Assembly (NCBI GenBank): GCA_025359915.1
Contig: JANYDE010000075.1
Location: 1-47,046, forward strand
DNA: 47,046 nucleotides
Direction: 5' to 3'
Source: Chamaesiphon sp. 336R_metabinner_41
GTDB taxonomy: Bacteria; Cyanobacteriota; Cyanobacteriia; Cyanobacteriales; Chamaesiphonaceae
Shown: positions 1 through 47,046 of the stretch, piece by piece
Layout of the letters: every line of letters starts with the position of its first letter
Position numbering within the stretch: position 1 is the stretch's first letter
Notes under the pieces: generated by a model
Seen by the model: only the letters and a program-made list of their open reading frames with translations
Told to the model about the DNA's origin: nothing
Database searches by the model: none
Translations under genes and position numbers: made by a program

Positions 1-333
1 CATTACTTGTACGGATATATCGATTTCTTCACTAATTTTAGTTGATTTTAGCCGATTTCATTGAACTTGACTAACTTTTTATTGTTTATATCTCTCTCTG
101 TGTCTGGGTTTTGGCTTTTGTCAGCAAGCCCTAAATATAGACCACCGTCAATATAGATCGAGATCGTGTTTAGGATTGATCGAGTCTGCTCGATGTTAAG
201 CTGCTCCTATATAAGCCCAAATTGTCGCAATATATTCTTCACCGTTGAGACGGATATTCGATGCTTACATTTATATCGATGGTGGTCTATATTTTTTCAC
301 TTAAATATAGACCACCATCGATATAGATCGAGA
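1..333. other. Gene-free left edge with inverted and direct repeats
   Basis: No credible coding region is seen. The stretch holds an AT-rich part (1-120) and a repeat unit present three times: direct copies at about 132-171 and 302-341, exactly 170 bases apart with a few mismatches, and an inverted copy at 272-294. It lies just beyond the 3' end of gatA. A 77-codon open frame on the plus strand is made only of repeat sequence and is not supported. Confidence 0.6.
272..325. repeat. Perfect 23-bp inverted repeat (hairpin) downstream of gatA
   Basis: Positions 272-294 and 303-325 are exact reverse complements (core GGTGGTCTAT / ATAGACCACC) separated by an 8-base loop. The hairpin begins 9 bases past the gatA stop, so it could end gatA transcription, but it lacks a clear T run on that side. 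The nearby third copy of the unit suggests a dispersed repeat that may have been put to that use. Confidence 0.75.
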
Positions 334-1782
334 TCATATTTGGGGAGAACGAGTGTGCCAAGTGGTAGACTGCTCGTAGACATGGGCGACTTGGAGTAAG
401 ATATCCTCACGGAGCACATTGCTAATTAATTGCAATCCGATCGGCATTCCTTTATCATCAAAACCACAAGGGATACTGATCCCTGGTAAACCAGCGAGAT
501 TGACGGGAATCGTCATCAAGTCGGAGAGATACATGCTCAAAGGATCTGCGGTTTTTTCGCCAGCTTTGAAAGCCGTCGTCGGAGCGGTAGGAGTAATCAG
601 AATATCTACCTGACTGAAAGCCGCTTCAAAATCTTGCTTGATCAATGTCCGTACCTTTTGAGCTTTGAGATAATATGCGTCGTAATAACCCGCAGAAAGT
701 GCGTAAGTACCGAGCATAATTCGGCGTTTAACTTCCGCGCCAAATCCAGCGGCTCTAGTTTTGGTATACATCGACATTAAGTTATCAGCTTCGGCGCGAA
801 AGCCGTATTTCACGCCATCATAGCGAGCTAAATTAGCCGATGCTTCGGAAGGTGCAATCACGTAATAGGTAGGTAAACCATAGCGGAAACGGGGACAAGA
901 AATCTCTTGAATTTCTGCACCGAGGGAGCGGAAATGTTCGATCGATTGTCGCACAGATTCAGCGACTTGCGGATCTAAACCTTCGCCAAAAGTTTCGGTG
1001 ATAATCCCGATTTTCAAGCCTTTGGGTAAATCTGGAGTGAGTAATTGGGAGTACCTAGGAGTCTCGACTTTGAGGCTGGTAGAATCCTTGGGATCGTAAC
1101 CAACGATCGCTTCTAATAAGATTGCCGCATCTTCAACTGTACGCGCAAATGGGCCGATTTGATCCAAAGAAGAGGCATAAGCCACCAATCCAAATCGCGA
1201 GACTAGTCCATAGGTCGGTTTTAGCCCGACAACGCCACAGAAAGAAGCAGGCTGACGAATCGAACCACCAGTATCAGAACCGAGCGATACAACGCATTCT
1301 GACCCTGCTACAGCAGCAGCCGAGCCACCGGAAGATCCCCCAGGTACGCGCTCCAAATCCCAAGGATTGGCGGTGACTTGATAAGCCGAATTTTCGGTGG
1401 AACTTCCCATCGCAAATTCATCGAGGTTAGTTTTACCAAGGGATACCGCGCCCAAATCTTTGAGCTTTTGGGTAACGGTAGACTCATAAGGAGGGACAAA
1501 TCCTTCGAGGATTTTGGAGCCGCAGGTTGTCGCAATCCCCTGAGTACACATATTATCTTTCAACGCGATCGGAATCCCAGCCAGGAGTCCGATTTCTTCC
1601 CCTGCGGCGATTTTGGCATCTACTAATCTTGCCTGTGCGAGGGCTTGAGTGGGCGTGGTACAGAGGAAACTGCGCAATTTAGGTTCTAGCTTGTCAACAC
1701 GATCGATCGCTTCTGTGGCGATTTCTACTGCCGATCTTTGTTTTGTAACAAGCTGATTGTGCAACTCGCGAATAGATGTCAT
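334..1782 (-). CDS. gatA: Aspartyl/glutamyl-tRNA(Asn/Gln) amidotransferase subunit A
   Basis: This is the amidase subunit of the GatCAB complex. It releases ammonia from glutamine so that GatB can convert Glu-tRNA(Gln) to Gln-tRNA(Gln), which cyanobacteria need because they usually lack direct glutamine charging of that tRNA. The 482-residue protein has the normal family length. The amidase triad is visible: Lys75 in ALKDN, Ser150 in PGGSSGG and Ser174 in DTGGS, matching the family spacing. The gene stands alone here, with no gatB or gatC nearby, as is common in cyanobacteria. Just upstream of the start lie a G run and seven-base tandem repeats; a perfect hairpin follows the stop. Confidence 0.97.
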
Positions 1783-1799
1783 GGGGGGGGAGGGGGGAG

Positions 1800-1852
1800 G
1801 TAAGTAATAAGTAATAAGTAATAAGTAATAAGTAATAAGTAATAAGTAATAA
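1800..1852. repeat. Heptanucleotide tandem repeat (TAAGTAA units)
   Basis: About seven head-to-tail copies of a 7-base AAGTAAT unit lie between the gatA start and the metallophosphoesterase stop. Short tandemly repeated repetitive sequences with 7-base units are typical of filamentous and related cyanobacteria. A shorter relative on the other strand (ATTACTT) lies at about 33876-33909, just upstream of chlG. Confidence 0.85.
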
Positions 1853-1869
1853 ACCTAAAACCTATAGCC

Positions 1870-2718
1870 TCAGCTACTAGAGACGAGATTAAACACAGAA
1901 ATTTCTGGACGACAGTTAAAACGAGCGTAGAGTTTGACTAGTCCAATGCCCCGATTAGTATACTGAATCATATCGCCAATTTGATAGCGGCCGATCGGGT
2001 ATTTTTTGGCAAGAGTAGGCACATATCCAGAGAAAAAGGGAACGCGCACCTGTCCGCCATGGGAGTGTCCAGACAATTGTAGCCCAAATCGTCCAGTGGC
2101 TGCGGTTTTGTCGGCAAAATCTGGCTCATGGGCAAGCATAATTGCGGCTCCAGTGGGGGGTAATTGGGCGAGGACAACATCGAGTTTGTCTTCATGAGCA
2201 AAGACATCACCAACGCCAGCAATATGTAATGTTGCGCCAGTGCGTTCCAGGGTATAGATACTGTTTTCAAGGAGAGTAATTCCAGCTTTGTGGATAGCTG
2301 CGCGGACAGGTTCCGCATCATTAAATACATCATGATTGCCCAAAATAGAGAGGGTACGATCGCGAGGATGTAATTTAGATAGAGTGTCTAGTAATTCTAA
2401 ATGCTGTTTAGGAATTCGAGTGATATGATCGCCCGTGATGACTACCAAATCTGGCTGTTCAGCATTAACAGATTCAACAACTTTTTCTAGTTGAGATCGA
2501 TCGATTCCATCGCCCGCATGAAGATCGCTAATCTGCACAATTTTATAGCCATTAAATACTCGATCTAATTTAGGCAACTTAATATCTATGTGATTTACCT
2601 CAAACCAAATTGGTTCGATTTTATGAGCGTAAACACTAGCTGAAAATATCAATATGCAGCAAATCAATATAACTTGAATTGCTTTGAATAAGATTAATTT
2701 AAATTTTGGTAAACGCAC
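1870..2718 (-). CDS. YkuE-like membrane-anchored metallophosphoesterase
   Basis: This is a calcineurin-like phosphoesterase with one N-terminal membrane segment, so the catalytic domain probably lies outside the cytoplasmic membrane. All metal-binding motifs are present in order: SDLHAGDG, TGDH, GNHDVF, LAHEPD and GHSHGGQ. The family hydrolyses phosphate mono- or diesters; YkuE-type members have been linked to cell-wall or lipid-associated substrates, and the substrate here is unknown. The open frame extends to 2853 and would overlap the upstream kinase gene, but its first 45 residues look like out-of-frame kinase sequence. I therefore choose the GTG at 2718, which starts right before the hydrophobic segment and gives 282 residues. 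It probably shares an operon with the kinase gene 58 bases upstream. Confidence 0.88.
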   Translation of the reverse strand: MRLPKFKLILFKAIQVILICCILIFSASVYAHKIEPIWFEVNHIDIKLPKLDRVFNGYKIVQISDLHAGDGIDRSQLEKVVESVNAEQPDLVVITGDHITRIPKQHLELLDTLSKLHPRDRTLSILGNHDVFNDAEPVRAAIHKAGITLLENSIYTLERTGATLHIAGVGDVFAHEDKLDVVLAQLPPTGAAIMLAHEPDFADKTAATGRFGLQLSGHSHGGQVRVPFFSGYVPTLAKKYPIGRYQIGDMIQYTNRGIGLVKLYARFNCRPEISVFNLVSSS

Positions 2719-2776
2719 GAGTAAATTAGGGGAAAGGGGAAAGGAACGACTAGAACCTAGAATCCTAATCTCCCAT

Positions 2777-3490
2777 CTAACATCTAACCGGAAACAGCAC
2801 CCGAAACTTGGAACCAGCACCAACTTGACTGACAACTGAGATCGAGCCACCACAACGAGTTAGAATATTTTGAACGATCGTCAAACCAACACCAGCTCCA
2901 CGATCTTCCTTCCCTAATTGGCGGATGCGATAAAAGCGATCAAAAATTTTGGGAATCTCTAATGGCGAAATACCAATGCCTGTATCTCTAAATTCTAACT
3001 GAACAGATTCACCTTGAATGGAAGCTTGAACAAATACATGTCCGCCATCGGGTGTATATTTAATTCCATTGTGCAATAGATCGATCGTGATTTGTCTCAG
3101 CCATGACTCAACATAGATGATTGTCGGCAAACCATCAGGGACGGTATAACCTAGCTTAATCCCTTTTTCTTCTGCTAATGGTTGATATGTGCTGACAATT
3201 CCAGGAATAATTTGTGATAACTGAATTGACACCATTTCTGCGGGATCTGGAGATCGATCGATTGCCAATAGTCTCGTTATGCCGTTAATTAGGATGTTCT
3301 GTCGATCGCATTCACCCCGAATCAATCCGAGATATCTTTGCCTCTGAATTTTTTTAATACCTGGAGATTCGAGTAATTGAAGTGCTGTCTTAATATTAGT
3401 TAAAGGCGTACACAACTCCTGCATCAAATGCGCGATCGACTCATCTTTTAAATCATTAAAATTTAATTCTGGAGTAACAGGATTTTCCAT
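2777..3490 (-). CDS. Short histidine-kinase-like protein lacking the phosphoacceptor His
   Basis: The 237-residue protein is a soluble dimerisation domain plus an ATPase domain, with no sensor region. The ATPase part looks intact: N box (LLHNGIKYTP), G1 (DTGIGIS), F box (FDRFYR) and G2 (GAGVGLTIVQ). The H box reads MQELCTPLTNIKT, so Gln24 stands where HisKA kinases carry the phosphorylated His (usual form HELRTPLT), and Cys27 replaces the Arg. A His three residues earlier (His21) is out of register. It may therefore be a kinase homologue that binds ATP without autophosphorylating, or one acting through a partner. The ATG at 3490 directly precedes the first domain. G-rich tandem repeats lie upstream. 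Confidence 0.82.
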   Translation of the reverse strand: MENPVTPELNFNDLKDESIAHLMQELCTPLTNIKTALQLLESPGIKKIQRQRYLGLIRGECDRQNILINGITRLLAIDRSPDPAEMVSIQLSQIIPGIVSTYQPLAEEKGIKLGYTVPDGLPTIIYVESWLRQITIDLLHNGIKYTPDGGHVFVQASIQGESVQLEFRDTGIGISPLEIPKIFDRFYRIRQLGKEDRGAGVGLTIVQNILTRCGGSISVVSQVGAGSKFRVLFPVRC

Positions 3491-3570
3491 CGAGAGGGGG
3501 GAGGGTGAAGGGGACTGAGGGACTGGGAGACTGGGGGACTGGGAGACTAGGGGACTGGGGGACTAGGATT
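3491..3570. repeat. G-rich heptanucleotide tandem repeat (GGGGACT units)
   Basis: Repeated seven-base units of the type GGGGACT and GGGAGACT run from just upstream of the kinase start to about 3570. They are degenerate but clearly tandem, and belong to the same class of short tandem repeats as those at 1800-1852, 5199-5282 and 16187-16224. Confidence 0.75.
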
Positions 3571-3598
3571 CTAATCGTTCCTTTCCCCTTCTTTCACT

Positions 3599-3664
3599 GT
3601 TGGCGAAGCCTCGCCTCTGGCGATACGTCAGCCGTAGCGTAGCGTCTCCTTAAGGAGAAGTGTC
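3599..3664. repeat. Dispersed palindromic repeat (TTGGCG..GCCT type)
   Basis: A compact repeat starting GTTGGCGAAGCCTCGCC, continuing with GTAGCGTAGCG and ending CTTAAGGAGAAG carries several small inverted repeats. Related pieces occur at 23400-23428 (GTTGGCGGAGCCTTTCCG) and 36094-36121 (TTGGCGGAGCCTCTCCC). Such modules are scattered through many cyanobacterial genomes. After it, 3660-3712 is a C-rich pyrimidine run of the form TCCCCTT. Confidence 0.75.
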
Positions 3665-3710
3665 CCCTTTCCCCTTTCCCCCTTTCCCCTTTCCCCCTTT
3701 CCTTTTCCCT

Positions 3711-5195
3711 CTAAAACTTAAGAGCTAGAGCAGCACGGGCTTGTTCGCGATCATCAAAATGGATTTTTTCGGTACCGAGGATTTGATAATCTTCATGTCC
3801 TTTACCCGCAATCAGGACTCCATCGCCAGATTGAGCGATCAAAATGGCGTGGGCAATGGCTTCGGCTCGATCGGCAATTACTTCTACACCGTCAGTACGG
3901 GTAATCCCTGCAACCACATCCTTGAGGATTTGGGCGGGATCTTCCGTGCGGGGATTGTCGGATGTTACCACGACTAAATCCGCAAGCTCGGTAGCAATTT
4001 TACCCATTAAAGGGCGTTTGGTGCGGTCTCGATCGCCACCACAACCAAATACACAGATCACTTTACCATGAATGAAGGGGCGGGCGGCGGTGAGCAAGCT
4101 TTCTAAACTGTCAGGGGTATGAGCATAATCGACGATCGTGGTGATATCCTGGGCGGGTGAAATCTGGACTCGTTCCATCCGTCCAGGTACGCCAGGAAAT
4201 TCTGCCATTGCGGTGACGATTGCTGCTAAGGTCATGCCGAGGTGTAAACTAGTCCCAACAGCAGCCAAGAAGTTTTCGAGGTTGTAGTCGCCAACTAGGG
4301 GCGAACTGAAGCCAATTTCACCATGGGGTGTATGGAGTTTTCCTTTGACTCCAGTTTGTTGGTACTCTAATTCGCTCGTCCACAGATCGGCGGTTGAATC
4401 GGTGGTACTATAGCTCCAAACTTGTGCAGCGGGAATCTGACTAATTAATCTTTTACCATACTCATCATCGAGATTGACGATCGCTCGTCCAGCTAGATAT
4501 TTAGGGCTAAATAATAATGCCTTAGCCTGGAAATAATTTTCCATATTCTCATGATAATCCAAGTGATCCTGAGTGAGATTGGTAAATACGCCCACCTCAA
4601 ACGGACACCCCATCGCTCGCCCTTGATCCAGCGCGTGAGAACTAACTTCCATCAGAGCTACCTGACTTCCAGCAGTTAGTGCGAGAGCTAATTGCTGTTG
4701 TAAATCGACAGCGAAAGGAGTCGTGTGAGTAGCTGTTTTTTGATAACCTTTCCAGCGCGTGTAAAGGGTACCGAGTAAGGCTGTGGAAATATCTGCCTTA
4801 CCAAGTAAATATTCAATAATATGAGTGGTAGTCGTTTTACCATTCGTACCAGTCACACCCACCATTTTGAGCGTATGAGCGGGGCGGTTGTAAAAAGTGC
4901 CAGCGAGGGCTGCACAAGCGGGTACCATATCTTCCGCGATGACTACGCAATTATTCGTGTCAGCGGGATGTACAGCGGCTGCGGCGGGCGAAATTATCGC
5001 ACCAATTGCGCCTGATGCGATCGATCCTTGCCAAAATTCACCCCCATCAACACGGGTTCCAGGCATCCCGATGAATAAATCGCCAGCAGTACAGGTGTGG
5101 GAGTTCGTTTTTAAGCCTGTTACTTCTAAGTCTAAATTTGGATGTGTACTAGAGAAAGTAATTTGGCTCTGAGATAGAAGTTCGCGTAGTTTCAT
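3711..5195 (-). CDS. murE: UDP-N-acetylmuramoyl-tripeptide synthetase (meso-DAP-adding type)
   Basis: MurE adds the third amino acid to the UDP-MurNAc dipeptide in cytoplasmic peptidoglycan precursor synthesis. From the chosen start the protein is 494 residues, normal for the family. The ATP-binding loop [11 protein letters not shown] lies near residue 115. The C-terminal DNPRTEDP motif is the signature of enzymes that add meso-diaminopimelate. The open frame runs to 5300, but the extra N-terminus is translated tandem repeat (recurring QLPTP and SHLPTP), so the ATG at 5195 (MKLRELL) is preferred. The gene stands alone between repeat-rich spacers. Confidence 0.96.
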
Positions 5196-5198
5196 AAG

Positions 5199-5282
5199 AG
5201 ATGGGAGATGGGAGATGGGAGTTGGGAGATGGGAGATGGGAGTTGGGAGTTGGGAGTTGGGAGTTGGGAGTTGGGAGTTGGG
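5199..5282. repeat. Heptanucleotide tandem repeat (GGGAGTT / GGGAGAT)
   Basis: About twelve seven-base units, mainly GGGAGAT near murE and GGGAGTT farther away, sit directly upstream of the murE start codon. Because the array touches the start region, changes in copy number would alter spacing to any promoter or ribosome-binding site and lengthen or shorten the spurious N-terminal frame. Confidence 0.9.
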
Positions 5283-5342
5283 TTTATCGGATCTTCTCAA
5301 ACGTACCTAGTCATTTAGTTACAAAACCACCCATCCCCACTT

Positions 5343-5609
5343 TTAACTGTTTTGGATGGAGAATTGCTGTAAAGTTTGTTGCACATGTGGAACCCCTGCG
5401 CGGGGTGAAAAACGAGGAATCAGACGTTCCTCCCCATCAACTTGTAAATATAGTACAGGGATTTCGTATTGATATCGATCGAACCACTCAGGGTTAGTCG
5501 TAATTTCTCTGATTTCGAGCTGAATATCCAGCTCGGTGATTTGCTCTAATTTTTCCTGCAAGCCTTCACATAAATGGCAGCCTACCTTGCTATACAAAAT
5601 TAAATGCAT
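5343..5609 (-). CDS. Glutaredoxin-like (DUF836-type) thiol protein
   Basis: The 88-residue protein has a thioredoxin-fold N-terminus reading [14 protein letters not shown], with a Cys-X-X-Cys pair (Cys10, Cys13), followed by the conserved IPVLYL segment that supplies the cis-proline. This fits the small glutaredoxin-like family often annotated DUF836, presumed to reduce disulfides or mixed glutathione disulfides in the cytoplasm. The length is typical. It lies upstream of murE on the same strand, but a 147-base spacer full of repeats separates them, so co-transcription is uncertain. Confidence 0.85.
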
Positions 5610-5919
5610 GGGATTTGAGCTAAACGATCGAACTTATTTAGTACAATAACTGGTATTGGCTAATTTTGAGAAGTGACAGTAGGTTGGGTAGAAGAATGAA
5701 ACCCAGCATTTCTAGGCTTACCACCGAAATTAGATCTCTGCAAGTCTGTTTGAGTCGCTGCGGAGATCTTTACCCCACCCCAGCCCTCCCCTTATAAAGG
5801 GGAGGGAGCCGGAAAGCAGCCCTCCCCTTATAAAGGGGGGTTGGGGGGTAACACCATCTCAACCTAAATCTAGTAGACTTGCTTATACATACCCTCAAAT
5901 TCCCTACACTCCCGCACCG
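5610..5919. other. Intergenic region with repeat fragments
   Basis: No gene is seen in this 310-base divergent spacer between the glutaredoxin-like gene and cruA. It holds a partial copy of the GTAGGTTGGGT element (5679-5717) and two CCCTCCCCTTATAAAGGGG palindromes (5784-5806 and 5820-5840). The cruA promoter must lie in or beside these repeats; no clear promoter was recognised. Confidence 0.6.
5784..5848. repeat. Tandem CCCTCCCCTTATAAAGGGGAGGG palindromes
   Basis: Two near-identical palindromes, 5784-5806 and 5820-5840, each centred on CTTATAAAG, lie head to tail with a 13-base spacer; the second continues into a G run to 5848. Each could form a strong C/G hairpin. Elements of this form are common in cyanobacterial intergenic DNA. 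Confidence 0.8.
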
Positions 5920-8004
5920 ATGGAAGAGCTGTTATATATTGAAATACCTACACCAGAGATTGATCGAGTCAGATCGTGGTTGCAGACGAAATGGCAGCCA
6001 GGAGTGGGTACAATAGTCATCACCCCCGACGGGTTGAGATTGCAATTTCCAAATAACGCTACCACTTCCACCCCAGAATTATCGATCTTCGTATGGACGT
6101 TGCAGAGAACCACCTATCTGAAAGTCTTTCGCTGGGCAGATAAATCGATTCCAGCCGAAGCGCAAATCGTCAAATCATTAACGTCTAAAATTCGCCAAGA
6201 ATTTCCCGCTACACATCCAGCACCGCCTGAAATCGATCTTAGTAACCAGTCGATTTTTGCCGCACTCGAACCTTACTACCCGACAACGGTTAAATACTTC
6301 CAAAAGATGCCCAACGGAGAAGCAGATCTCCAACGAGTATATTGGTGGGAAAAACGCTGGCGCGAAGGGGTTAAAAATCCGCAGGAACCCAAGCAGGTAA
6401 TATTTCGCGTCGATGATACTGCTCATTTAATCACAGATGATCGACCTAAATATGACCTAATTTATATCGGTGGCGCATTAGGTGTCATCCATGCAGCGGT
6501 GATGGCACGGTTAGGTTATCGAGTGCTACTGCTCGAACGTTTACCCTTTGGGCGGATGAATCGGGAGTGGAATATTTCCCGCGATGAGTTGCAGCGGTTG
6601 ATAGATTTAGATTTATTCACCCCTGCGGAAGTGGAAAGCGTAATTGCACGGGAATATGTGGATGGATTTAGTAAATTCTTTGATGCTTATAATCCGCCCA
6701 ATTGTCAGGCGAAAGTATTGTCTACACCGACGGTGTTGAATATTTGCTTAGATGCCGAGGCATTATTGCGCGTCTGCGGGGACAAATTGCGCCAAGCGGG
6801 TGGGGAAATCTGGGATGAGACAGAATTTAGCCGCGCTGATGTTTCGGAGCTAGAGACGGTCGTTACCAGCCAGCATTTGCCGACAGGTGAGACGAGGATT
6901 GCACGGGGTAGACTATTAGTAGATGCAATGGGTACGGCTTCACCGATTGCATGGCAATTAAATGGCGTTCATGCTTTTGATAGTGTATGCCCGACTGTGG
7001 GTGCAGCGATTGCCTCTGGCTTCGAGCCGGAAGTGTGGGATGCTCAATATGGGGATGTTTTATTCACTCATGGGGATATCTCGCGCGGGCGACAATTAAT
7101 CTGGGAATTATTTCCAGGTGCGGGGGAAGAACTCACCGTTTATTTATTCCATTACCATCAAGTCAACCCCGAAAATCCTGGCTCATTACTAGAAATGTAT
7201 GAGGATTTCTTCAACATTTTGCCAGAGTATCGCCGCTGCGACATGGACAAATTAGTTTGGCGGAAACCGACATTTGGCTATATTCCTGGACATTTCACCG
7301 TCAGTAGTAGCGATCGAGTGGTAGCATTCGATCGATTAGTCTCGATCGGTGATGCAGCTTCGCTGCAATCTCCCCTAGTATTCACCGGATTTGGTTCCCT
7401 CGTTCGCAATCTCCCCCGCCTCACGCACCTCCTCGATACCGCCCTCAAACACGATCTGTTAGACACCGACTCACTCAGCCGGATTCGTGCATATCAGAGT
7501 AATGTCGCCGTCACCTGGCTATTTTCCAAAGGGATGATGGTACCCACCGGAATGGCTTTGCCACCAGAGCGAATTAATGCAACGCTGAATACCTTCTTCG
7601 GCTTACTCGCTAACGAACCACCAGAAGTTGCCGATACATTTATCAAAGATCGCAGCGACTGGCTTACCTTCAATCGCCTCGCCCTCAAAGCCGCCAAACA
7701 AAATCCCTTATTATTACTCTGGATCTGGCAAATCGGTGGCGCAAAAGATATTTTCCGCTGGTTAGGTACTTATATCGTATTTGGATTGACTGCGATTATT
7801 AATTTTCTTTTTGCGGGCTGGATTCCAGCTCTAACTATCCAAATCCAACCTTGGTTAGAAGCTAAATCTCCAAGGATGTGGCTGCGGCTATTAGCATTTA
7901 GTTATAGCCTCAGATCTGGCACTCAACCACCACCGTTTCCACCAAGTGCCAAAATTACTACTTACGCTCACCTTGAATCAGAAACAAAATCTCTAGTGAA
8001 GTAG
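5920..8004 (+). CDS. cruA: CruA-type lycopene cyclase, FAD/NAD(P)-dependent
   Basis: The protein (694 residues) belongs to the CruA/CruP flavoprotein family; CruA cyclises the ends of lycopene on the way to beta-carotene in cyanobacteria and green sulfur bacteria. A nucleotide-binding motif (YIGGALGVIHAAV) lies near residues 182-194, followed by MNREWNISRDELQ, typical of the family. Farther on come LVDAMGTASPI and SIGDAASLQSPLVFTGFGSL. An N-terminal extension of about 175 residues, and a C-terminal part with hydrophobic segments around LLLLWIWQ and YIVFGLTAIINFLFAGW, favour CruA over the shorter CruP. The stop overlaps the end of a small convergent open frame by 47 bases. CruP remains the alternative identity. 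Confidence 0.78.
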   Translation: MEELLYIEIPTPEIDRVRSWLQTKWQPGVGTIVITPDGLRLQFPNNATTSTPELSIFVWTLQRTTYLKVFRWADKSIPAEAQIVKSLTSKIRQEFPATHPAPPEIDLSNQSIFAALEPYYPTTVKYFQKMPNGEADLQRVYWWEKRWREGVKNPQEPKQVIFRVDDTAHLITDDRPKYDLIYIGGALGVIHAAVMARLGYRVLLLERLPFGRMNREWNISRDELQRLIDLDLFTPAEVESVIAREYVDGFSKFFDAYNPPNCQAKVLSTPTVLNICLDAEALLRVCGDKLRQAGGEIWDETEFSRADVSELETVVTSQHLPTGETRIARGRLLVDAMGTASPIAWQLNGVHAFDSVCPTVGAAIASGFEPEVWDAQYGDVLFTHGDISRGRQLIWELFPGAGEELTVYLFHYHQVNPENPGSLLEMYEDFFNILPEYRRCDMDKLVWRKPTFGYIPGHFTVSSSDRVVAFDRLVSIGDAASLQSPLVFTGFGSLVRNLPRLTHLLDTALKHDLLDTDSLSRIRAYQSNVAVTWLFSKGMMVPTGMALPPERINATLNTFFGLLANEPPEVADTFIKDRSDWLTFNRLALKAAKQNPLLLLWIWQIGGAKDIFRWLGTYIVFGLTAIINFLFAGWIPALTIQIQPWLEAKSPRMWLRLLAFSYSLRSGTQPPPFPPSAKITTYAHLESETKSLVK

Positions 8005-8308
8005 GTGATGCGCTCCCAGAGTGGATTAATTGTCGGGAGAAAATATTTAACACCCTAGTTCTTCGTTGCCAATAACCCCCTCCGGCGGTTCCAGCTTTTC
8101 TTATAGGCGTTGTTAAGGAGATTTTACTTATATCAAGACCTGCTTTTTCTAGCTGAATCACAGCGTGATTTGCTTCAACTGCTGAGGCAAATTGAGCGAT
8201 GATATTGTCTTGGAGTTGTTGATGAAACCCAATTGGCTTGCGCATACTTCCACTCGTTTTTTGAACGATCTGTGGTGACAAATCGATTTTAACTATTACT
8301 TTCTGCAT
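7958..8308 (-). CDS. Small hypothetical protein, possibly a decayed DUF1269-like fragment
   Basis: The open frame encodes 116 residues. Its middle part (IIAQFASAVEANHAVIQL followed by EKAGLDISKISL) resembles the N-terminal half of general-stress domain proteins in which a short alpha/beta unit precedes a glycine-rich membrane hairpin. After a GTAGGG segment the similarity stops and the last 35 residues look unlike that family, with the end overlapping the cruA 3' end on the other strand. A frameshifted or truncated remnant is as likely as a working gene. No function is assigned. Confidence 0.4.
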   Translation of the reverse strand: MQKVIVKIDLSPQIVQKTSGSMRKPIGFHQQLQDNIIAQFASAVEANHAVIQLEKAGLDISKISLTTPIRKAGTAGGGYWQRRTRVLNIFSRQLIHSGSASPTSLEILFLIQGERK

Positions 8309-8863
8309 GTATTATCAAATATAGGGCAGGTAAATGTCGATGAGTCGATCGGCTGACAAAGATATGAAGAGACCGAAATAAATACCTTAAATCCATATAC
8401 CAGAGCACTTGTAGTAACTAGTGAATTTAGCGAGCTAAATGCCAGCACTATAGAGATCTCAAAAATAAAGATCCACAATATGCAGATCGAATCCAGATCG
8501 AGATCGACAGAGTGACGACAATCTGACTAAAATCGAGCGTCAATCCTTATTATTCTTGGCTAGGGTGGGGTCTTCGCCCAGCTCCAGATGACTGTCAGTT
8601 GCCAGGAATACGTCACCCGTGAGATGTTTGGCTCCGGTAGTGCGCTCGATTACGTCTTTGAATTGTTCGACTGTCACCGAGCTAATCAATTGGGTAAATT
8701 CAGGCAGTCCCAATTGTAACCGCCAGAAATAATAGAATCGATCGCCATTCGATTGATCGATCTAGGATTGGCAATGATCGAGATTGAGTTGAAATTCGAT
8801 CGAACTACCATTCCGATCCAAATATTACTAATAATTCTCAATAATTTAAGATTTAATTCAAAC
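8309..8863. other. Long spacer with a possible gene remnant
   Basis: Between the small DUF1269-like frame and the parvulin-like pair there is no ATG-started gene with convincing composition. A 73-codon open stretch on the minus strand (8540-8761) looks coding by composition and is listed separately. A 60-codon frame at 8296-8478 is hydrophobic but without other support. Confidence 0.5.
8540..8761 (-). pseudogene. Open frame without ATG, probable C-terminal gene remnant
   Basis: Between an in-frame TAG just upstream and a TGA at 8540-8542, 73 codons stay open and read like protein: FYYFWRLQLGLPEFTQLISS, then VTVEQFKDVIERTTGAKHLT and GDVFLATDSHLELGED. There is no ATG; the only start options are TTG or GTG inside. 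The acidic, lysine-ending C-terminus looks like a natural protein end. I do not recognise the family. It may be the tail of a gene whose 5' part has been lost, or a short gene using TTG. Confidence 0.35.
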
Positions 8864-9925
8864 CTAATCGATCGATGTTGCTGGTACTACTGGGCTACTA
8901 AAAAATTTGACCACAGCGATGCCACCGCCCAAAAATACACAGAAAAAGATCGTAAAAACGAAGATTTGGGCGATCGAATTATGGCGACGATACTGCTGGC
9001 GAGCTGGTAGAGGATGCCGAGGTAATTGCTGCGGCGGAAAAAAGCTCGAATTGGCAGGCTGCCGAGCGGGAAGATGAGATGGCAAGATCTTACCGCTGGC
9101 GGAAACTTTGGGGAAGAAAAAAGAAGAAGTAGCGGCGATTGTGTCGGTAGGATCTGGCTCAGTGTCGCCAGAGCTGGCTAGTTCTCCACTATTTAGATTT
9201 AGACGATCGATCGTACTTACAATTGGGCTAGAAATCACCGTTCGAGTATTCCCAATCCGATCGATTATCTTGTGCTGGAGCCACTCTTCAAATATTTCGT
9301 CGAGTAATTGTTGCTCGATTTGTGGAGTTAGTTGAACTGGTAGCCATCGATCGAGTCGCAGAAAGATATAATCTCCATCAAGGTTGAATATCGGTGACAA
9401 TTGATGGTGTTGCAGTCCTGTCAAGTAATGTTGAATCTGAGGGTACAATTGGATCGTCGGAATCGGCCCTGTCGATCCACCTCGTTTGGCGGTGGTTCCA
9501 TTTGAGTGAGCGATTGCCAGTCGAGTGAAGGATTGATTTTGTTCGGTAATTCGACAATATAGCTCCTGTGCGAGCTGAAAATCTTTAACTTGAATTGTCG
9601 AAAATAATACTCGATCTAATTGTGATTTTCGCACCAAAAATCTCGATCGCACAAATCGACCGAATTTGTTTTGTTTATATAGATTAAATAAAATTGCTGG
9701 GGAATTGATAGTTGGAATATTTGGATCGAACTCGATCGATTTAAACTCTGGTGAATTTTTCCAGGTTTCGATCTGTTCGTCAACGATCGCACCACGGAGA
9801 TATTCAACTAATATTTTAGATCGACTCAGATGATGTAAGATCCGTGCTGGCTTAATCTGAAAAGGCGGTGATGTGTCTAAAAGATGAGATTGCAAAGTAC
9901 TAGTTATCTCCTGTTTTTCACGCAC
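8864..9925 (-). CDS. Parvulin-like (PpiC/SurA-type) protein with C-terminal membrane anchor
   Basis: The 353-residue protein has a parvulin-like segment around residues 120-215: FSTIQVKDFQLAQELYCRI, RGGSTGPIPTIQLYPQI and LSPIFNLDGDYIFLRLDRW, the pattern of PpiC peptidyl-prolyl isomerases that assist folding of exported proteins. A low-complexity Ser/Pro/Arg stretch follows, and a C-terminal hydrophobic helix (IFVFTIFFCVFLGGGIAVV) probably anchors it. The GTG at 9925 overlaps the TGA of the upstream paralogue by 8 bases, which argues for translational coupling. In other cyanobacteria such proteins accompany type I secretion genes; no transporter is present here. Confidence 0.7.
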   Translation of the reverse strand: MREKQEITSTLQSHLLDTSPPFQIKPARILHHLSRSKILVEYLRGAIVDEQIETWKNSPEFKSIEFDPNIPTINSPAILFNLYKQNKFGRFVRSRFLVRKSQLDRVLFSTIQVKDFQLAQELYCRITEQNQSFTRLAIAHSNGTTAKRGGSTGPIPTIQLYPQIQHYLTGLQHHQLSPIFNLDGDYIFLRLDRWLPVQLTPQIEQQLLDEIFEEWLQHKIIDRIGNTRTVISSPIVSTIDRLNLNSGELASSGDTEPDPTDTIAATSSFFFPKVSASGKILPSHLPARQPANSSFFPPQQLPRHPLPARQQYRRHNSIAQIFVFTIFFCVFLGGGIAVVKFFSSPVVPATSID

Positions 9926-10658
9926 TAATCAAATTTATTTTAGTCGAAATCTGAGTATTGAGCCAATCTGTAAATAGTCGATCGAGCAGAAGTTGATAGT
10001 TGCGATCGTCTAAGCTAGCGGGTGCTAGTTCGTCGATCCGCAAAAATGTGTAGCAATCATCAAGTTGGAGCAGCGGGGACAATTCTCCAATCTCCAATCT
10101 TTCTAAGACTTTGATGATTTTTGGATCTAAATCACCCCATAATACTGGCCCCAAAATTCCGCCATTCTGAGCGTGAACGCCTTGACAATAATCGATCGCG
10201 ATTTCGGCAAAAGATTGTTCTCCCGACTCGATCCGAAAAAAGAGTTCTTGCGCGAGATCGGCATCTTCAACTTGGAGTATAGATAATAATACTCGATCTA
10301 GTTCTGCACCATGCGTTCTAAAGTAAGACTCAACTTCAGCTCCCCACCTCGCTACTTTAAACTTCTGCAATCTCAACTGTCGATCGCAAATTGCCTCCAG
10401 TTGACGCTGATTCATCCCCTGACAGATCGGCGAGTTCTTAATTTCGGCATACTTTCGGGCGAATTCAATCGCAGTAGCATCCAAATTAATTGCTGTTTCA
10501 AATGGTTTACCGTTCGACCAATCTATCGCCATTTCCTCCACCAAGTCATCAGTAAAAATTTCTTGGATAAGTTCAGGAAACAGCCCAAACCGATTTAAGT
10601 TCTCGATAACTAGATCGACAGAACTATTTGAGTCGCCGAAATCTAACGAAATGTTCAT
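9918..10658 (-). CDS. Parvulin-like (PpiC/SurA-type) protein, soluble
   Basis: This is a 246-residue paralogue of the next gene. The parvulin-like part lies at about residues 125-225: VLLSILQVEDADLAQELFFRI, then NGGILGPVLWGDL and LSPLLQLDDCYTFLRIDEL. An N-terminal helical region with many acidic residues precedes it, as in SurA-like chaperones. There is no signal peptide or membrane segment, so it is probably cytoplasmic. It is first in a two-gene operon whose reading frames overlap by 8 bases. Enzyme activity is not certain because parvulin active-site residues cannot be placed with confidence. Confidence 0.68.
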   Translation of the reverse strand: MNISLDFGDSNSSVDLVIENLNRFGLFPELIQEIFTDDLVEEMAIDWSNGKPFETAINLDATAIEFARKYAEIKNSPICQGMNQRQLEAICDRQLRLQKFKVARWGAEVESYFRTHGAELDRVLLSILQVEDADLAQELFFRIESGEQSFAEIAIDYCQGVHAQNGGILGPVLWGDLDPKIIKVLERLEIGELSPLLQLDDCYTFLRIDELAPASLDDRNYQLLLDRLFTDWLNTQISTKINLISA

Positions 10659-11188
10659 TAGCTATGAATAAGTGTGACTGCCAGGATTGAATGTATTATT
10701 TAATACGTATTATACAGCCGTCCAGATGTCGATTTGCATTCTTCGCATAAAATTTGCGATCGAATCGTAGAGAATATTAGAAATCAATTAAACAGCACTC
10801 GATTAAATCCAGATGAACCATCCACTTTCAAATTTTTAGTTATGTTCGCCCACTTTACAGATCGAGAATTAGCCATCATTGGCTTAGTCATCGCCATCTT
10901 CACTATCAAACCAATCCCGCTTTTTCCTAGCTCTGATCCGTACCCACAAATAAATGAGATCGAGGTAAGTAAATCTGTTCGAGTTATTCCGGCTACTTTT
11001 CCCACAAATCGAAATATTTGAGAGCGATCTCAATTTCAAAAGTCCCAGGATCGAAATTTACTGTTCGATCGCATCCCTCGACAGGTTAAAATGTGCAGAC
11101 GCGCGAACGATAACCGGAAATAGAACACTAGTTAATTTCTTAACATCTATTCGCCATCGACTATTTACTAACCTCCTATCCTCTCAAG
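10659..11188. other. Gene-free divergent spacer (530 bases)
   Basis: The spacer separates the parvulin-like operon from the GT2 gene. Short overlapping open frames exist on both strands (10734-11021 and 10784-11005); neither shows a recognisable domain or a good ribosome-binding site. I see no strong hairpin or RNA gene. The promoters of both flanking units must lie here. Confidence 0.5.
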
Positions 11189-12538
11189 ATGACCGATCGC
11201 AGCTTACCGTTAACCGTTGAAAATCCCCCTCTGACTAAGATCGATTGGGCTGCGGGGATGGGTTATCGACGATTCAAAGCGGCGATGATTCTGGGGTGTT
11301 TGTGGGTGGGAGTTGCGGCTTTGCATTTAGTTAGTTGGGGATATATCTTCGCCTGGACGATTACGGGGATATTTTGCCTGCGGGCACTAAAACTAGTGAC
11401 TACCAAAGTAGCCTCGCCCCCAGTATTTATCCCCCCCCAGACTTATCCATTTATTTCGCTGGCGATTGCCGCCAAAAATGAAGCCGCCGTAATTACCAAT
11501 CTGGTAGAAAGCCTCTGTAGTCTAGATTATCCAGTCGATCGATATGAAGTGTGGGCGATCGACGATAATAGTACCGATCGTACTCCCGAAATATTGGATA
11601 CACTCGCCCAAAAATATCCTCAACTCCAAGTTTTGCACCGCACAGAGCAAGATACGGGCGGTAAATCTGCGGCTCTCAATCAAGTGCTCACTCTAATGCA
11701 GGGCGAATTTATCGGTGTATTTGATGCCGATGCTCAAGTCACCCCTGATTTTCTCTACCAAGTATTAGCTTATTTTCAAACGGCAACTGTCGGCGCGATC
11801 CAGCTTCGCAAAGCAATTAGCAATAGTGAGACTAATTTTCTCACGCGCGGACAGCGGGCAGAAATGGCTCTAGATGCTTATCTCCAACAGCAACGGACTG
11901 GAAGTGGTGGCATCGGCGAACTACGCGGTAACGGTCAATTCGTCCGGCGGACAGCGTTAACTAGTTGCGATGGTTGGAACGAAGAAACGATTACTGACGA
12001 TCTGGATCTGACAATTCGGCTGTATTTAACTGGCTGGGAAATCGAACTCATGCCTTATCCCCCCGTAGGAGAAGAAGGCGTAACCACTGTCAAAGCCTTG
12101 TGGCATCAACGCAATCGTTGGGCTGAGGGCGGGTTTCAACGTTATCTCGACTACTGGCGATCGATCGCTAGCAATCGGATGGGGACAACCAAAACCCTCG
12201 ATTTGCTCTCCTTTTTGTCAATTCAATACTTACTGCCACCAGCAGGTATTCCCGATTTTCTGATGTCTATTTGGCTCCGACATCCCCCAATCTTGCTGCC
12301 GATGACGGCTTCATTGGGGCTGGCTCTGCCCTTGTGGGCAATCTGGGTGGGATTGAAACGCAGTTATCGACAAGCAGATCTGACGGTAAGTTTTGCAACG
12401 CTCGTTACTCAGACAGCGATCGGTTTGGTGTTTATTCTACACTGGCTGATGGTGATGCCTTTGGCGATTGCCCGGATGGCAATTTTCCCCAAACAGCTAA
12501 AATGGGTGAAAACGCTGCGTCAAGCCGATCTGAAATAA
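11189..12538 (+). CDS. GT2 membrane glycosyltransferase, possible monoglucosyldiacylglycerol synthase
   Basis: The 449-residue integral membrane enzyme has two N-terminal membrane helices, a GT2 catalytic domain and about three C-terminal helices. Catalytic motifs are intact: DDNSTDRT (UDP-sugar binding), FDADAQV (DXD), ITDDLDLT (base) and HQRNRWAEGG (the QXXRW motif of processive-type GT2 enzymes). This architecture matches the cyanobacterial MgdA family, which glucosylates diacylglycerol as the first step of thylakoid galactolipid synthesis. A cellulose-synthase-like polysaccharide transferase is the alternative, so no gene symbol is given. It is a single gene, convergent with the VOC-family gene 2 bases beyond its stop. 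Confidence 0.75.
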   Translation: MTDRSLPLTVENPPLTKIDWAAGMGYRRFKAAMILGCLWVGVAALHLVSWGYIFAWTITGIFCLRALKLVTTKVASPPVFIPPQTYPFISLAIAAKNEAAVITNLVESLCSLDYPVDRYEVWAIDDNSTDRTPEILDTLAQKYPQLQVLHRTEQDTGGKSAALNQVLTLMQGEFIGVFDADAQVTPDFLYQVLAYFQTATVGAIQLRKAISNSETNFLTRGQRAEMALDAYLQQQRTGSGGIGELRGNGQFVRRTALTSCDGWNEETITDDLDLTIRLYLTGWEIELMPYPPVGEEGVTTVKALWHQRNRWAEGGFQRYLDYWRSIASNRMGTTKTLDLLSFLSIQYLLPPAGIPDFLMSIWLRHPPILLPMTASLGLALPLWAIWVGLKRSYRQADLTVSFATLVTQTAIGLVFILHWLMVMPLAIARMAIFPKQLKWVKTLRQADLK

Positions 12539-12540
12539 AT

Positions 12541-12927
12541 TTACTGCTGAAAGCTGTGAGTAGACAAACTGGTTTGATGTAAGATTAAGCGATTGCCATC
12601 AGGATCGTAGGCATAGATTTCACGACCATGAGAAGCTGTGGTAATTGGTCCTAGTGGTGGATAGCCGAGTTGAGCTAATTGGTCGATCGAGCTTTCCAGA
12701 CTAGCTACCTCTAGACATAGACTCATCCCACTGTGGCTGGGATGTCCAAATTCATCCCGATTGCTAGACTTCGGACAAAAAATCCCCAACTTCAATCCAG
12801 ATATCGAAAATTCAGCATAGACAGCCGGAATATATCGATCGGGATTGAGTCCTAAAAATTGAGTATAGAAATCCACAACTAGATCAAAATTAACACTCGC
12901 GATCGTCACCAGAGCAGAAATAGGCAT
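12541..12927 (-). CDS. VOC-family (glyoxalase/bleomycin-resistance fold) protein
   Basis: The 128-residue protein has the paired beta-alpha-beta-beta-beta pattern of the vicinal-oxygen-chelate superfamily: an N-terminal half beginning ALVTIASVNFDLVVDFYTQF and a C-terminal half ending with the typical IYAYDPDGNRLILHQ, whose acidic and aromatic residues commonly lie around the metal site. Substrate cannot be told from sequence. The open frame reaches 13011, but the extra residues are repeat-derived (STYPLS), so the ATG at 12927 is chosen. It converges on the GT2 gene with a 2-base gap. Confidence 0.82.
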   Translation of the reverse strand: MPISALVTIASVNFDLVVDFYTQFLGLNPDRYIPAVYAEFSISGLKLGIFCPKSSNRDEFGHPSHSGMSLCLEVASLESSIDQLAQLGYPPLGPITTASHGREIYAYDPDGNRLILHQTSLSTHSFQQ

Positions 12928-13218
12928 GGATAGTGGATAAGTGGATAGTGGATGGTGATAATTTTGATCGAATAATTCACCAAAGCCGCAGCTAAAGGCG
13001 AGTATACCCACGATCGTATATTACCTCAAACCCAGATCGTGAGCATAAATCACCGTGAATCGCTAAAAATCTCACTATTCACCATCCACCAATTTCACTA
13101 TTGACCGATTCGCAAATAGGTTTATAATTGCTACGCTTGGGGAACTATATTAAAAAAACTAAAGACAACTCGCAAAGATCGAGACATTGAGCGAGATGAC
13201 TGGGGAAATCGTAAAGTT

Positions 13219-14385
13219 ATGGAATTGGCAAAGCGCATCACTGAAATTCAACCATCGATTACCCTCGCCATTTCCGCGATGGCGAAAGCAATGCAGCTTG
13301 ATGGGAAGGACATCTGTAGTTTCAGTGCCGGAGAGCCGGACTTTGATACTCCAGCACATATCAAGGATGCCGCAAAACAGGCATTGGATCGAGGCAAAAC
13401 GAAATATGGTGCAGCGGCGGGGGAACCTCAGTTACGAGAATCGATCGCCAACAAGCTCCAGCGTGATAATAATTTAAAATACGCGCCTGCAAATATTTTA
13501 GTCACCAATGGGGGCAAACACTCGCTCTATAACCTGATGATGACAGTCATCGATCCTGGTGACGAGGTAATTATTCCGGCACCATTTTGGTTGAGTTATC
13601 CTGAAATGGTCAAATTGGCTGGTGGTATCCCCGTGATCGTGGCTACAGATAGCAGTACAGGTTATAAGATTACCGCCGAGGCTCTCAACGCGGCGATTAC
13701 GCCCAAAACGAAATTATTTATTCTCAACTCGCCCTCAAATCCTTCCGGCGTGGTGTATACTCCGGCAGAGTTACAGGCATTAGCTCAAGTAATTGTCGAT
13801 CGAGATATCTTAGTTGTCTCGGATGAGATTTACGAAAAAATTGTTTACGACGAAATCGAACAGGTAAGTATCGGTGCTCTCGGTGCAGATATTTTCCAGC
13901 GGACGATTATTAGTAGTGGGTTTGCGAAAGCTTATTCGATGACTGGCTGGCGAGTTGGTTATCTAGCCGCTCCAGTTGCGCTGATTCAAGCCGCCAGTGC
14001 CCTCCAGGGTCACAGTACCTCAAATGTCTGTACATTCGCTCAATATGGAGCGATCGCCGCTCTAGAAGGCTCACAGGACTGTGTAGAGACGATGCGCCAA
14101 GCATTTGCCGTGCGCCGTCAGGTAATTTTAGATCGCCTGCATCAAATCCCTGGTTTAACTTGCGCCAAACCAGATGGAGCCTTTTATCTGTTCGTCAATA
14201 TTGGCAATACAAATCTCAAATCCTTAGATTTTTGCCAGCAGTTGCTCGAACAACAGCAGGTAGCCGCAATTCCAGGCGCACCGTTTGGTGCCGACGATCA
14301 TATTCGGCTCTCTTATGCTACTGATTTAACCACGATCGAGAAAGGTATGGACAGGTTAGATAAGTTTATCCGGTCTTGCATCTAG
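13219..14385 (+). CDS. aspC: Class I/II aspartate aminotransferase
   Basis: This 388-residue PLP enzyme transfers the amino group of aspartate, and in this type 1b branch often of prephenate. Visible motifs: [10 protein letters not shown] at the N-terminus, NSPSNPSG (PLP ring contact), VSDEIYE, the Schiff-base lysine in [16 protein letters not shown], and IRLSYA with the substrate-carboxylate Arg near the C-terminus. Length and spacing are normal. The ATG at 13219 is followed directly by the conserved start of the family. It is followed by a short inverted repeat (14428-14457) and then the GT4 gene. Confidence 0.93.
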
Positions 14386-14427
14386 ATATTCCGCCGCGTA
14401 AATCTAAATAAATTCCAGATCGATCGC

Positions 14428-14457
14428 TAGCCAGATATAATGTGATAAATCTGGCTA
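14428..14457. terminator. Possible terminator hairpin after aspC
   Basis: TAGCCAGAT and ATCTGGCTA (14428-14436 and 14449-14457) form a 9-bp perfect stem with a 12-base loop, 43 bases after the aspC stop. No T run follows, so it may only pause polymerase or protect the 3' end. Confidence 0.35.
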
Positions 14458-14531
14458 TCACTATTGGACTCGATCGAACTAGCCAACTTTTAATTACCAA
14501 CTAGTGGAGAATAATCGCGCAACTAGAATCG

Positions 14532-15722
14532 ATGAAAATTTTAGTTCTCATTTGGGAATTTCCACCGCGCCTTGTGGGAGGAATTGCTCGTCACGGTGCT
14601 GAATTGTACCCAGAGCTGGTTAAATTAGGTCATGAAATTCATCTGATTACTGTAGAATTCAGTCAAGCACCAGCCAAAGAAATTATCGAAGGCATTTATG
14701 TCCACCGCGTCCCTGTCGCTGGATTTAGCCAAGATATCTTTAACTGGATTGTCAATATGAACTACAGTATGAGCAAGTATGGCGCGAAATTGCTCGAATT
14801 GACTCAAGATTTTGACCTGATCCACGCTCATGACTGGATGGTAGCGGATACGGCAATTGCTCTGAGCGAAAATTTTCAAATCCCGATCGTTGCCACTATT
14901 CATGCTACTGAATTTGGACGGCATAATGGCATTCACAATCCTAGTAGCGAACATGTTCACGCTCAGGAAACACGGTTAGTTGAAGCTGCAAAACAAACGA
15001 TCGTTTGTAGCCAATATATGCGCCAGGAAGTGGGGCAAATCCTCCTTTGTCCGTGGGAAAGAATGAGCATTATCTATAATGGAATTCGCCCTGAAAAAAA
15101 ACAGCGTCCCAAAGATTTTGATTTCTGGGATTTTCGGCGCAGATTCGCCGCCGATCACGAACAAATCGTTTATTATGTGGGACGGATGACCTATGAGAAG
15201 GGCATCTTTGTCCTTTTAAATGCCGCGCCAAAAGTCCTGTGGGAATTGGGGGGGAATGCAAAACTCATCTTCATCGGTGGCGGTAATACTGATGGCTTAA
15301 AACAACAAGCTTGGGACTTGGGCATTTGGGAAAAATGTTTTTTCACAGGCTTTATGTCTGATGAAGATTTAGACAAGTTCCAAACTGTAGCTGATTGTGC
15401 GGTATTTCCCAGTCTATACGAACCATTTGGGATTGTGGCATTAGAAAGTTTCGCAGCTAGGGTACCAGTTGTCGTTTCTGATGCTGGTGGATTGGCGGAA
15501 GTAGTCAGGCACACCAAGACAGGCATCGTCACTTGGAAGTGGGATTGCAACTCGCTGGCGTGGGGAATTTTGGAAGTACTAAAAAATCCTGGTTATGCCA
15601 AGTGGCTGACTGACAATGCCTATGATGAGCTGGGGAAACGCTTTAGCTGGCGCAAGATTGCCATTCAAACCGAGGCAGTCTATCACAAGACATTTGACAA
15701 AGTGCCACAGTCCGTTCCCTAG
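14532..15722 (+). CDS. GT4-family glycosyltransferase
   Basis: The 396-residue GT-B enzyme starts MKILVLIWEFPPRLVGGIAR, with the glycine-rich acceptor-side loop also found in glycogen-synthase-like proteins. The C-terminal nucleotide-sugar domain carries YVGRMTYEKGI and the conserved motif EPFGIVALESFAARVPVVVS, followed by DAGGLAEVV. No membrane segment is seen, so it is cytoplasmic or peripheral. Likely roles are glycan, glycolipid or glycogen-related transfer; the acceptor cannot be deduced. Neighbours aspC and psbZ give no pathway hint. Confidence 0.85.
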   Translation: MKILVLIWEFPPRLVGGIARHGAELYPELVKLGHEIHLITVEFSQAPAKEIIEGIYVHRVPVAGFSQDIFNWIVNMNYSMSKYGAKLLELTQDFDLIHAHDWMVADTAIALSENFQIPIVATIHATEFGRHNGIHNPSSEHVHAQETRLVEAAKQTIVCSQYMRQEVGQILLCPWERMSIIYNGIRPEKKQRPKDFDFWDFRRRFAADHEQIVYYVGRMTYEKGIFVLLNAAPKVLWELGGNAKLIFIGGGNTDGLKQQAWDLGIWEKCFFTGFMSDEDLDKFQTVADCAVFPSLYEPFGIVALESFAARVPVVVSDAGGLAEVVRHTKTGIVTWKWDCNSLAWGILEVLKNPGYAKWLTDNAYDELGKRFSWRKIAIQTEAVYHKTFDKVPQSVP

Positions 15723-15844
15723 TAAATGAGGCTTTTGGCTTGAGATTAAGATTAAGAACCAAAAAATAATCAATAACTAAGCCAAAGAGGTGTTAGATTT
15801 TTATTAGCTGAGTTAAAATATTGCTGTTTTGGGAGCGTAATATA

Positions 15845-16033
15845 ATGATTGTAATTTTCAACCTGGCACTATTTGCCCTAGTGCTATTATCATTCGTGAT
15901 GATCGTTGGTGTACCTGTTGCTTATGCAGCACCACAAAACTGGGATCGCTCGAAACAACTGCTGTTCGTCGGTTCTGGAGCTTGGACACTTTTAGTAGTT
16001 GTCGTTGGAGTCTTAAACTACCTAGTAGTCTAG
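15845..16033 (+). CDS. psbZ: Photosystem II reaction centre protein Z
   Basis: PsbZ (Ycf9) is a 62-residue two-helix thylakoid protein at the edge of the photosystem II core, next to CP43. The sequence [20 protein letters not shown], then [14 protein letters not shown] and a second helix ending GVLNYLVV, is diagnostic. The start at 15845 gives exactly the known length; an in-frame TTG at 15821 would add residues foreign to the family. It precedes ribH, an arrangement I recall from other cyanobacteria. A 10-bp inverted repeat (16049-16058 / 16083-16092) follows. Confidence 0.97.
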
Positions 16034-16048
16034 ATTGCCAATTTGCTC

Positions 16049-16092
16049 GATCGGTTGCTAGTATGACTCTACTGTCTCAATTGCAACCGATC
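16049..16092. terminator. Inverted repeat downstream of psbZ
   Basis: GATCGGTTGC and GCAACCGATC are perfect 10-bp arms separated by 24 bases, starting 16 bases after the psbZ stop. It could stabilise or end the psbZ transcript; the long loop and missing T run make this tentative. Confidence 0.4.
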
Positions 16093-16186
16093 TTAAACTT
16101 TGATCGATCGCTTTAAAATTAATTTATAACGAAGTTAAGATTCAGAGGTAAGAATTCAGCAGTTTGTTTTTGTAAGTATTTCAACC

Positions 16187-16224
16187 CAAGTCCCCAAGTC
16201 CCCAAGTCCCCAAGTCCCCCCTCC
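16187..16224. repeat. Heptanucleotide tandem repeat (CAAGTCC units) before ribH
   Basis: About five seven-base units of CCAAGTC type are followed by a C/T-rich run ending 9 bases before the ribH ATG. The array occupies the place where a ribosome-binding site would be expected, so ribH translation probably does not use a strong Shine-Dalgarno. Confidence 0.85.
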
Positions 16225-16232
16225 CCCTCTAC

Positions 16233-16721
16233 ATGGCAGTTTTTGAAGGTACTCTAGTCTGTGATAGTTCTTTGCGATTTGCGATCGTGATCGGTCGATT
16301 TAACGATCTCGTGACGAATAAACTCCTAGAAAGCTGCCAGGATTGCCTGAAACGCCACGGAATTGATGTTGACCCCCACGGGACGCAAGTAGACTATGTG
16401 TGGGTGCCAGGGTGCTTTGAGGTGCCACTGGTCGCAAAAAAACTTGCTTACTCCGAACGATATGATGCGATTATCTGTTTGGGTGCGGTAATTCGTGGCG
16501 ATACGCCCCACTTTGACTATGTGTCCTCGGAAGTGGCGAAAGGGATAGCGGCGGCTGGATTCCAGAGCGGTACGCCAGTTGTATTTGGAGTTCTAACTGT
16601 AGATACCATGTCTCAAGCTCTAGAACGAGCGGGAATTAAGAGCAATCATGGTTGGGGTTACGCTCTAAATGCGATCGAAATGGCCACCCTCATGAAAACA
16701 TTACCTACAAGTAAAATGTAA
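16233..16721 (+). CDS. ribH: 6,7-dimethyl-8-ribityllumazine synthase
   Basis: RibH condenses 5-amino-6-ribitylaminouracil with 3,4-dihydroxybutanone phosphate, the penultimate step of riboflavin synthesis, usually as a 60-mer or pentamer. The 162-residue length is typical. Substrate motifs are visible: [42 protein letters not shown] (the His is the proposed proton donor) and [16 protein letters not shown]. The start follows a tandem-repeat array directly. A separate small membrane-protein gene follows on the same strand. Confidence 0.96.
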
Positions 16722-16785
16722 AATTGATATTTGAAATATCATTTCTTTAGACAAATTAAGATTTGATCTTAGTTACTTTTGGAAT

Positions 16786-16814
16786 AGTTACTCACTCCCT
16801 ACGGTTGATATAAT
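16786..16814 (+). promoter_or_regulatory. Candidate promoter for the 50-residue membrane protein
   Basis: TATAAT at 16809-16814 is a consensus -10 box; a weak -35 candidate (AGTTAC-like) lies about 17 bases upstream. It would give a leader of roughly 30 bases before the ATG at 16851, with GAGGTG as ribosome-binding site. Confidence 0.4.
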
Positions 16815-16850
16815 GTAGATGTAGCTAAATATCCAACTGAGGTGAACGAT

Positions 16851-17003
16851 ATGCGCCCAATGATTTGGCACCCAGAAGCAAAAGACCAACAAGTTAATAG
16901 TTATCTCGATAGCACGACTCGCGCCCCTTATTTTGGAGTGACAGTTGCTGCACTTGGTGTTTTTTGTCTATTCACTTTGGCAATTTTACTAGGAATTTTT
17001 TAA
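16851..17003 (+). CDS. 50-residue single-span membrane protein
   Basis: The ATG at 16851 has a good ribosome-binding site (GAGGTG, 6-11 bases upstream) and a consensus -10 box before it. The product starts MRPMIWHPEAKDQQVNSYLD, has a short polar N-terminus, then one membrane helix (FGVTVAALGVFCLFTLAILL). A perfect 11-bp stem follows the stop. Promoter, ribosome site, compact coding frame and hairpin together support a real gene. I do not recognise it as one of the known small photosystem, cytochrome b6f or NDH subunits, although its size and shape match that class. Its function is unknown. Confidence 0.7.
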   Translation: MRPMIWHPEAKDQQVNSYLDSTTRAPYFGVTVAALGVFCLFTLAILLGIF

Positions 17004-17011
17004 CTTTGTTG

Positions 17012-17044
17012 TTGGTGCGTTACGCTGATGAGATAACGCACCAA
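17012..17044. terminator. Bidirectional hairpin between convergent genes
   Basis: TTGGTGCGTTA (17012-17022) and TAACGCACCAA (17034-17044) form a perfect 11-bp stem with an 11-base loop, between the 50-residue gene and the convergent dienelactone hydrolase gene. It could serve both, although neither side has a strong T run. Confidence 0.55.
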
Positions 17045-17065
17045 TCCTAATTATCAGTCTGGCTT

Positions 17066-17923
17066 TTACTTGCGTTTCTTAGGTTTGAGATTCGTACTCA
17101 AAAATCCTGTTGTCATCATCCAAGCTTCTGCTGCTGCTTCCGGCGAAAAACTCTCCCGTCGGTCGCTCATGAACCCATGTCCCGCATTAGGAAATAAGTT
17201 GAGAATATACCGTTTTTTGGCTTTTGATAAAGCCGTCGCAACTCTTCCATGTTCCTCAGCGGCGATGAGTTGGTCTTCACTACCATACATTAGCATGATC
17301 GGTGATTGCATCAGGGGGACTCGATCGAGCAATGATTTTTGTCCTAGCGGATTGCCTGCGGCGGCATCGATACCACCACCGTAGAAGGAGATAGCCGCTT
17401 TGATTTTGGCGGGATAGGCGGCATTGGCTAGGAACGCATATCTGCCACCCATACAAAAGCCGATTACCCCAATCCCATTGACATTAATTTCTGGTTTACC
17501 TGCGAGGAAATCGATACTTTTGCCAACATCGCCCATGATGGCATCATCATTGAGCGATTTTAATTTGGCAATCGCACCAGCGACATCTGTATAAGCGTAA
17601 GTAGCTCCCCGATAAAAATCTGGAGCAATTGCGGCAAATCCTGACTGTGCCAATCTATCGCAAATACTCTTACACCATTGATTTAAACCGAAAGCTTCCA
17701 TCAACACAATTACGGCGGGAAATTTGCCCGTGCCTGTTGGGGTAACATAATAACCTGGTAAATCCTTGGTAATCTGAATATTTTTACCAACAGGAGTCGC
17801 TGGTTTGGCGATGGGTGCGCTGGTTTTAGGATCTGGTTGTTTTGCTGTAGTTATTTGAGCATTGGCAACAACGGCGGCTGTGGCGATACTTGATGCACCC
17901 AGTAATATATCTCTTCTTTTCAT
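17066..17923 (-). CDS. Exported dienelactone-hydrolase-family protein
   Basis: The 285-residue alpha/beta hydrolase starts MKRRDILLGASSIATAAVVA, a Tat-type twin-arginine signal with an Ala-rich tail, so it is probably moved folded to the periplasm. The catalytic triad of the dienelactone hydrolase family is visible: nucleophile Cys in GFCMGGRYA, Asp in YGSEDQL and His in NAGHGF. Family members cleave cyclic esters, but many bacterial relatives have other or unknown substrates. The open frame reaches 18010 in a terminator hairpin, so the ATG at 17923 is preferred. It is convergent with the 50-residue gene. Confidence 0.85.
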   Translation of the reverse strand: MKRRDILLGASSIATAAVVANAQITTAKQPDPKTSAPIAKPATPVGKNIQITKDLPGYYVTPTGTGKFPAVIVLMEAFGLNQWCKSICDRLAQSGFAAIAPDFYRGATYAYTDVAGAIAKLKSLNDDAIMGDVGKSIDFLAGKPEINVNGIGVIGFCMGGRYAFLANAAYPAKIKAAISFYGGGIDAAAGNPLGQKSLLDRVPLMQSPIMLMYGSEDQLIAAEEHGRVATALSKAKKRYILNLFPNAGHGFMSDRRESFSPEAAAEAWMMTTGFLSTNLKPKKRK

Positions 17924-17969
17924 TAGTTGTGAGCGATCGATAATAAAAATTGTTATGCTGGTGAGGACA

Positions 17970-18000
17970 AAAACCCGACTTTTTGGAAAAGTCGGGTTTT
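17970..18000 (-). terminator. CCCGACTT-type hairpin, terminator of porin 1
   Basis: Perfect 14-bp arms (17970-17983 and 17987-18000, core CCCGACTTTT / AAAAGTCGGG) enclose a 3-base loop, just after the stop of the first porin gene. On the minus strand a run of five T follows the stem, then GTCCT. It is one of four related hairpins in this window (see 20092, 27753 and 45766). Confidence 0.85.
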
Positions 18001-18038
18001 TAGATAGCACTAGGTAATATCGGGATAGATATGGTTAG

Positions 18039-19865
18039 CTAGAACGCAAAAGTTGTCCGAATCGTACCAAGATACTCAGTCGGGTTGGCAGCATTATGTT
18101 CTGGATTCGTCAACATCAACAATCCAGGTGTAATGGTGAGATTATCGTTGAGTTTATACTTGTAGAAGGCTTCTAGGTGCAGACTAGTATCTTTATCAAC
18201 GTTACCAGGAGTAACCACCCCAGCAACCAAACTAGAGGCACTATTGCTAGTTACTTTGGGTTGCATCCCAACCACAAAACCTAAAGTACTCCCAGGAGAA
18301 CCAAAATCCTTTGCAGCTAGAGTTGCAGCATAGTTCCAGATATCAGCAGTACCACCTGCGGCACCTTCCCGTGTGGCTTGAGTCAAACCGCCCCAAGCTG
18401 ATAAAATCAGATCCTTGGAGAGATTGATACTGCCGACGAGGTTATAGTGATTGGCTGAAGCTGGCACTAGCGCAACAGCAGTGGAGCGGAAAGGATTATT
18501 GGCAAAGTTACTGCCATTGCCACCAGAAATACCACTACCAGCGGAATGGTAAGAATGAGCATATACTAAGCCCAAGCTGACATCATCAGAAGGTTTAACT
18601 GTAACCTGGGAAAATAGCACATTAGAACCATTGAATAATCCATTATTGGCAGTGGGACTACTAACGGTTTCTGGAGCTGTACCAGGGACACCTGGGATAC
18701 CAACGCGAGGGACGGCATAGCTTAATACTAAGCCTAGATTGGGGCTGAATTTATGATCGACACCAATGCCTGCGCCTTCATTGCTGAGACGATAAACAGG
18801 CGCAAATCGTCCAAATCGTGTTACAGATCCAGTACCAGCAGATTGATGTTCGGGGTTGAAGGTGTAGTAGTTATCATTGAACTCACTACCTACCGCTTCG
18901 ACAAATACCTTAGTTGTGGGAGCTAATGGCATTTGATACTGCAATCTGTGCAGGGTGGTAGCGTTTTCATCACTGCCTTCAAACCCTAACTTTGCCATGT
19001 TAGTTTTAGCAGCAGAAGTTGTTGCAGATCCAGCAAAACTATTACTGTTGCGTGATTGGAGGCGAACTAATAATAAATCTTTGCCAGTAAAGCTACTGCG
19101 GAAATTTAAGCGTACTCGATCGGAGAAAATAGTGCTACGGGTAGCAGTACTTGGACCACCTGTTAAACCAGTCACTGCAAAAATAGCTTCGCCAACTAAT
19201 TTAGTGGTTGTGGAGAAACTCTTGTCTTTGACTTCAGCAAGCTTACCATCTAGAGCTTTGATTCGAGCATCGACACCTTGTAGCTCGGTTCCAAAAGATT
19301 GGACTAATTGCTTGAGTTGGTCGAGATCTTGTTGCGAAACTTCTGGTGGTGCAGGTGGTTGAACTGGAGTTGGTGCTGGGGGTGCAATGTCAGGAGTCGA
19401 TGGTGGGGGAGTGACAACTTCCGGCGCGACAACCCGTCTTTTTTTCACTGCCTTGCGAGGTTTTCTTCTGGCAACTAGTTGCTCCATCGATTGAACGCAA
19501 CCATTGAGGCTAGTTGCAAATTCTTCACGAGAGAGGCTGCGGTTGCCTGTGGGCATATCGCTACAACCATATTTGGCATTCAATGATTGAAGAGTTTGAT
19601 AAGCCCAGTCACCAGGTTTAACTTCAACTGATTCAGTTGCTTGGTTGATTTGCTCTGCACTAGGTTCGTTACCAACAGTTGTAGCCAGAGAAGTTGTGAC
19701 TTTCAGAGATGCTGGTGCGGCTGATTGAGTGGCGGTACTCTGAGGAGTTGCTGTTGGAGATTGAGTATTGATGGGATTCGCTCTAGTTGGAGCTACTCCA
19801 GCAGTCCAGACAGCAAGACCAATTAGGATCGGCGATAAAAGACTGGTTTGTAAAAACTTTTTCAT
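18039..19865 (-). CDS. SLH-domain porin (cyanobacterial OprB-type outer membrane protein)
   Basis: The 608-residue protein has an N-terminal signal peptide (MKKFLQTSLLSPILIGLAVW), an SLH domain at about residues 85-135 (VKPGDWAYQTLQSLNAKYGC, then SLSREEFATSLNGCV), a Pro-rich linker, a coiled-coil segment (LDQLKQLVQSFGTELQGVDA) and a C-terminal beta-barrel ending in RTTFAF with terminal Phe. SLH binds peptidoglycan-linked polymers and the barrel spans the outer membrane; such porins are the main cyanobacterial outer membrane proteins and are tied to inorganic ion uptake. The ATG at 19865 is chosen over the longer frame because it begins the signal peptide. It forms a tandem pair with the next gene. 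Confidence 0.92.
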   Translation of the reverse strand: MKKFLQTSLLSPILIGLAVWTAGVAPTRANPINTQSPTATPQSTATQSAAPASLKVTTSLATTVGNEPSAEQINQATESVEVKPGDWAYQTLQSLNAKYGCSDMPTGNRSLSREEFATSLNGCVQSMEQLVARRKPRKAVKKRRVVAPEVVTPPPSTPDIAPPAPTPVQPPAPPEVSQQDLDQLKQLVQSFGTELQGVDARIKALDGKLAEVKDKSFSTTTKLVGEAIFAVTGLTGGPSTATRSTIFSDRVRLNFRSSFTGKDLLLVRLQSRNSNSFAGSATTSAAKTNMAKLGFEGSDENATTLHRLQYQMPLAPTTKVFVEAVGSEFNDNYYTFNPEHQSAGTGSVTRFGRFAPVYRLSNEGAGIGVDHKFSPNLGLVLSYAVPRVGIPGVPGTAPETVSSPTANNGLFNGSNVLFSQVTVKPSDDVSLGLVYAHSYHSAGSGISGGNGSNFANNPFRSTAVALVPASANHYNLVGSINLSKDLILSAWGGLTQATREGAAGGTADIWNYAATLAAKDFGSPGSTLGFVVGMQPKVTSNSASSLVAGVVTPGNVDKDTSLHLEAFYKYKLNDNLTITPGLLMLTNPEHNAANPTEYLGTIRTTFAF

Positions 19866-20091
19866 TTGATGAATATTTTCCTTCACACTGTAATTTTTGT
19901 CGATCGTCAAGTATCGCAAGCTACATTCTGCGATGTTAATCTTTTCATTTCTGCATTATATTTTACAGTTTATTTTCAGTAACTCAACAATTTGCACCAG
20001 AAAATATTGTTTACCACTATTTTCTTTCCCGATTGTTAAATTTCCAGGATGAGAATCTGGTGCTGAACTATCAAACATTCATCGCTACGCA

Positions 20092-20124
20092 ATAACCCCG
20101 ACTTCTCGAAGAAGTCGGGGTTAT
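20092..20124. terminator. CCCGACTT-type hairpin, terminator of porin 2
   Basis: Perfect 15-bp arms (20092-20106 and 20110-20124, core CCCCGACTTCT / AGAAGTCGGGG) with loop CGA lie 53 bases past the second porin's stop. GTCCT follows on the plus side, as in the copies at 45766 and, inverted, at 17970. Confidence 0.8.
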
Positions 20125-20176
20125 GTCCTATCCCAGTGTCAAATTAGACAACTAGAGTGGTTTAGTGAATATGAAG

Positions 20177-21919
20177 TTAAAATTTGAAGGTTGTCCGAAT
20201 AGAGCCGACATACTCAGTTGGGTTAGCACTATTATGTTCGGGATTGGTAATTAGCAATAATCCAGGCGTAATCGCAATGTTATCGCTTAATTTCAGCTTG
20301 TACAAGGCTTCAATGTGATAGGAAGTATTGGGGTTGCCAGTTGTTGCTGCGACTCCTGCACCACTACGTGAATTCAGTTTTGGTGGTACTCCCAAGACAA
20401 ATGCTAGGTTATTGCCCTTTTGACCGAAATCTGGGAAAGCTAAGGACATCGCATAGTTACTGACATTAGCATTACCACCAGCGGCTGTCTCACGATTTGC
20501 GTCAATAAAACCCGCCCAACCGGAGAGAATAAAACTAGGACTGAGTTTATAGCTAGCTAAAAATGAGTAATGATTGGCGGAGACTGGAACTGGTGCTGTT
20601 GATGACCCAAAAGGTCTGTTTGCCGCACTACTACCAGTTCCACCAGAGATATTATTTCCATCAGAACTGTAGGATCGAGCATAAACTACGCCCAGGTTGA
20701 GATCGTCGCTAGGGCGAAAACTTAACTGACTGATGATGGCACTAGAGCCATTAAATAATCCGTTACCATTAGCTGGGTTTGATGCTGTGTTACCAGGAAC
20801 TGCATAGCCAACGGCTAGCCCTAGTTCGTCACTAAACTTATGATTGAGAGTGAGAGATGCACCATCACTGCTGAGTCGGTAGACAGGGTTGAAGCGACCA
20901 AATCGAGAAATAGAACCACCACCAGAACTTTCAAGGATGGGGTTGAATGTGTACATGTTCTCGTTGAATTCACTGCCGATAGTTTCTGCAATGATTTTGG
21001 TTTGAGGACTGAGCGGGAAACTGTATTGGAGCAGGGAAACGCCCGTGCTGTTACCTTCGTCTCCATCGAAGCCCAGACGGGTCATGTTGGTGCCTGTTAC
21101 GCCACTATTGAAACTAGCGGTGTTGCGGGACTGCAATCTAGTTCTGAGCCGATCCTTACCTGTGAAGCTGGTATCGAAATTGAGTCGGACTCGATCGCTC
21201 AATGTATTACCAGTCTTACCATTTGTACCCAAATTGGTATTGCGTCCACCATAACCATTGATGCCAATAATCACTTCCCCAGCTAGTTTGGTAGTGGTGG
21301 AGAAACTTTGAGCTTTGAGTTCGGCGGTTTTCTTGTCCAGAGCTTCAATCCGAGCATCGAGACTTTGCAGCTCGGTGCTGAAAGATTGGACGAGTTGCTT
21401 GAGTCTGTCGAGATCTTGTTGGGAAACGGCTGGCTCTGCGGCTTCAACTGGTGCAGAGGGCTGAACTGATGCTGGTTCTGGCGGTGGTGTATTTTCAGGG
21501 CTAGCTGGTGGTGGTGTAACTACGGATGGATTTGGTGCTGGTGCTACCCTTCTTTTTTTGATTAATCTACGCGATTTCCTAGCAACTAGTTGCTCCATCG
21601 ATTGGACACAGCGATTGAGACTAGTTGCAAATTCTTCGCGGGATAAGACTCTATCGCCTGTCGGACTATTGCTGCAACCATATTTGGTGCTTAAAGCTTG
21701 GAGTGTTTGATATGCCCAGTCCCCAGGCTTAATATCGACAGCTTCTCTAGCTTGGCTAATTTGCTCGTCATTGACGACTAGGGAGTTGCTAGCTGCGGAG
21801 GTAACTGAATGAGTGCCAGTATTAGCCGGATTAGCTCTGGTAGGCGCAGTAGAAGCCATCCATACTGCCAGCCCAAATAAGATCGGGGATAAAATACTTC
21901 TTGATAATAGCTTGGTCAT
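20177..21919 (-). CDS. SLH-domain porin, tandem paralogue
   Basis: The 580-residue protein has the same order as the neighbouring porin: signal peptide (MTKLLSRSILSPILFGLAVW), SLH domain (VDIKPGDWAYQTLQALSTKY, then VLSREEFATSLNRCVQSMEQ), Pro/Glu-rich linker, coiled coil (LDRLKQLVQSFSTELQSLDA) and beta-barrel ending TTFKF. High likeness over the SLH, coiled coil and barrel ends shows tandem duplication, while linker and loops differ. The upstream leaders are also alike. Each copy has its own hairpin, so they are probably separately transcribed. The ATG at 21919 fits the signal peptide. Confidence 0.92.
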   Translation of the reverse strand: MTKLLSRSILSPILFGLAVWMASTAPTRANPANTGTHSVTSAASNSLVVNDEQISQAREAVDIKPGDWAYQTLQALSTKYGCSNSPTGDRVLSREEFATSLNRCVQSMEQLVARKSRRLIKKRRVAPAPNPSVVTPPPASPENTPPPEPASVQPSAPVEAAEPAVSQQDLDRLKQLVQSFSTELQSLDARIEALDKKTAELKAQSFSTTTKLAGEVIIGINGYGGRNTNLGTNGKTGNTLSDRVRLNFDTSFTGKDRLRTRLQSRNTASFNSGVTGTNMTRLGFDGDEGNSTGVSLLQYSFPLSPQTKIIAETIGSEFNENMYTFNPILESSGGGSISRFGRFNPVYRLSSDGASLTLNHKFSDELGLAVGYAVPGNTASNPANGNGLFNGSSAIISQLSFRPSDDLNLGVVYARSYSSDGNNISGGTGSSAANRPFGSSTAPVPVSANHYSFLASYKLSPSFILSGWAGFIDANRETAAGGNANVSNYAMSLAFPDFGQKGNNLAFVLGVPPKLNSRSGAGVAATTGNPNTSYHIEALYKLKLSDNIAITPGLLLITNPEHNSANPTEYVGSIRTTFKF

Positions 21920-22172
21920 TCGATCGATATTTTCCCTAGTACTGTAATTTTTTTGACTATATCGACACAGCAAGTTAATTTTTGCAGCGTTAGTCTTTAA
22001 TGATTTCTGCATGATAGTTTACAGTTTCGAGCGATACATATTAATTCCGATACATTTTCTCGATTCTGTTGGAAATGGGCGGGGTGACATGTATTATTAT
22101 GAAGTGTTAGATCTGAGTTTAATCGCGGGGGCGATCTTGGGTACTCTATAAGGAGCAGGCATAGTACAGATC

Positions 22173-22208
22173 GGATCGAATCCTCATCCGACGACGAGGA
22201 TTCGATCC
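22173..22208. repeat. 13-bp inverted repeat in divergent promoter region
   Basis: GGATCGAATCCTC and GAGGATTCGATCC (22173-22185 and 22196-22208) are perfect arms with a 10-base loop. It lies between the divergent porin 2 gene and the hypothetical gene at 22285, without a T run. It may be an operator or RNA hairpin in the leader of either gene. Confidence 0.65.
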
Positions 22209-22284
22209 ATTTCAGAGATTCTAGATTTGATGTGCTAGTTTTTGATTAATATTTTAAATTTCAACTGCAACTCCAATCGATCAA

Positions 22285-23394
22285 GTGACTAATAAAATGA
22301 TTATTGATGCTTATCAACCTAATGCTCCCAGCTTTAGCGGAATCCCTGAGGAATTACTACAAACCCCCTCTGAGTGGGAAGATCGCGGTAATTTGGCAAA
22401 AGATCGGGAAAATAAAGTTACGCGTAAGCGAGAGTTTCCTAGCGATAATCTAGATGATGAAACTATTGTCTGGCGGTTTGCACGCGGTAAAAAACGATTG
22501 GTAGTTAATCAGAATCTGCGGATTGATTATGCTCACAATTCATTGCAATTATCAACTCCAACTGGTGAGTTGATTGCCATTCACAAAATCGCTGAAAAGC
22601 TCCACTATGTCCTGATCAAAAAAGATAGTAAATATTCACAGATCATCCAGAATATTATCTCTGAGTGTCAGTTCATTCCGATCGATACTGCGACTGCCGA
22701 ACGGGGATTCATGCGGTATCAAAAATATGAAATACCTGCGGGTTATACCTTGCGGTATGAATCAGCCGAAGAATTGTGGCAAGCATGGCAAGAAAGTCAA
22801 CAACTGTCTACAGAAGGGTTAGAATTAGATATTCTGATCCTTGCTCGATCGAAATGGTACCGCGTTCAGCAAATGATCTGTACTGACGATCGATTAGATC
22901 TCCAAACTCGCCTAGGCTTAATCTCACTCTCACGGCGAGAACGGATTGCCTGGATTGCAAAATTAGGCGATATTTCTGGTGCGATTGATGTCGATTTTGC
23001 TACACATCAAAATGTGATTAGTGCTGGCACAGATCCAGATATTTTGGGTAAAATTATCTCTAAGCTGGCAATTGATGCTCCGGTGCCTGACGATCTCCAT
23101 TTCGACCCCAATTCTAATATGTCTCAATCGGTTTATCCCCAGTCTCATGACTCATCTCTCTTGTACGATGACGATCGCAGTAGTACTCTAACTGGTCATA
23201 CTTTGACACCTGTTGCCGCCAGATTAAGAGCTAGTACGATCGATGTGCTGGAGCAATATCTTGAACATGGTGAAACGATCGTCAAAACAGAGGTAATTAG
23301 CGATGCTCAAGGTAATGTGATTAGCGAAAAAACTGTCAGCACTCATCGCGCTTGTCCGAAATGGGCGATCGAAGCTATTATTGATTGGGTGTAG
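22285..23394 (+). CDS. Hypothetical cytoplasmic protein
   Basis: The product has 369 residues from the GTG at 22285, or 365 from the ATG at 22297. It has no signal peptide or membrane helix and is rich in charged residues. A conserved-looking core around residues 60-200 (VWRFARGKKRLVVNQNLRID, then ALKLHYVL-like strands and RYESAEELWQAWQES) is followed by a Ser/Asp-rich linker (about 275-310) and a C-terminal piece (STIDVLEQYLEHGETIVKTE) ending WAIEAIIDWV. I do not recognise the family. It is 50 bases upstream of purT and may share its transcript. Confidence 0.75.
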   Translation: MTNKMIIDAYQPNAPSFSGIPEELLQTPSEWEDRGNLAKDRENKVTRKREFPSDNLDDETIVWRFARGKKRLVVNQNLRIDYAHNSLQLSTPTGELIAIHKIAEKLHYVLIKKDSKYSQIIQNIISECQFIPIDTATAERGFMRYQKYEIPAGYTLRYESAEELWQAWQESQQLSTEGLELDILILARSKWYRVQQMICTDDRLDLQTRLGLISLSRRERIAWIAKLGDISGAIDVDFATHQNVISAGTDPDILGKIISKLAIDAPVPDDLHFDPNSNMSQSVYPQSHDSSLLYDDDRSSTLTGHTLTPVAARLRASTIDVLEQYLEHGETIVKTEVISDAQGNVISEKTVSTHRACPKWAIEAIIDWV

Positions 23395-23399
23395 GTTAG

Positions 23400-23428
23400 T
23401 TGTTGGCGGAGCCTTTCCGTAGGAAAAT
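23400..23428. repeat. Fragment of the TTGGCGGAGCCT dispersed repeat
   Basis: GTTGGCGGAGCCTTTCCGTA is related to the modules at 3599 and 36094. It lies between the hypothetical gene and purT; reading through it creates an artificial longer N-terminus for purT from a TTG at 23400. Confidence 0.7.
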
Positions 23429-23444
23429 AGTTGATAGCAAAAAT

Positions 23445-24611
23445 ATGATTAAGTTGCCGAAGAAATTGATGTTGTTGGGATCGGGTGAATTGGGTAAAGA
23501 ATTGACGATCGCGGCGCAACGATTGGGCAATCATGTCATCGCAGTCGATCGATATCCAAATGCACCAGCGATGCAAGTTGCTGATGCATTTGAAGTAATC
23601 TCAATGTTGAGCGGAGAGGATCTCGAACGAGTTGTTTCCAGACATCAACCTGACTATATCATCCCCGAAATTGAAGCAATTAGAACTGAAAAATTAGTAG
23701 AATTTGAACAGCGAGGAATCACCGTAATTCCAACAGCTAAGGCGACTCACTATACGATGAATCGCGATCGAATTCGGGAACTAGCTCACCAGGAATTGGG
23801 AGTGCGGACGGCTAAATATGCCTATGCTACTACCTTAGCCCAAATGCAAGCAGCCGCTCAATTAATAGGGTTTCCGAATGTTGTAAAGCCAGTGATGTCT
23901 TCGTCTGGAAAAGGACAATCGGTAGTTAATAATGCTGCGGAAGTTGAGATAGCCTGGCAGTATGCGATCAATGGTTCGAGAGGCGATAGTCAGAAAGTAA
24001 TCATTGAAGAATTTATTAATTTTGAGATCGAAATTACGCTACTAACGATTAAACAGTGGAATGCATCAACGATCTTTTGCCCTCCAATCGGGCATCGTCA
24101 AGAACGCGGTGATTATCAAGAATCTTGGCAACCTGCGGAAATTACTCCAGCTCAAATTTTAGCCGCACAAGCAATTGCCACGAAAGTTACTGATGCACTT
24201 GGTGGAGCCGGAATTTTCGGGGTGGAATTTTTTATTACTGCTGATGAAGTAATTTTTTCAGAGCTATCACCTCGCCCCCACGATACTGGTATGGTGACAT
24301 TGATCTCTCAAAATCTGAATGAATTCGAGCTACATTTACGAGCGGTACTAGGTTTACCAATTCCGAATATTCTTCAATACGCTCCAGCGGCTAGTGCGGT
24401 AATTTTAGCTAGCGAAACATCCGAATCTATTTACTTTACTGGAGTAGCTGAAGCGATGAGTGTACCTGACGTAGACATCCGACTATTTGGTAAACCTGAC
24501 TCCCGCCCCTATCGCCGGATGGGTGTAACCTTAGCCAAGGCAGAAACGACTAATTTAGCACGTAAAAATGCTGTTGAAGCGGCTAGTAAAATTAAGATTG
24601 TTAATGCTTAA
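23445..24611 (+). CDS. purT: Formate-dependent phosphoribosylglycinamide formyltransferase (PurT)
   Basis: PurT uses formate and ATP to formylate GAR in purine synthesis, an alternative to folate-dependent PurN. The 388-residue ATP-grasp protein starts with the family's [19 protein letters not shown] nucleotide-binding region. It has the ATP loop [10 protein letters not shown], the segment [13 protein letters not shown] and the metal/substrate region [20 protein letters not shown] with PHDTGMVT. Length is normal. The ATG at 23445 is chosen because upstream codons come from a dispersed repeat. Confidence 0.95.
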
Positions 24612-24678
24612 AGCCAAGATAGACTATTAAATTAGCTATAGGGATCCTATCTGAATTATCAATTATCAATTAACCCAA

Positions 24679-25470
24679 GTGTTTCTATTTATCTCCAAAC
24701 TCATTCCCTTGTTCTTCTACCCAATGGGTGCGACTTGTTTATTGCTAATTGTCGCATTAGGATTATGGTGGGTAAAATCTAAATGGACTCCAGTAGCTAT
24801 TGGTGCAGCTTTAATAATTTTGTTCGTGAGTGGTAATAATGGGATTAGTCATTGGTTAGCTCAATCTTTGGAGTGGCAAAATATTGTCAAAACAGAATTG
24901 CCAACTGCAGATGCGATCGTCGTATTGGGTGGTGGCACTAGATCGCAAGCTTATCCACGTCCTGATGTAGATTTTTCGGATGCAGGCGATCGAGTCTGGT
25001 ATGGTGCTAATTTATATCATGCCAAGAAAGCACCAAAAATTATCGTCAGTGGCGGCAGAATATCCTGGATGGGTGCGGGAGATCCTGAGTCAGCGGATTT
25101 GACAAAATTATTAGTGAAAATGGGAGTGCCTGAGACAGACATTATTCCCGAAGGTGACTCTTATAATACCCATGATAATGCGGTGAATGTGCAAAAGATT
25201 TTGAAAAAAGAGCATTTTAAAACTATTTTGCTCGTGACTTCAGCGATGCATATGCCGAGATCGATGGCAATATTCAAACATTTAGGAATGAATGCGATCG
25301 CAGCACCAACTGATTATCGTGTTTCTCAATTAGAATTAGACGAACCCAATCGCCAAACTGAATCTATTATTTTGAGTTTTTTGCCTAATGAGGAATGGTT
25401 CTCTTTGACGACTCAAGCTATTCGCGAATATATTGGTTTATTCGTGTATAAACTGAAAGGCTGGCTGTAA
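24679..25470 (+). CDS. YdcF/ElyC-like membrane protein (DUF218)
   Basis: The 263-residue protein starts with two hydrophobic segments (LFFYPMGATCLLLIVALGLW and TPVAIGAALIILFVSG), then a DUF218 domain: DAIVVLGGGTRSQAYP, PKIIVSGGRIS, EGDSYNTHDNAVN and LLVTSAMHMPRSMAIFKHLG. ElyC/SanA/YdcF proteins act at the envelope, and ElyC affects peptidoglycan or lipid-carrier metabolism in E. coli. It starts with GTG at 24679, with no better start near. It converges on the RNase D-like gene with a 19-bp inverted repeat between. Confidence 0.85.
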   Translation: MFLFISKLIPLFFYPMGATCLLLIVALGLWWVKSKWTPVAIGAALIILFVSGNNGISHWLAQSLEWQNIVKTELPTADAIVVLGGGTRSQAYPRPDVDFSDAGDRVWYGANLYHAKKAPKIIVSGGRISWMGAGDPESADLTKLLVKMGVPETDIIPEGDSYNTHDNAVNVQKILKKEHFKTILLVTSAMHMPRSMAIFKHLGMNAIAAPTDYRVSQLELDEPNRQTESIILSFLPNEEWFSLTTQAIREYIGLFVYKLKGWL

Positions 25471-25485
25471 AAATCTTCACAGGAT

Positions 25486-25559
25486 CTATTACAGGGTGGC
25501 ATAAATCACAAAGATGCAAGGATCTCAATGGTGGCTGAACTTATGCCACCCTGTAATAG
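25486..25559. repeat. Perfect 19-bp inverted repeat between convergent genes
   Basis: CTATTACAGGGTGGCATAA (25486-25504) and TTATGCCACCCTGTAATAG (25541-25559) are exact reverse complements enclosing 36 bases. It could be a bidirectional terminator, but the long arms and long loop also fit a tiny non-autonomous mobile element. The RNase D-like stop begins 2 bases after it. Confidence 0.8.
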
Positions 25560-25560
25560 T

Positions 25561-26184
25561 TTAACGATGAGAGAAAATATCCTCGTACTGCAATAAATCT
25601 AACGAGATAATTGTTGGTAAAGCCTTGAAACAATCCTGTGCTAATTCCCAGCGATCTTCGCGTTGCAATTTGGTGGTGAGTTTCTCTCGCATACTGATTA
25701 GATAGCGCACATCATTCGCGGCATAGCGGAGTTGCTCGTCAGTGAGATTATCGGCATCACCCCAGTCGGAACATTGAGCGGATTTGTCTAACTCTACTCC
25801 TTCGAGTTGCTGAACCAGTGTCTTCAAACCGTGACTGGATGAGTAAGTCCGAATTAATTTACTGGCAATTTTTGTGCAGAAAATCGGTTGGGTTTCGATC
25901 TCCAAACGGTGCCGCAATTGGGCGACATCAAATCTCGCAAAGTGAAAAACTTTGGTAACTTGAGTAGCTTCCATCACCCGTTTCAAATTGGGTGCAATAG
26001 TTTGTCCTTTAGCAATCTTGATTACCGTCAACAATCCAGGTGAAAACAATTGTACCAAACACAATCGATCGCGGACATAGTTCAATCCCATTGTCTCAGT
26101 ATCGACGGCTATCGATTCAGCCGCTAAGTATCTAGCCGTCGCAGCATCATCTAAATCTCGATCGAATATTTGAAAATCTTCCAT
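25561..26184 (-). CDS. RNase D-like 3'-5' exonuclease
   Basis: The 207-residue protein is a lone DEDDy exonuclease domain without the HRDC domain of full RNase D. Catalytic acids are visible in order: AVDTETMGL (ExoI, Asp and Glu), HFARFDVAQL (ExoII, Asp) and YAANDVRYL (ExoIII, Tyr and Asp). Such short proteins process RNA 3' ends in cyanobacteria and alphaproteobacteria. Start at ATG 26184. It is 21 bases downstream of the CAP-domain gene on the same strand, so the two may be co-transcribed. Confidence 0.9.
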   Translation of the reverse strand: MEDFQIFDRDLDDAATARYLAAESIAVDTETMGLNYVRDRLCLVQLFSPGLLTVIKIAKGQTIAPNLKRVMEATQVTKVFHFARFDVAQLRHRLEIETQPIFCTKIASKLIRTYSSSHGLKTLVQQLEGVELDKSAQCSDWGDADNLTDEQLRYAANDVRYLISMREKLTTKLQREDRWELAQDCFKALPTIISLDLLQYEDIFSHR

Positions 26185-26205
26185 GTTGAGAGGATAGGGT
26201 AGTAA

Positions 26206-26778
26206 TTAGTCAGCATCTTTTACATACCACGCTTTACGTATAAAAATTTGCGTAAAGTAAGTTTCACCCTTGGCATTTTTTGCAGATCCGATCCCAGTTA
26301 GATCGTAACGACCAACCATATTTTTTTGGTGTCCAGGACTACCAATCCAATCTTCAACTGCAATTGCTTCCGGTTGAGCATATCCGACACTATAACCAAC
26401 ATTTTCGGCGGCACTACGGTAAACGATCTCTTTTGCGACTGACTGCACCCGCTCGTTAAAACCTTGATGGTTAATATGTCCTGCTCTCGCCATCTCCTCG
26501 CTGTGTGCTTTGGCTTGAGCCGAAATTACCGGATCGATTACCAATGGTGGTAAATTCTGGGACTGACGATATTGATTAACCCGATTGTAAATAGATAATT
26601 CGGAGCTATTCATCACTGAAGTCGGTATGGATGGCTGATGTTTAGACACAGTTTCAGCTTTCTCTGTTTGCGGAGGCTGATCTGTGGGCATACTAGTACT
26701 AATCTCTGCTCTAGCTGTTGCCATTATTCCCATGACAGTGAGCAGCGTACAAAAAGTGCCGAATAAATGATATTCCAT
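26206..26778 (-). CDS. Secreted CAP-domain (SCP/PR1-like) protein
   Basis: The 190-residue protein has an N-terminal hydrophobic signal (YHLFGTFCTLLTVMGIMATA) and a Thr/Pro/Glu-rich linker. The CAP domain at about residues 60-185 includes IYNRVNQYRQSQNLPPL, AHSEEMARAGHINH, SAAENVGYS and EDWIGSPGHQKNM. The His and Glu residues of the CAP cavity (GHINH, AENV, PGHQ) are kept. Bacterial CAP proteins are extracellular with mostly unknown roles, some binding lipids or metals. It sits upstream of the RNase D-like gene. Confidence 0.88.
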   Translation of the reverse strand: MEYHLFGTFCTLLTVMGIMATARAEISTSMPTDQPPQTEKAETVSKHQPSIPTSVMNSSELSIYNRVNQYRQSQNLPPLVIDPVISAQAKAHSEEMARAGHINHQGFNERVQSVAKEIVYRSAAENVGYSVGYAQPEAIAVEDWIGSPGHQKNMVGRYDLTGIGSAKNAKGETYFTQIFIRKAWYVKDAD

Positions 26779-27046
26779 CTGAATTGACTCAACTTAACGG
26801 AGCGATAGTATAGTTTGGAGAGTTAAGGCAGATGCTGTTGGTGAGCGTACCCACTGAATTAATCAAAAATGACATCACAACTCAAAACTCACTGTGATCG
26901 ATCTCATCAATCTGATGTGATTTCAGAAATTTGATATCAATCTGATAGCTTTTACTACTGAGTCTGTCCAAGTATTCAACATCAACATCACCCGATCGAT
27001 CCAAAAATTCGCTAACATAGTAACTACGATCGATCTAACTATCGCC

Positions 27047-27736
27047 ATGACATCCTATTCCGCTGCCTCTGCTCGCGCTGAAATGAGTGAACTGCGTCGG
27101 CTCAAAAGTTTGCTCCCACCGGAACTCCAAAGCTGGGTAACGGTGGAAACTACTGTCGAAGTCAATCCACCCCTGGTTCGGAGTGAAGAATTAGGCAAAG
27201 ATCAAGTTGAAATCCAGATCGATTTAGTCAAGTGGGAACGCCTTGCCCTCGATCAACGCAATCTATTATTTTGGCATGAAGTCGCACGAGTCCAAAATGA
27301 TACGATCTCTCGTGATGGCTGGGAAATGGCTGCGCTCGCGATCGGTCTAGGCGGTGCTGTCGGTGAATTGTGGGTACAAGATGGTCTATTATTGATCCTA
27401 GCCTTGGGACTATGTGGCGTGTCTGGCTATCGCCTATACGCTCGGAATAATAGCGATCGATATCTCAAAGAAGCCATCGACGCTGACGAAAAAGCGATCG
27501 CCCTAGCTGCCCGCTTCGGATATACTCTCCCTAATGCCTACAAGAGCCTAGGAAGTGCCTTAAAAACTCTCACCGATGATACTCCCAAAAAGAGCAAACG
27601 TCGCCATTACGAATCCCGCCTCGACGCGCTCAAGCGGAGTGCTAGCAAAGCCAAAGATAAAGTCGATCGAGATCGCACCTCTCCTCGCAATCGTCCCCTA
27701 GCTGAAGAACGCGAAAATCGCGAAAGTTACAGATAG
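27047..27736 (+). CDS. DUF3318 family membrane-associated protein
   Basis: The 229-residue protein belongs to a family I know only from cyanobacteria and plastid relatives. The conserved N-terminal part (SARAEMSELRRLKSLLPPEL, then EIQIDLVKWERLALDQRNLL and FWHEVARVQNDTI) resembles a degenerate metallopeptidase-like helix with the HE pair. Two short hydrophobic stretches follow (MAALAIGLGGAVGELW and LLLILALGLCGVSGY). The C-terminus is strongly basic (KKSKRRHYESRLDALKRSAS). Function is unknown. A CCCGACTT hairpin follows. Confidence 0.82.
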   Translation: MTSYSAASARAEMSELRRLKSLLPPELQSWVTVETTVEVNPPLVRSEELGKDQVEIQIDLVKWERLALDQRNLLFWHEVARVQNDTISRDGWEMAALAIGLGGAVGELWVQDGLLLILALGLCGVSGYRLYARNNSDRYLKEAIDADEKAIALAARFGYTLPNAYKSLGSALKTLTDDTPKKSKRRHYESRLDALKRSASKAKDKVDRDRTSPRNRPLAEERENRESYR

Positions 27737-27752
27737 TTTCTAGATTTACATT

Positions 27753-27785
27753 AAATCCCCGACTTCTGGGAGAAGTCGGGGATTT
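27753..27785. terminator. CCCGACTT-type hairpin after the DUF3318 gene
   Basis: Perfect 15-bp arms (27753-27767 and 27771-27785, core TCCCCGACTTCT / AGAAGTCGGGGA) with loop GGG and three T in the outer arm lie 17 bases after the stop. It is most like the copy at 20092. Confidence 0.8.
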
Positions 27786-27843
27786 GTTGATTGTGTAGAA
27801 ATGTTAAGATAACGATCGAAACCATCTCCTCGGATCGATCAAA

Positions 27844-29385
27844 ATGTCCAAGTCTTCCCTCCCGAAAGTTGTCGTTATTGGTGCGGGTATTGGCGGATTG
27901 ACAGCAGGTGCATTGCTGGCAAAACGGGGATATGACGTAACAATATTCGACCAAGCCATCGTTCCAGGCGGCTGTGCATCTACATTCAAACGCCAAGGAT
28001 TTACCTTCGATGTTGGAGCTACTCAGGTAGCTGGATTGGAACCTGGCGGTATTCATCACCGGATTTTCAGCGAATTAGAAATCGAGTTACCGCCAGCCAC
28101 ACCCTGCGATCCAGCTTGTGCGGTATTTTTGCCTGGAGAAACCACCCCGATTAATGTCTGGCGAGATCCCCAAAGGTGGCAAATAGAACGTCAGCAGCAG
28201 TTTCCAGGTAGCGAAACATTTTGGCAATTTTTACAACAACTATTCGATGCTAGTTGGCAGTTTCAGAGTCGCGATCCGATTTTACCACCGCGAAACCTGT
28301 GGGATGTCACGCAACTATTGGGCGCGTTGCGACTAGATACGCTGATTACTGTCCCGTTTACCCTTTCTACCGTCGGCGACGCACTGACATGGTTTGGCTT
28401 GAGCGGAGATAAACGGCTGCGGACATTCCTCGATCTACAACTCAAACTTTACTCCCAGGTAACAGCAGCAGAAACAGCTTTATTATACGCTGCAACAGCT
28501 CTGGGCGTGTCTCAGACCCCCCAAGGACTGTACCACCTTCAGGGGAGTATGCAGGTATTGAGCGATCGATTAGTGGCATCCCTAGAGCGAGATGGTGGCA
28601 AGTTATTGATGCGGAATACAGTAGAATCGATAACTTGTAATGAAGCTGGAGTAACAGGCGTAACCATCCGCAATCAAAAAACGGGTACAACTTGGACAGA
28701 AACCGCCGCTGAGGTAGTCGCAAATGTCACCGCCCAGGATTTAGTCAGATTGCTAGGAGAAGCGGCTCCTAAGTCCAATCCGATTCACTTATTATCTATT
28801 GACGGCTATCGATCTCGTGTCAAAAGTTTACCCCAAGCTTCGGGCGCATTTGTCGTGTATTTGGGCGTAAAAGATACGGCAATTCCAACCGAATGTCCGC
28901 CTCATCTGCAATTCCTCTACGATTACGACGGGATTATTGGCGAGAATAATTCGCTGTTTGTCTCCGTCAGTCATCCTGGTGATGGACGCGCACCTGATGG
29001 GATGGCGACAATTATTGCATCCTCATTTGTCGATCCCAATAAATGGTACGGTGAGGACATTGATTATGCTGCGATGAAGGCTGAGTATACCGGAATTGCG
29101 ATCGCTAAATTAGGTAAATATTTCGACTTAGCACCGGAAAATATCATCGTGACAGAAGTAGGGACACCGCGCACCTTCGAGCGATATACAGCCCGCGAAC
29201 GGGGAATTGTCGGCGGGATTGGGCAACGAGTCTCGACATTTGGGCCATTTGGCTTCGCGACGCGGATTCCCGTAGCGGGATTGTGGATGGTGGGCGATTC
29301 TACTCATCCTGGGGAGGGGACGGCGGGAGTTAGTTATTCGGCATTAACTGTGGTTCGACAAATCGAGCAGCAGAGATTGGGTTAA
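27844..29385 (+). CDS. crtD: Carotenoid C-3',4' desaturase (CrtD type)
   Basis: CrtD-type desaturases introduce the C-3',4' double bond in myxoxanthophyll-type carotenoids of cyanobacteria. The 513-residue flavoprotein has the dinucleotide-binding start VVIGAGIGGLTAGALLAKRG, then the CrtI-superfamily signature GGCASTFKRQGFTFDVGATQ, and GLEPGGIHHRIFSELE, which I associate with CrtD rather than with the related isomerase CrtH. The C-terminal FAD motif is GLWMVGDSTHPGEGTAGVSY. Length is normal. It is a single gene after a terminator hairpin. A CrtH-like isomerase is the less likely alternative. Confidence 0.88.
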   Translation: MSKSSLPKVVVIGAGIGGLTAGALLAKRGYDVTIFDQAIVPGGCASTFKRQGFTFDVGATQVAGLEPGGIHHRIFSELEIELPPATPCDPACAVFLPGETTPINVWRDPQRWQIERQQQFPGSETFWQFLQQLFDASWQFQSRDPILPPRNLWDVTQLLGALRLDTLITVPFTLSTVGDALTWFGLSGDKRLRTFLDLQLKLYSQVTAAETALLYAATALGVSQTPQGLYHLQGSMQVLSDRLVASLERDGGKLLMRNTVESITCNEAGVTGVTIRNQKTGTTWTETAAEVVANVTAQDLVRLLGEAAPKSNPIHLLSIDGYRSRVKSLPQASGAFVVYLGVKDTAIPTECPPHLQFLYDYDGIIGENNSLFVSVSHPGDGRAPDGMATIIASSFVDPNKWYGEDIDYAAMKAEYTGIAIAKLGKYFDLAPENIIVTEVGTPRTFERYTARERGIVGGIGQRVSTFGPFGFATRIPVAGLWMVGDSTHPGEGTAGVSYSALTVVRQIEQQRLG

Positions 29386-29488
29386 TGTTCCTAATACTGC
29401 TCCGTTTTGTCACACGACACGCCTCGGCGTGAACGCAAAAGGATTTTTGGATCTACGAATGACCATAATCGATCTTTGGAATGGCAAT

Positions 29489-29998
29489 TCATGAAGCGGC
29501 GTTTTTGATAGTAGCTACTGTCCAAATCGCCAGCAAAAATACCAAACATTTGAACTGAAGATTCCATTGTATTCCTAGCATAAACTCTGACATTGTTAGT
29601 TTGTGGCTATTGCGCCGAGATCGCCGAGCGGAATCTCTAATTCGATAAATTTGCAGAAGAACCGCCACAATCCCGCCAACAACAGCAAAGATCTGAAACG
29701 GCATCGCTTCATAGCGTAAATTGACAATTACGGGATCTTTATTCCACAGTTGATATGCTTGGTCGATAAAATTTCCGGTTAATAACCCCAGCATGAAGAT
29801 GTAGAGCAGCGTAATCAACCAGAATCTGCTCTTGTTTGAGCTGGACATGTCTGCCCATTCCATTCGTCCTGTGTTGGCAGCTTCTCCGCATTTGACACAA
29901 TTAATTTTCCCAGGACCAATGTTACTGGAAACTGAGAATAGCCGCATTTCGAGGGGAAAGCCACAGTTTTGGCATTTATGCATTTCTACAACGTACAT
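29489..29998 (-). CDS. Zinc-ribbon membrane protein
   Basis: The 169-residue protein begins with a zinc ribbon built from two CXXC pairs (Cys9/Cys12 in KCQNCGF and Cys34/Cys37 in NCVKCGEA). It continues with three likely membrane helices: FWLITLLYIFMLGLLTGNFI, FQIFAVVGGIVAVLLQIY and LQFKCLVFLLAIWTVATI. A basic segment (RDSARRSRRNSHK) lies between helices two and three. I do not recognise a named family. The cytoplasmic zinc ribbon plus membrane part suggests a structural or regulatory role. Confidence 0.72.
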   Translation of the reverse strand: MYVVEMHKCQNCGFPLEMRLFSVSSNIGPGKINCVKCGEAANTGRMEWADMSSSNKSRFWLITLLYIFMLGLLTGNFIDQAYQLWNKDPVIVNLRYEAMPFQIFAVVGGIVAVLLQIYRIRDSARRSRRNSHKLTMSEFMLGIQWNLQFKCLVFLLAIWTVATIKNAAS

Positions 29999-30375
29999 GG
30001 ACTATCTTCTGTTAAATATCATTGGTAGACAGATTATACGTCAGGAGTGGGTTTATCCGTAGCGCAAAATGCAGGCTTACGCCAACGAATAGCATCTGCA
30101 ATAGTCAGTCTCGATATCATTGTAAGATCGATCGGGAACAAAATATTTTTAGATTCGATCGTTTCAGATTTTTTACTAAAAATTCAGATCTTATTCGGTT
30201 TTCCTCATCAGTATTTATACGGTCAAAATATCGATCCAGGACTATTTATTTCTCAAAACTCTTTGGCGCAAAGGCTTTGAATGAATAAAACATTCTGGGA
30301 ACCTTTCAATTATCAGTTGCGACTTAGTAGGTAAGAACGAAAAAACAAACTTTGCCAACCACCAGCTAATTAATT
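29999..30375. other. AT-rich divergent spacer
   Basis: Between the zinc-ribbon membrane protein and the outer-membrane protein gene no coding frame has a recognisable domain; overlapping frames at 30022-30288 look like chance openings. The promoters of both flanking genes should lie here. No strong hairpin was seen. Confidence 0.5.
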
Positions 30376-30951
30376 ATGAACTTTTCCTTAACCCAATCAA
30401 TCAAAACTATCGCTATCTCTGCACTCGTACTTGCACCAATAGTTAGTGCAACTAATCCGGCATCTGCTGCTCCTAAATATATCGCTCAAGCGGCTACAGA
30501 GCTAACATCTCCTCAATCTGTCGGTACCACCTCCAACTATTTAGGAGCAGGTGTTTCTAGTGGTTTAACCACTGACAATGCATCTGGGTCGCAATCAAAA
30601 ACAGGTGGGACTTTGTACGGTAGATATGCTATTCCTCAAAGCAAATTGTCTGCTCGTGCTGGCATCGTATTCACTGACAAAATTAGCGCAGTTACTCCTA
30701 AACTCACCTATGATGTTGGCGTTGCTCCTGGCACAAATATCTTTCTTGGTGCTGGCTACAACTTTGTTAATGAAAAAAATACTAGTACTCCTTTGGGAAA
30801 CAAAAGTGCGCCTGTTTTAAGTTTGGGTGTAGAGAGCCAATTAGCCAATAATGTATTGGTATTTGGTTCTGCGGATCTGGGTGTCAATGCTTACCAAAAT
30901 AATAACAACACGGCGATCGCGATTCAAGGTGGTGCTGGTTTCCGCTTCTAA
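30376..30951 (+). CDS. Secreted outer-membrane beta-barrel-like protein
   Basis: The 191-residue protein has a signal peptide (IKTIAISALVLAPIVSA, cleavage near SAAPK). It then has alternating beta-strand segments: YLGAGVSSGLTTD, GTLYGRYAIPQ, LSARAGIVFTDK, TNIFLGAGYNFVN, APVLSLGVESQL and a last strand ending GGAGFRF. The terminal Phe and strand pattern fit a small eight-stranded outer-membrane barrel of the opacity type. Ligand and role are unknown. A strong intrinsic terminator follows at 30993-31028, so it is a single-gene unit. Confidence 0.8.
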   Translation: MNFSLTQSIKTIAISALVLAPIVSATNPASAAPKYIAQAATELTSPQSVGTTSNYLGAGVSSGLTTDNASGSQSKTGGTLYGRYAIPQSKLSARAGIVFTDKISAVTPKLTYDVGVAPGTNIFLGAGYNFVNEKNTSTPLGNKSAPVLSLGVESQLANNVLVFGSADLGVNAYQNNNNTAIAIQGGAGFRF

Positions 30952-30992
30952 CTGATTCGGTTCTCTTCAGATATCCTAGTACTGATGATATC

Positions 30993-31028
30993 GGCTCAAC
31001 TCTCTGATGGAGAGTCGAGCCTTTTTTT
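30993..31028 (+). terminator. Intrinsic terminator
   Basis: GGCTCAACTCTC (30993-31004) pairs with GAGAGTCGAGCC (31010-31021) with a single A-C mismatch and a 5-base loop, followed by seven T. It is a classical rho-independent terminator for the beta-barrel gene. Confidence 0.9.
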
Positions 31029-31135
31029 GATTAACAGCCGTTGCCTCAGTTGCTCCAGAGGAGAATCGCGGTATACTTACTTTGAACTGATAATCGACGT
31101 TCGCCCTGCTGAAATTCCCCGTAAAATTGTTATTT

Positions 31136-31660
31136 ATGCCTATTCTCGATCGACAAGGTAGATTATTTGGTAAATTCAGCCTCCTCGACATTGGTGCTGT
31201 CCTGGTAATGTTATTTGTGGTCGTAGGTATTTTCCTCTCGCCTGGTGGTTCGGGACGCATCAATGGACAGGATAAGCCTCAATCTGTAGAGGCTGATGTG
31301 ATTGTTAGAGGATTGAATGTCCTCAATCCTGAGTCGCTGTTGAAGCAGTTTAGTCCTGGCAATAAACTCAGTTTTGTGATCCGCAATCAGCCAGCGGGAC
31401 AAGTTGATATTAAGAGTGTCCGTCAACTCGATCGCACTTTGGCAGTACCACAAGCTGATGGTTCTGTCAAGCCGATGAAGGATCCTCGACCTGATTCGTT
31501 TAGTATGGATATGATCGTTACGGTGACTGGCAATGGTCAGAAAACCAAGGAAGGTTTGGTACTGGGCAATACGAAGATGAAGATTGGTTCTTCGGTGGAA
31601 ATCGACCAGCTTAATTACAATTTTAATGGCACTGTGATTGATATTCGGTATTTGAATTAG
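31136..31660 (+). CDS. DUF4330 family membrane-anchored protein
   Basis: The 174-residue protein starts MPILDRQGRLFGKFSLLDIG, the typical opening of DUF4330, followed by one membrane helix (AVLVMLFVVVGIFLSPGG). A soluble domain of about 130 residues, rich in beta strands, probably faces the lumen or periplasm (VEADVIVRGLNVLNPESLL, then LSFVIRNQPAGQV). Members are widespread in cyanobacteria and of unknown function. The ATG at 31136 is chosen over a TTG 9 bases earlier. It forms a single-gene unit. Confidence 0.82.
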   Translation: MPILDRQGRLFGKFSLLDIGAVLVMLFVVVGIFLSPGGSGRINGQDKPQSVEADVIVRGLNVLNPESLLKQFSPGNKLSFVIRNQPAGQVDIKSVRQLDRTLAVPQADGSVKPMKDPRPDSFSMDMIVTVTGNGQKTKEGLVLGNTKMKIGSSVEIDQLNYNFNGTVIDIRYLN

Positions 31661-31951
31661 TGGTTTAGTGGATAGTGAATAGCAGTTTTGCTTGTGGGTG
31701 TCGGTGCATATCGAACGCGCAAGCGCACCCCCTAATGGTGGTCAAAATCTACTCACCATCACCGTTGCACACTAATAACCAATCCACTATTCACTATTCA
31801 CTTGGAAGGTAGTATGAAGAACCATGTCTAAATATCAACATTGATTTCGAGATCTCATAATTGTGATGAGAGCGATCGAGTCGAGTGATAAGCTGCTGAG
31901 AATTATCGAAAAAAATCTCATAGCATAGCGATCGCTCGATCGTTAAAACTA

Positions 31952-32128
31952 ATGTATAAAAATAGATTAGGGCACTCTTTATTTGATGTGGCGATGCCTG
32001 CGATCCTCGGTGCTGGAGTTGTTACTTCCTTCGCCATGTCACAAGGACAACACCCCGCAATTGCGATCGCAATTACGGCGATTTCGGCGATATTTGCAGT
32101 GATTTGTCATCGATTCGATCTGATCTAA
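31952..32128 (+). CDS. 58-residue two-helix membrane protein
   Basis: The ATG at 31952 opens 58 codons: MYKNRLGHSLFDVAMPAILG, then two hydrophobic stretches (AILGAGVVTSFAMS and AIAIAITAISAIFAVICHRF). Composition differs clearly from the flanking non-coding DNA. No strong ribosome-binding site is visible, and the preceding bases include a GCGATCGC-like cluster. It is too small for confident calling, and I recognise no family, but it is the only coding candidate in the 562-base stretch between DUF4330 and the KDPG aldolase gene. Confidence 0.5.
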   Translation: MYKNRLGHSLFDVAMPAILGAGVVTSFAMSQGQHPAIAIAITAISAIFAVICHRFDLI

Positions 32129-32222
32129 ATTAACTACTCCCTTCCTCGTATCAAAGTAGATATCTAGAATAATGAGTGGATAGTGAATGGGTTATTAGTG
32201 TAAAACGGTGATAGTGATTAGT

Positions 32223-32882
32223 CTATTTGTTGAGTGGAAAGGGAGTATTTATTCTCATAACTAAATTCCTGGCTCGATCGCTAATGCTGTACCAATCTTC
32301 CCGTACAATTTCAGCGGGGGGAAATAATGCTCCAGCTAATCCTACCGCCACTGCTCCAGCCATGAGAAAATCGGGTGCGTTATCGACAGTTACGCCGCCA
32401 GTCGGAATCAGCGGAATTTGAGAAATCGGCCCTTGTAATACCTGTAAATAACTAGCACCACCCACAGACTGAATCGGGAACACTTTCACAGCCGTAGCCC
32501 CAGAGTGCCATGCAGTGATGATTTCTGTTGGGGTTAATGCGCCTGGAATCATTGGAATTTCGGCACTAGTTGCGGATTGAATTAGATTGATGTCGAGATG
32601 GGGTGTAAAAATATATTCGGCACCACAATCGATCGCGTTACGGACATCGGCTAGACTTAATACTGTACCAGTACCGATCGAACAATCCGGTAATTCTGCT
32701 CGCAATAATTCAATTAATGCCCACGGTTGTGAGCTGTTTGCCGTAATTTCAATTAATCTAATCCCCCCATCCGCCGCAGCCTGCGCCATCTTTTGACCTA
32801 TACTAAGATCGGTCGATCGAATTACGGCAATTATTCGCTCTTTTCTGACAAGTTCTAACCAATTTTCCCTGTAGCTTTGCAC
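32223..32882 (-). CDS. eda: KDPG/KHG aldolase
   Basis: The 219-residue class I aldolase splits 2-keto-3-deoxy-6-phosphogluconate to pyruvate and glyceraldehyde-3-phosphate (Entner-Doudoroff route) and can also cleave 4-hydroxy-2-oxoglutarate. The Schiff-base lysine lies in TAVKVFPIQSVGG, the catalytic Glu in LIEITANSSQPW, and phosphate-binding residues in LIPTGGVT. Length is typical. It lies 101 bases downstream of panB on the same strand. An Entner-Doudoroff pathway is known in several cyanobacteria. Confidence 0.92.
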   Translation of the reverse strand: MQSYRENWLELVRKERIIAVIRSTDLSIGQKMAQAAADGGIRLIEITANSSQPWALIELLRAELPDCSIGTGTVLSLADVRNAIDCGAEYIFTPHLDINLIQSATSAEIPMIPGALTPTEIITAWHSGATAVKVFPIQSVGGASYLQVLQGPISQIPLIPTGGVTVDNAPDFLMAGAVAVGLAGALFPPAEIVREDWYSISDRARNLVMRINTPFPLNK

Positions 32883-32983
32883 GATCTATTCTTGGAAGAT
32901 GGGATATGGGAGATGTTTGCTTTACTTGTGCCGCTTAGTACTAGTCAATATTCACCGATACTCACAATCTAAACCACTATTCA

Positions 32984-33754
32984 CTATTCACCATCCACTT
33001 TTTTCACATCAGCACTATAGTCTTGCACTGCTTGGGTAATGATGGTGCGTAAATCGACATAGGCTTTGGCAAACGGTGGTTGACGCAGGGTTAAGCCCAA
33101 TAAGTCCGCAGTTACTAATACTTGCCCGTCACAGTCTACCCCAGCACCAATACCAATCGTCGGAATTGAGATCTTTTCTGATATCGACTTGGCTAAATCA
33201 GCGGGAATATGTTCTAGCACGATCGAAAATGCACCCGCACGTTCTAATGCTACTGCTGCTAAAATGAGACGATCTCGATCGCTTTCTGATTGTCCCTGTT
33301 GACGATAGCCTAATTGATGGACTGATTGCGGAGTCAAGCCGATATGCCCCATCACCGGGATACCCGCTTCAACCAGCCGCGTAATTGTCTCAATCATCGC
33401 CGGATAGCCCCCTTCGAGCTTAACCGCCTGTGCGCCCGTCTCCTTGAGAATTCGTCCTGCTGATTGAATCGCACTCTCAACACTAGTTTGATAGCTCAGA
33501 AATGGCAAATCGACCACGATTAGAGCGTTTTTGACTCCACGCTTGACAGCTTTGGCGTGATGAATAATTTCGTCGAGAGTCAAGGGGAGGGTATTCTCGT
33601 ATCCTAATGCTACCATTGCCAGGGAATCACCGACCAGGATCAAGTCTACTCCAGCAGCATCTAAGATTTGAGCGATCGCAAAATCCCACGCAGTCAACGC
33701 AACAATCTGTTTTCGATTAACTTTAAATTGCAACAACTGGCGAACTGTCGGCAT
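32984..33754 (-). CDS. panB: 3-methyl-2-oxobutanoate hydroxymethyltransferase (ketopantoate synthase)
   Basis: PanB adds a hydroxymethyl group from methylene-tetrahydrofolate to alpha-ketoisovalerate, the first committed step of pantothenate and CoA synthesis. The 256-residue TIM-barrel protein shows the metal ligands in [12 protein letters not shown] and [10 protein letters not shown], the KLEGG motif, [20 protein letters not shown]-like substrate loop (here QLGYRQQG), the catalytic Glu in [10 protein letters not shown] and IGIGAG. Length is normal. The gene is upstream of the KDPG aldolase gene. Confidence 0.95.
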
Positions 33755-33875
33755 GTTTTGGAGTTGAGAGACGATTTGATATTTGACTGAGAGCGTTGGT
33801 AGTTATACACTCTATTGTAGAGCTGTTGGGTCTAAAACCTCACATTTAGACTAAGCTCCCCGCTCTAAGTCGCTT

Positions 33876-33909
33876 TACTTATTACTTATTACTTATTACC
33901 TATTACTTA
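33876..33909. repeat. Heptanucleotide tandem repeat (ATTACTT) before chlG
   Basis: Four to five seven-base TATTACT units end directly before the chlG ATG, replacing a normal ribosome-binding site. The unit is the reverse complement of the repeat at 1800-1852. Confidence 0.85.
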
Positions 33910-33913
33910 ATTT

Positions 33914-34897
33914 ATGAGCGATCTACCAGTTGAGCCAGCCGAGGAAAAGAGTGCGAAGACGCGACAGATGTTGGGGATGAAGGGTGCTTCGACGGAGGCG
34001 GCTTCGATTTGGAAGATTCGGTTGCAATTGATGAAGCCGATTACCTGGATTCCGCTGATGTGGGGAGTTGTCTGTGGTGCGGCTTCTTCGGGTGAGTATG
34101 TATGGTCGATCGAGAATGTACTCAAAGCGGCATTATGTATGTTAATGTCGGGGCCATTATTGACTGGTTATACTCAGGTTGTGAATGAGTGGTACGATCG
34201 AGAAATTGATGCGGTGAATGAGCCTTATCGTCCGATTCCTTCGGGAGCAATTTCTGGTTCGCAAGTAGTCGTTCAGATTTTTGTTTTATTATTTGGGGGA
34301 ATTGGGGTTGCCTATATTCTCGATCGAGCAGCGAATCATGATTTCCCGATTATGACTTGTTTGGCGATCGGTGGCGCGTTTGTTGCCTATATTTATTCGG
34401 CTCCACCATTGAAGTTAAAACAGAATGGTTGGTTGGGTACTTATGCCTTAGGGGCGAGTTATATTGCGTTACCGTGGTGGGCGGGTCATGCTTTATTTGG
34501 CACCCTAAATTGGACGCTAATTGTCATGACGCTATTCTATAGTTTAGCAGGATTGGGGATTGCGATCGTTAATGATTTCAAGAGCGTGGAAGGCGACAGA
34601 CAGTTTGGATTAAAATCTCTACCTGTGATGTTTGGGATTACGAAATCTGCTTGGATTTGCGTATTGATGATTGATATTTTTCAAGCGGGAATTTCTGTCT
34701 ATCTAACTACGATTCATCAAAATCTCTACGCTGCAATTTTGTTACTATTAGTTATCCCCCAAATCGTTTTTCAAGACATGTATTTCTTGCGAGATCCTTT
34801 GAAGAATGATGTCAAGTATCAAGCTAGTGCTCAACCTTTCCTCGTCATCGGGATGTTAGTCGCTGGTTTAGCTTTCGGACATGCAGCGATTGGTTAA
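33914..34897 (+). CDS. chlG: Chlorophyll synthase
   Basis: ChlG attaches the geranylgeranyl or phytyl tail to chlorophyllide a in the thylakoid membrane, the last step of chlorophyll a synthesis. The 327-residue protein belongs to the UbiA prenyltransferase superfamily with about eight to nine membrane helices. The first Asp-rich region is NEWYDREIDAVNEPYRPIPS and the second is NDFKSVEGDRQFGLKSLPV, both diagnostic. Length is close to other cyanobacterial ChlG proteins. A seven-base tandem array lies directly upstream. Single gene. Confidence 0.96.
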   Translation: MSDLPVEPAEEKSAKTRQMLGMKGASTEAASIWKIRLQLMKPITWIPLMWGVVCGAASSGEYVWSIENVLKAALCMLMSGPLLTGYTQVVNEWYDREIDAVNEPYRPIPSGAISGSQVVVQIFVLLFGGIGVAYILDRAANHDFPIMTCLAIGGAFVAYIYSAPPLKLKQNGWLGTYALGASYIALPWWAGHALFGTLNWTLIVMTLFYSLAGLGIAIVNDFKSVEGDRQFGLKSLPVMFGITKSAWICVLMIDIFQAGISVYLTTIHQNLYAAILLLLVIPQIVFQDMYFLRDPLKNDVKYQASAQPFLVIGMLVAGLAFGHAAIG

Positions 34898-35029
34898 TGG
34901 TGAGCAGAGAAAACCGACTTTTTGAACTCGACTTTGGCCATTAGAAGAGGGGCGTTGCTGAGTATTCTTTACTGGTAACTGGGATTATATTGTGAAATTG
35001 AATTAGATTGCGTATCTAAAAATAGATCT

Positions 35030-35116
35030 GTAGGTGGGGTTGCGCAAGGCGAAACCCAACATCCACACAATTGATCGTTGAGTGTGTTGGGTTTCGCGGG
35101 CTTCAACCCAACCTAC
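35030..35116. repeat. GTAGGTTGGGTT-type palindromic repeat, copy 1
   Basis: The element starts GTAGGTGGGGTTGCGC and ends CAACCCAACCTAC, with an inner pair GAAACCCAACA / TGTTGGGTTTC. Nested inverted repeats would fold into one long hairpin. Related copies lie at 45539-45621 (full) and 5679-5717 (partial). The shared upstream bases ATCT precede both full copies. Confidence 0.8.
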
Positions 35117-35141
35117 GATCCTCGAATTATCATTAATTAAT

Positions 35142-35573
35142 TCAGGTGACTATCGTTGTTGGAATCGATGCTGAGAGAGCATTCCATACTTCTATCAACC
35201 GTTGGAATCCGATCGATTCGTAGCCACTGGCTTCGTAGCCACTGGCTTCGTATCGTTGCACCATTTGTTCCTTGATGCCTAATTTTACCGCTAAGTCTTT
35301 TTGGGTCATGCCTAAACCGATGCGCTTTTGAATTAATACCTTGGGCAAATCTTCGATCGAACCCATCGTAATTTCGACTTTACCCATTTTTAAATCATTG
35401 TATTCTTGAATCTCGGTCTGCATTTGATCGATTTGAGTCTGAAAACTATTCTGCATGGCGGCTAGTTGCTGTGCAGAAATTATTTCCGATTGCTCTAGCA
35501 ATTTTTCTAGAACTTGATGCAGTTTTTTAATTTCACCTTGGGTAATTTTATATTGATGTTCGTTTTGAATCAT
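35142..35573 (-). CDS. XRE-type helix-turn-helix protein, putative antitoxin
   Basis: The 143-residue protein has an N-terminal coiled coil (KLHQVLEKLLEQSEIISAQQ and following) and a C-terminal HTH domain: LIQKRIGLGMTQKDLAVKLG, then IKEQMVQRYEASGY. Such coiled-coil plus HTH proteins often act as antitoxins and repressors of their own operon. It follows a nucleotidyltransferase-like gene with a 10-base gap. A 15-base tandem duplication (35218-35232 and 35233-35247) inserts an extra YEASG after the recognition helix, which could change DNA binding. The antitoxin role is inferred from gene context. Confidence 0.72.
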   Translation of the reverse strand: MIQNEHQYKITQGEIKKLHQVLEKLLEQSEIISAQQLAAMQNSFQTQIDQMQTEIQEYNDLKMGKVEITMGSIEDLPKVLIQKRIGLGMTQKDLAVKLGIKEQMVQRYEASGYEASGYESIGFQRLIEVWNALSASIPTTIVT

Positions 35574-35583
35574 GATTAACTAT

Positions 35584-35940
35584 CTAAATTAAAGTATTGA
35601 GATCGATCACTACTATCCCCATCGTTTCTCCATCGCGGTTCTTTTGGAGAAATCCTTGGAATGCTGACATAAAATCCATTCGCAACTCGCATCCAAAGCG
35701 AGCATGTTGTTCCTCAAGATCTTTGAAAATAGGATTCAGTGTACTGATATCGATACTCATGCCATCAAAACAGCCATCGATGTCATTTGGGCGTTCTTTA
35801 TTGGTAACAAAACTACCACCAATATAAACCTCTTGGCAGCCAGACTGTCGAAGTAGTTTGAGTGCGAACATCAGTCCCGATAGTAGATTGACGCGACAAG
35901 AATTATACCCATATTGCTCCCAGAAATCACCCCAAACCAT
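35584..35940 (-). CDS. Nucleotidyltransferase-like protein (DUF6932-like), putative toxin
   Basis: The 118-residue protein carries the minimal nucleotidyltransferase signature: YIGGSFVTNKERPNDIDGCF, that is a Gly-Ser pair followed by a D-X-D metal motif. A partner carboxylate may be the Asp in RMDFMSAF. Length and pairing with an HTH gene resemble small NTase modules such as MNT-type toxins or antitoxins that modify RNA or protein. Start at ATG 35940. I infer the function from motif and context; the substrate is unknown. A long AT-rich spacer separates it from the AraC gene. Confidence 0.68.
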   Translation of the reverse strand: MVWGDFWEQYGYNSCRVNLLSGLMFALKLLRQSGCQEVYIGGSFVTNKERPNDIDGCFDGMSIDISTLNPIFKDLEEQHARFGCELRMDFMSAFQGFLQKNRDGETMGIVVIDLNTLI

Positions 35941-36071
35941 TACCCAAATCCCAGGTGGTAAATAGCCTCGATCGGTAAATGGTGGTATTCACTTCGTTCT
36001 CCAGCAAACATCACAAAAATATGCACTAAATATTAACTATGTTAACACAACTTTTTCGTTGGAGACTGTTG

Positions 36072-37019
36072 TTATGGCTTTTTCGTTAGATTGTTCGTTG
36101 GCGGAGCCTCTCCCTTGGAGAATCGATATTTGGCTGGCGAAATCCCATATTTTTGTCGAAAGCGGGTGGTGAAGGCACTAGGACTAGAAAATCCACACAT
36201 TTGACAGATCGTAGCGATTGGTAAGTTAGCATCTCGATCGAGTAGTAATTTAATAGCTCTTTCTAGTCGTTGCGTAATGATAAATTGATAAGGACTAATC
36301 TCCATAATTTTTTTAAATGAATGGGCGAAGACCGAAATACTTAAGTGAGCGCGTTCGGCTAGTGATTGGACGGTAATTTCTCGATCTAAATTTTGGTTGA
36401 TATAGTCGATAACTTCATCTAACTGAGATTGATGTGAATAGACTTGATAAATGATCTTGAGCGGCTGTCTGTCGGCGTAGGTACGAATTAAATGCAGACT
36501 TAGTGCCGTAGCTAATGCCTCTGTATAGAGGAGATCAGTCAGCCCATTCAAGGTAAACTCTTGTTTAAATAATTCTAGTAAATTTTTGACAACCGGATCT
36601 TTACAACCGATTAATGGCTTAAATAAAACGTCTTCTGCGGCAAAATTGGTCGAGATCAAGTTACTAACAAAGCTGGGCTGCAAATATACATGCATACACA
36701 GTGAATCATGAGACCAGCGCGAACCGGAGATCTCGTTATGGGGGATAAAGATCCACTCGCCACTAGCAATCGGATGTGGTTGAAACGTTAACCCATCAGT
36801 CGATAATTCGAGACTTGGCAGATCGCTCAGAGCCATCGAAAACGCATGGTAAGGCACAACATAAAACGGTGTTGCCATCGGTGGTAATTGATAAATCGTA
36901 ACCTGCGCGCTATGCCCCATTTTACTCATGCCCACAATCTCGGCATCTGGCACTGCCAACGTTCGCAATTCATCGAGATCGCTGATGTCGATCGGTTCTC
37001 TGTCTGGGGGGAAGTCCAT
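36072..37019 (-). CDS. AraC-family transcription regulator
   Basis: The 315-residue protein has an N-terminal ligand/dimer region (residues 1-205) and a C-terminal double HTH: LDEVIDYINQNLDREITVQS, AERAHLSISVFAHSFKKIM and the signature CGFSSPSAFTTRFRQKYGIS ending PAKYRFSK. The last codons (EAPPTNNLTKKP) are encoded inside a dispersed TTGGCGGAGCCT repeat at 36094-36121, so the natural C-terminus has been replaced or extended by repeat sequence. It diverges from the first propeller gene across a 368-base spacer, which suggests it may control that locus. Confidence 0.9.
   Translation of the reverse strand: MDFPPDREPIDISDLDELRTLAVPDAEIVGMSKMGHSAQVTIYQLPPMATPFYVVPYHAFSMALSDLPSLELSTDGLTFQPHPIASGEWIFIPHNEISGSRWSHDSLCMHVYLQPSFVSNLISTNFAAEDVLFKPLIGCKDPVVKNLLELFKQEFTLNGLTDLLYTEALATALSLHLIRTYADRQPLKIIYQVYSHQSQLDEVIDYINQNLDREITVQSLAERAHLSISVFAHSFKKIMEISPYQFIITQRLERAIKLLLDRDANLPIATICQMCGFSSPSAFTTRFRQKYGISPAKYRFSKGEAPPTNNLTKKP
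36094..36121. repeat. Dispersed repeat inside the 3' end of the AraC gene
   Basis: TTGGCGGAGCCTCTCCC, then TTGGAGAA, matches modules at 3599 and 23400. It overlaps the last codons of the AraC-type gene and contributes amino acids to it, showing that the repeat family can insert into coding ends without loss of the upstream domain. Confidence 0.7.
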
Positions 37020-37387
37020 TGCCGTACCTCGGAAATTACCTGATTGGCGGATAGCTAACTAAAGTTAGCAGCTTTGAGCAAGAAAGTTAGCAGCTTTGAG
37101 CAACAATTTTTTTCGTCGCAAGAGTATTATACTACCAGATGTCTTTTGTATCAATTTAGACCTCAATTTGCTAGCACTATCAATCCAAATCAACACGATC
37201 GAATCATCTCCATATTATCTAATCGATCGATACTTTTGTAGCGATATCTAAAAACTCTCAAATTTTCTCTAGCAAAGGATTCTAGCCAACCGAAGCACAA
37301 TTTTTCAAAAATCTTGAGATTAATGGAATATTTTGTAGGGCGGCTACGTTAATAAGTGTAGAGTGCCATTTACCCCCGATTTAGCCC
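37020..37387. other. Divergent AraC/propeller control region
   Basis: The 368-base spacer has no gene. It contains two exact tandem copies of a 21-base unit (see 37061-37104) close to the AraC start and a long AT-rich part. The propeller gene's own promoter should lie at about 37290-37380, but no clear box pair is seen. Confidence 0.55.
37061..37104. repeat. Two tandem 22-base repeats, possible operator
   Basis: AAAGTTAGCAGCTTTGAGCA occurs at 37061 and again at 37083, period 22 bases, about two DNA turns. Tandem direct repeats spaced by two turns are the usual form of AraC-family binding sites. They lie 42 bases from the AraC start, fitting autoregulation. A GCTAACT just upstream is inverted relative to AGTTAGC. 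Confidence 0.6.
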
Positions 37388-38653
37388 ATGAAAAATTTCT
37401 TCACTACTGTTACTGCGCTCCTGGGATTAGGCGCGATCGCCGCAATTCCATTCCTGCCAACCGAGGGAGTACAAGCAGGAACTAAGCCAGCAGTTTCCGA
37501 AATGCTGAAACAGCAACCGTTATCGAATAGTGTGTCTCTAGAGCAGAAGATGCTGCCAATTCAAATACTTAAGTCTAAAATTCAACCGAAACCAATCTAC
37601 ACACCAAAATCAAAATCACCATCCATAATGGATGCTATTAACAGTCGTAACGCTGAAGTGATACAAGCGAGATCGGATCGTGGTTGGACTTATTTATTTA
37701 CCCCCGACTACTTAGGTCAAAAAATTCATGTTCGGGTGGCTAGTGCTACAGGTAATGGTGCGCTCAACAATACTACTACCGATAAGGCTGAGATAGCTAC
37801 TCCCAATTGCAATCCCAATAGTGTTGTAGCCACTCAATCAACTCTATATGTAGCTTGCAATAAAGAGACGGGTAATGGAGATCGCATTCTGACTTATGAC
37901 ATTAGCAACATCACTCAACCAACTCTGAGTAAAACAATTAATAGTAATCAATTTAATAGCTTGATAGCTCTAGCTCTCGATCAGGATGGCAATCTTTGGG
38001 TTTCTAGCTATGGTAATGGTAAAATAGCCCGCATTTCCAGCAGCAGCCTCGCATCTGCTAGTCCACAAGTTGATAAAGCTTTAGCAAGTTCTCCTGCCGA
38101 ACCGACAGGGATTGCCTTCGATCCAGATGGTTCGCTCTGGGCAGCCAGCACTTATTCAAATGGACTTGTCGTCAATATTTCTGCTGCGGATCTCAACAAA
38201 TCAGGCTTAGACATTGATGCAAACCCGCGCTATTGTATCTCCAAATCTATCTCTGGTTGCAATCCCGTTGCCAGTACTTTTGACTTTCCAGAAGGCATTG
38301 CTGTTCTAAACGGGACAATTTGGGTTGCTAATAATGGCGGAGATCATCCTGGTCATAAGATGACTGCATTGCAAGTGTCAAATAGTCAGTTAACTGTCAA
38401 ACAAACCGTTGGAAGTAGTCCTGGAAACCCTTTTTCCTGTCCTGGTGGCTTATTTGCCGACGGGACAGATCTCTACATCAATGACCAAAGTTTTGGTTTG
38501 AGTAATACTGGCTGCGGTAGTAATGATGGAAAAGCAACTGCAGATGGAGTGATTAAATATGGTGGAGGTAATTTGAGCAGTACTCCAACTGTGTTTAAAG
38601 GTACAACTAGTCGTCCTGGATTTGGTGGAATTGCGTTACTGAAAATTCAATAA
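37388..38653 (+). CDS. Secreted six-cysteine beta-propeller (NHL/SMP-30-like) protein
   Basis: The 421-residue protein has a signal peptide (FFTTVTALLGLGAIAAIPFL) and a basic linker (about 31-95). The conserved module RSDRGWTYLFTPDYLGQKIH leads into a propeller domain with repeated blade motifs: LIALALDQDGNLWVSSYGNG, AEPTGIAFDPDGSLWAAST and FPEGIAVLNGTIWVANNGGD. Six cysteines (first at 141 and 157, then RYCIS, SGCNP, FSCPGG, TGCGS) match those of the second propeller and probably form three disulfides outside the cell. The NHL/SMP-30 superfamily includes lactonases and binding proteins; no metal-binding set could be assigned, so the activity is unknown. The GH5-like gene follows 11 bases later. 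Confidence 0.78.
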   Translation: MKNFFTTVTALLGLGAIAAIPFLPTEGVQAGTKPAVSEMLKQQPLSNSVSLEQKMLPIQILKSKIQPKPIYTPKSKSPSIMDAINSRNAEVIQARSDRGWTYLFTPDYLGQKIHVRVASATGNGALNNTTTDKAEIATPNCNPNSVVATQSTLYVACNKETGNGDRILTYDISNITQPTLSKTINSNQFNSLIALALDQDGNLWVSSYGNGKIARISSSSLASASPQVDKALASSPAEPTGIAFDPDGSLWAASTYSNGLVVNISAADLNKSGLDIDANPRYCISKSISGCNPVASTFDFPEGIAVLNGTIWVANNGGDHPGHKMTALQVSNSQLTVKQTVGSSPGNPFSCPGGLFADGTDLYINDQSFGLSNTGCGSNDGKATADGVIKYGGGNLSSTPTVFKGTTSRPGFGGIALLKIQ

Positions 38654-38664
38654 TTTGGAAATTA

Positions 38665-39780
38665 ATGATGTCAGATAAACTTTCTCGCAGACAAATTTTA
38701 CGATTGGGTGGTGGCTTGGCAATTGGTGCAGTGGGTACGACTTCGCTATGGAGCGGATCGTCATTAAATCAACCATCATTAGCGATCTCTACAAATTTTG
38801 GTCAGCCTGCTTTTTTTACAAGGGGGGCAAATCTTCATAATCCTTATGGCATAAAGGTTGTGCTCAAAGGAATTAACTTACCATTATTAGATGATTGGGG
38901 TTTTCCACAAAGTAACACTCTAGCAGAACTAGAGAAAACTGGTGCGAATGCCGTTCGGATTCAATGGTACAAAGATTATGGAGCGCAGAGTCGTCCCGCA
39001 TATTCTGTGGCAGATTTGGATAAATTCTTATCTGAATGTCGCAAGTTGAGTATTATTCCGATTCTGTATTTGAACGATCTTACTTGTCAAGCAGATCCAA
39101 ATTTACTCAATAGTCAATTATTACCCTGGTGGACATCCGATTCAGTCGTAAGTGTCTTAAAAAAACACGAACGCTACCTGATTATTAATCTAGCGAATGA
39201 ATTGGGTCATTATCGATGGAGTAGTAATAAAGATGAAGCCCTGGCGAATTTTGTGAATGCTTATACGATAGCGATCGCCGGAATCAGAAAGCATCTCCGA
39301 GTCCCGATCGCAATCGATGCACCTGATTGTGGTACTTCGATCGAAGTTTTTCCAAAAATTGCGCAAACGTTGATAGCGGCAGATCCACTTCACAATCTAT
39401 TATTTAGCGGACATGCTTATTGGGCGAGTTATGACGGAATGCCTTATTTTCAAGCAGCAATTAATGCTAATATACCAATGTTTTTTGGAGAAATTGCCAA
39501 TAAACAAGATGAAGAGGTAAATGGAGCAACTCAGTATTGTTATTACAATATCGATGTGCCTAGCCGGAGGAAAGCTAATTCCTTTAATTATCAATCACTG
39601 CTAACTTATCTACAATCACGTGATATAGGTTGGCTAGCATGGAGTTGGTGGAAAGACAACTGTAGCTCTCGACAAATTACTCTCAATGGCACCATGTCTG
39701 GATTGACACCTTATGGAAAGGATATAGTCGACAATCGAATCTATGGATTGAAATCGACAGCTAAAAGAGTTACTCTTTAG
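38665..39780 (+). CDS. Tat-exported GH5-type glycoside hydrolase
   Basis: The 371-residue protein begins with a twin-arginine signal (LSRRQILRLGGGLAIGAVG). The TIM-barrel domain shows GH5/cellulase-superfamily features: an early LKGINLPLLDDWG, ANAVRIQWYKD, the acid/base Glu179 in NLANELGHYRW and the nucleophile Glu276 in PMFFGEIANK, plus DIGWLAWSWWKDN at the last strand. Likely substrates are beta-1,4-linked glucans or mannans. The ATG at 38665 comes 11 bases after the propeller stop, so the two are probably co-transcribed and act together outside the cell, perhaps on sheath or foreign polysaccharide (inferred). Confidence 0.82.
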   Translation: MMSDKLSRRQILRLGGGLAIGAVGTTSLWSGSSLNQPSLAISTNFGQPAFFTRGANLHNPYGIKVVLKGINLPLLDDWGFPQSNTLAELEKTGANAVRIQWYKDYGAQSRPAYSVADLDKFLSECRKLSIIPILYLNDLTCQADPNLLNSQLLPWWTSDSVVSVLKKHERYLIINLANELGHYRWSSNKDEALANFVNAYTIAIAGIRKHLRVPIAIDAPDCGTSIEVFPKIAQTLIAADPLHNLLFSGHAYWASYDGMPYFQAAINANIPMFFGEIANKQDEEVNGATQYCYYNIDVPSRRKANSFNYQSLLTYLQSRDIGWLAWSWWKDNCSSRQITLNGTMSGLTPYGKDIVDNRIYGLKSTAKRVTL

Positions 39781-39919
39781 CAAGCTTAAGCGATCGATAT
39801 TCACTGTTTCAATCCAGAAATTTAGTGTGAAAATTTCGACCACTTCAAGTTCGACCGAGTAAACAAGCTCAATCCAATTTGACCACTAAGATAAAGCCAC
39901 TTAATAGAGAAATACGATC

Positions 39920-41089
39920 GTGAAAAATGGATTAAAGAGACTTGGATTGATGACAGCGACTATTGCAATCTCCTTAGTCAATAATATCGGATTTGGATCA
40001 TTCGATCGATTAGATGCAGCCCCAATCTATTCACTACCGGAAGAACAAGCACCCACAAATCAAACAACCCTCAATAGGCAAGATGCCGTAACTGATGCAA
40101 TTCGTAGTGCAAGTCGTACTGATCGTGGTTGGACTTACTTATTTACCCCCGATTACTCAGGTCAAAAAGTTCATATTCGCTTGATTGGTGCAACGACACG
40201 TAGTCCAGCCACTAATATTGCTATGCGAAATAGCAATCTGGATTGGGCTGTGATATCTACGCCTACTTGCAGTCCGAATAGTGTAGTCGCCACTCAGTAT
40301 ACTCTCTACGTTGCCTGTGTTGAAAATAAGATTTTAGTCTATGATATTAGCGATTCGGATAGAGTCAAAAAACCTATTTTGAGTCGAACAATTAATAGTG
40401 ATGAATTTAACGAATTGATCGCCCTAGCTCTGGATAAAAAAGGCAATCTCTGGGTATCTAGCAAAAGTAATGGCAAGATTATCCGTATTTCTAACCCCAT
40501 TACTAATCCACAAGTTGATCGAGCATTAATCAATTCACCTAATTCACCTGCTGGAATTACTTTTGATGTAAATGGTTCTCTATGGGCCGTAAGCACTGAC
40601 GGAATTGTGCTAAACATTCCCGTTTTCGAACTAAATAAAAATAGTTTAGCTATTGATGCTACCCCCACTTACTGCATGTCTAATTCTGCATCTGGTTGTG
40701 AGAAAATACCGGATAGTTATAACTATTTTGACTATCCTGAAGGAATTGCTATTCTCAACAATACAATTTGGGTATCTAGTAACGGTGACAAGCATCCAGG
40801 GCATAAATTGACCGCTTTGCAAGTATCAGGAAATAAATTAATCTTTCTCAGAACAGTCAATTCTTTTTCTTGTCCTGGTGGCTTATTTTCCGATAATAAA
40901 GATCTCTATGTTAACGACCAGAGCTATGGATTGGGTAATAACACGACATGTGGTTATAGGGATGGGCAAGCTGCCGCAGATGGAGTTCTTCGCTATCGTG
41001 GAGGGGATCTTAATGCTACTCCGACTGTTTGGGGAAAGTCTACAAGTCGCCCTGGGTTTGGGGGGATTACGGTAGTAAAGATTCAATAA
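39920..41089 (+). CDS. Secreted beta-propeller protein, second paralogue
   Basis: The 389-residue product of GTG 39920 has a signal segment (LKRLGLMTATIAISLVNNIG), the shared module RTDRGWTYLFTPDYSGQKVH and the propeller with LIALALDKKGNLWVSS, GITFDVNGSLWAVST and YPEGIAILNNTIWVSS. The six cysteines are at matching places (TPTC, YVAC, TYCM, SGCEK, FSCPGG, TTCGY). The C-terminus TSRPGFGGITVVKIQ matches its paralogues. Its 5' end is nearly identical in DNA to the third copy at 41153, so those two arose by recent duplication. A short linker replaces the longer basic linker of copy one. Confidence 0.78.
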   Translation: MKNGLKRLGLMTATIAISLVNNIGFGSFDRLDAAPIYSLPEEQAPTNQTTLNRQDAVTDAIRSASRTDRGWTYLFTPDYSGQKVHIRLIGATTRSPATNIAMRNSNLDWAVISTPTCSPNSVVATQYTLYVACVENKILVYDISDSDRVKKPILSRTINSDEFNELIALALDKKGNLWVSSKSNGKIIRISNPITNPQVDRALINSPNSPAGITFDVNGSLWAVSTDGIVLNIPVFELNKNSLAIDATPTYCMSNSASGCEKIPDSYNYFDYPEGIAILNNTIWVSSNGDKHPGHKLTALQVSGNKLIFLRTVNSFSCPGGLFSDNKDLYVNDQSYGLGNNTTCGYRDGQAAADGVLRYRGGDLNATPTVWGKSTSRPGFGGITVVKIQ

Positions 41090-41152
41090 TTTAGCGATTA
41101 ATTATTTCAAATAAGCAAAAAGCAATTTAAAATATCGAAGATAAATATAATC

Positions 41153-41433
41153 ATGAAAAATGGATTAAAAAGAATTGGATTGATGACAGCGACTATTGCA
41201 CTCTCGTTAGTCAATTATATCGAATTTGGATCGTTCGATCGAGTAGATGCCGCAGGAGTAGTCCTATCAGAACGGCAGACGGAAAGCATCGCGGCACGCC
41301 GTCCCGATCGTGGTTGGACTTACTTATTTACTCCCGACTACTTAGGTAAAAAGATCCATGTTCGTGTAATTACGCCACCTAAAATGCCCTCGATCGATTG
41401 GTCATATATATCCACATCAAATTGAAATCTAAG
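41153..41433 (+). pseudogene. 5' part of third propeller gene, cut by insertion
   Basis: Codons from ATG 41153 repeat the signal segment and module of copy two (LKRIGLMTATIALSLVNYIE, then RPDRGWTYLFTPDYLGKKIH). The match ends at DWSYISTSN with TGA (41423-41425) where the paralogues have a Cys codon, so a TGC to TGA change seems to have followed. DNA similarity continues a few bases, then the outer insertion element starts at 41434. The 3' part resumes at 44228, and about 110-120 codons of the middle are missing. The protein cannot work unless the 90-residue leader piece has its own role. Confidence 0.85.
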
Positions 41434-41551
41434 AACCTGAGTTCGATGAGGCTATGCCTCATCATCAAATCAAGTATCTGACTGCATTTGAGGCATCGCT
41501 AGCAATAGTCAAAAAGAACGTCTCGATCGATTGATTGTCAATAATTTTAAT

Positions 41552-42987
41552 GGCTCTTCATTACTTAGTATGCTCGATCGATAGCATTTTGTATAAATAA
41601 TCAAAGCAAATAAATATAATTAATGAAGGAATTCTTACTCTGACTGATAAAAAAGTACAATTTAGATATAGGTAAAATTCAGTTAAAGTACTTTTGGGGT
41701 CAAGGTAGCAAATATGAGCACAAAAAAAGAGCTTAAACTACTAACAGAACTACTAAATTTAGAAGGCGTAAAGGTATCTTCACATCGACAGTATGAAGGA
41801 ATTGGAATAATCTTACAGATCGAGGCAATCGCTAGGGAAAGTGTTTGCGGTCGCTGCGGTTTAAACAGTAGTAAATTACATCAAAATCGTTGGCACATAA
41901 TTAAAGATTTATCGTGGGGAGAGAAGGCAGTATTTTTAGAAATAAACAGAAGGCAATTTAAGTGTGAGAAATGTCGAAAACCATTTAGCGAAGAAATGGG
42001 TTTTGTGAAGGAGAGAAGAACTTATACAAAAAGACTAGCAAAAAAGACGATAGAAGAAGTTCTAGCAGATGATATAAGTAGTGTAGCAAAAAAGGGGATA
42101 GTGACAACGGAAGAAATAGAAAGAATGTTGAAGGATGCAGCGGCAAAATTATTAAAATTAAAACCAGTAGGGTTAAAAAGACTGGGAATAGATGAAATAG
42201 CTTTAATTAAAGGTCAGGGAAATTATTGTGCAGTACTAGTAGACCTAGAGCGGTCTAAATTATTGATGATCCTAGAGAGTAGAACTAAAGAAGAAATCAA
42301 GAAAGTGATACTAGAATGGGGAGCAGAAGTGTTAGCTGGAATAGAAGAGGTCAGTATAGATTTATGGAAGGGGTACAAAAGTCTAGTAACAGAAATTATG
42401 CCAAAAGCTCAAGTAGTAGCAGATAGATTTCATGTGATGGTTCAAATAAATAAAGAATTAGACATGCAGAGAAAGAAAGAAAAACGAATAATAGAGCAAA
42501 AAATCAAGCAAGCAAAAACTGAAAAAGAAAAGTTAGAGAATACAAAAATATTAGCAGGAATAACAGCTAGTAAATACGCACTGCTAAAAAATGAGAAGGA
42601 CTTAAACCAAGAGCAAAAAGACAAGCTAGCTGAAGTCAAAGTTGTTTCTCAAAGTCTCAAACTCATGCATCAACTAAAAGAGGAATTTAGAGAAATATTT
42701 GAGAAATCTCAACAGTGGTCTGAAGCATTACTTGGGCTAGGAGAGTGGCTGTCTAAAGCACAAAAATATTTTGTAAATAGCCAATCAACAATCGTGAGAT
42801 GGTTCGACGAAATACTTGCTTATTTCGATAACAGAACAACCAGTGGTATCGTTGAGGGAATTAATAACAAACTCAAGCTAATAAAGCGTTCTGCCTATGG
42901 ATTTACAAATTTTGAGAATTTCCGAAATAGATGCTTGCTTAATTGGCACTTTAATTGTTAATTCTGCATACTAAGTAATGAAGAGCC
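41552..42987 (+). mobile_element. Complete ISL3-family insertion sequence (1436 bp)
   Basis: Ends are perfect 22-bp inverted repeats: GGCTCTTCATTACTTAGTAT and two more bases at 41552-41573, complementary to 42966-42987. GGCTCTTC is typical of ISL3 termini. Exact 8-bp target duplications ATTTTAAT (41544-41551 and 42988-42995) match the 8-bp duplication usual for the family. The single transposase gene is intact. Perfect ends and duplications show a recent insertion. Confidence 0.95.
41714..42961 (+). CDS. ISL3-family transposase
   Basis: The 415-residue protein has an N-terminal zinc-binding region (CGRCG near residue 46 and CEKCRKPF near 87), an HTH-like stretch and a DDE catalytic domain: GIDEIALIKGQGNYC (first Asp), VSIDLWKGYKSLV and VVADRFHVMVQ (second Asp region), and the C-terminal Glu in TTSGIVEGINNKLKLIK with SAYGFTNFENFRNRCL. 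A Lys-rich helical insertion (about 250-300) is normal for the family. Length is typical, and the stop lies 4 bases before the right inverted repeat. It looks functional. Confidence 0.96.
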   Translation: MSTKKELKLLTELLNLEGVKVSSHRQYEGIGIILQIEAIARESVCGRCGLNSSKLHQNRWHIIKDLSWGEKAVFLEINRRQFKCEKCRKPFSEEMGFVKERRTYTKRLAKKTIEEVLADDISSVAKKGIVTTEEIERMLKDAAAKLLKLKPVGLKRLGIDEIALIKGQGNYCAVLVDLERSKLLMILESRTKEEIKKVILEWGAEVLAGIEEVSIDLWKGYKSLVTEIMPKAQVVADRFHVMVQINKELDMQRKKEKRIIEQKIKQAKTEKEKLENTKILAGITASKYALLKNEKDLNQEQKDKLAEVKVVSQSLKLMHQLKEEFREIFEKSQQWSEALLGLGEWLSKAQKYFVNSQSTIVRWFDEILAYFDNRTTSGIVEGINNKLKLIKRSAYGFTNFENFRNRCLLNWHFNC

Positions 42988-43183
42988 ATTTTAATTTATT
43001 GACAATCAATCGATATTTAATACACAAATACCAAGCACAAAGAATTAAGAATAAATAAGATTAGTAACATATGGGAAACAAACTGACAATAAAAAATACT
43101 GTAAATTATTAGAACCGTCTCTATTTGATATTGTATTCCGGTTAAATTAAAGTGTGTACCAAATCGAGTCAGTATTTTAGATT

Positions 43184-44071
43184 ATGGATTTAGTTAAACT
43201 TTTTTGTGAACTAGATGATTTCTATCAAGATTACTTGCAAACATTCTCAAACACTTTCTTTCCAGCGAATGGTAAAAACTTACCACACCATTGTCGGTTA
43301 CACCCAAGTGAAGTAATGACGATTGTTGTTCACTTTCATCAGTCAAGCTATCGAACATTTAAGGATTATTATACCAAATATGTCTGTAAATATTTAACTA
43401 ATTATTTTCCAAGTTTAGTCAGCTACAACAGAATGGTTGAATTGATGCCAAACGTATTAACCGCTTGCCTTTATTATCTCAAATCTCGTCAAGGGAAATC
43501 AACTGGAATTAGCTTTGTAGATAGTACGGCTATCCCCGTCTGTCATCCGAAAAGAATAACAAGGAACAAAGTCTTCAAAGAAACTGGCAAGCTAGGCAAG
43601 AGTTCAATGGGATGGTTTTATGGGTTTAAACTTCATTTAATTATCAATGATTCTGGAGAGATTTTAAGTTGTCACATTACACCTGGTAATGTTGATGACA
43701 GAAAACATATGCCATCGATGACTCAGGGAATATCTGGCAAGATGTTTGGAGACAAAGGATATATTAAGAAGGAATTGTTTGAGCAACTACTGAGTCGAGG
43801 CTTGCAGTTAATTACACCACTTAAATCTAATATGAAGAACAAGCTTATACCGATGAATGATAAGATCTTACTGCGCCAGCGTCCATTAATTGAGACTGTC
43901 AATGATCAGTTGAAAAATATTTCTTACTTGGTGCATTCTCGGCATCGTAGCTTACATAATTTTATGTTAAATCTAACTACTGCATTAATTGCTTATACTC
44001 ATCAACCCAAGAAGCCGAGCCTAAAATTGGATGAATCTTATCCTGATTTTTTTAGTATTGCTCCTATTTAA
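43184..44071 (+). CDS. IS982-family transposase
   Basis: The 295-residue protein has the features of IS982 transposases: HCRLHPSEVMTIVVHFHQS near the N-terminus, FVDSTAIPVCHPKRI (first catalytic Asp), GWFYGFKLHLIIND, FGDKGYIKKELFEQL (second Asp) and RPLIETVNDQLKNI (Glu). Length is normal and no stop or frameshift is seen, so it may still be active. It lies inside the outer element at 41434-44227. Confidence 0.95.
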   Translation: MDLVKLFCELDDFYQDYLQTFSNTFFPANGKNLPHHCRLHPSEVMTIVVHFHQSSYRTFKDYYTKYVCKYLTNYFPSLVSYNRMVELMPNVLTACLYYLKSRQGKSTGISFVDSTAIPVCHPKRITRNKVFKETGKLGKSSMGWFYGFKLHLIINDSGEILSCHITPGNVDDRKHMPSMTQGISGKMFGDKGYIKKELFEQLLSRGLQLITPLKSNMKNKLIPMNDKILLRQRPLIETVNDQLKNISYLVHSRHRSLHNFMLNLTTALIAYTHQPKKPSLKLDESYPDFFSIAPI

Positions 44072-44188
44072 CCTGGCATTAACTTCTTAATTAAACTCAA
44101 TATCTTTTTCAGCAATTAATAATTTTGCTGGTGTTTTTTTGTGTCAAAATTCGACAAAATCTACTTCTAGTCTGAAAGCTTTACACCG

Positions 44189-44225
44189 CCTGAGTTCGAT
44201 GAGGCTTTGCCTCATCGAACTCAGG
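44189..44225. repeat. Palindrome at right end of outer element
   Basis: CCTGAGTTCGATGAGGC, TTT, GCCTCATCGAACTCAGG: perfect 17-bp arms with a 3-base loop. The left end at 41436 has the same first half but diverges after GCCTCATC. A palindrome within a transposon terminus is unusual. Confidence 0.85.
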
Positions 44226-44227
44226 TT

Positions 44228-44721
44228 ACAAGGGTGGACTCGTTGCAAACATTGATGCTGCTGACTTGGATAAAACTGGCTTAAATATTGATGTAAACCT
44301 GCGTTACTGTATTTCTAAAGCTGATTGTAATCCAGTTGCAAATATCTTTGATTTTCCAGAAAGAATTGCTCTCTTAAATGGAACTATTTGGGTCAGCAAT
44401 AATGGCGGAGACCATCCTGGCTACAAGATGACTGCATTGAAAGTAGTCAGTAATCAATTGACTTTCCAAAAAACTGTTGGTAGTGCTCCTGGAAGCCCTT
44501 TCTCCTGTCCTGGTGGATTATTTTCAGATGGCAAATATCTGTACATCAACGACCAAAGTTTTGGTTTGAATAGTACTGGTTGTGGGAATGGCGATGAACA
44601 AGCAAATACAAATGGAGTCATTAGATATAGTGGGGGCGATCTTACCAGCAGTCCGAAGTTGTTTAGACTTAGCACCAGTCGTCCTGGGTTTGGTGGAATT
44701 ACAGTATTAAAGATTAAATGA
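44228..44721 (+). pseudogene. 3' part of third propeller gene
   Basis: From about 44227 the frame YKGGLVANIDAADLDKTGL aligns with the middle of propeller one (YSNGLVVNISAADLNKSGL) and continues through FDFPERIALLNGTIWVSNNG, the FSCPGG cysteine motif and the C-terminus TSRPGFGGITVLKIK. It lacks the signal, the first blades and two of six cysteines. A TTG at 44266 could start 151 codons but no promoter or export signal is present. Together with 41153-41433 it is one gene disrupted by the nested insertion. Confidence 0.88.
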
Positions 44722-44790
44722 TTTAATCGATCTGTAGCCCGATTCTGTAATTCTTAATCTAACTTTCATTAATGAATTTCAGGAGATCGA

Positions 44791-44886
44791 GTGAATAAAC
44801 AATATTTATCTGTTTGTTTATTCACATTAGGGATTGTGACTCTAAGTTTAGGATCTCTAGTCATGATAATCCAATGCCGAGAATAA
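44791..44886 (+). pseudogene. Truncated leader copy of the DUF3421 protein
   Basis: A GTG at 44791 with a good ribosome-binding site (AGGAGATC) encodes 31 residues: NKQYLSVCLFTLGIVTLSLG followed by SLVMIIQCRE and stop. This closely follows the signal peptide of the next gene (TALGIAIVSLGSLVTMIQPA) but ends where the mature protein should start. It is best read as a remnant of a tandem duplicate, or less likely as a tiny secreted or leader peptide for the downstream gene. Confidence 0.6.
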
Positions 44887-44981
44887 CAAATGTAGTGGAG
44901 AACGTCATGTTCCTTAGAAAAGTAGGGCGGGTATTATCCACTCGACATAACTATAAAAATTAACTTAGGAGAGCACAAATA

Positions 44982-45524
44982 GTGAAAAATAAGATGATGA
45001 ATAGCAAGTACGTATCTGGATTAGTAACAGCATTAGGCATCGCGATCGTAAGTTTAGGATCTCTAGTAACAATGATCCAACCAGCATTAGCAGATTACCG
45101 ATGGGTACCTGGCAGGAATGGTTCTGTCCCTTCAGGAGCGATCAAAGGGGGTTTTGATAATGGAGATTTGTATGTTTGCAAAGTTAATAATACGAATGGA
45201 AAATTACATCCTAAGTACGGAAGATGTTATATACCCTACGAAGGAAAAGAGCAAGAATTCACAACTTATGAAGTACTAGTCGGTACTGATATTGATTGGT
45301 TTTCAACTTATTATAGCTCCATGCCTAGAAATCCGATCGTCACTGGATATGAGCAAAACGGAACCCCATTATACGCTTGCAGAAGCCGTCTTCAGGTGGG
45401 ACAAAAAACATTGCTAATGCCTGGGAAATATAATGATTTCAACAAAACATGTTACTTACCTTACGGTGGGAAAGAGCATGAAGTTCGTCTTCCCGTTGAG
45501 ATCGTGGTTAATGTCAAAGGGTAG
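44982..45524 (+). CDS. Secreted DUF3421 (DM9-repeat) protein
   Basis: The 180-residue protein starts with GTG (ribosome site TTAGGAGAGC). It has a signal peptide (LVTALGIAIVSLGSLVTMIQ, cut near ALADYRW) and then two DM9-like repeats: DYRWVPGRNGSVPSGAIKGG with LYVCKVNNTNGKLHP, and PRNPIVTGYEQNGTPLYACR with PGKYNDFNKTCYLPYGGKEH. Four cysteines pair within the repeats. DUF3421/DM9 domains occur in animal and bacterial secreted proteins, some binding mannose-type glycans (family knowledge). Here it may be a lectin-like exported protein, which would suit its neighbours. Preceded by a truncated duplicate. Confidence 0.82.
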   Translation: MKNKMMNSKYVSGLVTALGIAIVSLGSLVTMIQPALADYRWVPGRNGSVPSGAIKGGFDNGDLYVCKVNNTNGKLHPKYGRCYIPYEGKEQEFTTYEVLVGTDIDWFSTYYSSMPRNPIVTGYEQNGTPLYACRSRLQVGQKTLLMPGKYNDFNKTCYLPYGGKEHEVRLPVEIVVNVKG

Positions 45525-45538
45525 TAAAGAGTATATCT

Positions 45539-45621
45539 GTAGGTTGGGTTGCGCGTAGCAAAACCCAACGAACATGCCAACACCCTAGAAATGTTGGGTT
45601 TCATTCTTCAGCCCAACCTAC
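45539..45621. repeat. GTAGGTTGGGTT-type palindromic repeat, copy 2
   Basis: It starts GTAGGTTGGGTTGCGCGTAG and ends GCCCAACCTAC, with inner arms AAACCCAAC / GTTGGGTTT. It is the same element as 35030-35116 and lies 15 bases beyond the DUF3421 stop, where it could act as a 3' hairpin. Confidence 0.85.
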
Positions 45622-45765
45622 CCGAAAAGATTTGTCCGTCAATCAGGTATCGATGATAGCTCCCATTGCGATCGCATTAGGATAAAAGCCATTAGATGTA
45701 GAGTAAACAATGCTCACCACGGCAAACTCGATCAGGAGGTTCGGACAATAAAAATAGTGCTGTTA

Positions 45766-45796
45766 CAAACCTGACTTTTTGGAAAAGTCGGGTTTG
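45766..45796. terminator. CCCGACTT-type hairpin, fourth copy
   Basis: Arms 45766-45779 and 45783-45796 (CCTGACTTTT / AAAAGTCGGG) pair over 14 positions with one T-G pair; loop TGG; followed by GTCCT as in two other copies. No gene ends directly before it, so this copy looks more like a dispersed repeat than a dedicated terminator. Confidence 0.7.
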
Positions 45797-45831
45797 TGTC
45801 CTAACCAATATGGCGATGGCTATAGAACAAA

Positions 45832-46086
45832 ATGATGCTCAAAAATATTAGTCGATCGATCTTAATCGGCTTAATTACACCATTAAGTGCAATCTCTATT
45901 CAACCAGCCGCTCATGCTGCAACAGCATTTTGCAATCAGACAGCCTTCCCAGTTGAAGTCGCCTATGCCAGAGGAACATTCGATCCGCGACCTTCGATTC
46001 AGAGTACTAATTATCAGATTAAAGGCTGGTTAAACATCGATCCAGGTGCCTGCACCACAGCTTCTACCCAGGGTGAACGCACTTAA
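45832..46086 (+). CDS. Secreted DUF1036-like protein, probably truncated
   Basis: The 84-residue protein has a signal peptide (ILIGLITPLSAISIQPAAHA) and the start of a DUF1036 domain: AFCNQTAFPVEVAYARG, then IKGWLNIDPGACTTA. DUF1036 proteins normally run on for several more strands after the PGxC motif. Here the frame ends in STQGERT and a stop, and no continuation was found in the other frames before the transposase gene 130 bases downstream. A small membrane-facing or extracellular role is unknown. Truncation linked to the nearby insertion sequence is likely. Confidence 0.65.
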   Translation: MMLKNISRSILIGLITPLSAISIQPAAHAATAFCNQTAFPVEVAYARGTFDPRPSIQSTNYQIKGWLNIDPGACTTASTQGERT

Positions 46087-46215
46087 ATTCTCTATTATTA
46101 AAAATACTTTAAAATCAGATGTAGATTTTATTTATTAAAAATGTAAAATCCATGCCTGCCAATAACTTTGGCTGATTAATTATGTTAAGTTGGTTTAGAA
46201 CTAATATGATTCTAA

Positions 46216-47046
46216 ATGAAGCTAAAGCCTAAGTATAGTATAGCAGAACACTTTGACGACATAGAAGACATTAGAATTGAACGTGGAAAAAAACACAAAC
46301 TAATAGATATTATCACGATCTCCATTTGTGCTGTAGTATGCGGAGCGGATGGATGGATAGATATAGAAATGGATGGTATCGCCAGAAAAAAATGGTTGGG
46401 TAAATTTCTAGAACTTCCGAATGTAATACCATCTCATGATACATTTGCCAGAGTATTTTCACAAATCGACCCTGATGAATTTAACAAATCTTTTCTGAGT
46501 TGGGTTAAAGGAATATCTAAAATTACAGCAGGAGAGATAATTGCCTTTGATGGAAAACAATCTCGAAATTCAGGAGATGAAAAGAATGATAGAGGTGTAA
46601 TTAACACAGTTAGTGCTTGGGCTGCAAGTAATAGATTAGTGCTAGGTCAAAAGAAAGTAGAAGGGAAATCTAATGAAATCACAGCACTTCCAGAACTGAT
46701 AAAAATTTTAGATTTAACAGGATGTATCGTTACGATTGATGCAATGGGGTGTCAAAGAGAAATAGTCAAAAAGATTGTCGAAAAAAATGCTGATTATGTA
46801 ATTGCGGTGAAAAAGAATCAACCAACTTTGTACGAACAAATAAAGCAGCTATTTAAACAGGCAATTGAAACTCATGGAAAAGACCTCAGCATGAGTAGCT
46901 TCAAAAGTAGTGAGATGAATAGAGGTAGAGAAGAAATTCGTAATTACTTAATGCTAACAGATATCAAGAAATGGATAGATCCATTGGAAAAGTGGGAGAA
47001 CTTAACTAGTATTGGCATGGTAGAATCGGTTCGAGTTGTGAATGAA
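46216..47046 (+). CDS. ISAs1-family transposase, 5' part (runs off window)
   Basis: From the ATG at 46216, 277 codons stay open to the window end. The protein has the N-terminal DDE-associated region (AEHFDDIEDIRIERGKKHKL, then IISICAVVCGADGW-like: here TISICAVVCGADGWIDI) and IPSHDTFARVFSQIDPDEF. The catalytic part includes IIAFDGKQSRNS (first Asp), VNTVSAWAASNRLVLGQKKV-like segment, ALPELIKILDLTGCIVTIDA with MGCQ (second Asp) and DYVIAVKKNQPTLYEQI. These match the H-repeat/ISAs1 family. The missing 3' end should carry the final Glu. The left end of the element must lie between 46087 and 46215 but was not identified. Confidence 0.92.
   Translation, partial: MKLKPKYSIAEHFDDIEDIRIERGKKHKLIDIITISICAVVCGADGWIDIEMDGIARKKWLGKFLELPNVIPSHDTFARVFSQIDPDEFNKSFLSWVKGISKITAGEIIAFDGKQSRNSGDEKNDRGVINTVSAWAASNRLVLGQKKVEGKSNEITALPELIKILDLTGCIVTIDAMGCQREIVKKIVEKNADYVIAVKKNQPTLYEQIKQLFKQAIETHGKDLSMSSFKSSEMNRGREEIRNYLMLTDIKKWIDPLEKWENLTSIGMVESVRVVNE

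Follow-up and report, generated by a model that had tools for sequence, protein, structure and literature searches.

A possible AraC-linked, exported glycan-cutting and glycan-binding cassette with duplicated six-cysteine propellers in an IS-rich island of Chamaesiphon

Results

Layout of the locus

In a Chamaesiphon genome, a gene for a GH5 glycoside hydrolase is flanked by two intact, paralogous genes for six-cysteine β-propellers and stands opposite a divergent gene for an AraC-family regulator. We tentatively read these genes, with somewhat less than even confidence, as an AraC-linked, locally duplicated cassette of exported glycan-cutting and glycan-binding proteins in a variable, IS-rich island. 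The gene order is araC on the minus strand, then propeller 1, GH5, propeller 2, a broken propeller 3 with transposases and a DM9 gene on the plus strand:

36072-37019, minus strand: AraC-family regulator, divergent from the cassette (PF12833 E 7e-21; PF00165 E 3.7e-18)
37061-37082 and 37083-37104, no strand: two adjacent 22-base direct repeats (21/22 identical), candidate AraC operator in the araC leader
37126-37154, minus strand: sigma-70-like promoter-like site for araC, TTGATA-17-TATAAT (consensus match alone, 11/12)
37388-38653, plus strand: propeller 1, predicted exported six-cysteine β-propeller of NHL/YWTD type (PF01436 33.9 bits, cut-off 20)
38665-39780, plus strand: GH5 glycoside hydrolase, Tat-type (PF00150 E 3.9e-11, 43.4 bits, cut-off 23.5)
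39920-41089, plus strand: propeller 2, paralogue of propeller 1 (PF01436 24.7 bits, cut-off 20)
41153-41425, plus strand: N-terminal remnant of propeller 3, signal-like region and domain start (own-genome search; 65.9% to copy 2, 88 residues)
41434-41463, no strand: shortened copy of a small hairpin element, at the left-hand break in propeller 3 (28 bases nearly identical to 44189-44216)
41526-43014, plus strand: ISL3 insertion element (transposase 41714-42961; PF01610 E 1.4e-63; ISL3 equivalog model)
43184-44071, plus strand: IS982-family transposase (NF033520 E 6.1e-77)
44189-44227, no strand: complete hairpin element, at the right-hand break in propeller 3 (17-base arms 100% complementary, 3-base loop)
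44230-44721, plus strand: C-terminal remnant of propeller 3 (69.6% to copy 1; match begins at copy 1 residue 252)
44982-45524, plus strand: DM9-domain protein, candidate mannose lectin, predicted exported (PF11901 E 4e-33, 114.2 bits, cut-off 26.2)

The window, the whole stretch of DNA analysed here, comprises 47,046 nt of contig JANYDE010000075.1 (Chamaesiphon sp. 336R_metabinner_41, GCA_025359915.1). The original prediction had described, at 37020-41089 with araC divergent from it, an AraC regulator with tandem 22-base repeats, a Sec-exported six-cysteine propeller, a Tat-exported GH5-like hydrolase 11 bases later and a second propeller. Every one of these parts was located, and the third, broken propeller copy and the DM9 gene further downstream add to that description. 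Export of the two propellers, GH5 and DM9 is predicted from N-termini read by eye and from a crude signal rule, which all four passed (4/4) and which also flags cytosolic proteins.

From 34 kb onward the window has a GC content of 0.34-0.42, compared with 0.41-0.48 earlier, and beside chlG the congeners compared carry other genes, the cassette block being absent there. Both observations would also suit chance neighbours in a hypervariable island, where a transferred GH5 gene landed among tandem propellers without joint function, a reading that we consider unlikely. The ten genes that were profile-scanned at 35-46 kb include no transporter, and two OprB porins lie at 18039-22012, at least 14 kb from the cassette, which lacks the dedicated uptake genes in the cluster that mark a polysaccharide utilisation locus. 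Attached cyanobacteria make sheaths, and together with the absence of uptake genes beside the cassette this would fit sheath housekeeping, with GH5 trimming self-made extracellular polysaccharide and the propellers serving as structural sheath proteins. However, the window genes that were scanned include two for glycosyltransferases, both at least 20 kb from araC, and we regard sheath housekeeping as distinctly improbable.

The six-cysteine propellers

Propeller 1 carries cysteines at residues 141, 157, 283, 291, 351 and 376. Propeller 2 is 59.8% identical to it over 343 aligned residues and has six cysteines at matching positions. Because dN/dS between the two copies is about 0.24 (0.335/1.406), both intact propellers look selectively maintained. 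A structure prediction of the six-cysteine domain, proposed as a check in the original prediction, returned a predicted six-bladed propeller (mean pLDDT 67.4, pTM 0.70) from an alignment of four rows, two of which are fragments. Extracellular propellers match it best, led by 1npe_A (Z 27.3, rmsd 2.5, 251 aligned), with LRP4 and LRP6 entries at most 3 Z behind; structures that we take to be six-bladed top the matches, and other propellers match too. The fold is thus predicted to be of the six-bladed NHL/YWTD type. As each of the 967 chains aligned to the model reached a Z of at least 8 (967/967), the fold identifies a propeller but tells little of what it does.

The original prediction had also suggested that the propellers might process sugars released by the hydrolase; they would then be enzymes, of lactonase or lyase type. 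In line with such a role, the Foldseek matches of the model include the 6-phosphogluconolactonase structure 6nau, and propeller 1 gives matches to the SGL (21.7 bits, cut-off 26.3), Lactonase (16, cut-off 21.7) and Vgb_lyase (PF24684; 29.2, cut-off 50) profiles. All three scores of copy 1 are nevertheless under the curated cut-offs, and among sequences of solved structures the designed Pizza propellers match best, ahead of streptogramin or virginiamycin B lyases (~1e-05), making an enzymatic role very unlikely. Assignment as a virginiamycin B lyase was rejected on the PF24684 score, as was assignment to the ScyD/ScyE family (NF033206; 27.1 bits against a curated cut-off of 80).

The GH5 enzyme

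The GH5 gene starts 11 bases past the propeller 1 stop, a gap that suggests one transcript; this junction and the constraint on the propellers argue against a chance neighbourhood. The N-terminus carries a twin-arginine motif, SRRQIL, where the Pfam TAT profile stays under its cut-off (12 of 22.7 bits). No module besides the GH5 domain scores above its Pfam cut-off. R98, N178-E179, H250, Y252 and E276 are present in 18/18 aligned rows, and E179 (acid/base, in the NE motif) and E276 (nucleophile) align with Glu in 3wsu, 4fk9 and 17/17 relatives. Six of the eight solved relatives are named mannanases, the nearest being a β-mannanase (E 1.1e-13). The histidine of the V/L-H-D motif, in contrast, is N137 here, and N, W, A, G or S stands in its place in 13/13 close cyanobacterial members, the window copy included, while it is kept in the three best solved relatives (3wsu, 4fk9, 4y7e), three distant cyanobacterial relatives, two plasmid relatives and a Streptomyces relative. 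GH5 therefore lacks the canonical β-mannanase histidine, and with the change to N137 its activity or specificity may have changed. A structure model of GH5 built on a single sequence was of low quality (pTM 0.47) and was not used, and the GH5 tree does not resolve the branch point of the window copy.

The AraC regulator and its repeats

The helix-turn-helix domain of the regulator matches PF12833 with 74.8 bits (cut-off 33.6). When the intergenic region was shuffled 1000 times with its dinucleotides preserved, adjacent 22-mers matched at 17/22 at best, and an 18-base core of the repeat (up to 2 mismatches) occurs at these two sites only in the 4.23-Mb assembly. The repeats are probably the AraC operator, as their position and period fit. 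They sit between araC and its promoter-like site, the best of 22 such sites found in 36000-41200 (13.4 expected), and some 280 bases away from where the propeller gene starts; autoregulation of araC is therefore likelier than activation of the propeller. Thus, of the divergent AraC with tandem repeats in the original prediction, the presence was borne out, with the repeats pointing to araC itself. At 1e-30, this AraC had no match in the other 19 of the 20 genomes searched, and a distant AraC match (26%) was found in one of 16 GH5 loci blasted, 5.7 kb from GH5.

A broken third propeller

Between its two pieces, propeller 3 lacks about 130 residues, and its C-terminal piece, which gives no PF01436 match, shows a dN/dS of 0.187/0.973 relative to copy 1, again in keeping with constraint on the propellers. 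Propeller 3 is broken by the ISL3 and IS982 insertions plus internal loss, and the copy is dead. The ISL3 inverted repeats lie within 41526-41573 and 42966-43014, the element ends being approximate. A dead third copy and two transposase genes in the array suggest that the island may be decaying; the transposase genes and the hairpin element would likewise suit chance neighbours.

Propeller and GH5 in other genomes

As judged by sequence search, the propeller has no close relative outside its own genome in the genomes searched. Among 60 relatives, weak matches occurred in 2 of the 59 other genomes (best 1.4e-4), and among 386 genomes of the phylum in 1 of the other 385 (6.3e-7). A genome contig collection yielded four weak generic propellers, and plasmids and phages yielded no match. 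Viral contigs gave no confirmed relative of the propeller and no match to GH5. These scans of genome and viral contigs use short exact peptide patterns, by which distant relatives are missed; a viral fold search returned generic propellers and was not used. Four weak cyanobacterial matches were rejected as family members, since they have 0-2 cysteines and their NHL repeats are of a different kind. Among eight congeners searched, three of which are 77-89% complete, GH5 was absent from 8/8 and the propeller from 7/8, the eighth giving one weak match, a distribution that would be odd for sheath housekeeping.

In Nostocaceae, 14/15 intact GH5 loci adjoin a gene for an AAA_35-WD40 protein, and the GH5 proteins of 12 loci are 57-59% identical to the window GH5 and fall in the same clade. 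Predicted exported tectonin, AbfB, CBM and other small proteins are encoded near these loci; Tectonin, a propeller of another family, occurs in loci L025 and L071, beside a distant GH5 type. By the crude signal rule, 50 predicted exported small proteins, four of them the GH5s themselves, are encoded in the 15 loci (221 kb), whereas 10 paralogue loci encode 13 and 10 arbitrary regions encode 11 (150 kb each), although the GH5 loci share descent. Among the 46 non-GH5 proteins were AbfB 3, CBM_4_9 3, DUF5648 3, Tectonin 2 and LGFP 1 (25 of 33 families listed); for the controls 25 of 70 families were listed, and a carbohydrate-binding family is possible among the remainder. Two genomes have a GH44 gene beside the AAA_35-WD40 gene and no GH5 in the stretch examined. 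Six genomes with a close AAA_35-WD40 relative had no GH5 among the matches listed, nor in the stretch examined; in four of these six (the others being the GH44 pair) no glycanase was recognised beside AAA_35-WD40 among the part of the genes scanned. In one genome (G137), the second of two GH5 copies (L024) lacks AAA_35-WD40. As GH5 was searched for in 217 Nostocaceae genomes and AAA_35-WD40 in 208, counts of their overlap come from non-identical samples.

Two further candidates were set aside. An AAA_35 gene whose product has an additional N-terminal region was too patchy as a third component (7/22 GH5 or AAA_35-WD40 loci, 1/20 controls). An exported repeat protein of locus L069, which presumably resembles a lectin-propeller, was not counted as one, the PDB sequence search being null and the Pfam matches unconvincing.

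A survey of gene neighbourhoods had been proposed with the original prediction. It revealed recurrent exported carbohydrate-binding-type proteins near GH5, which argues against chance neighbours. On the other hand, in the other genomes searched GH5 is accompanied neither by this AraC nor by this propeller, and an AraC-propeller-GH5 association as such found no support; this, the propeller's want of a close homologue and the different company of the Nostocaceae GH5 genes all lend weight to chance. The proposed coherent secreted set is upheld as regards exported proteins with GH5 and constraint on the propellers, but not as regards AraC as a shared partner elsewhere.

Discussion

We favour the reading of an exported glycan-cutting and glycan-binding cassette. 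The Tat-exported GH5 would cleave, most likely, a β-mannan-like or β-1,4-linked polysaccharide outside the cytoplasm, and the exported six-cysteine propellers, duplicated and presumably partly recombined, would be stable lectin-like partners that bind sugar and hold the enzyme or the cell to its substrate. AraC probably represses itself via the tandem 22-base site; on a sugar or surface cue it may also switch the divergent cassette, which would place the cassette under joint regulation. The target would be an algal or microbial surface rather than the cell's own.

More speculatively, and rather improbably as a whole, the locus could belong to a modular cyanobacterial glycan arsenal of exported proteins aimed at the surfaces of algae, grazers or competitors. 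An interchangeable glycanase (Tat GH5 or signal-bearing GH44) would be combined with a fast-turning lectin-like battery (tectonin, AbfB, CBM, LGFP, DM9, orphan six-cysteine propellers), controlled in Nostocaceae by a cytosolic AAA_35-WD40 switch and here by AraC. The six-cysteine propellers, a family without close relative in the genomes searched and with constrained duplicates around GH5, offer a tractable new exported family, and the GH5 clade in which the active-site histidine is replaced, with its linkage in Nostocaceae to AAA_35-WD40 and exported carbohydrate-binding-type proteins, poses a testable question: what cyanobacteria do, outside the cell, to glycans of foreign origin or their own.

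Comparison with known systems

The Nostocaceae loci share with the window the GH5 clade, the twin-arginine motif and nearby exported carbohydrate-binding-type proteins, but GH5 is partnered there by an AAA_35-WD40 protein of roughly 1160-1176 residues, in place of which the window carries AraC and an exported propeller unrelated to that protein. These Nostocaceae loci did not appear in the papers searched, which, by their titles and abstract openings, did not address the question of glycans outside the cell. In outline they seem similar to the NTP-dependent conflict systems of multicellular bacteria, in which STAND-type NTPases stand beside variable partners (PMC7159879); neither "glycosyl hydrolase" nor "glycoside hydrolase" occurs in the main text of that paper. 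Unlike those systems, the window shows no match to MoxR, vWA or VMAP in the ten genes that were scanned between 35 and 46 kb.

Solved GH5 β-mannanases (3wsu, 1bqc, 1wky, 2whl) belong to the same Pfam family as the window GH5, and alignments with 3wsu, 4fk9 and 4y7e show a shared catalytic Glu pair and His-X-Tyr, the nucleophile of 4y7e being Ala. The window enzyme differs from the solved β-mannanases by its twin-arginine signal and by N137, where 3wsu, 4fk9 and 4y7e keep His. The DM9 protein matches chains of the oyster lectin CGL1 (5id8; E 1.1e-07), with which it has the DM9 pair in common. According to PMC4932603, Asp22, Lys43 and Glu59 are the side-chain ligands of mannose in CGL1 site A; counted along the pairwise alignment with 5id8, the window protein appears to keep two of the three, Lys43 and Glu59, and differs in having Glu for Asp22, in being bacterial and in its signal-like N-terminus. 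Finally, the window propellers share the predicted fold and the NHL repeat signature with NHL/YWTD propellers (PF01436; nidogen and LRP domains), from which they are set apart as a stand-alone, predicted exported form with six conserved cysteines.

The cassette and its genomic setting

The predicted arrangement, a divergent AraC regulator followed by an exported propeller, a GH5 hydrolase and a second propeller, was recovered in full where it had been placed. As also claimed, GH5 starts 11 bases past propeller 1, and its N-terminus is of the twin-arginine type. The features discussed here are as follows.

18039-22012, minus strand: two neighbouring OprB-family porin genes
36072-37019, minus strand: araC
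37061-37104: tandem 22-base direct repeats
37126-37154, minus strand: araC promoter-like site
37388-38653: propeller 1
38665-39780: GH5
39920-41089: propeller 2
41153-41425: propeller copy 3, N-terminal piece
44230-44721: propeller copy 3, C-terminal piece
44982-45524: DM9 gene (PF11901, E = 4e-33), N-terminus signal-like, 3' of propeller copy 3
45838-46086: short DUF1036 fragment, 3' of the DM9 gene

The window and its congeners have in common a UbiA-family gene, taken from its sequence as chlorophyll synthase (chlG), and the genes upstream of it. On this identification the host is a cyanobacterium. In each of the five congeneric contigs compared, the 2.1-12.2 kb next to chlG lack the block found past 34.9 kb in the window; three of these contigs carry one alternative neighbour there and two a third kind. 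GC content is 0.41-0.48 up to 34 kb and 0.34-0.42 thereafter. Judged from this absence and the GC shift, the cassette is within an IS-rich stretch specific to this lineage, and the right edge of that stretch lies beyond the window. By eye, a transposase-like frame begins at 46216 and leaves via the contig end (47046). Between chlG and araC, a neighbouring minus-strand pair (35142-35940) encodes an HTH_3 and a DUF6932 protein in a toxin-antitoxin-like layout.

The bin has a second chlG copy, on a contig (G000:C67) that is 99.2% identical over 7227 bases to a contig of a congener (G002:C143). Two chlG copies, together with this near-identity, suggest that the bin is mixed.

Regulation at the locus

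The 22-base repeats are genuine, being identical at 21 of 22 positions, while the best of 1000 dinucleotide shuffles of the same region reached 17 of 22. Their 18-base core, with up to two mismatches allowed, has no further site anywhere in the assembly (4.23 Mb, 169 contigs). The repeats lie between the araC promoter-like site (11 of 12 matches) and the araC start, a placement that fits negative autoregulation by AraC. This AraC does not travel with GH5 across genomes: of 20 genomes searched at 1e-30, the 19 besides the window's own had no match to it, and just one of 16 GH5 loci contained a match, at 26%.

Fold and copies of the propeller

Structure prediction of the six-cysteine domain, which the original prediction had proposed as a check, gave a predicted propeller fold. 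The AlphaFold2 model, built on four rows of which two were fragments, had a pTM of 0.70 and a mean pLDDT of 67.4, with low confidence in the first 93 residues. Extracellular propellers head its structural ranking: the top match was 1npe_A (nidogen/laminin complex; Z 27.3, rmsd 2.5, 251 aligned), followed by a designed Pizza protein (Z 27.0) and domains of LRP4 and LRP6 (Z 26.6 and lower), rows differing by less than 1 Z being treated as ties. We take the top-ranked rows to be six-bladed propellers. Because Z was at least 8 for all 967 chains aligned to the model, the comparison shows a propeller fold and no function. NHL repeats scored above the Pfam cut-off, and the propeller stayed under the cut-offs of the lyase, lactonase and ScyD/ScyE profiles.

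Copies 1 and 2 (dN/dS = 0.335/1.406) have all six cysteines, in the same order, and the last four are present in a third, overlooked downstream copy. Between its two pieces ~130 residues are missing; the break contains an ISL3 and an IS982 transposase, and copies of a small hairpin element border both sides of the gap. Over 88 residues, the N-terminal piece shares 65.9% identity with copy 2; its identity to copy 1 is 73.5%, but over just 34 residues. The C-terminal piece is 69.6% identical to copy 1 versus 59.0% to copy 2. This pattern of identities suggests that the propeller copies recombined with one another. Between copy 3 and the DM9 gene, a short sequence at 44788-44886 resembles, by eye, the signal region of the latter and is perhaps the leftover of a duplicated DM9 gene.

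Searches with the propeller returned weak generic propellers in two of the other 59 relatives and in one of the other 385 phylum genomes, and nothing closer in either set. A genome_contigs search gave four loci, all weak generic propellers; plasmids and phages gave zero matches, and viral contigs zero confirmed relatives. Four cyanobacterial weak matches, with 0 to 2 cysteines each, were rejected as relatives.

The GH5 enzyme and its relatives

Eight solved sequences matched GH5, the best being 3wsu (E = 1.1e-13); by name, six are mannanases (including 3wsu, 1bqc and 1wky), one is an endoglucanase and one belongs to cellulose-binding family II. R98, N178-E179, H250, Y252 and E276 are present in 18 of 18 aligned rows, window GH5 included. 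N137 occupies the site of a histidine, presumably canonical for GH5, that the three best solved relatives retain. This site is substituted in all 13 close cyanobacterial members (W in six, G in three, A in two, N and S in one each); the histidine is retained by three distant cyanobacterial, two plasmid and one Streptomyces plasmid relative. The last (L015:6001-6934; 51.6% identity) spans two reading frames and is probably a broken gene.

The relatives search covered 20 genomes, and apart from the window's own none gave a GH5 match; the 19 without one include all 8 congeners, three of which are 77-89% complete. It matched three other genomes of 386 in the phylum, all from one lineage group (f33), which we infer to be Nostocaceae.

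A conserved neighbour of GH5 in Nostocaceae

Searching 217 genomes of this group with a Nostocaceae GH5 at 1e-20 matched 15; in one (G511) GH5 is reduced to a 91-residue remnant, and the remaining 14 supplied 15 intact loci. An AAA_35-WD40 gene adjoins GH5 in 14 of these 15 (L022, L023, L025 and L061-L071), the exception, L024, being the second GH5 copy of genome G137. The adjoining gene encodes 1159-1176 residues, or 1069 in L061, where the frame is broken; both domains were seen by domain scan in L063 and L070, and the AAA_35 half matches that of L063 at 74-98% in the other 12 loci and 55% in L070. It lies 10-27 bases upstream of GH5 in 12 loci, 44 bases downstream in L069 and convergent in L070.

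In a paralogue search of eight genomes, the GH5-linked form matched the query at 80-100% in seven, the remaining matches being at or below 60%; in the eighth, G511, all matches were distant (at or below 60%). At 1e-200, AAA_35-WD40 was found in 19 of 208 genomes, including 13 of the 14 with intact GH5; the one outside this set, G536, carries the divergent L070 neighbour. For the six other genomes, GH5 was absent among the matches listed, and in two of them a GH44 gene stands beside the AAA_35-WD40 gene (PF12891, E = 1.2e-74 and 1e-76). By eye, these GH44 genes (L106:10526-12241 and L108:10685-12499) have signal-like N-termini. Another of the six loci, L104, contains an AraC-family gene (4009-5034; PF12833, E = 2.5e-23) ~2.4 kb away from the AAA_35-WD40 gene. 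WD40 and AAA_35 relatives also exist in the genome that carries the window, though none is on the window contig.

Many GH5 and AAA_35-WD40 loci are close to exported proteins of carbohydrate-binding type. Under a crude signal rule that also flagged some cytosolic proteins, the 15 GH5 loci (221 kb) held 50 small exported candidates, four being GH5s themselves; ten AAA_35-paralogue loci (five genomes, 150 kb) held 13, and ten arbitrary regions (150 kb, from three of those genomes) 11, counts that are not independent because the GH5 loci have common descent. Among the matches listed (25 of 33 families), the 46 non-GH5 candidates included three each of AbfB, CBM_4_9 and DUF5648, two Tectonin and one LGFP; all five were absent from the 24 control candidates among the matches listed there (25 of 70 families).

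A possible glycan-directed cassette

We tentatively propose, at slightly less than even confidence, that the locus is an exported cassette for glycan cutting and glycan binding. GH5 would cut the glycan, on the basis of its family and conserved residues, and its absent histidine (N137) may signal altered chemistry; the propellers would bind the glycan, as their fold, export and company suggest. Among the matches listed, in titles and abstract starts of mostly open papers, neither an AraC-propeller-GH5 locus nor a cyanobacterial GH5 with AAA_35-WD40 appeared. For the oyster DM9 lectin CGL1 (5id8), PMC4932603 gives three side-chain ligands for mannose at site A; by position in a pairwise alignment, the window's DM9 protein appears to retain two of these three. 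This lectin-like neighbour hints, weakly, at mannose-bearing glycans.
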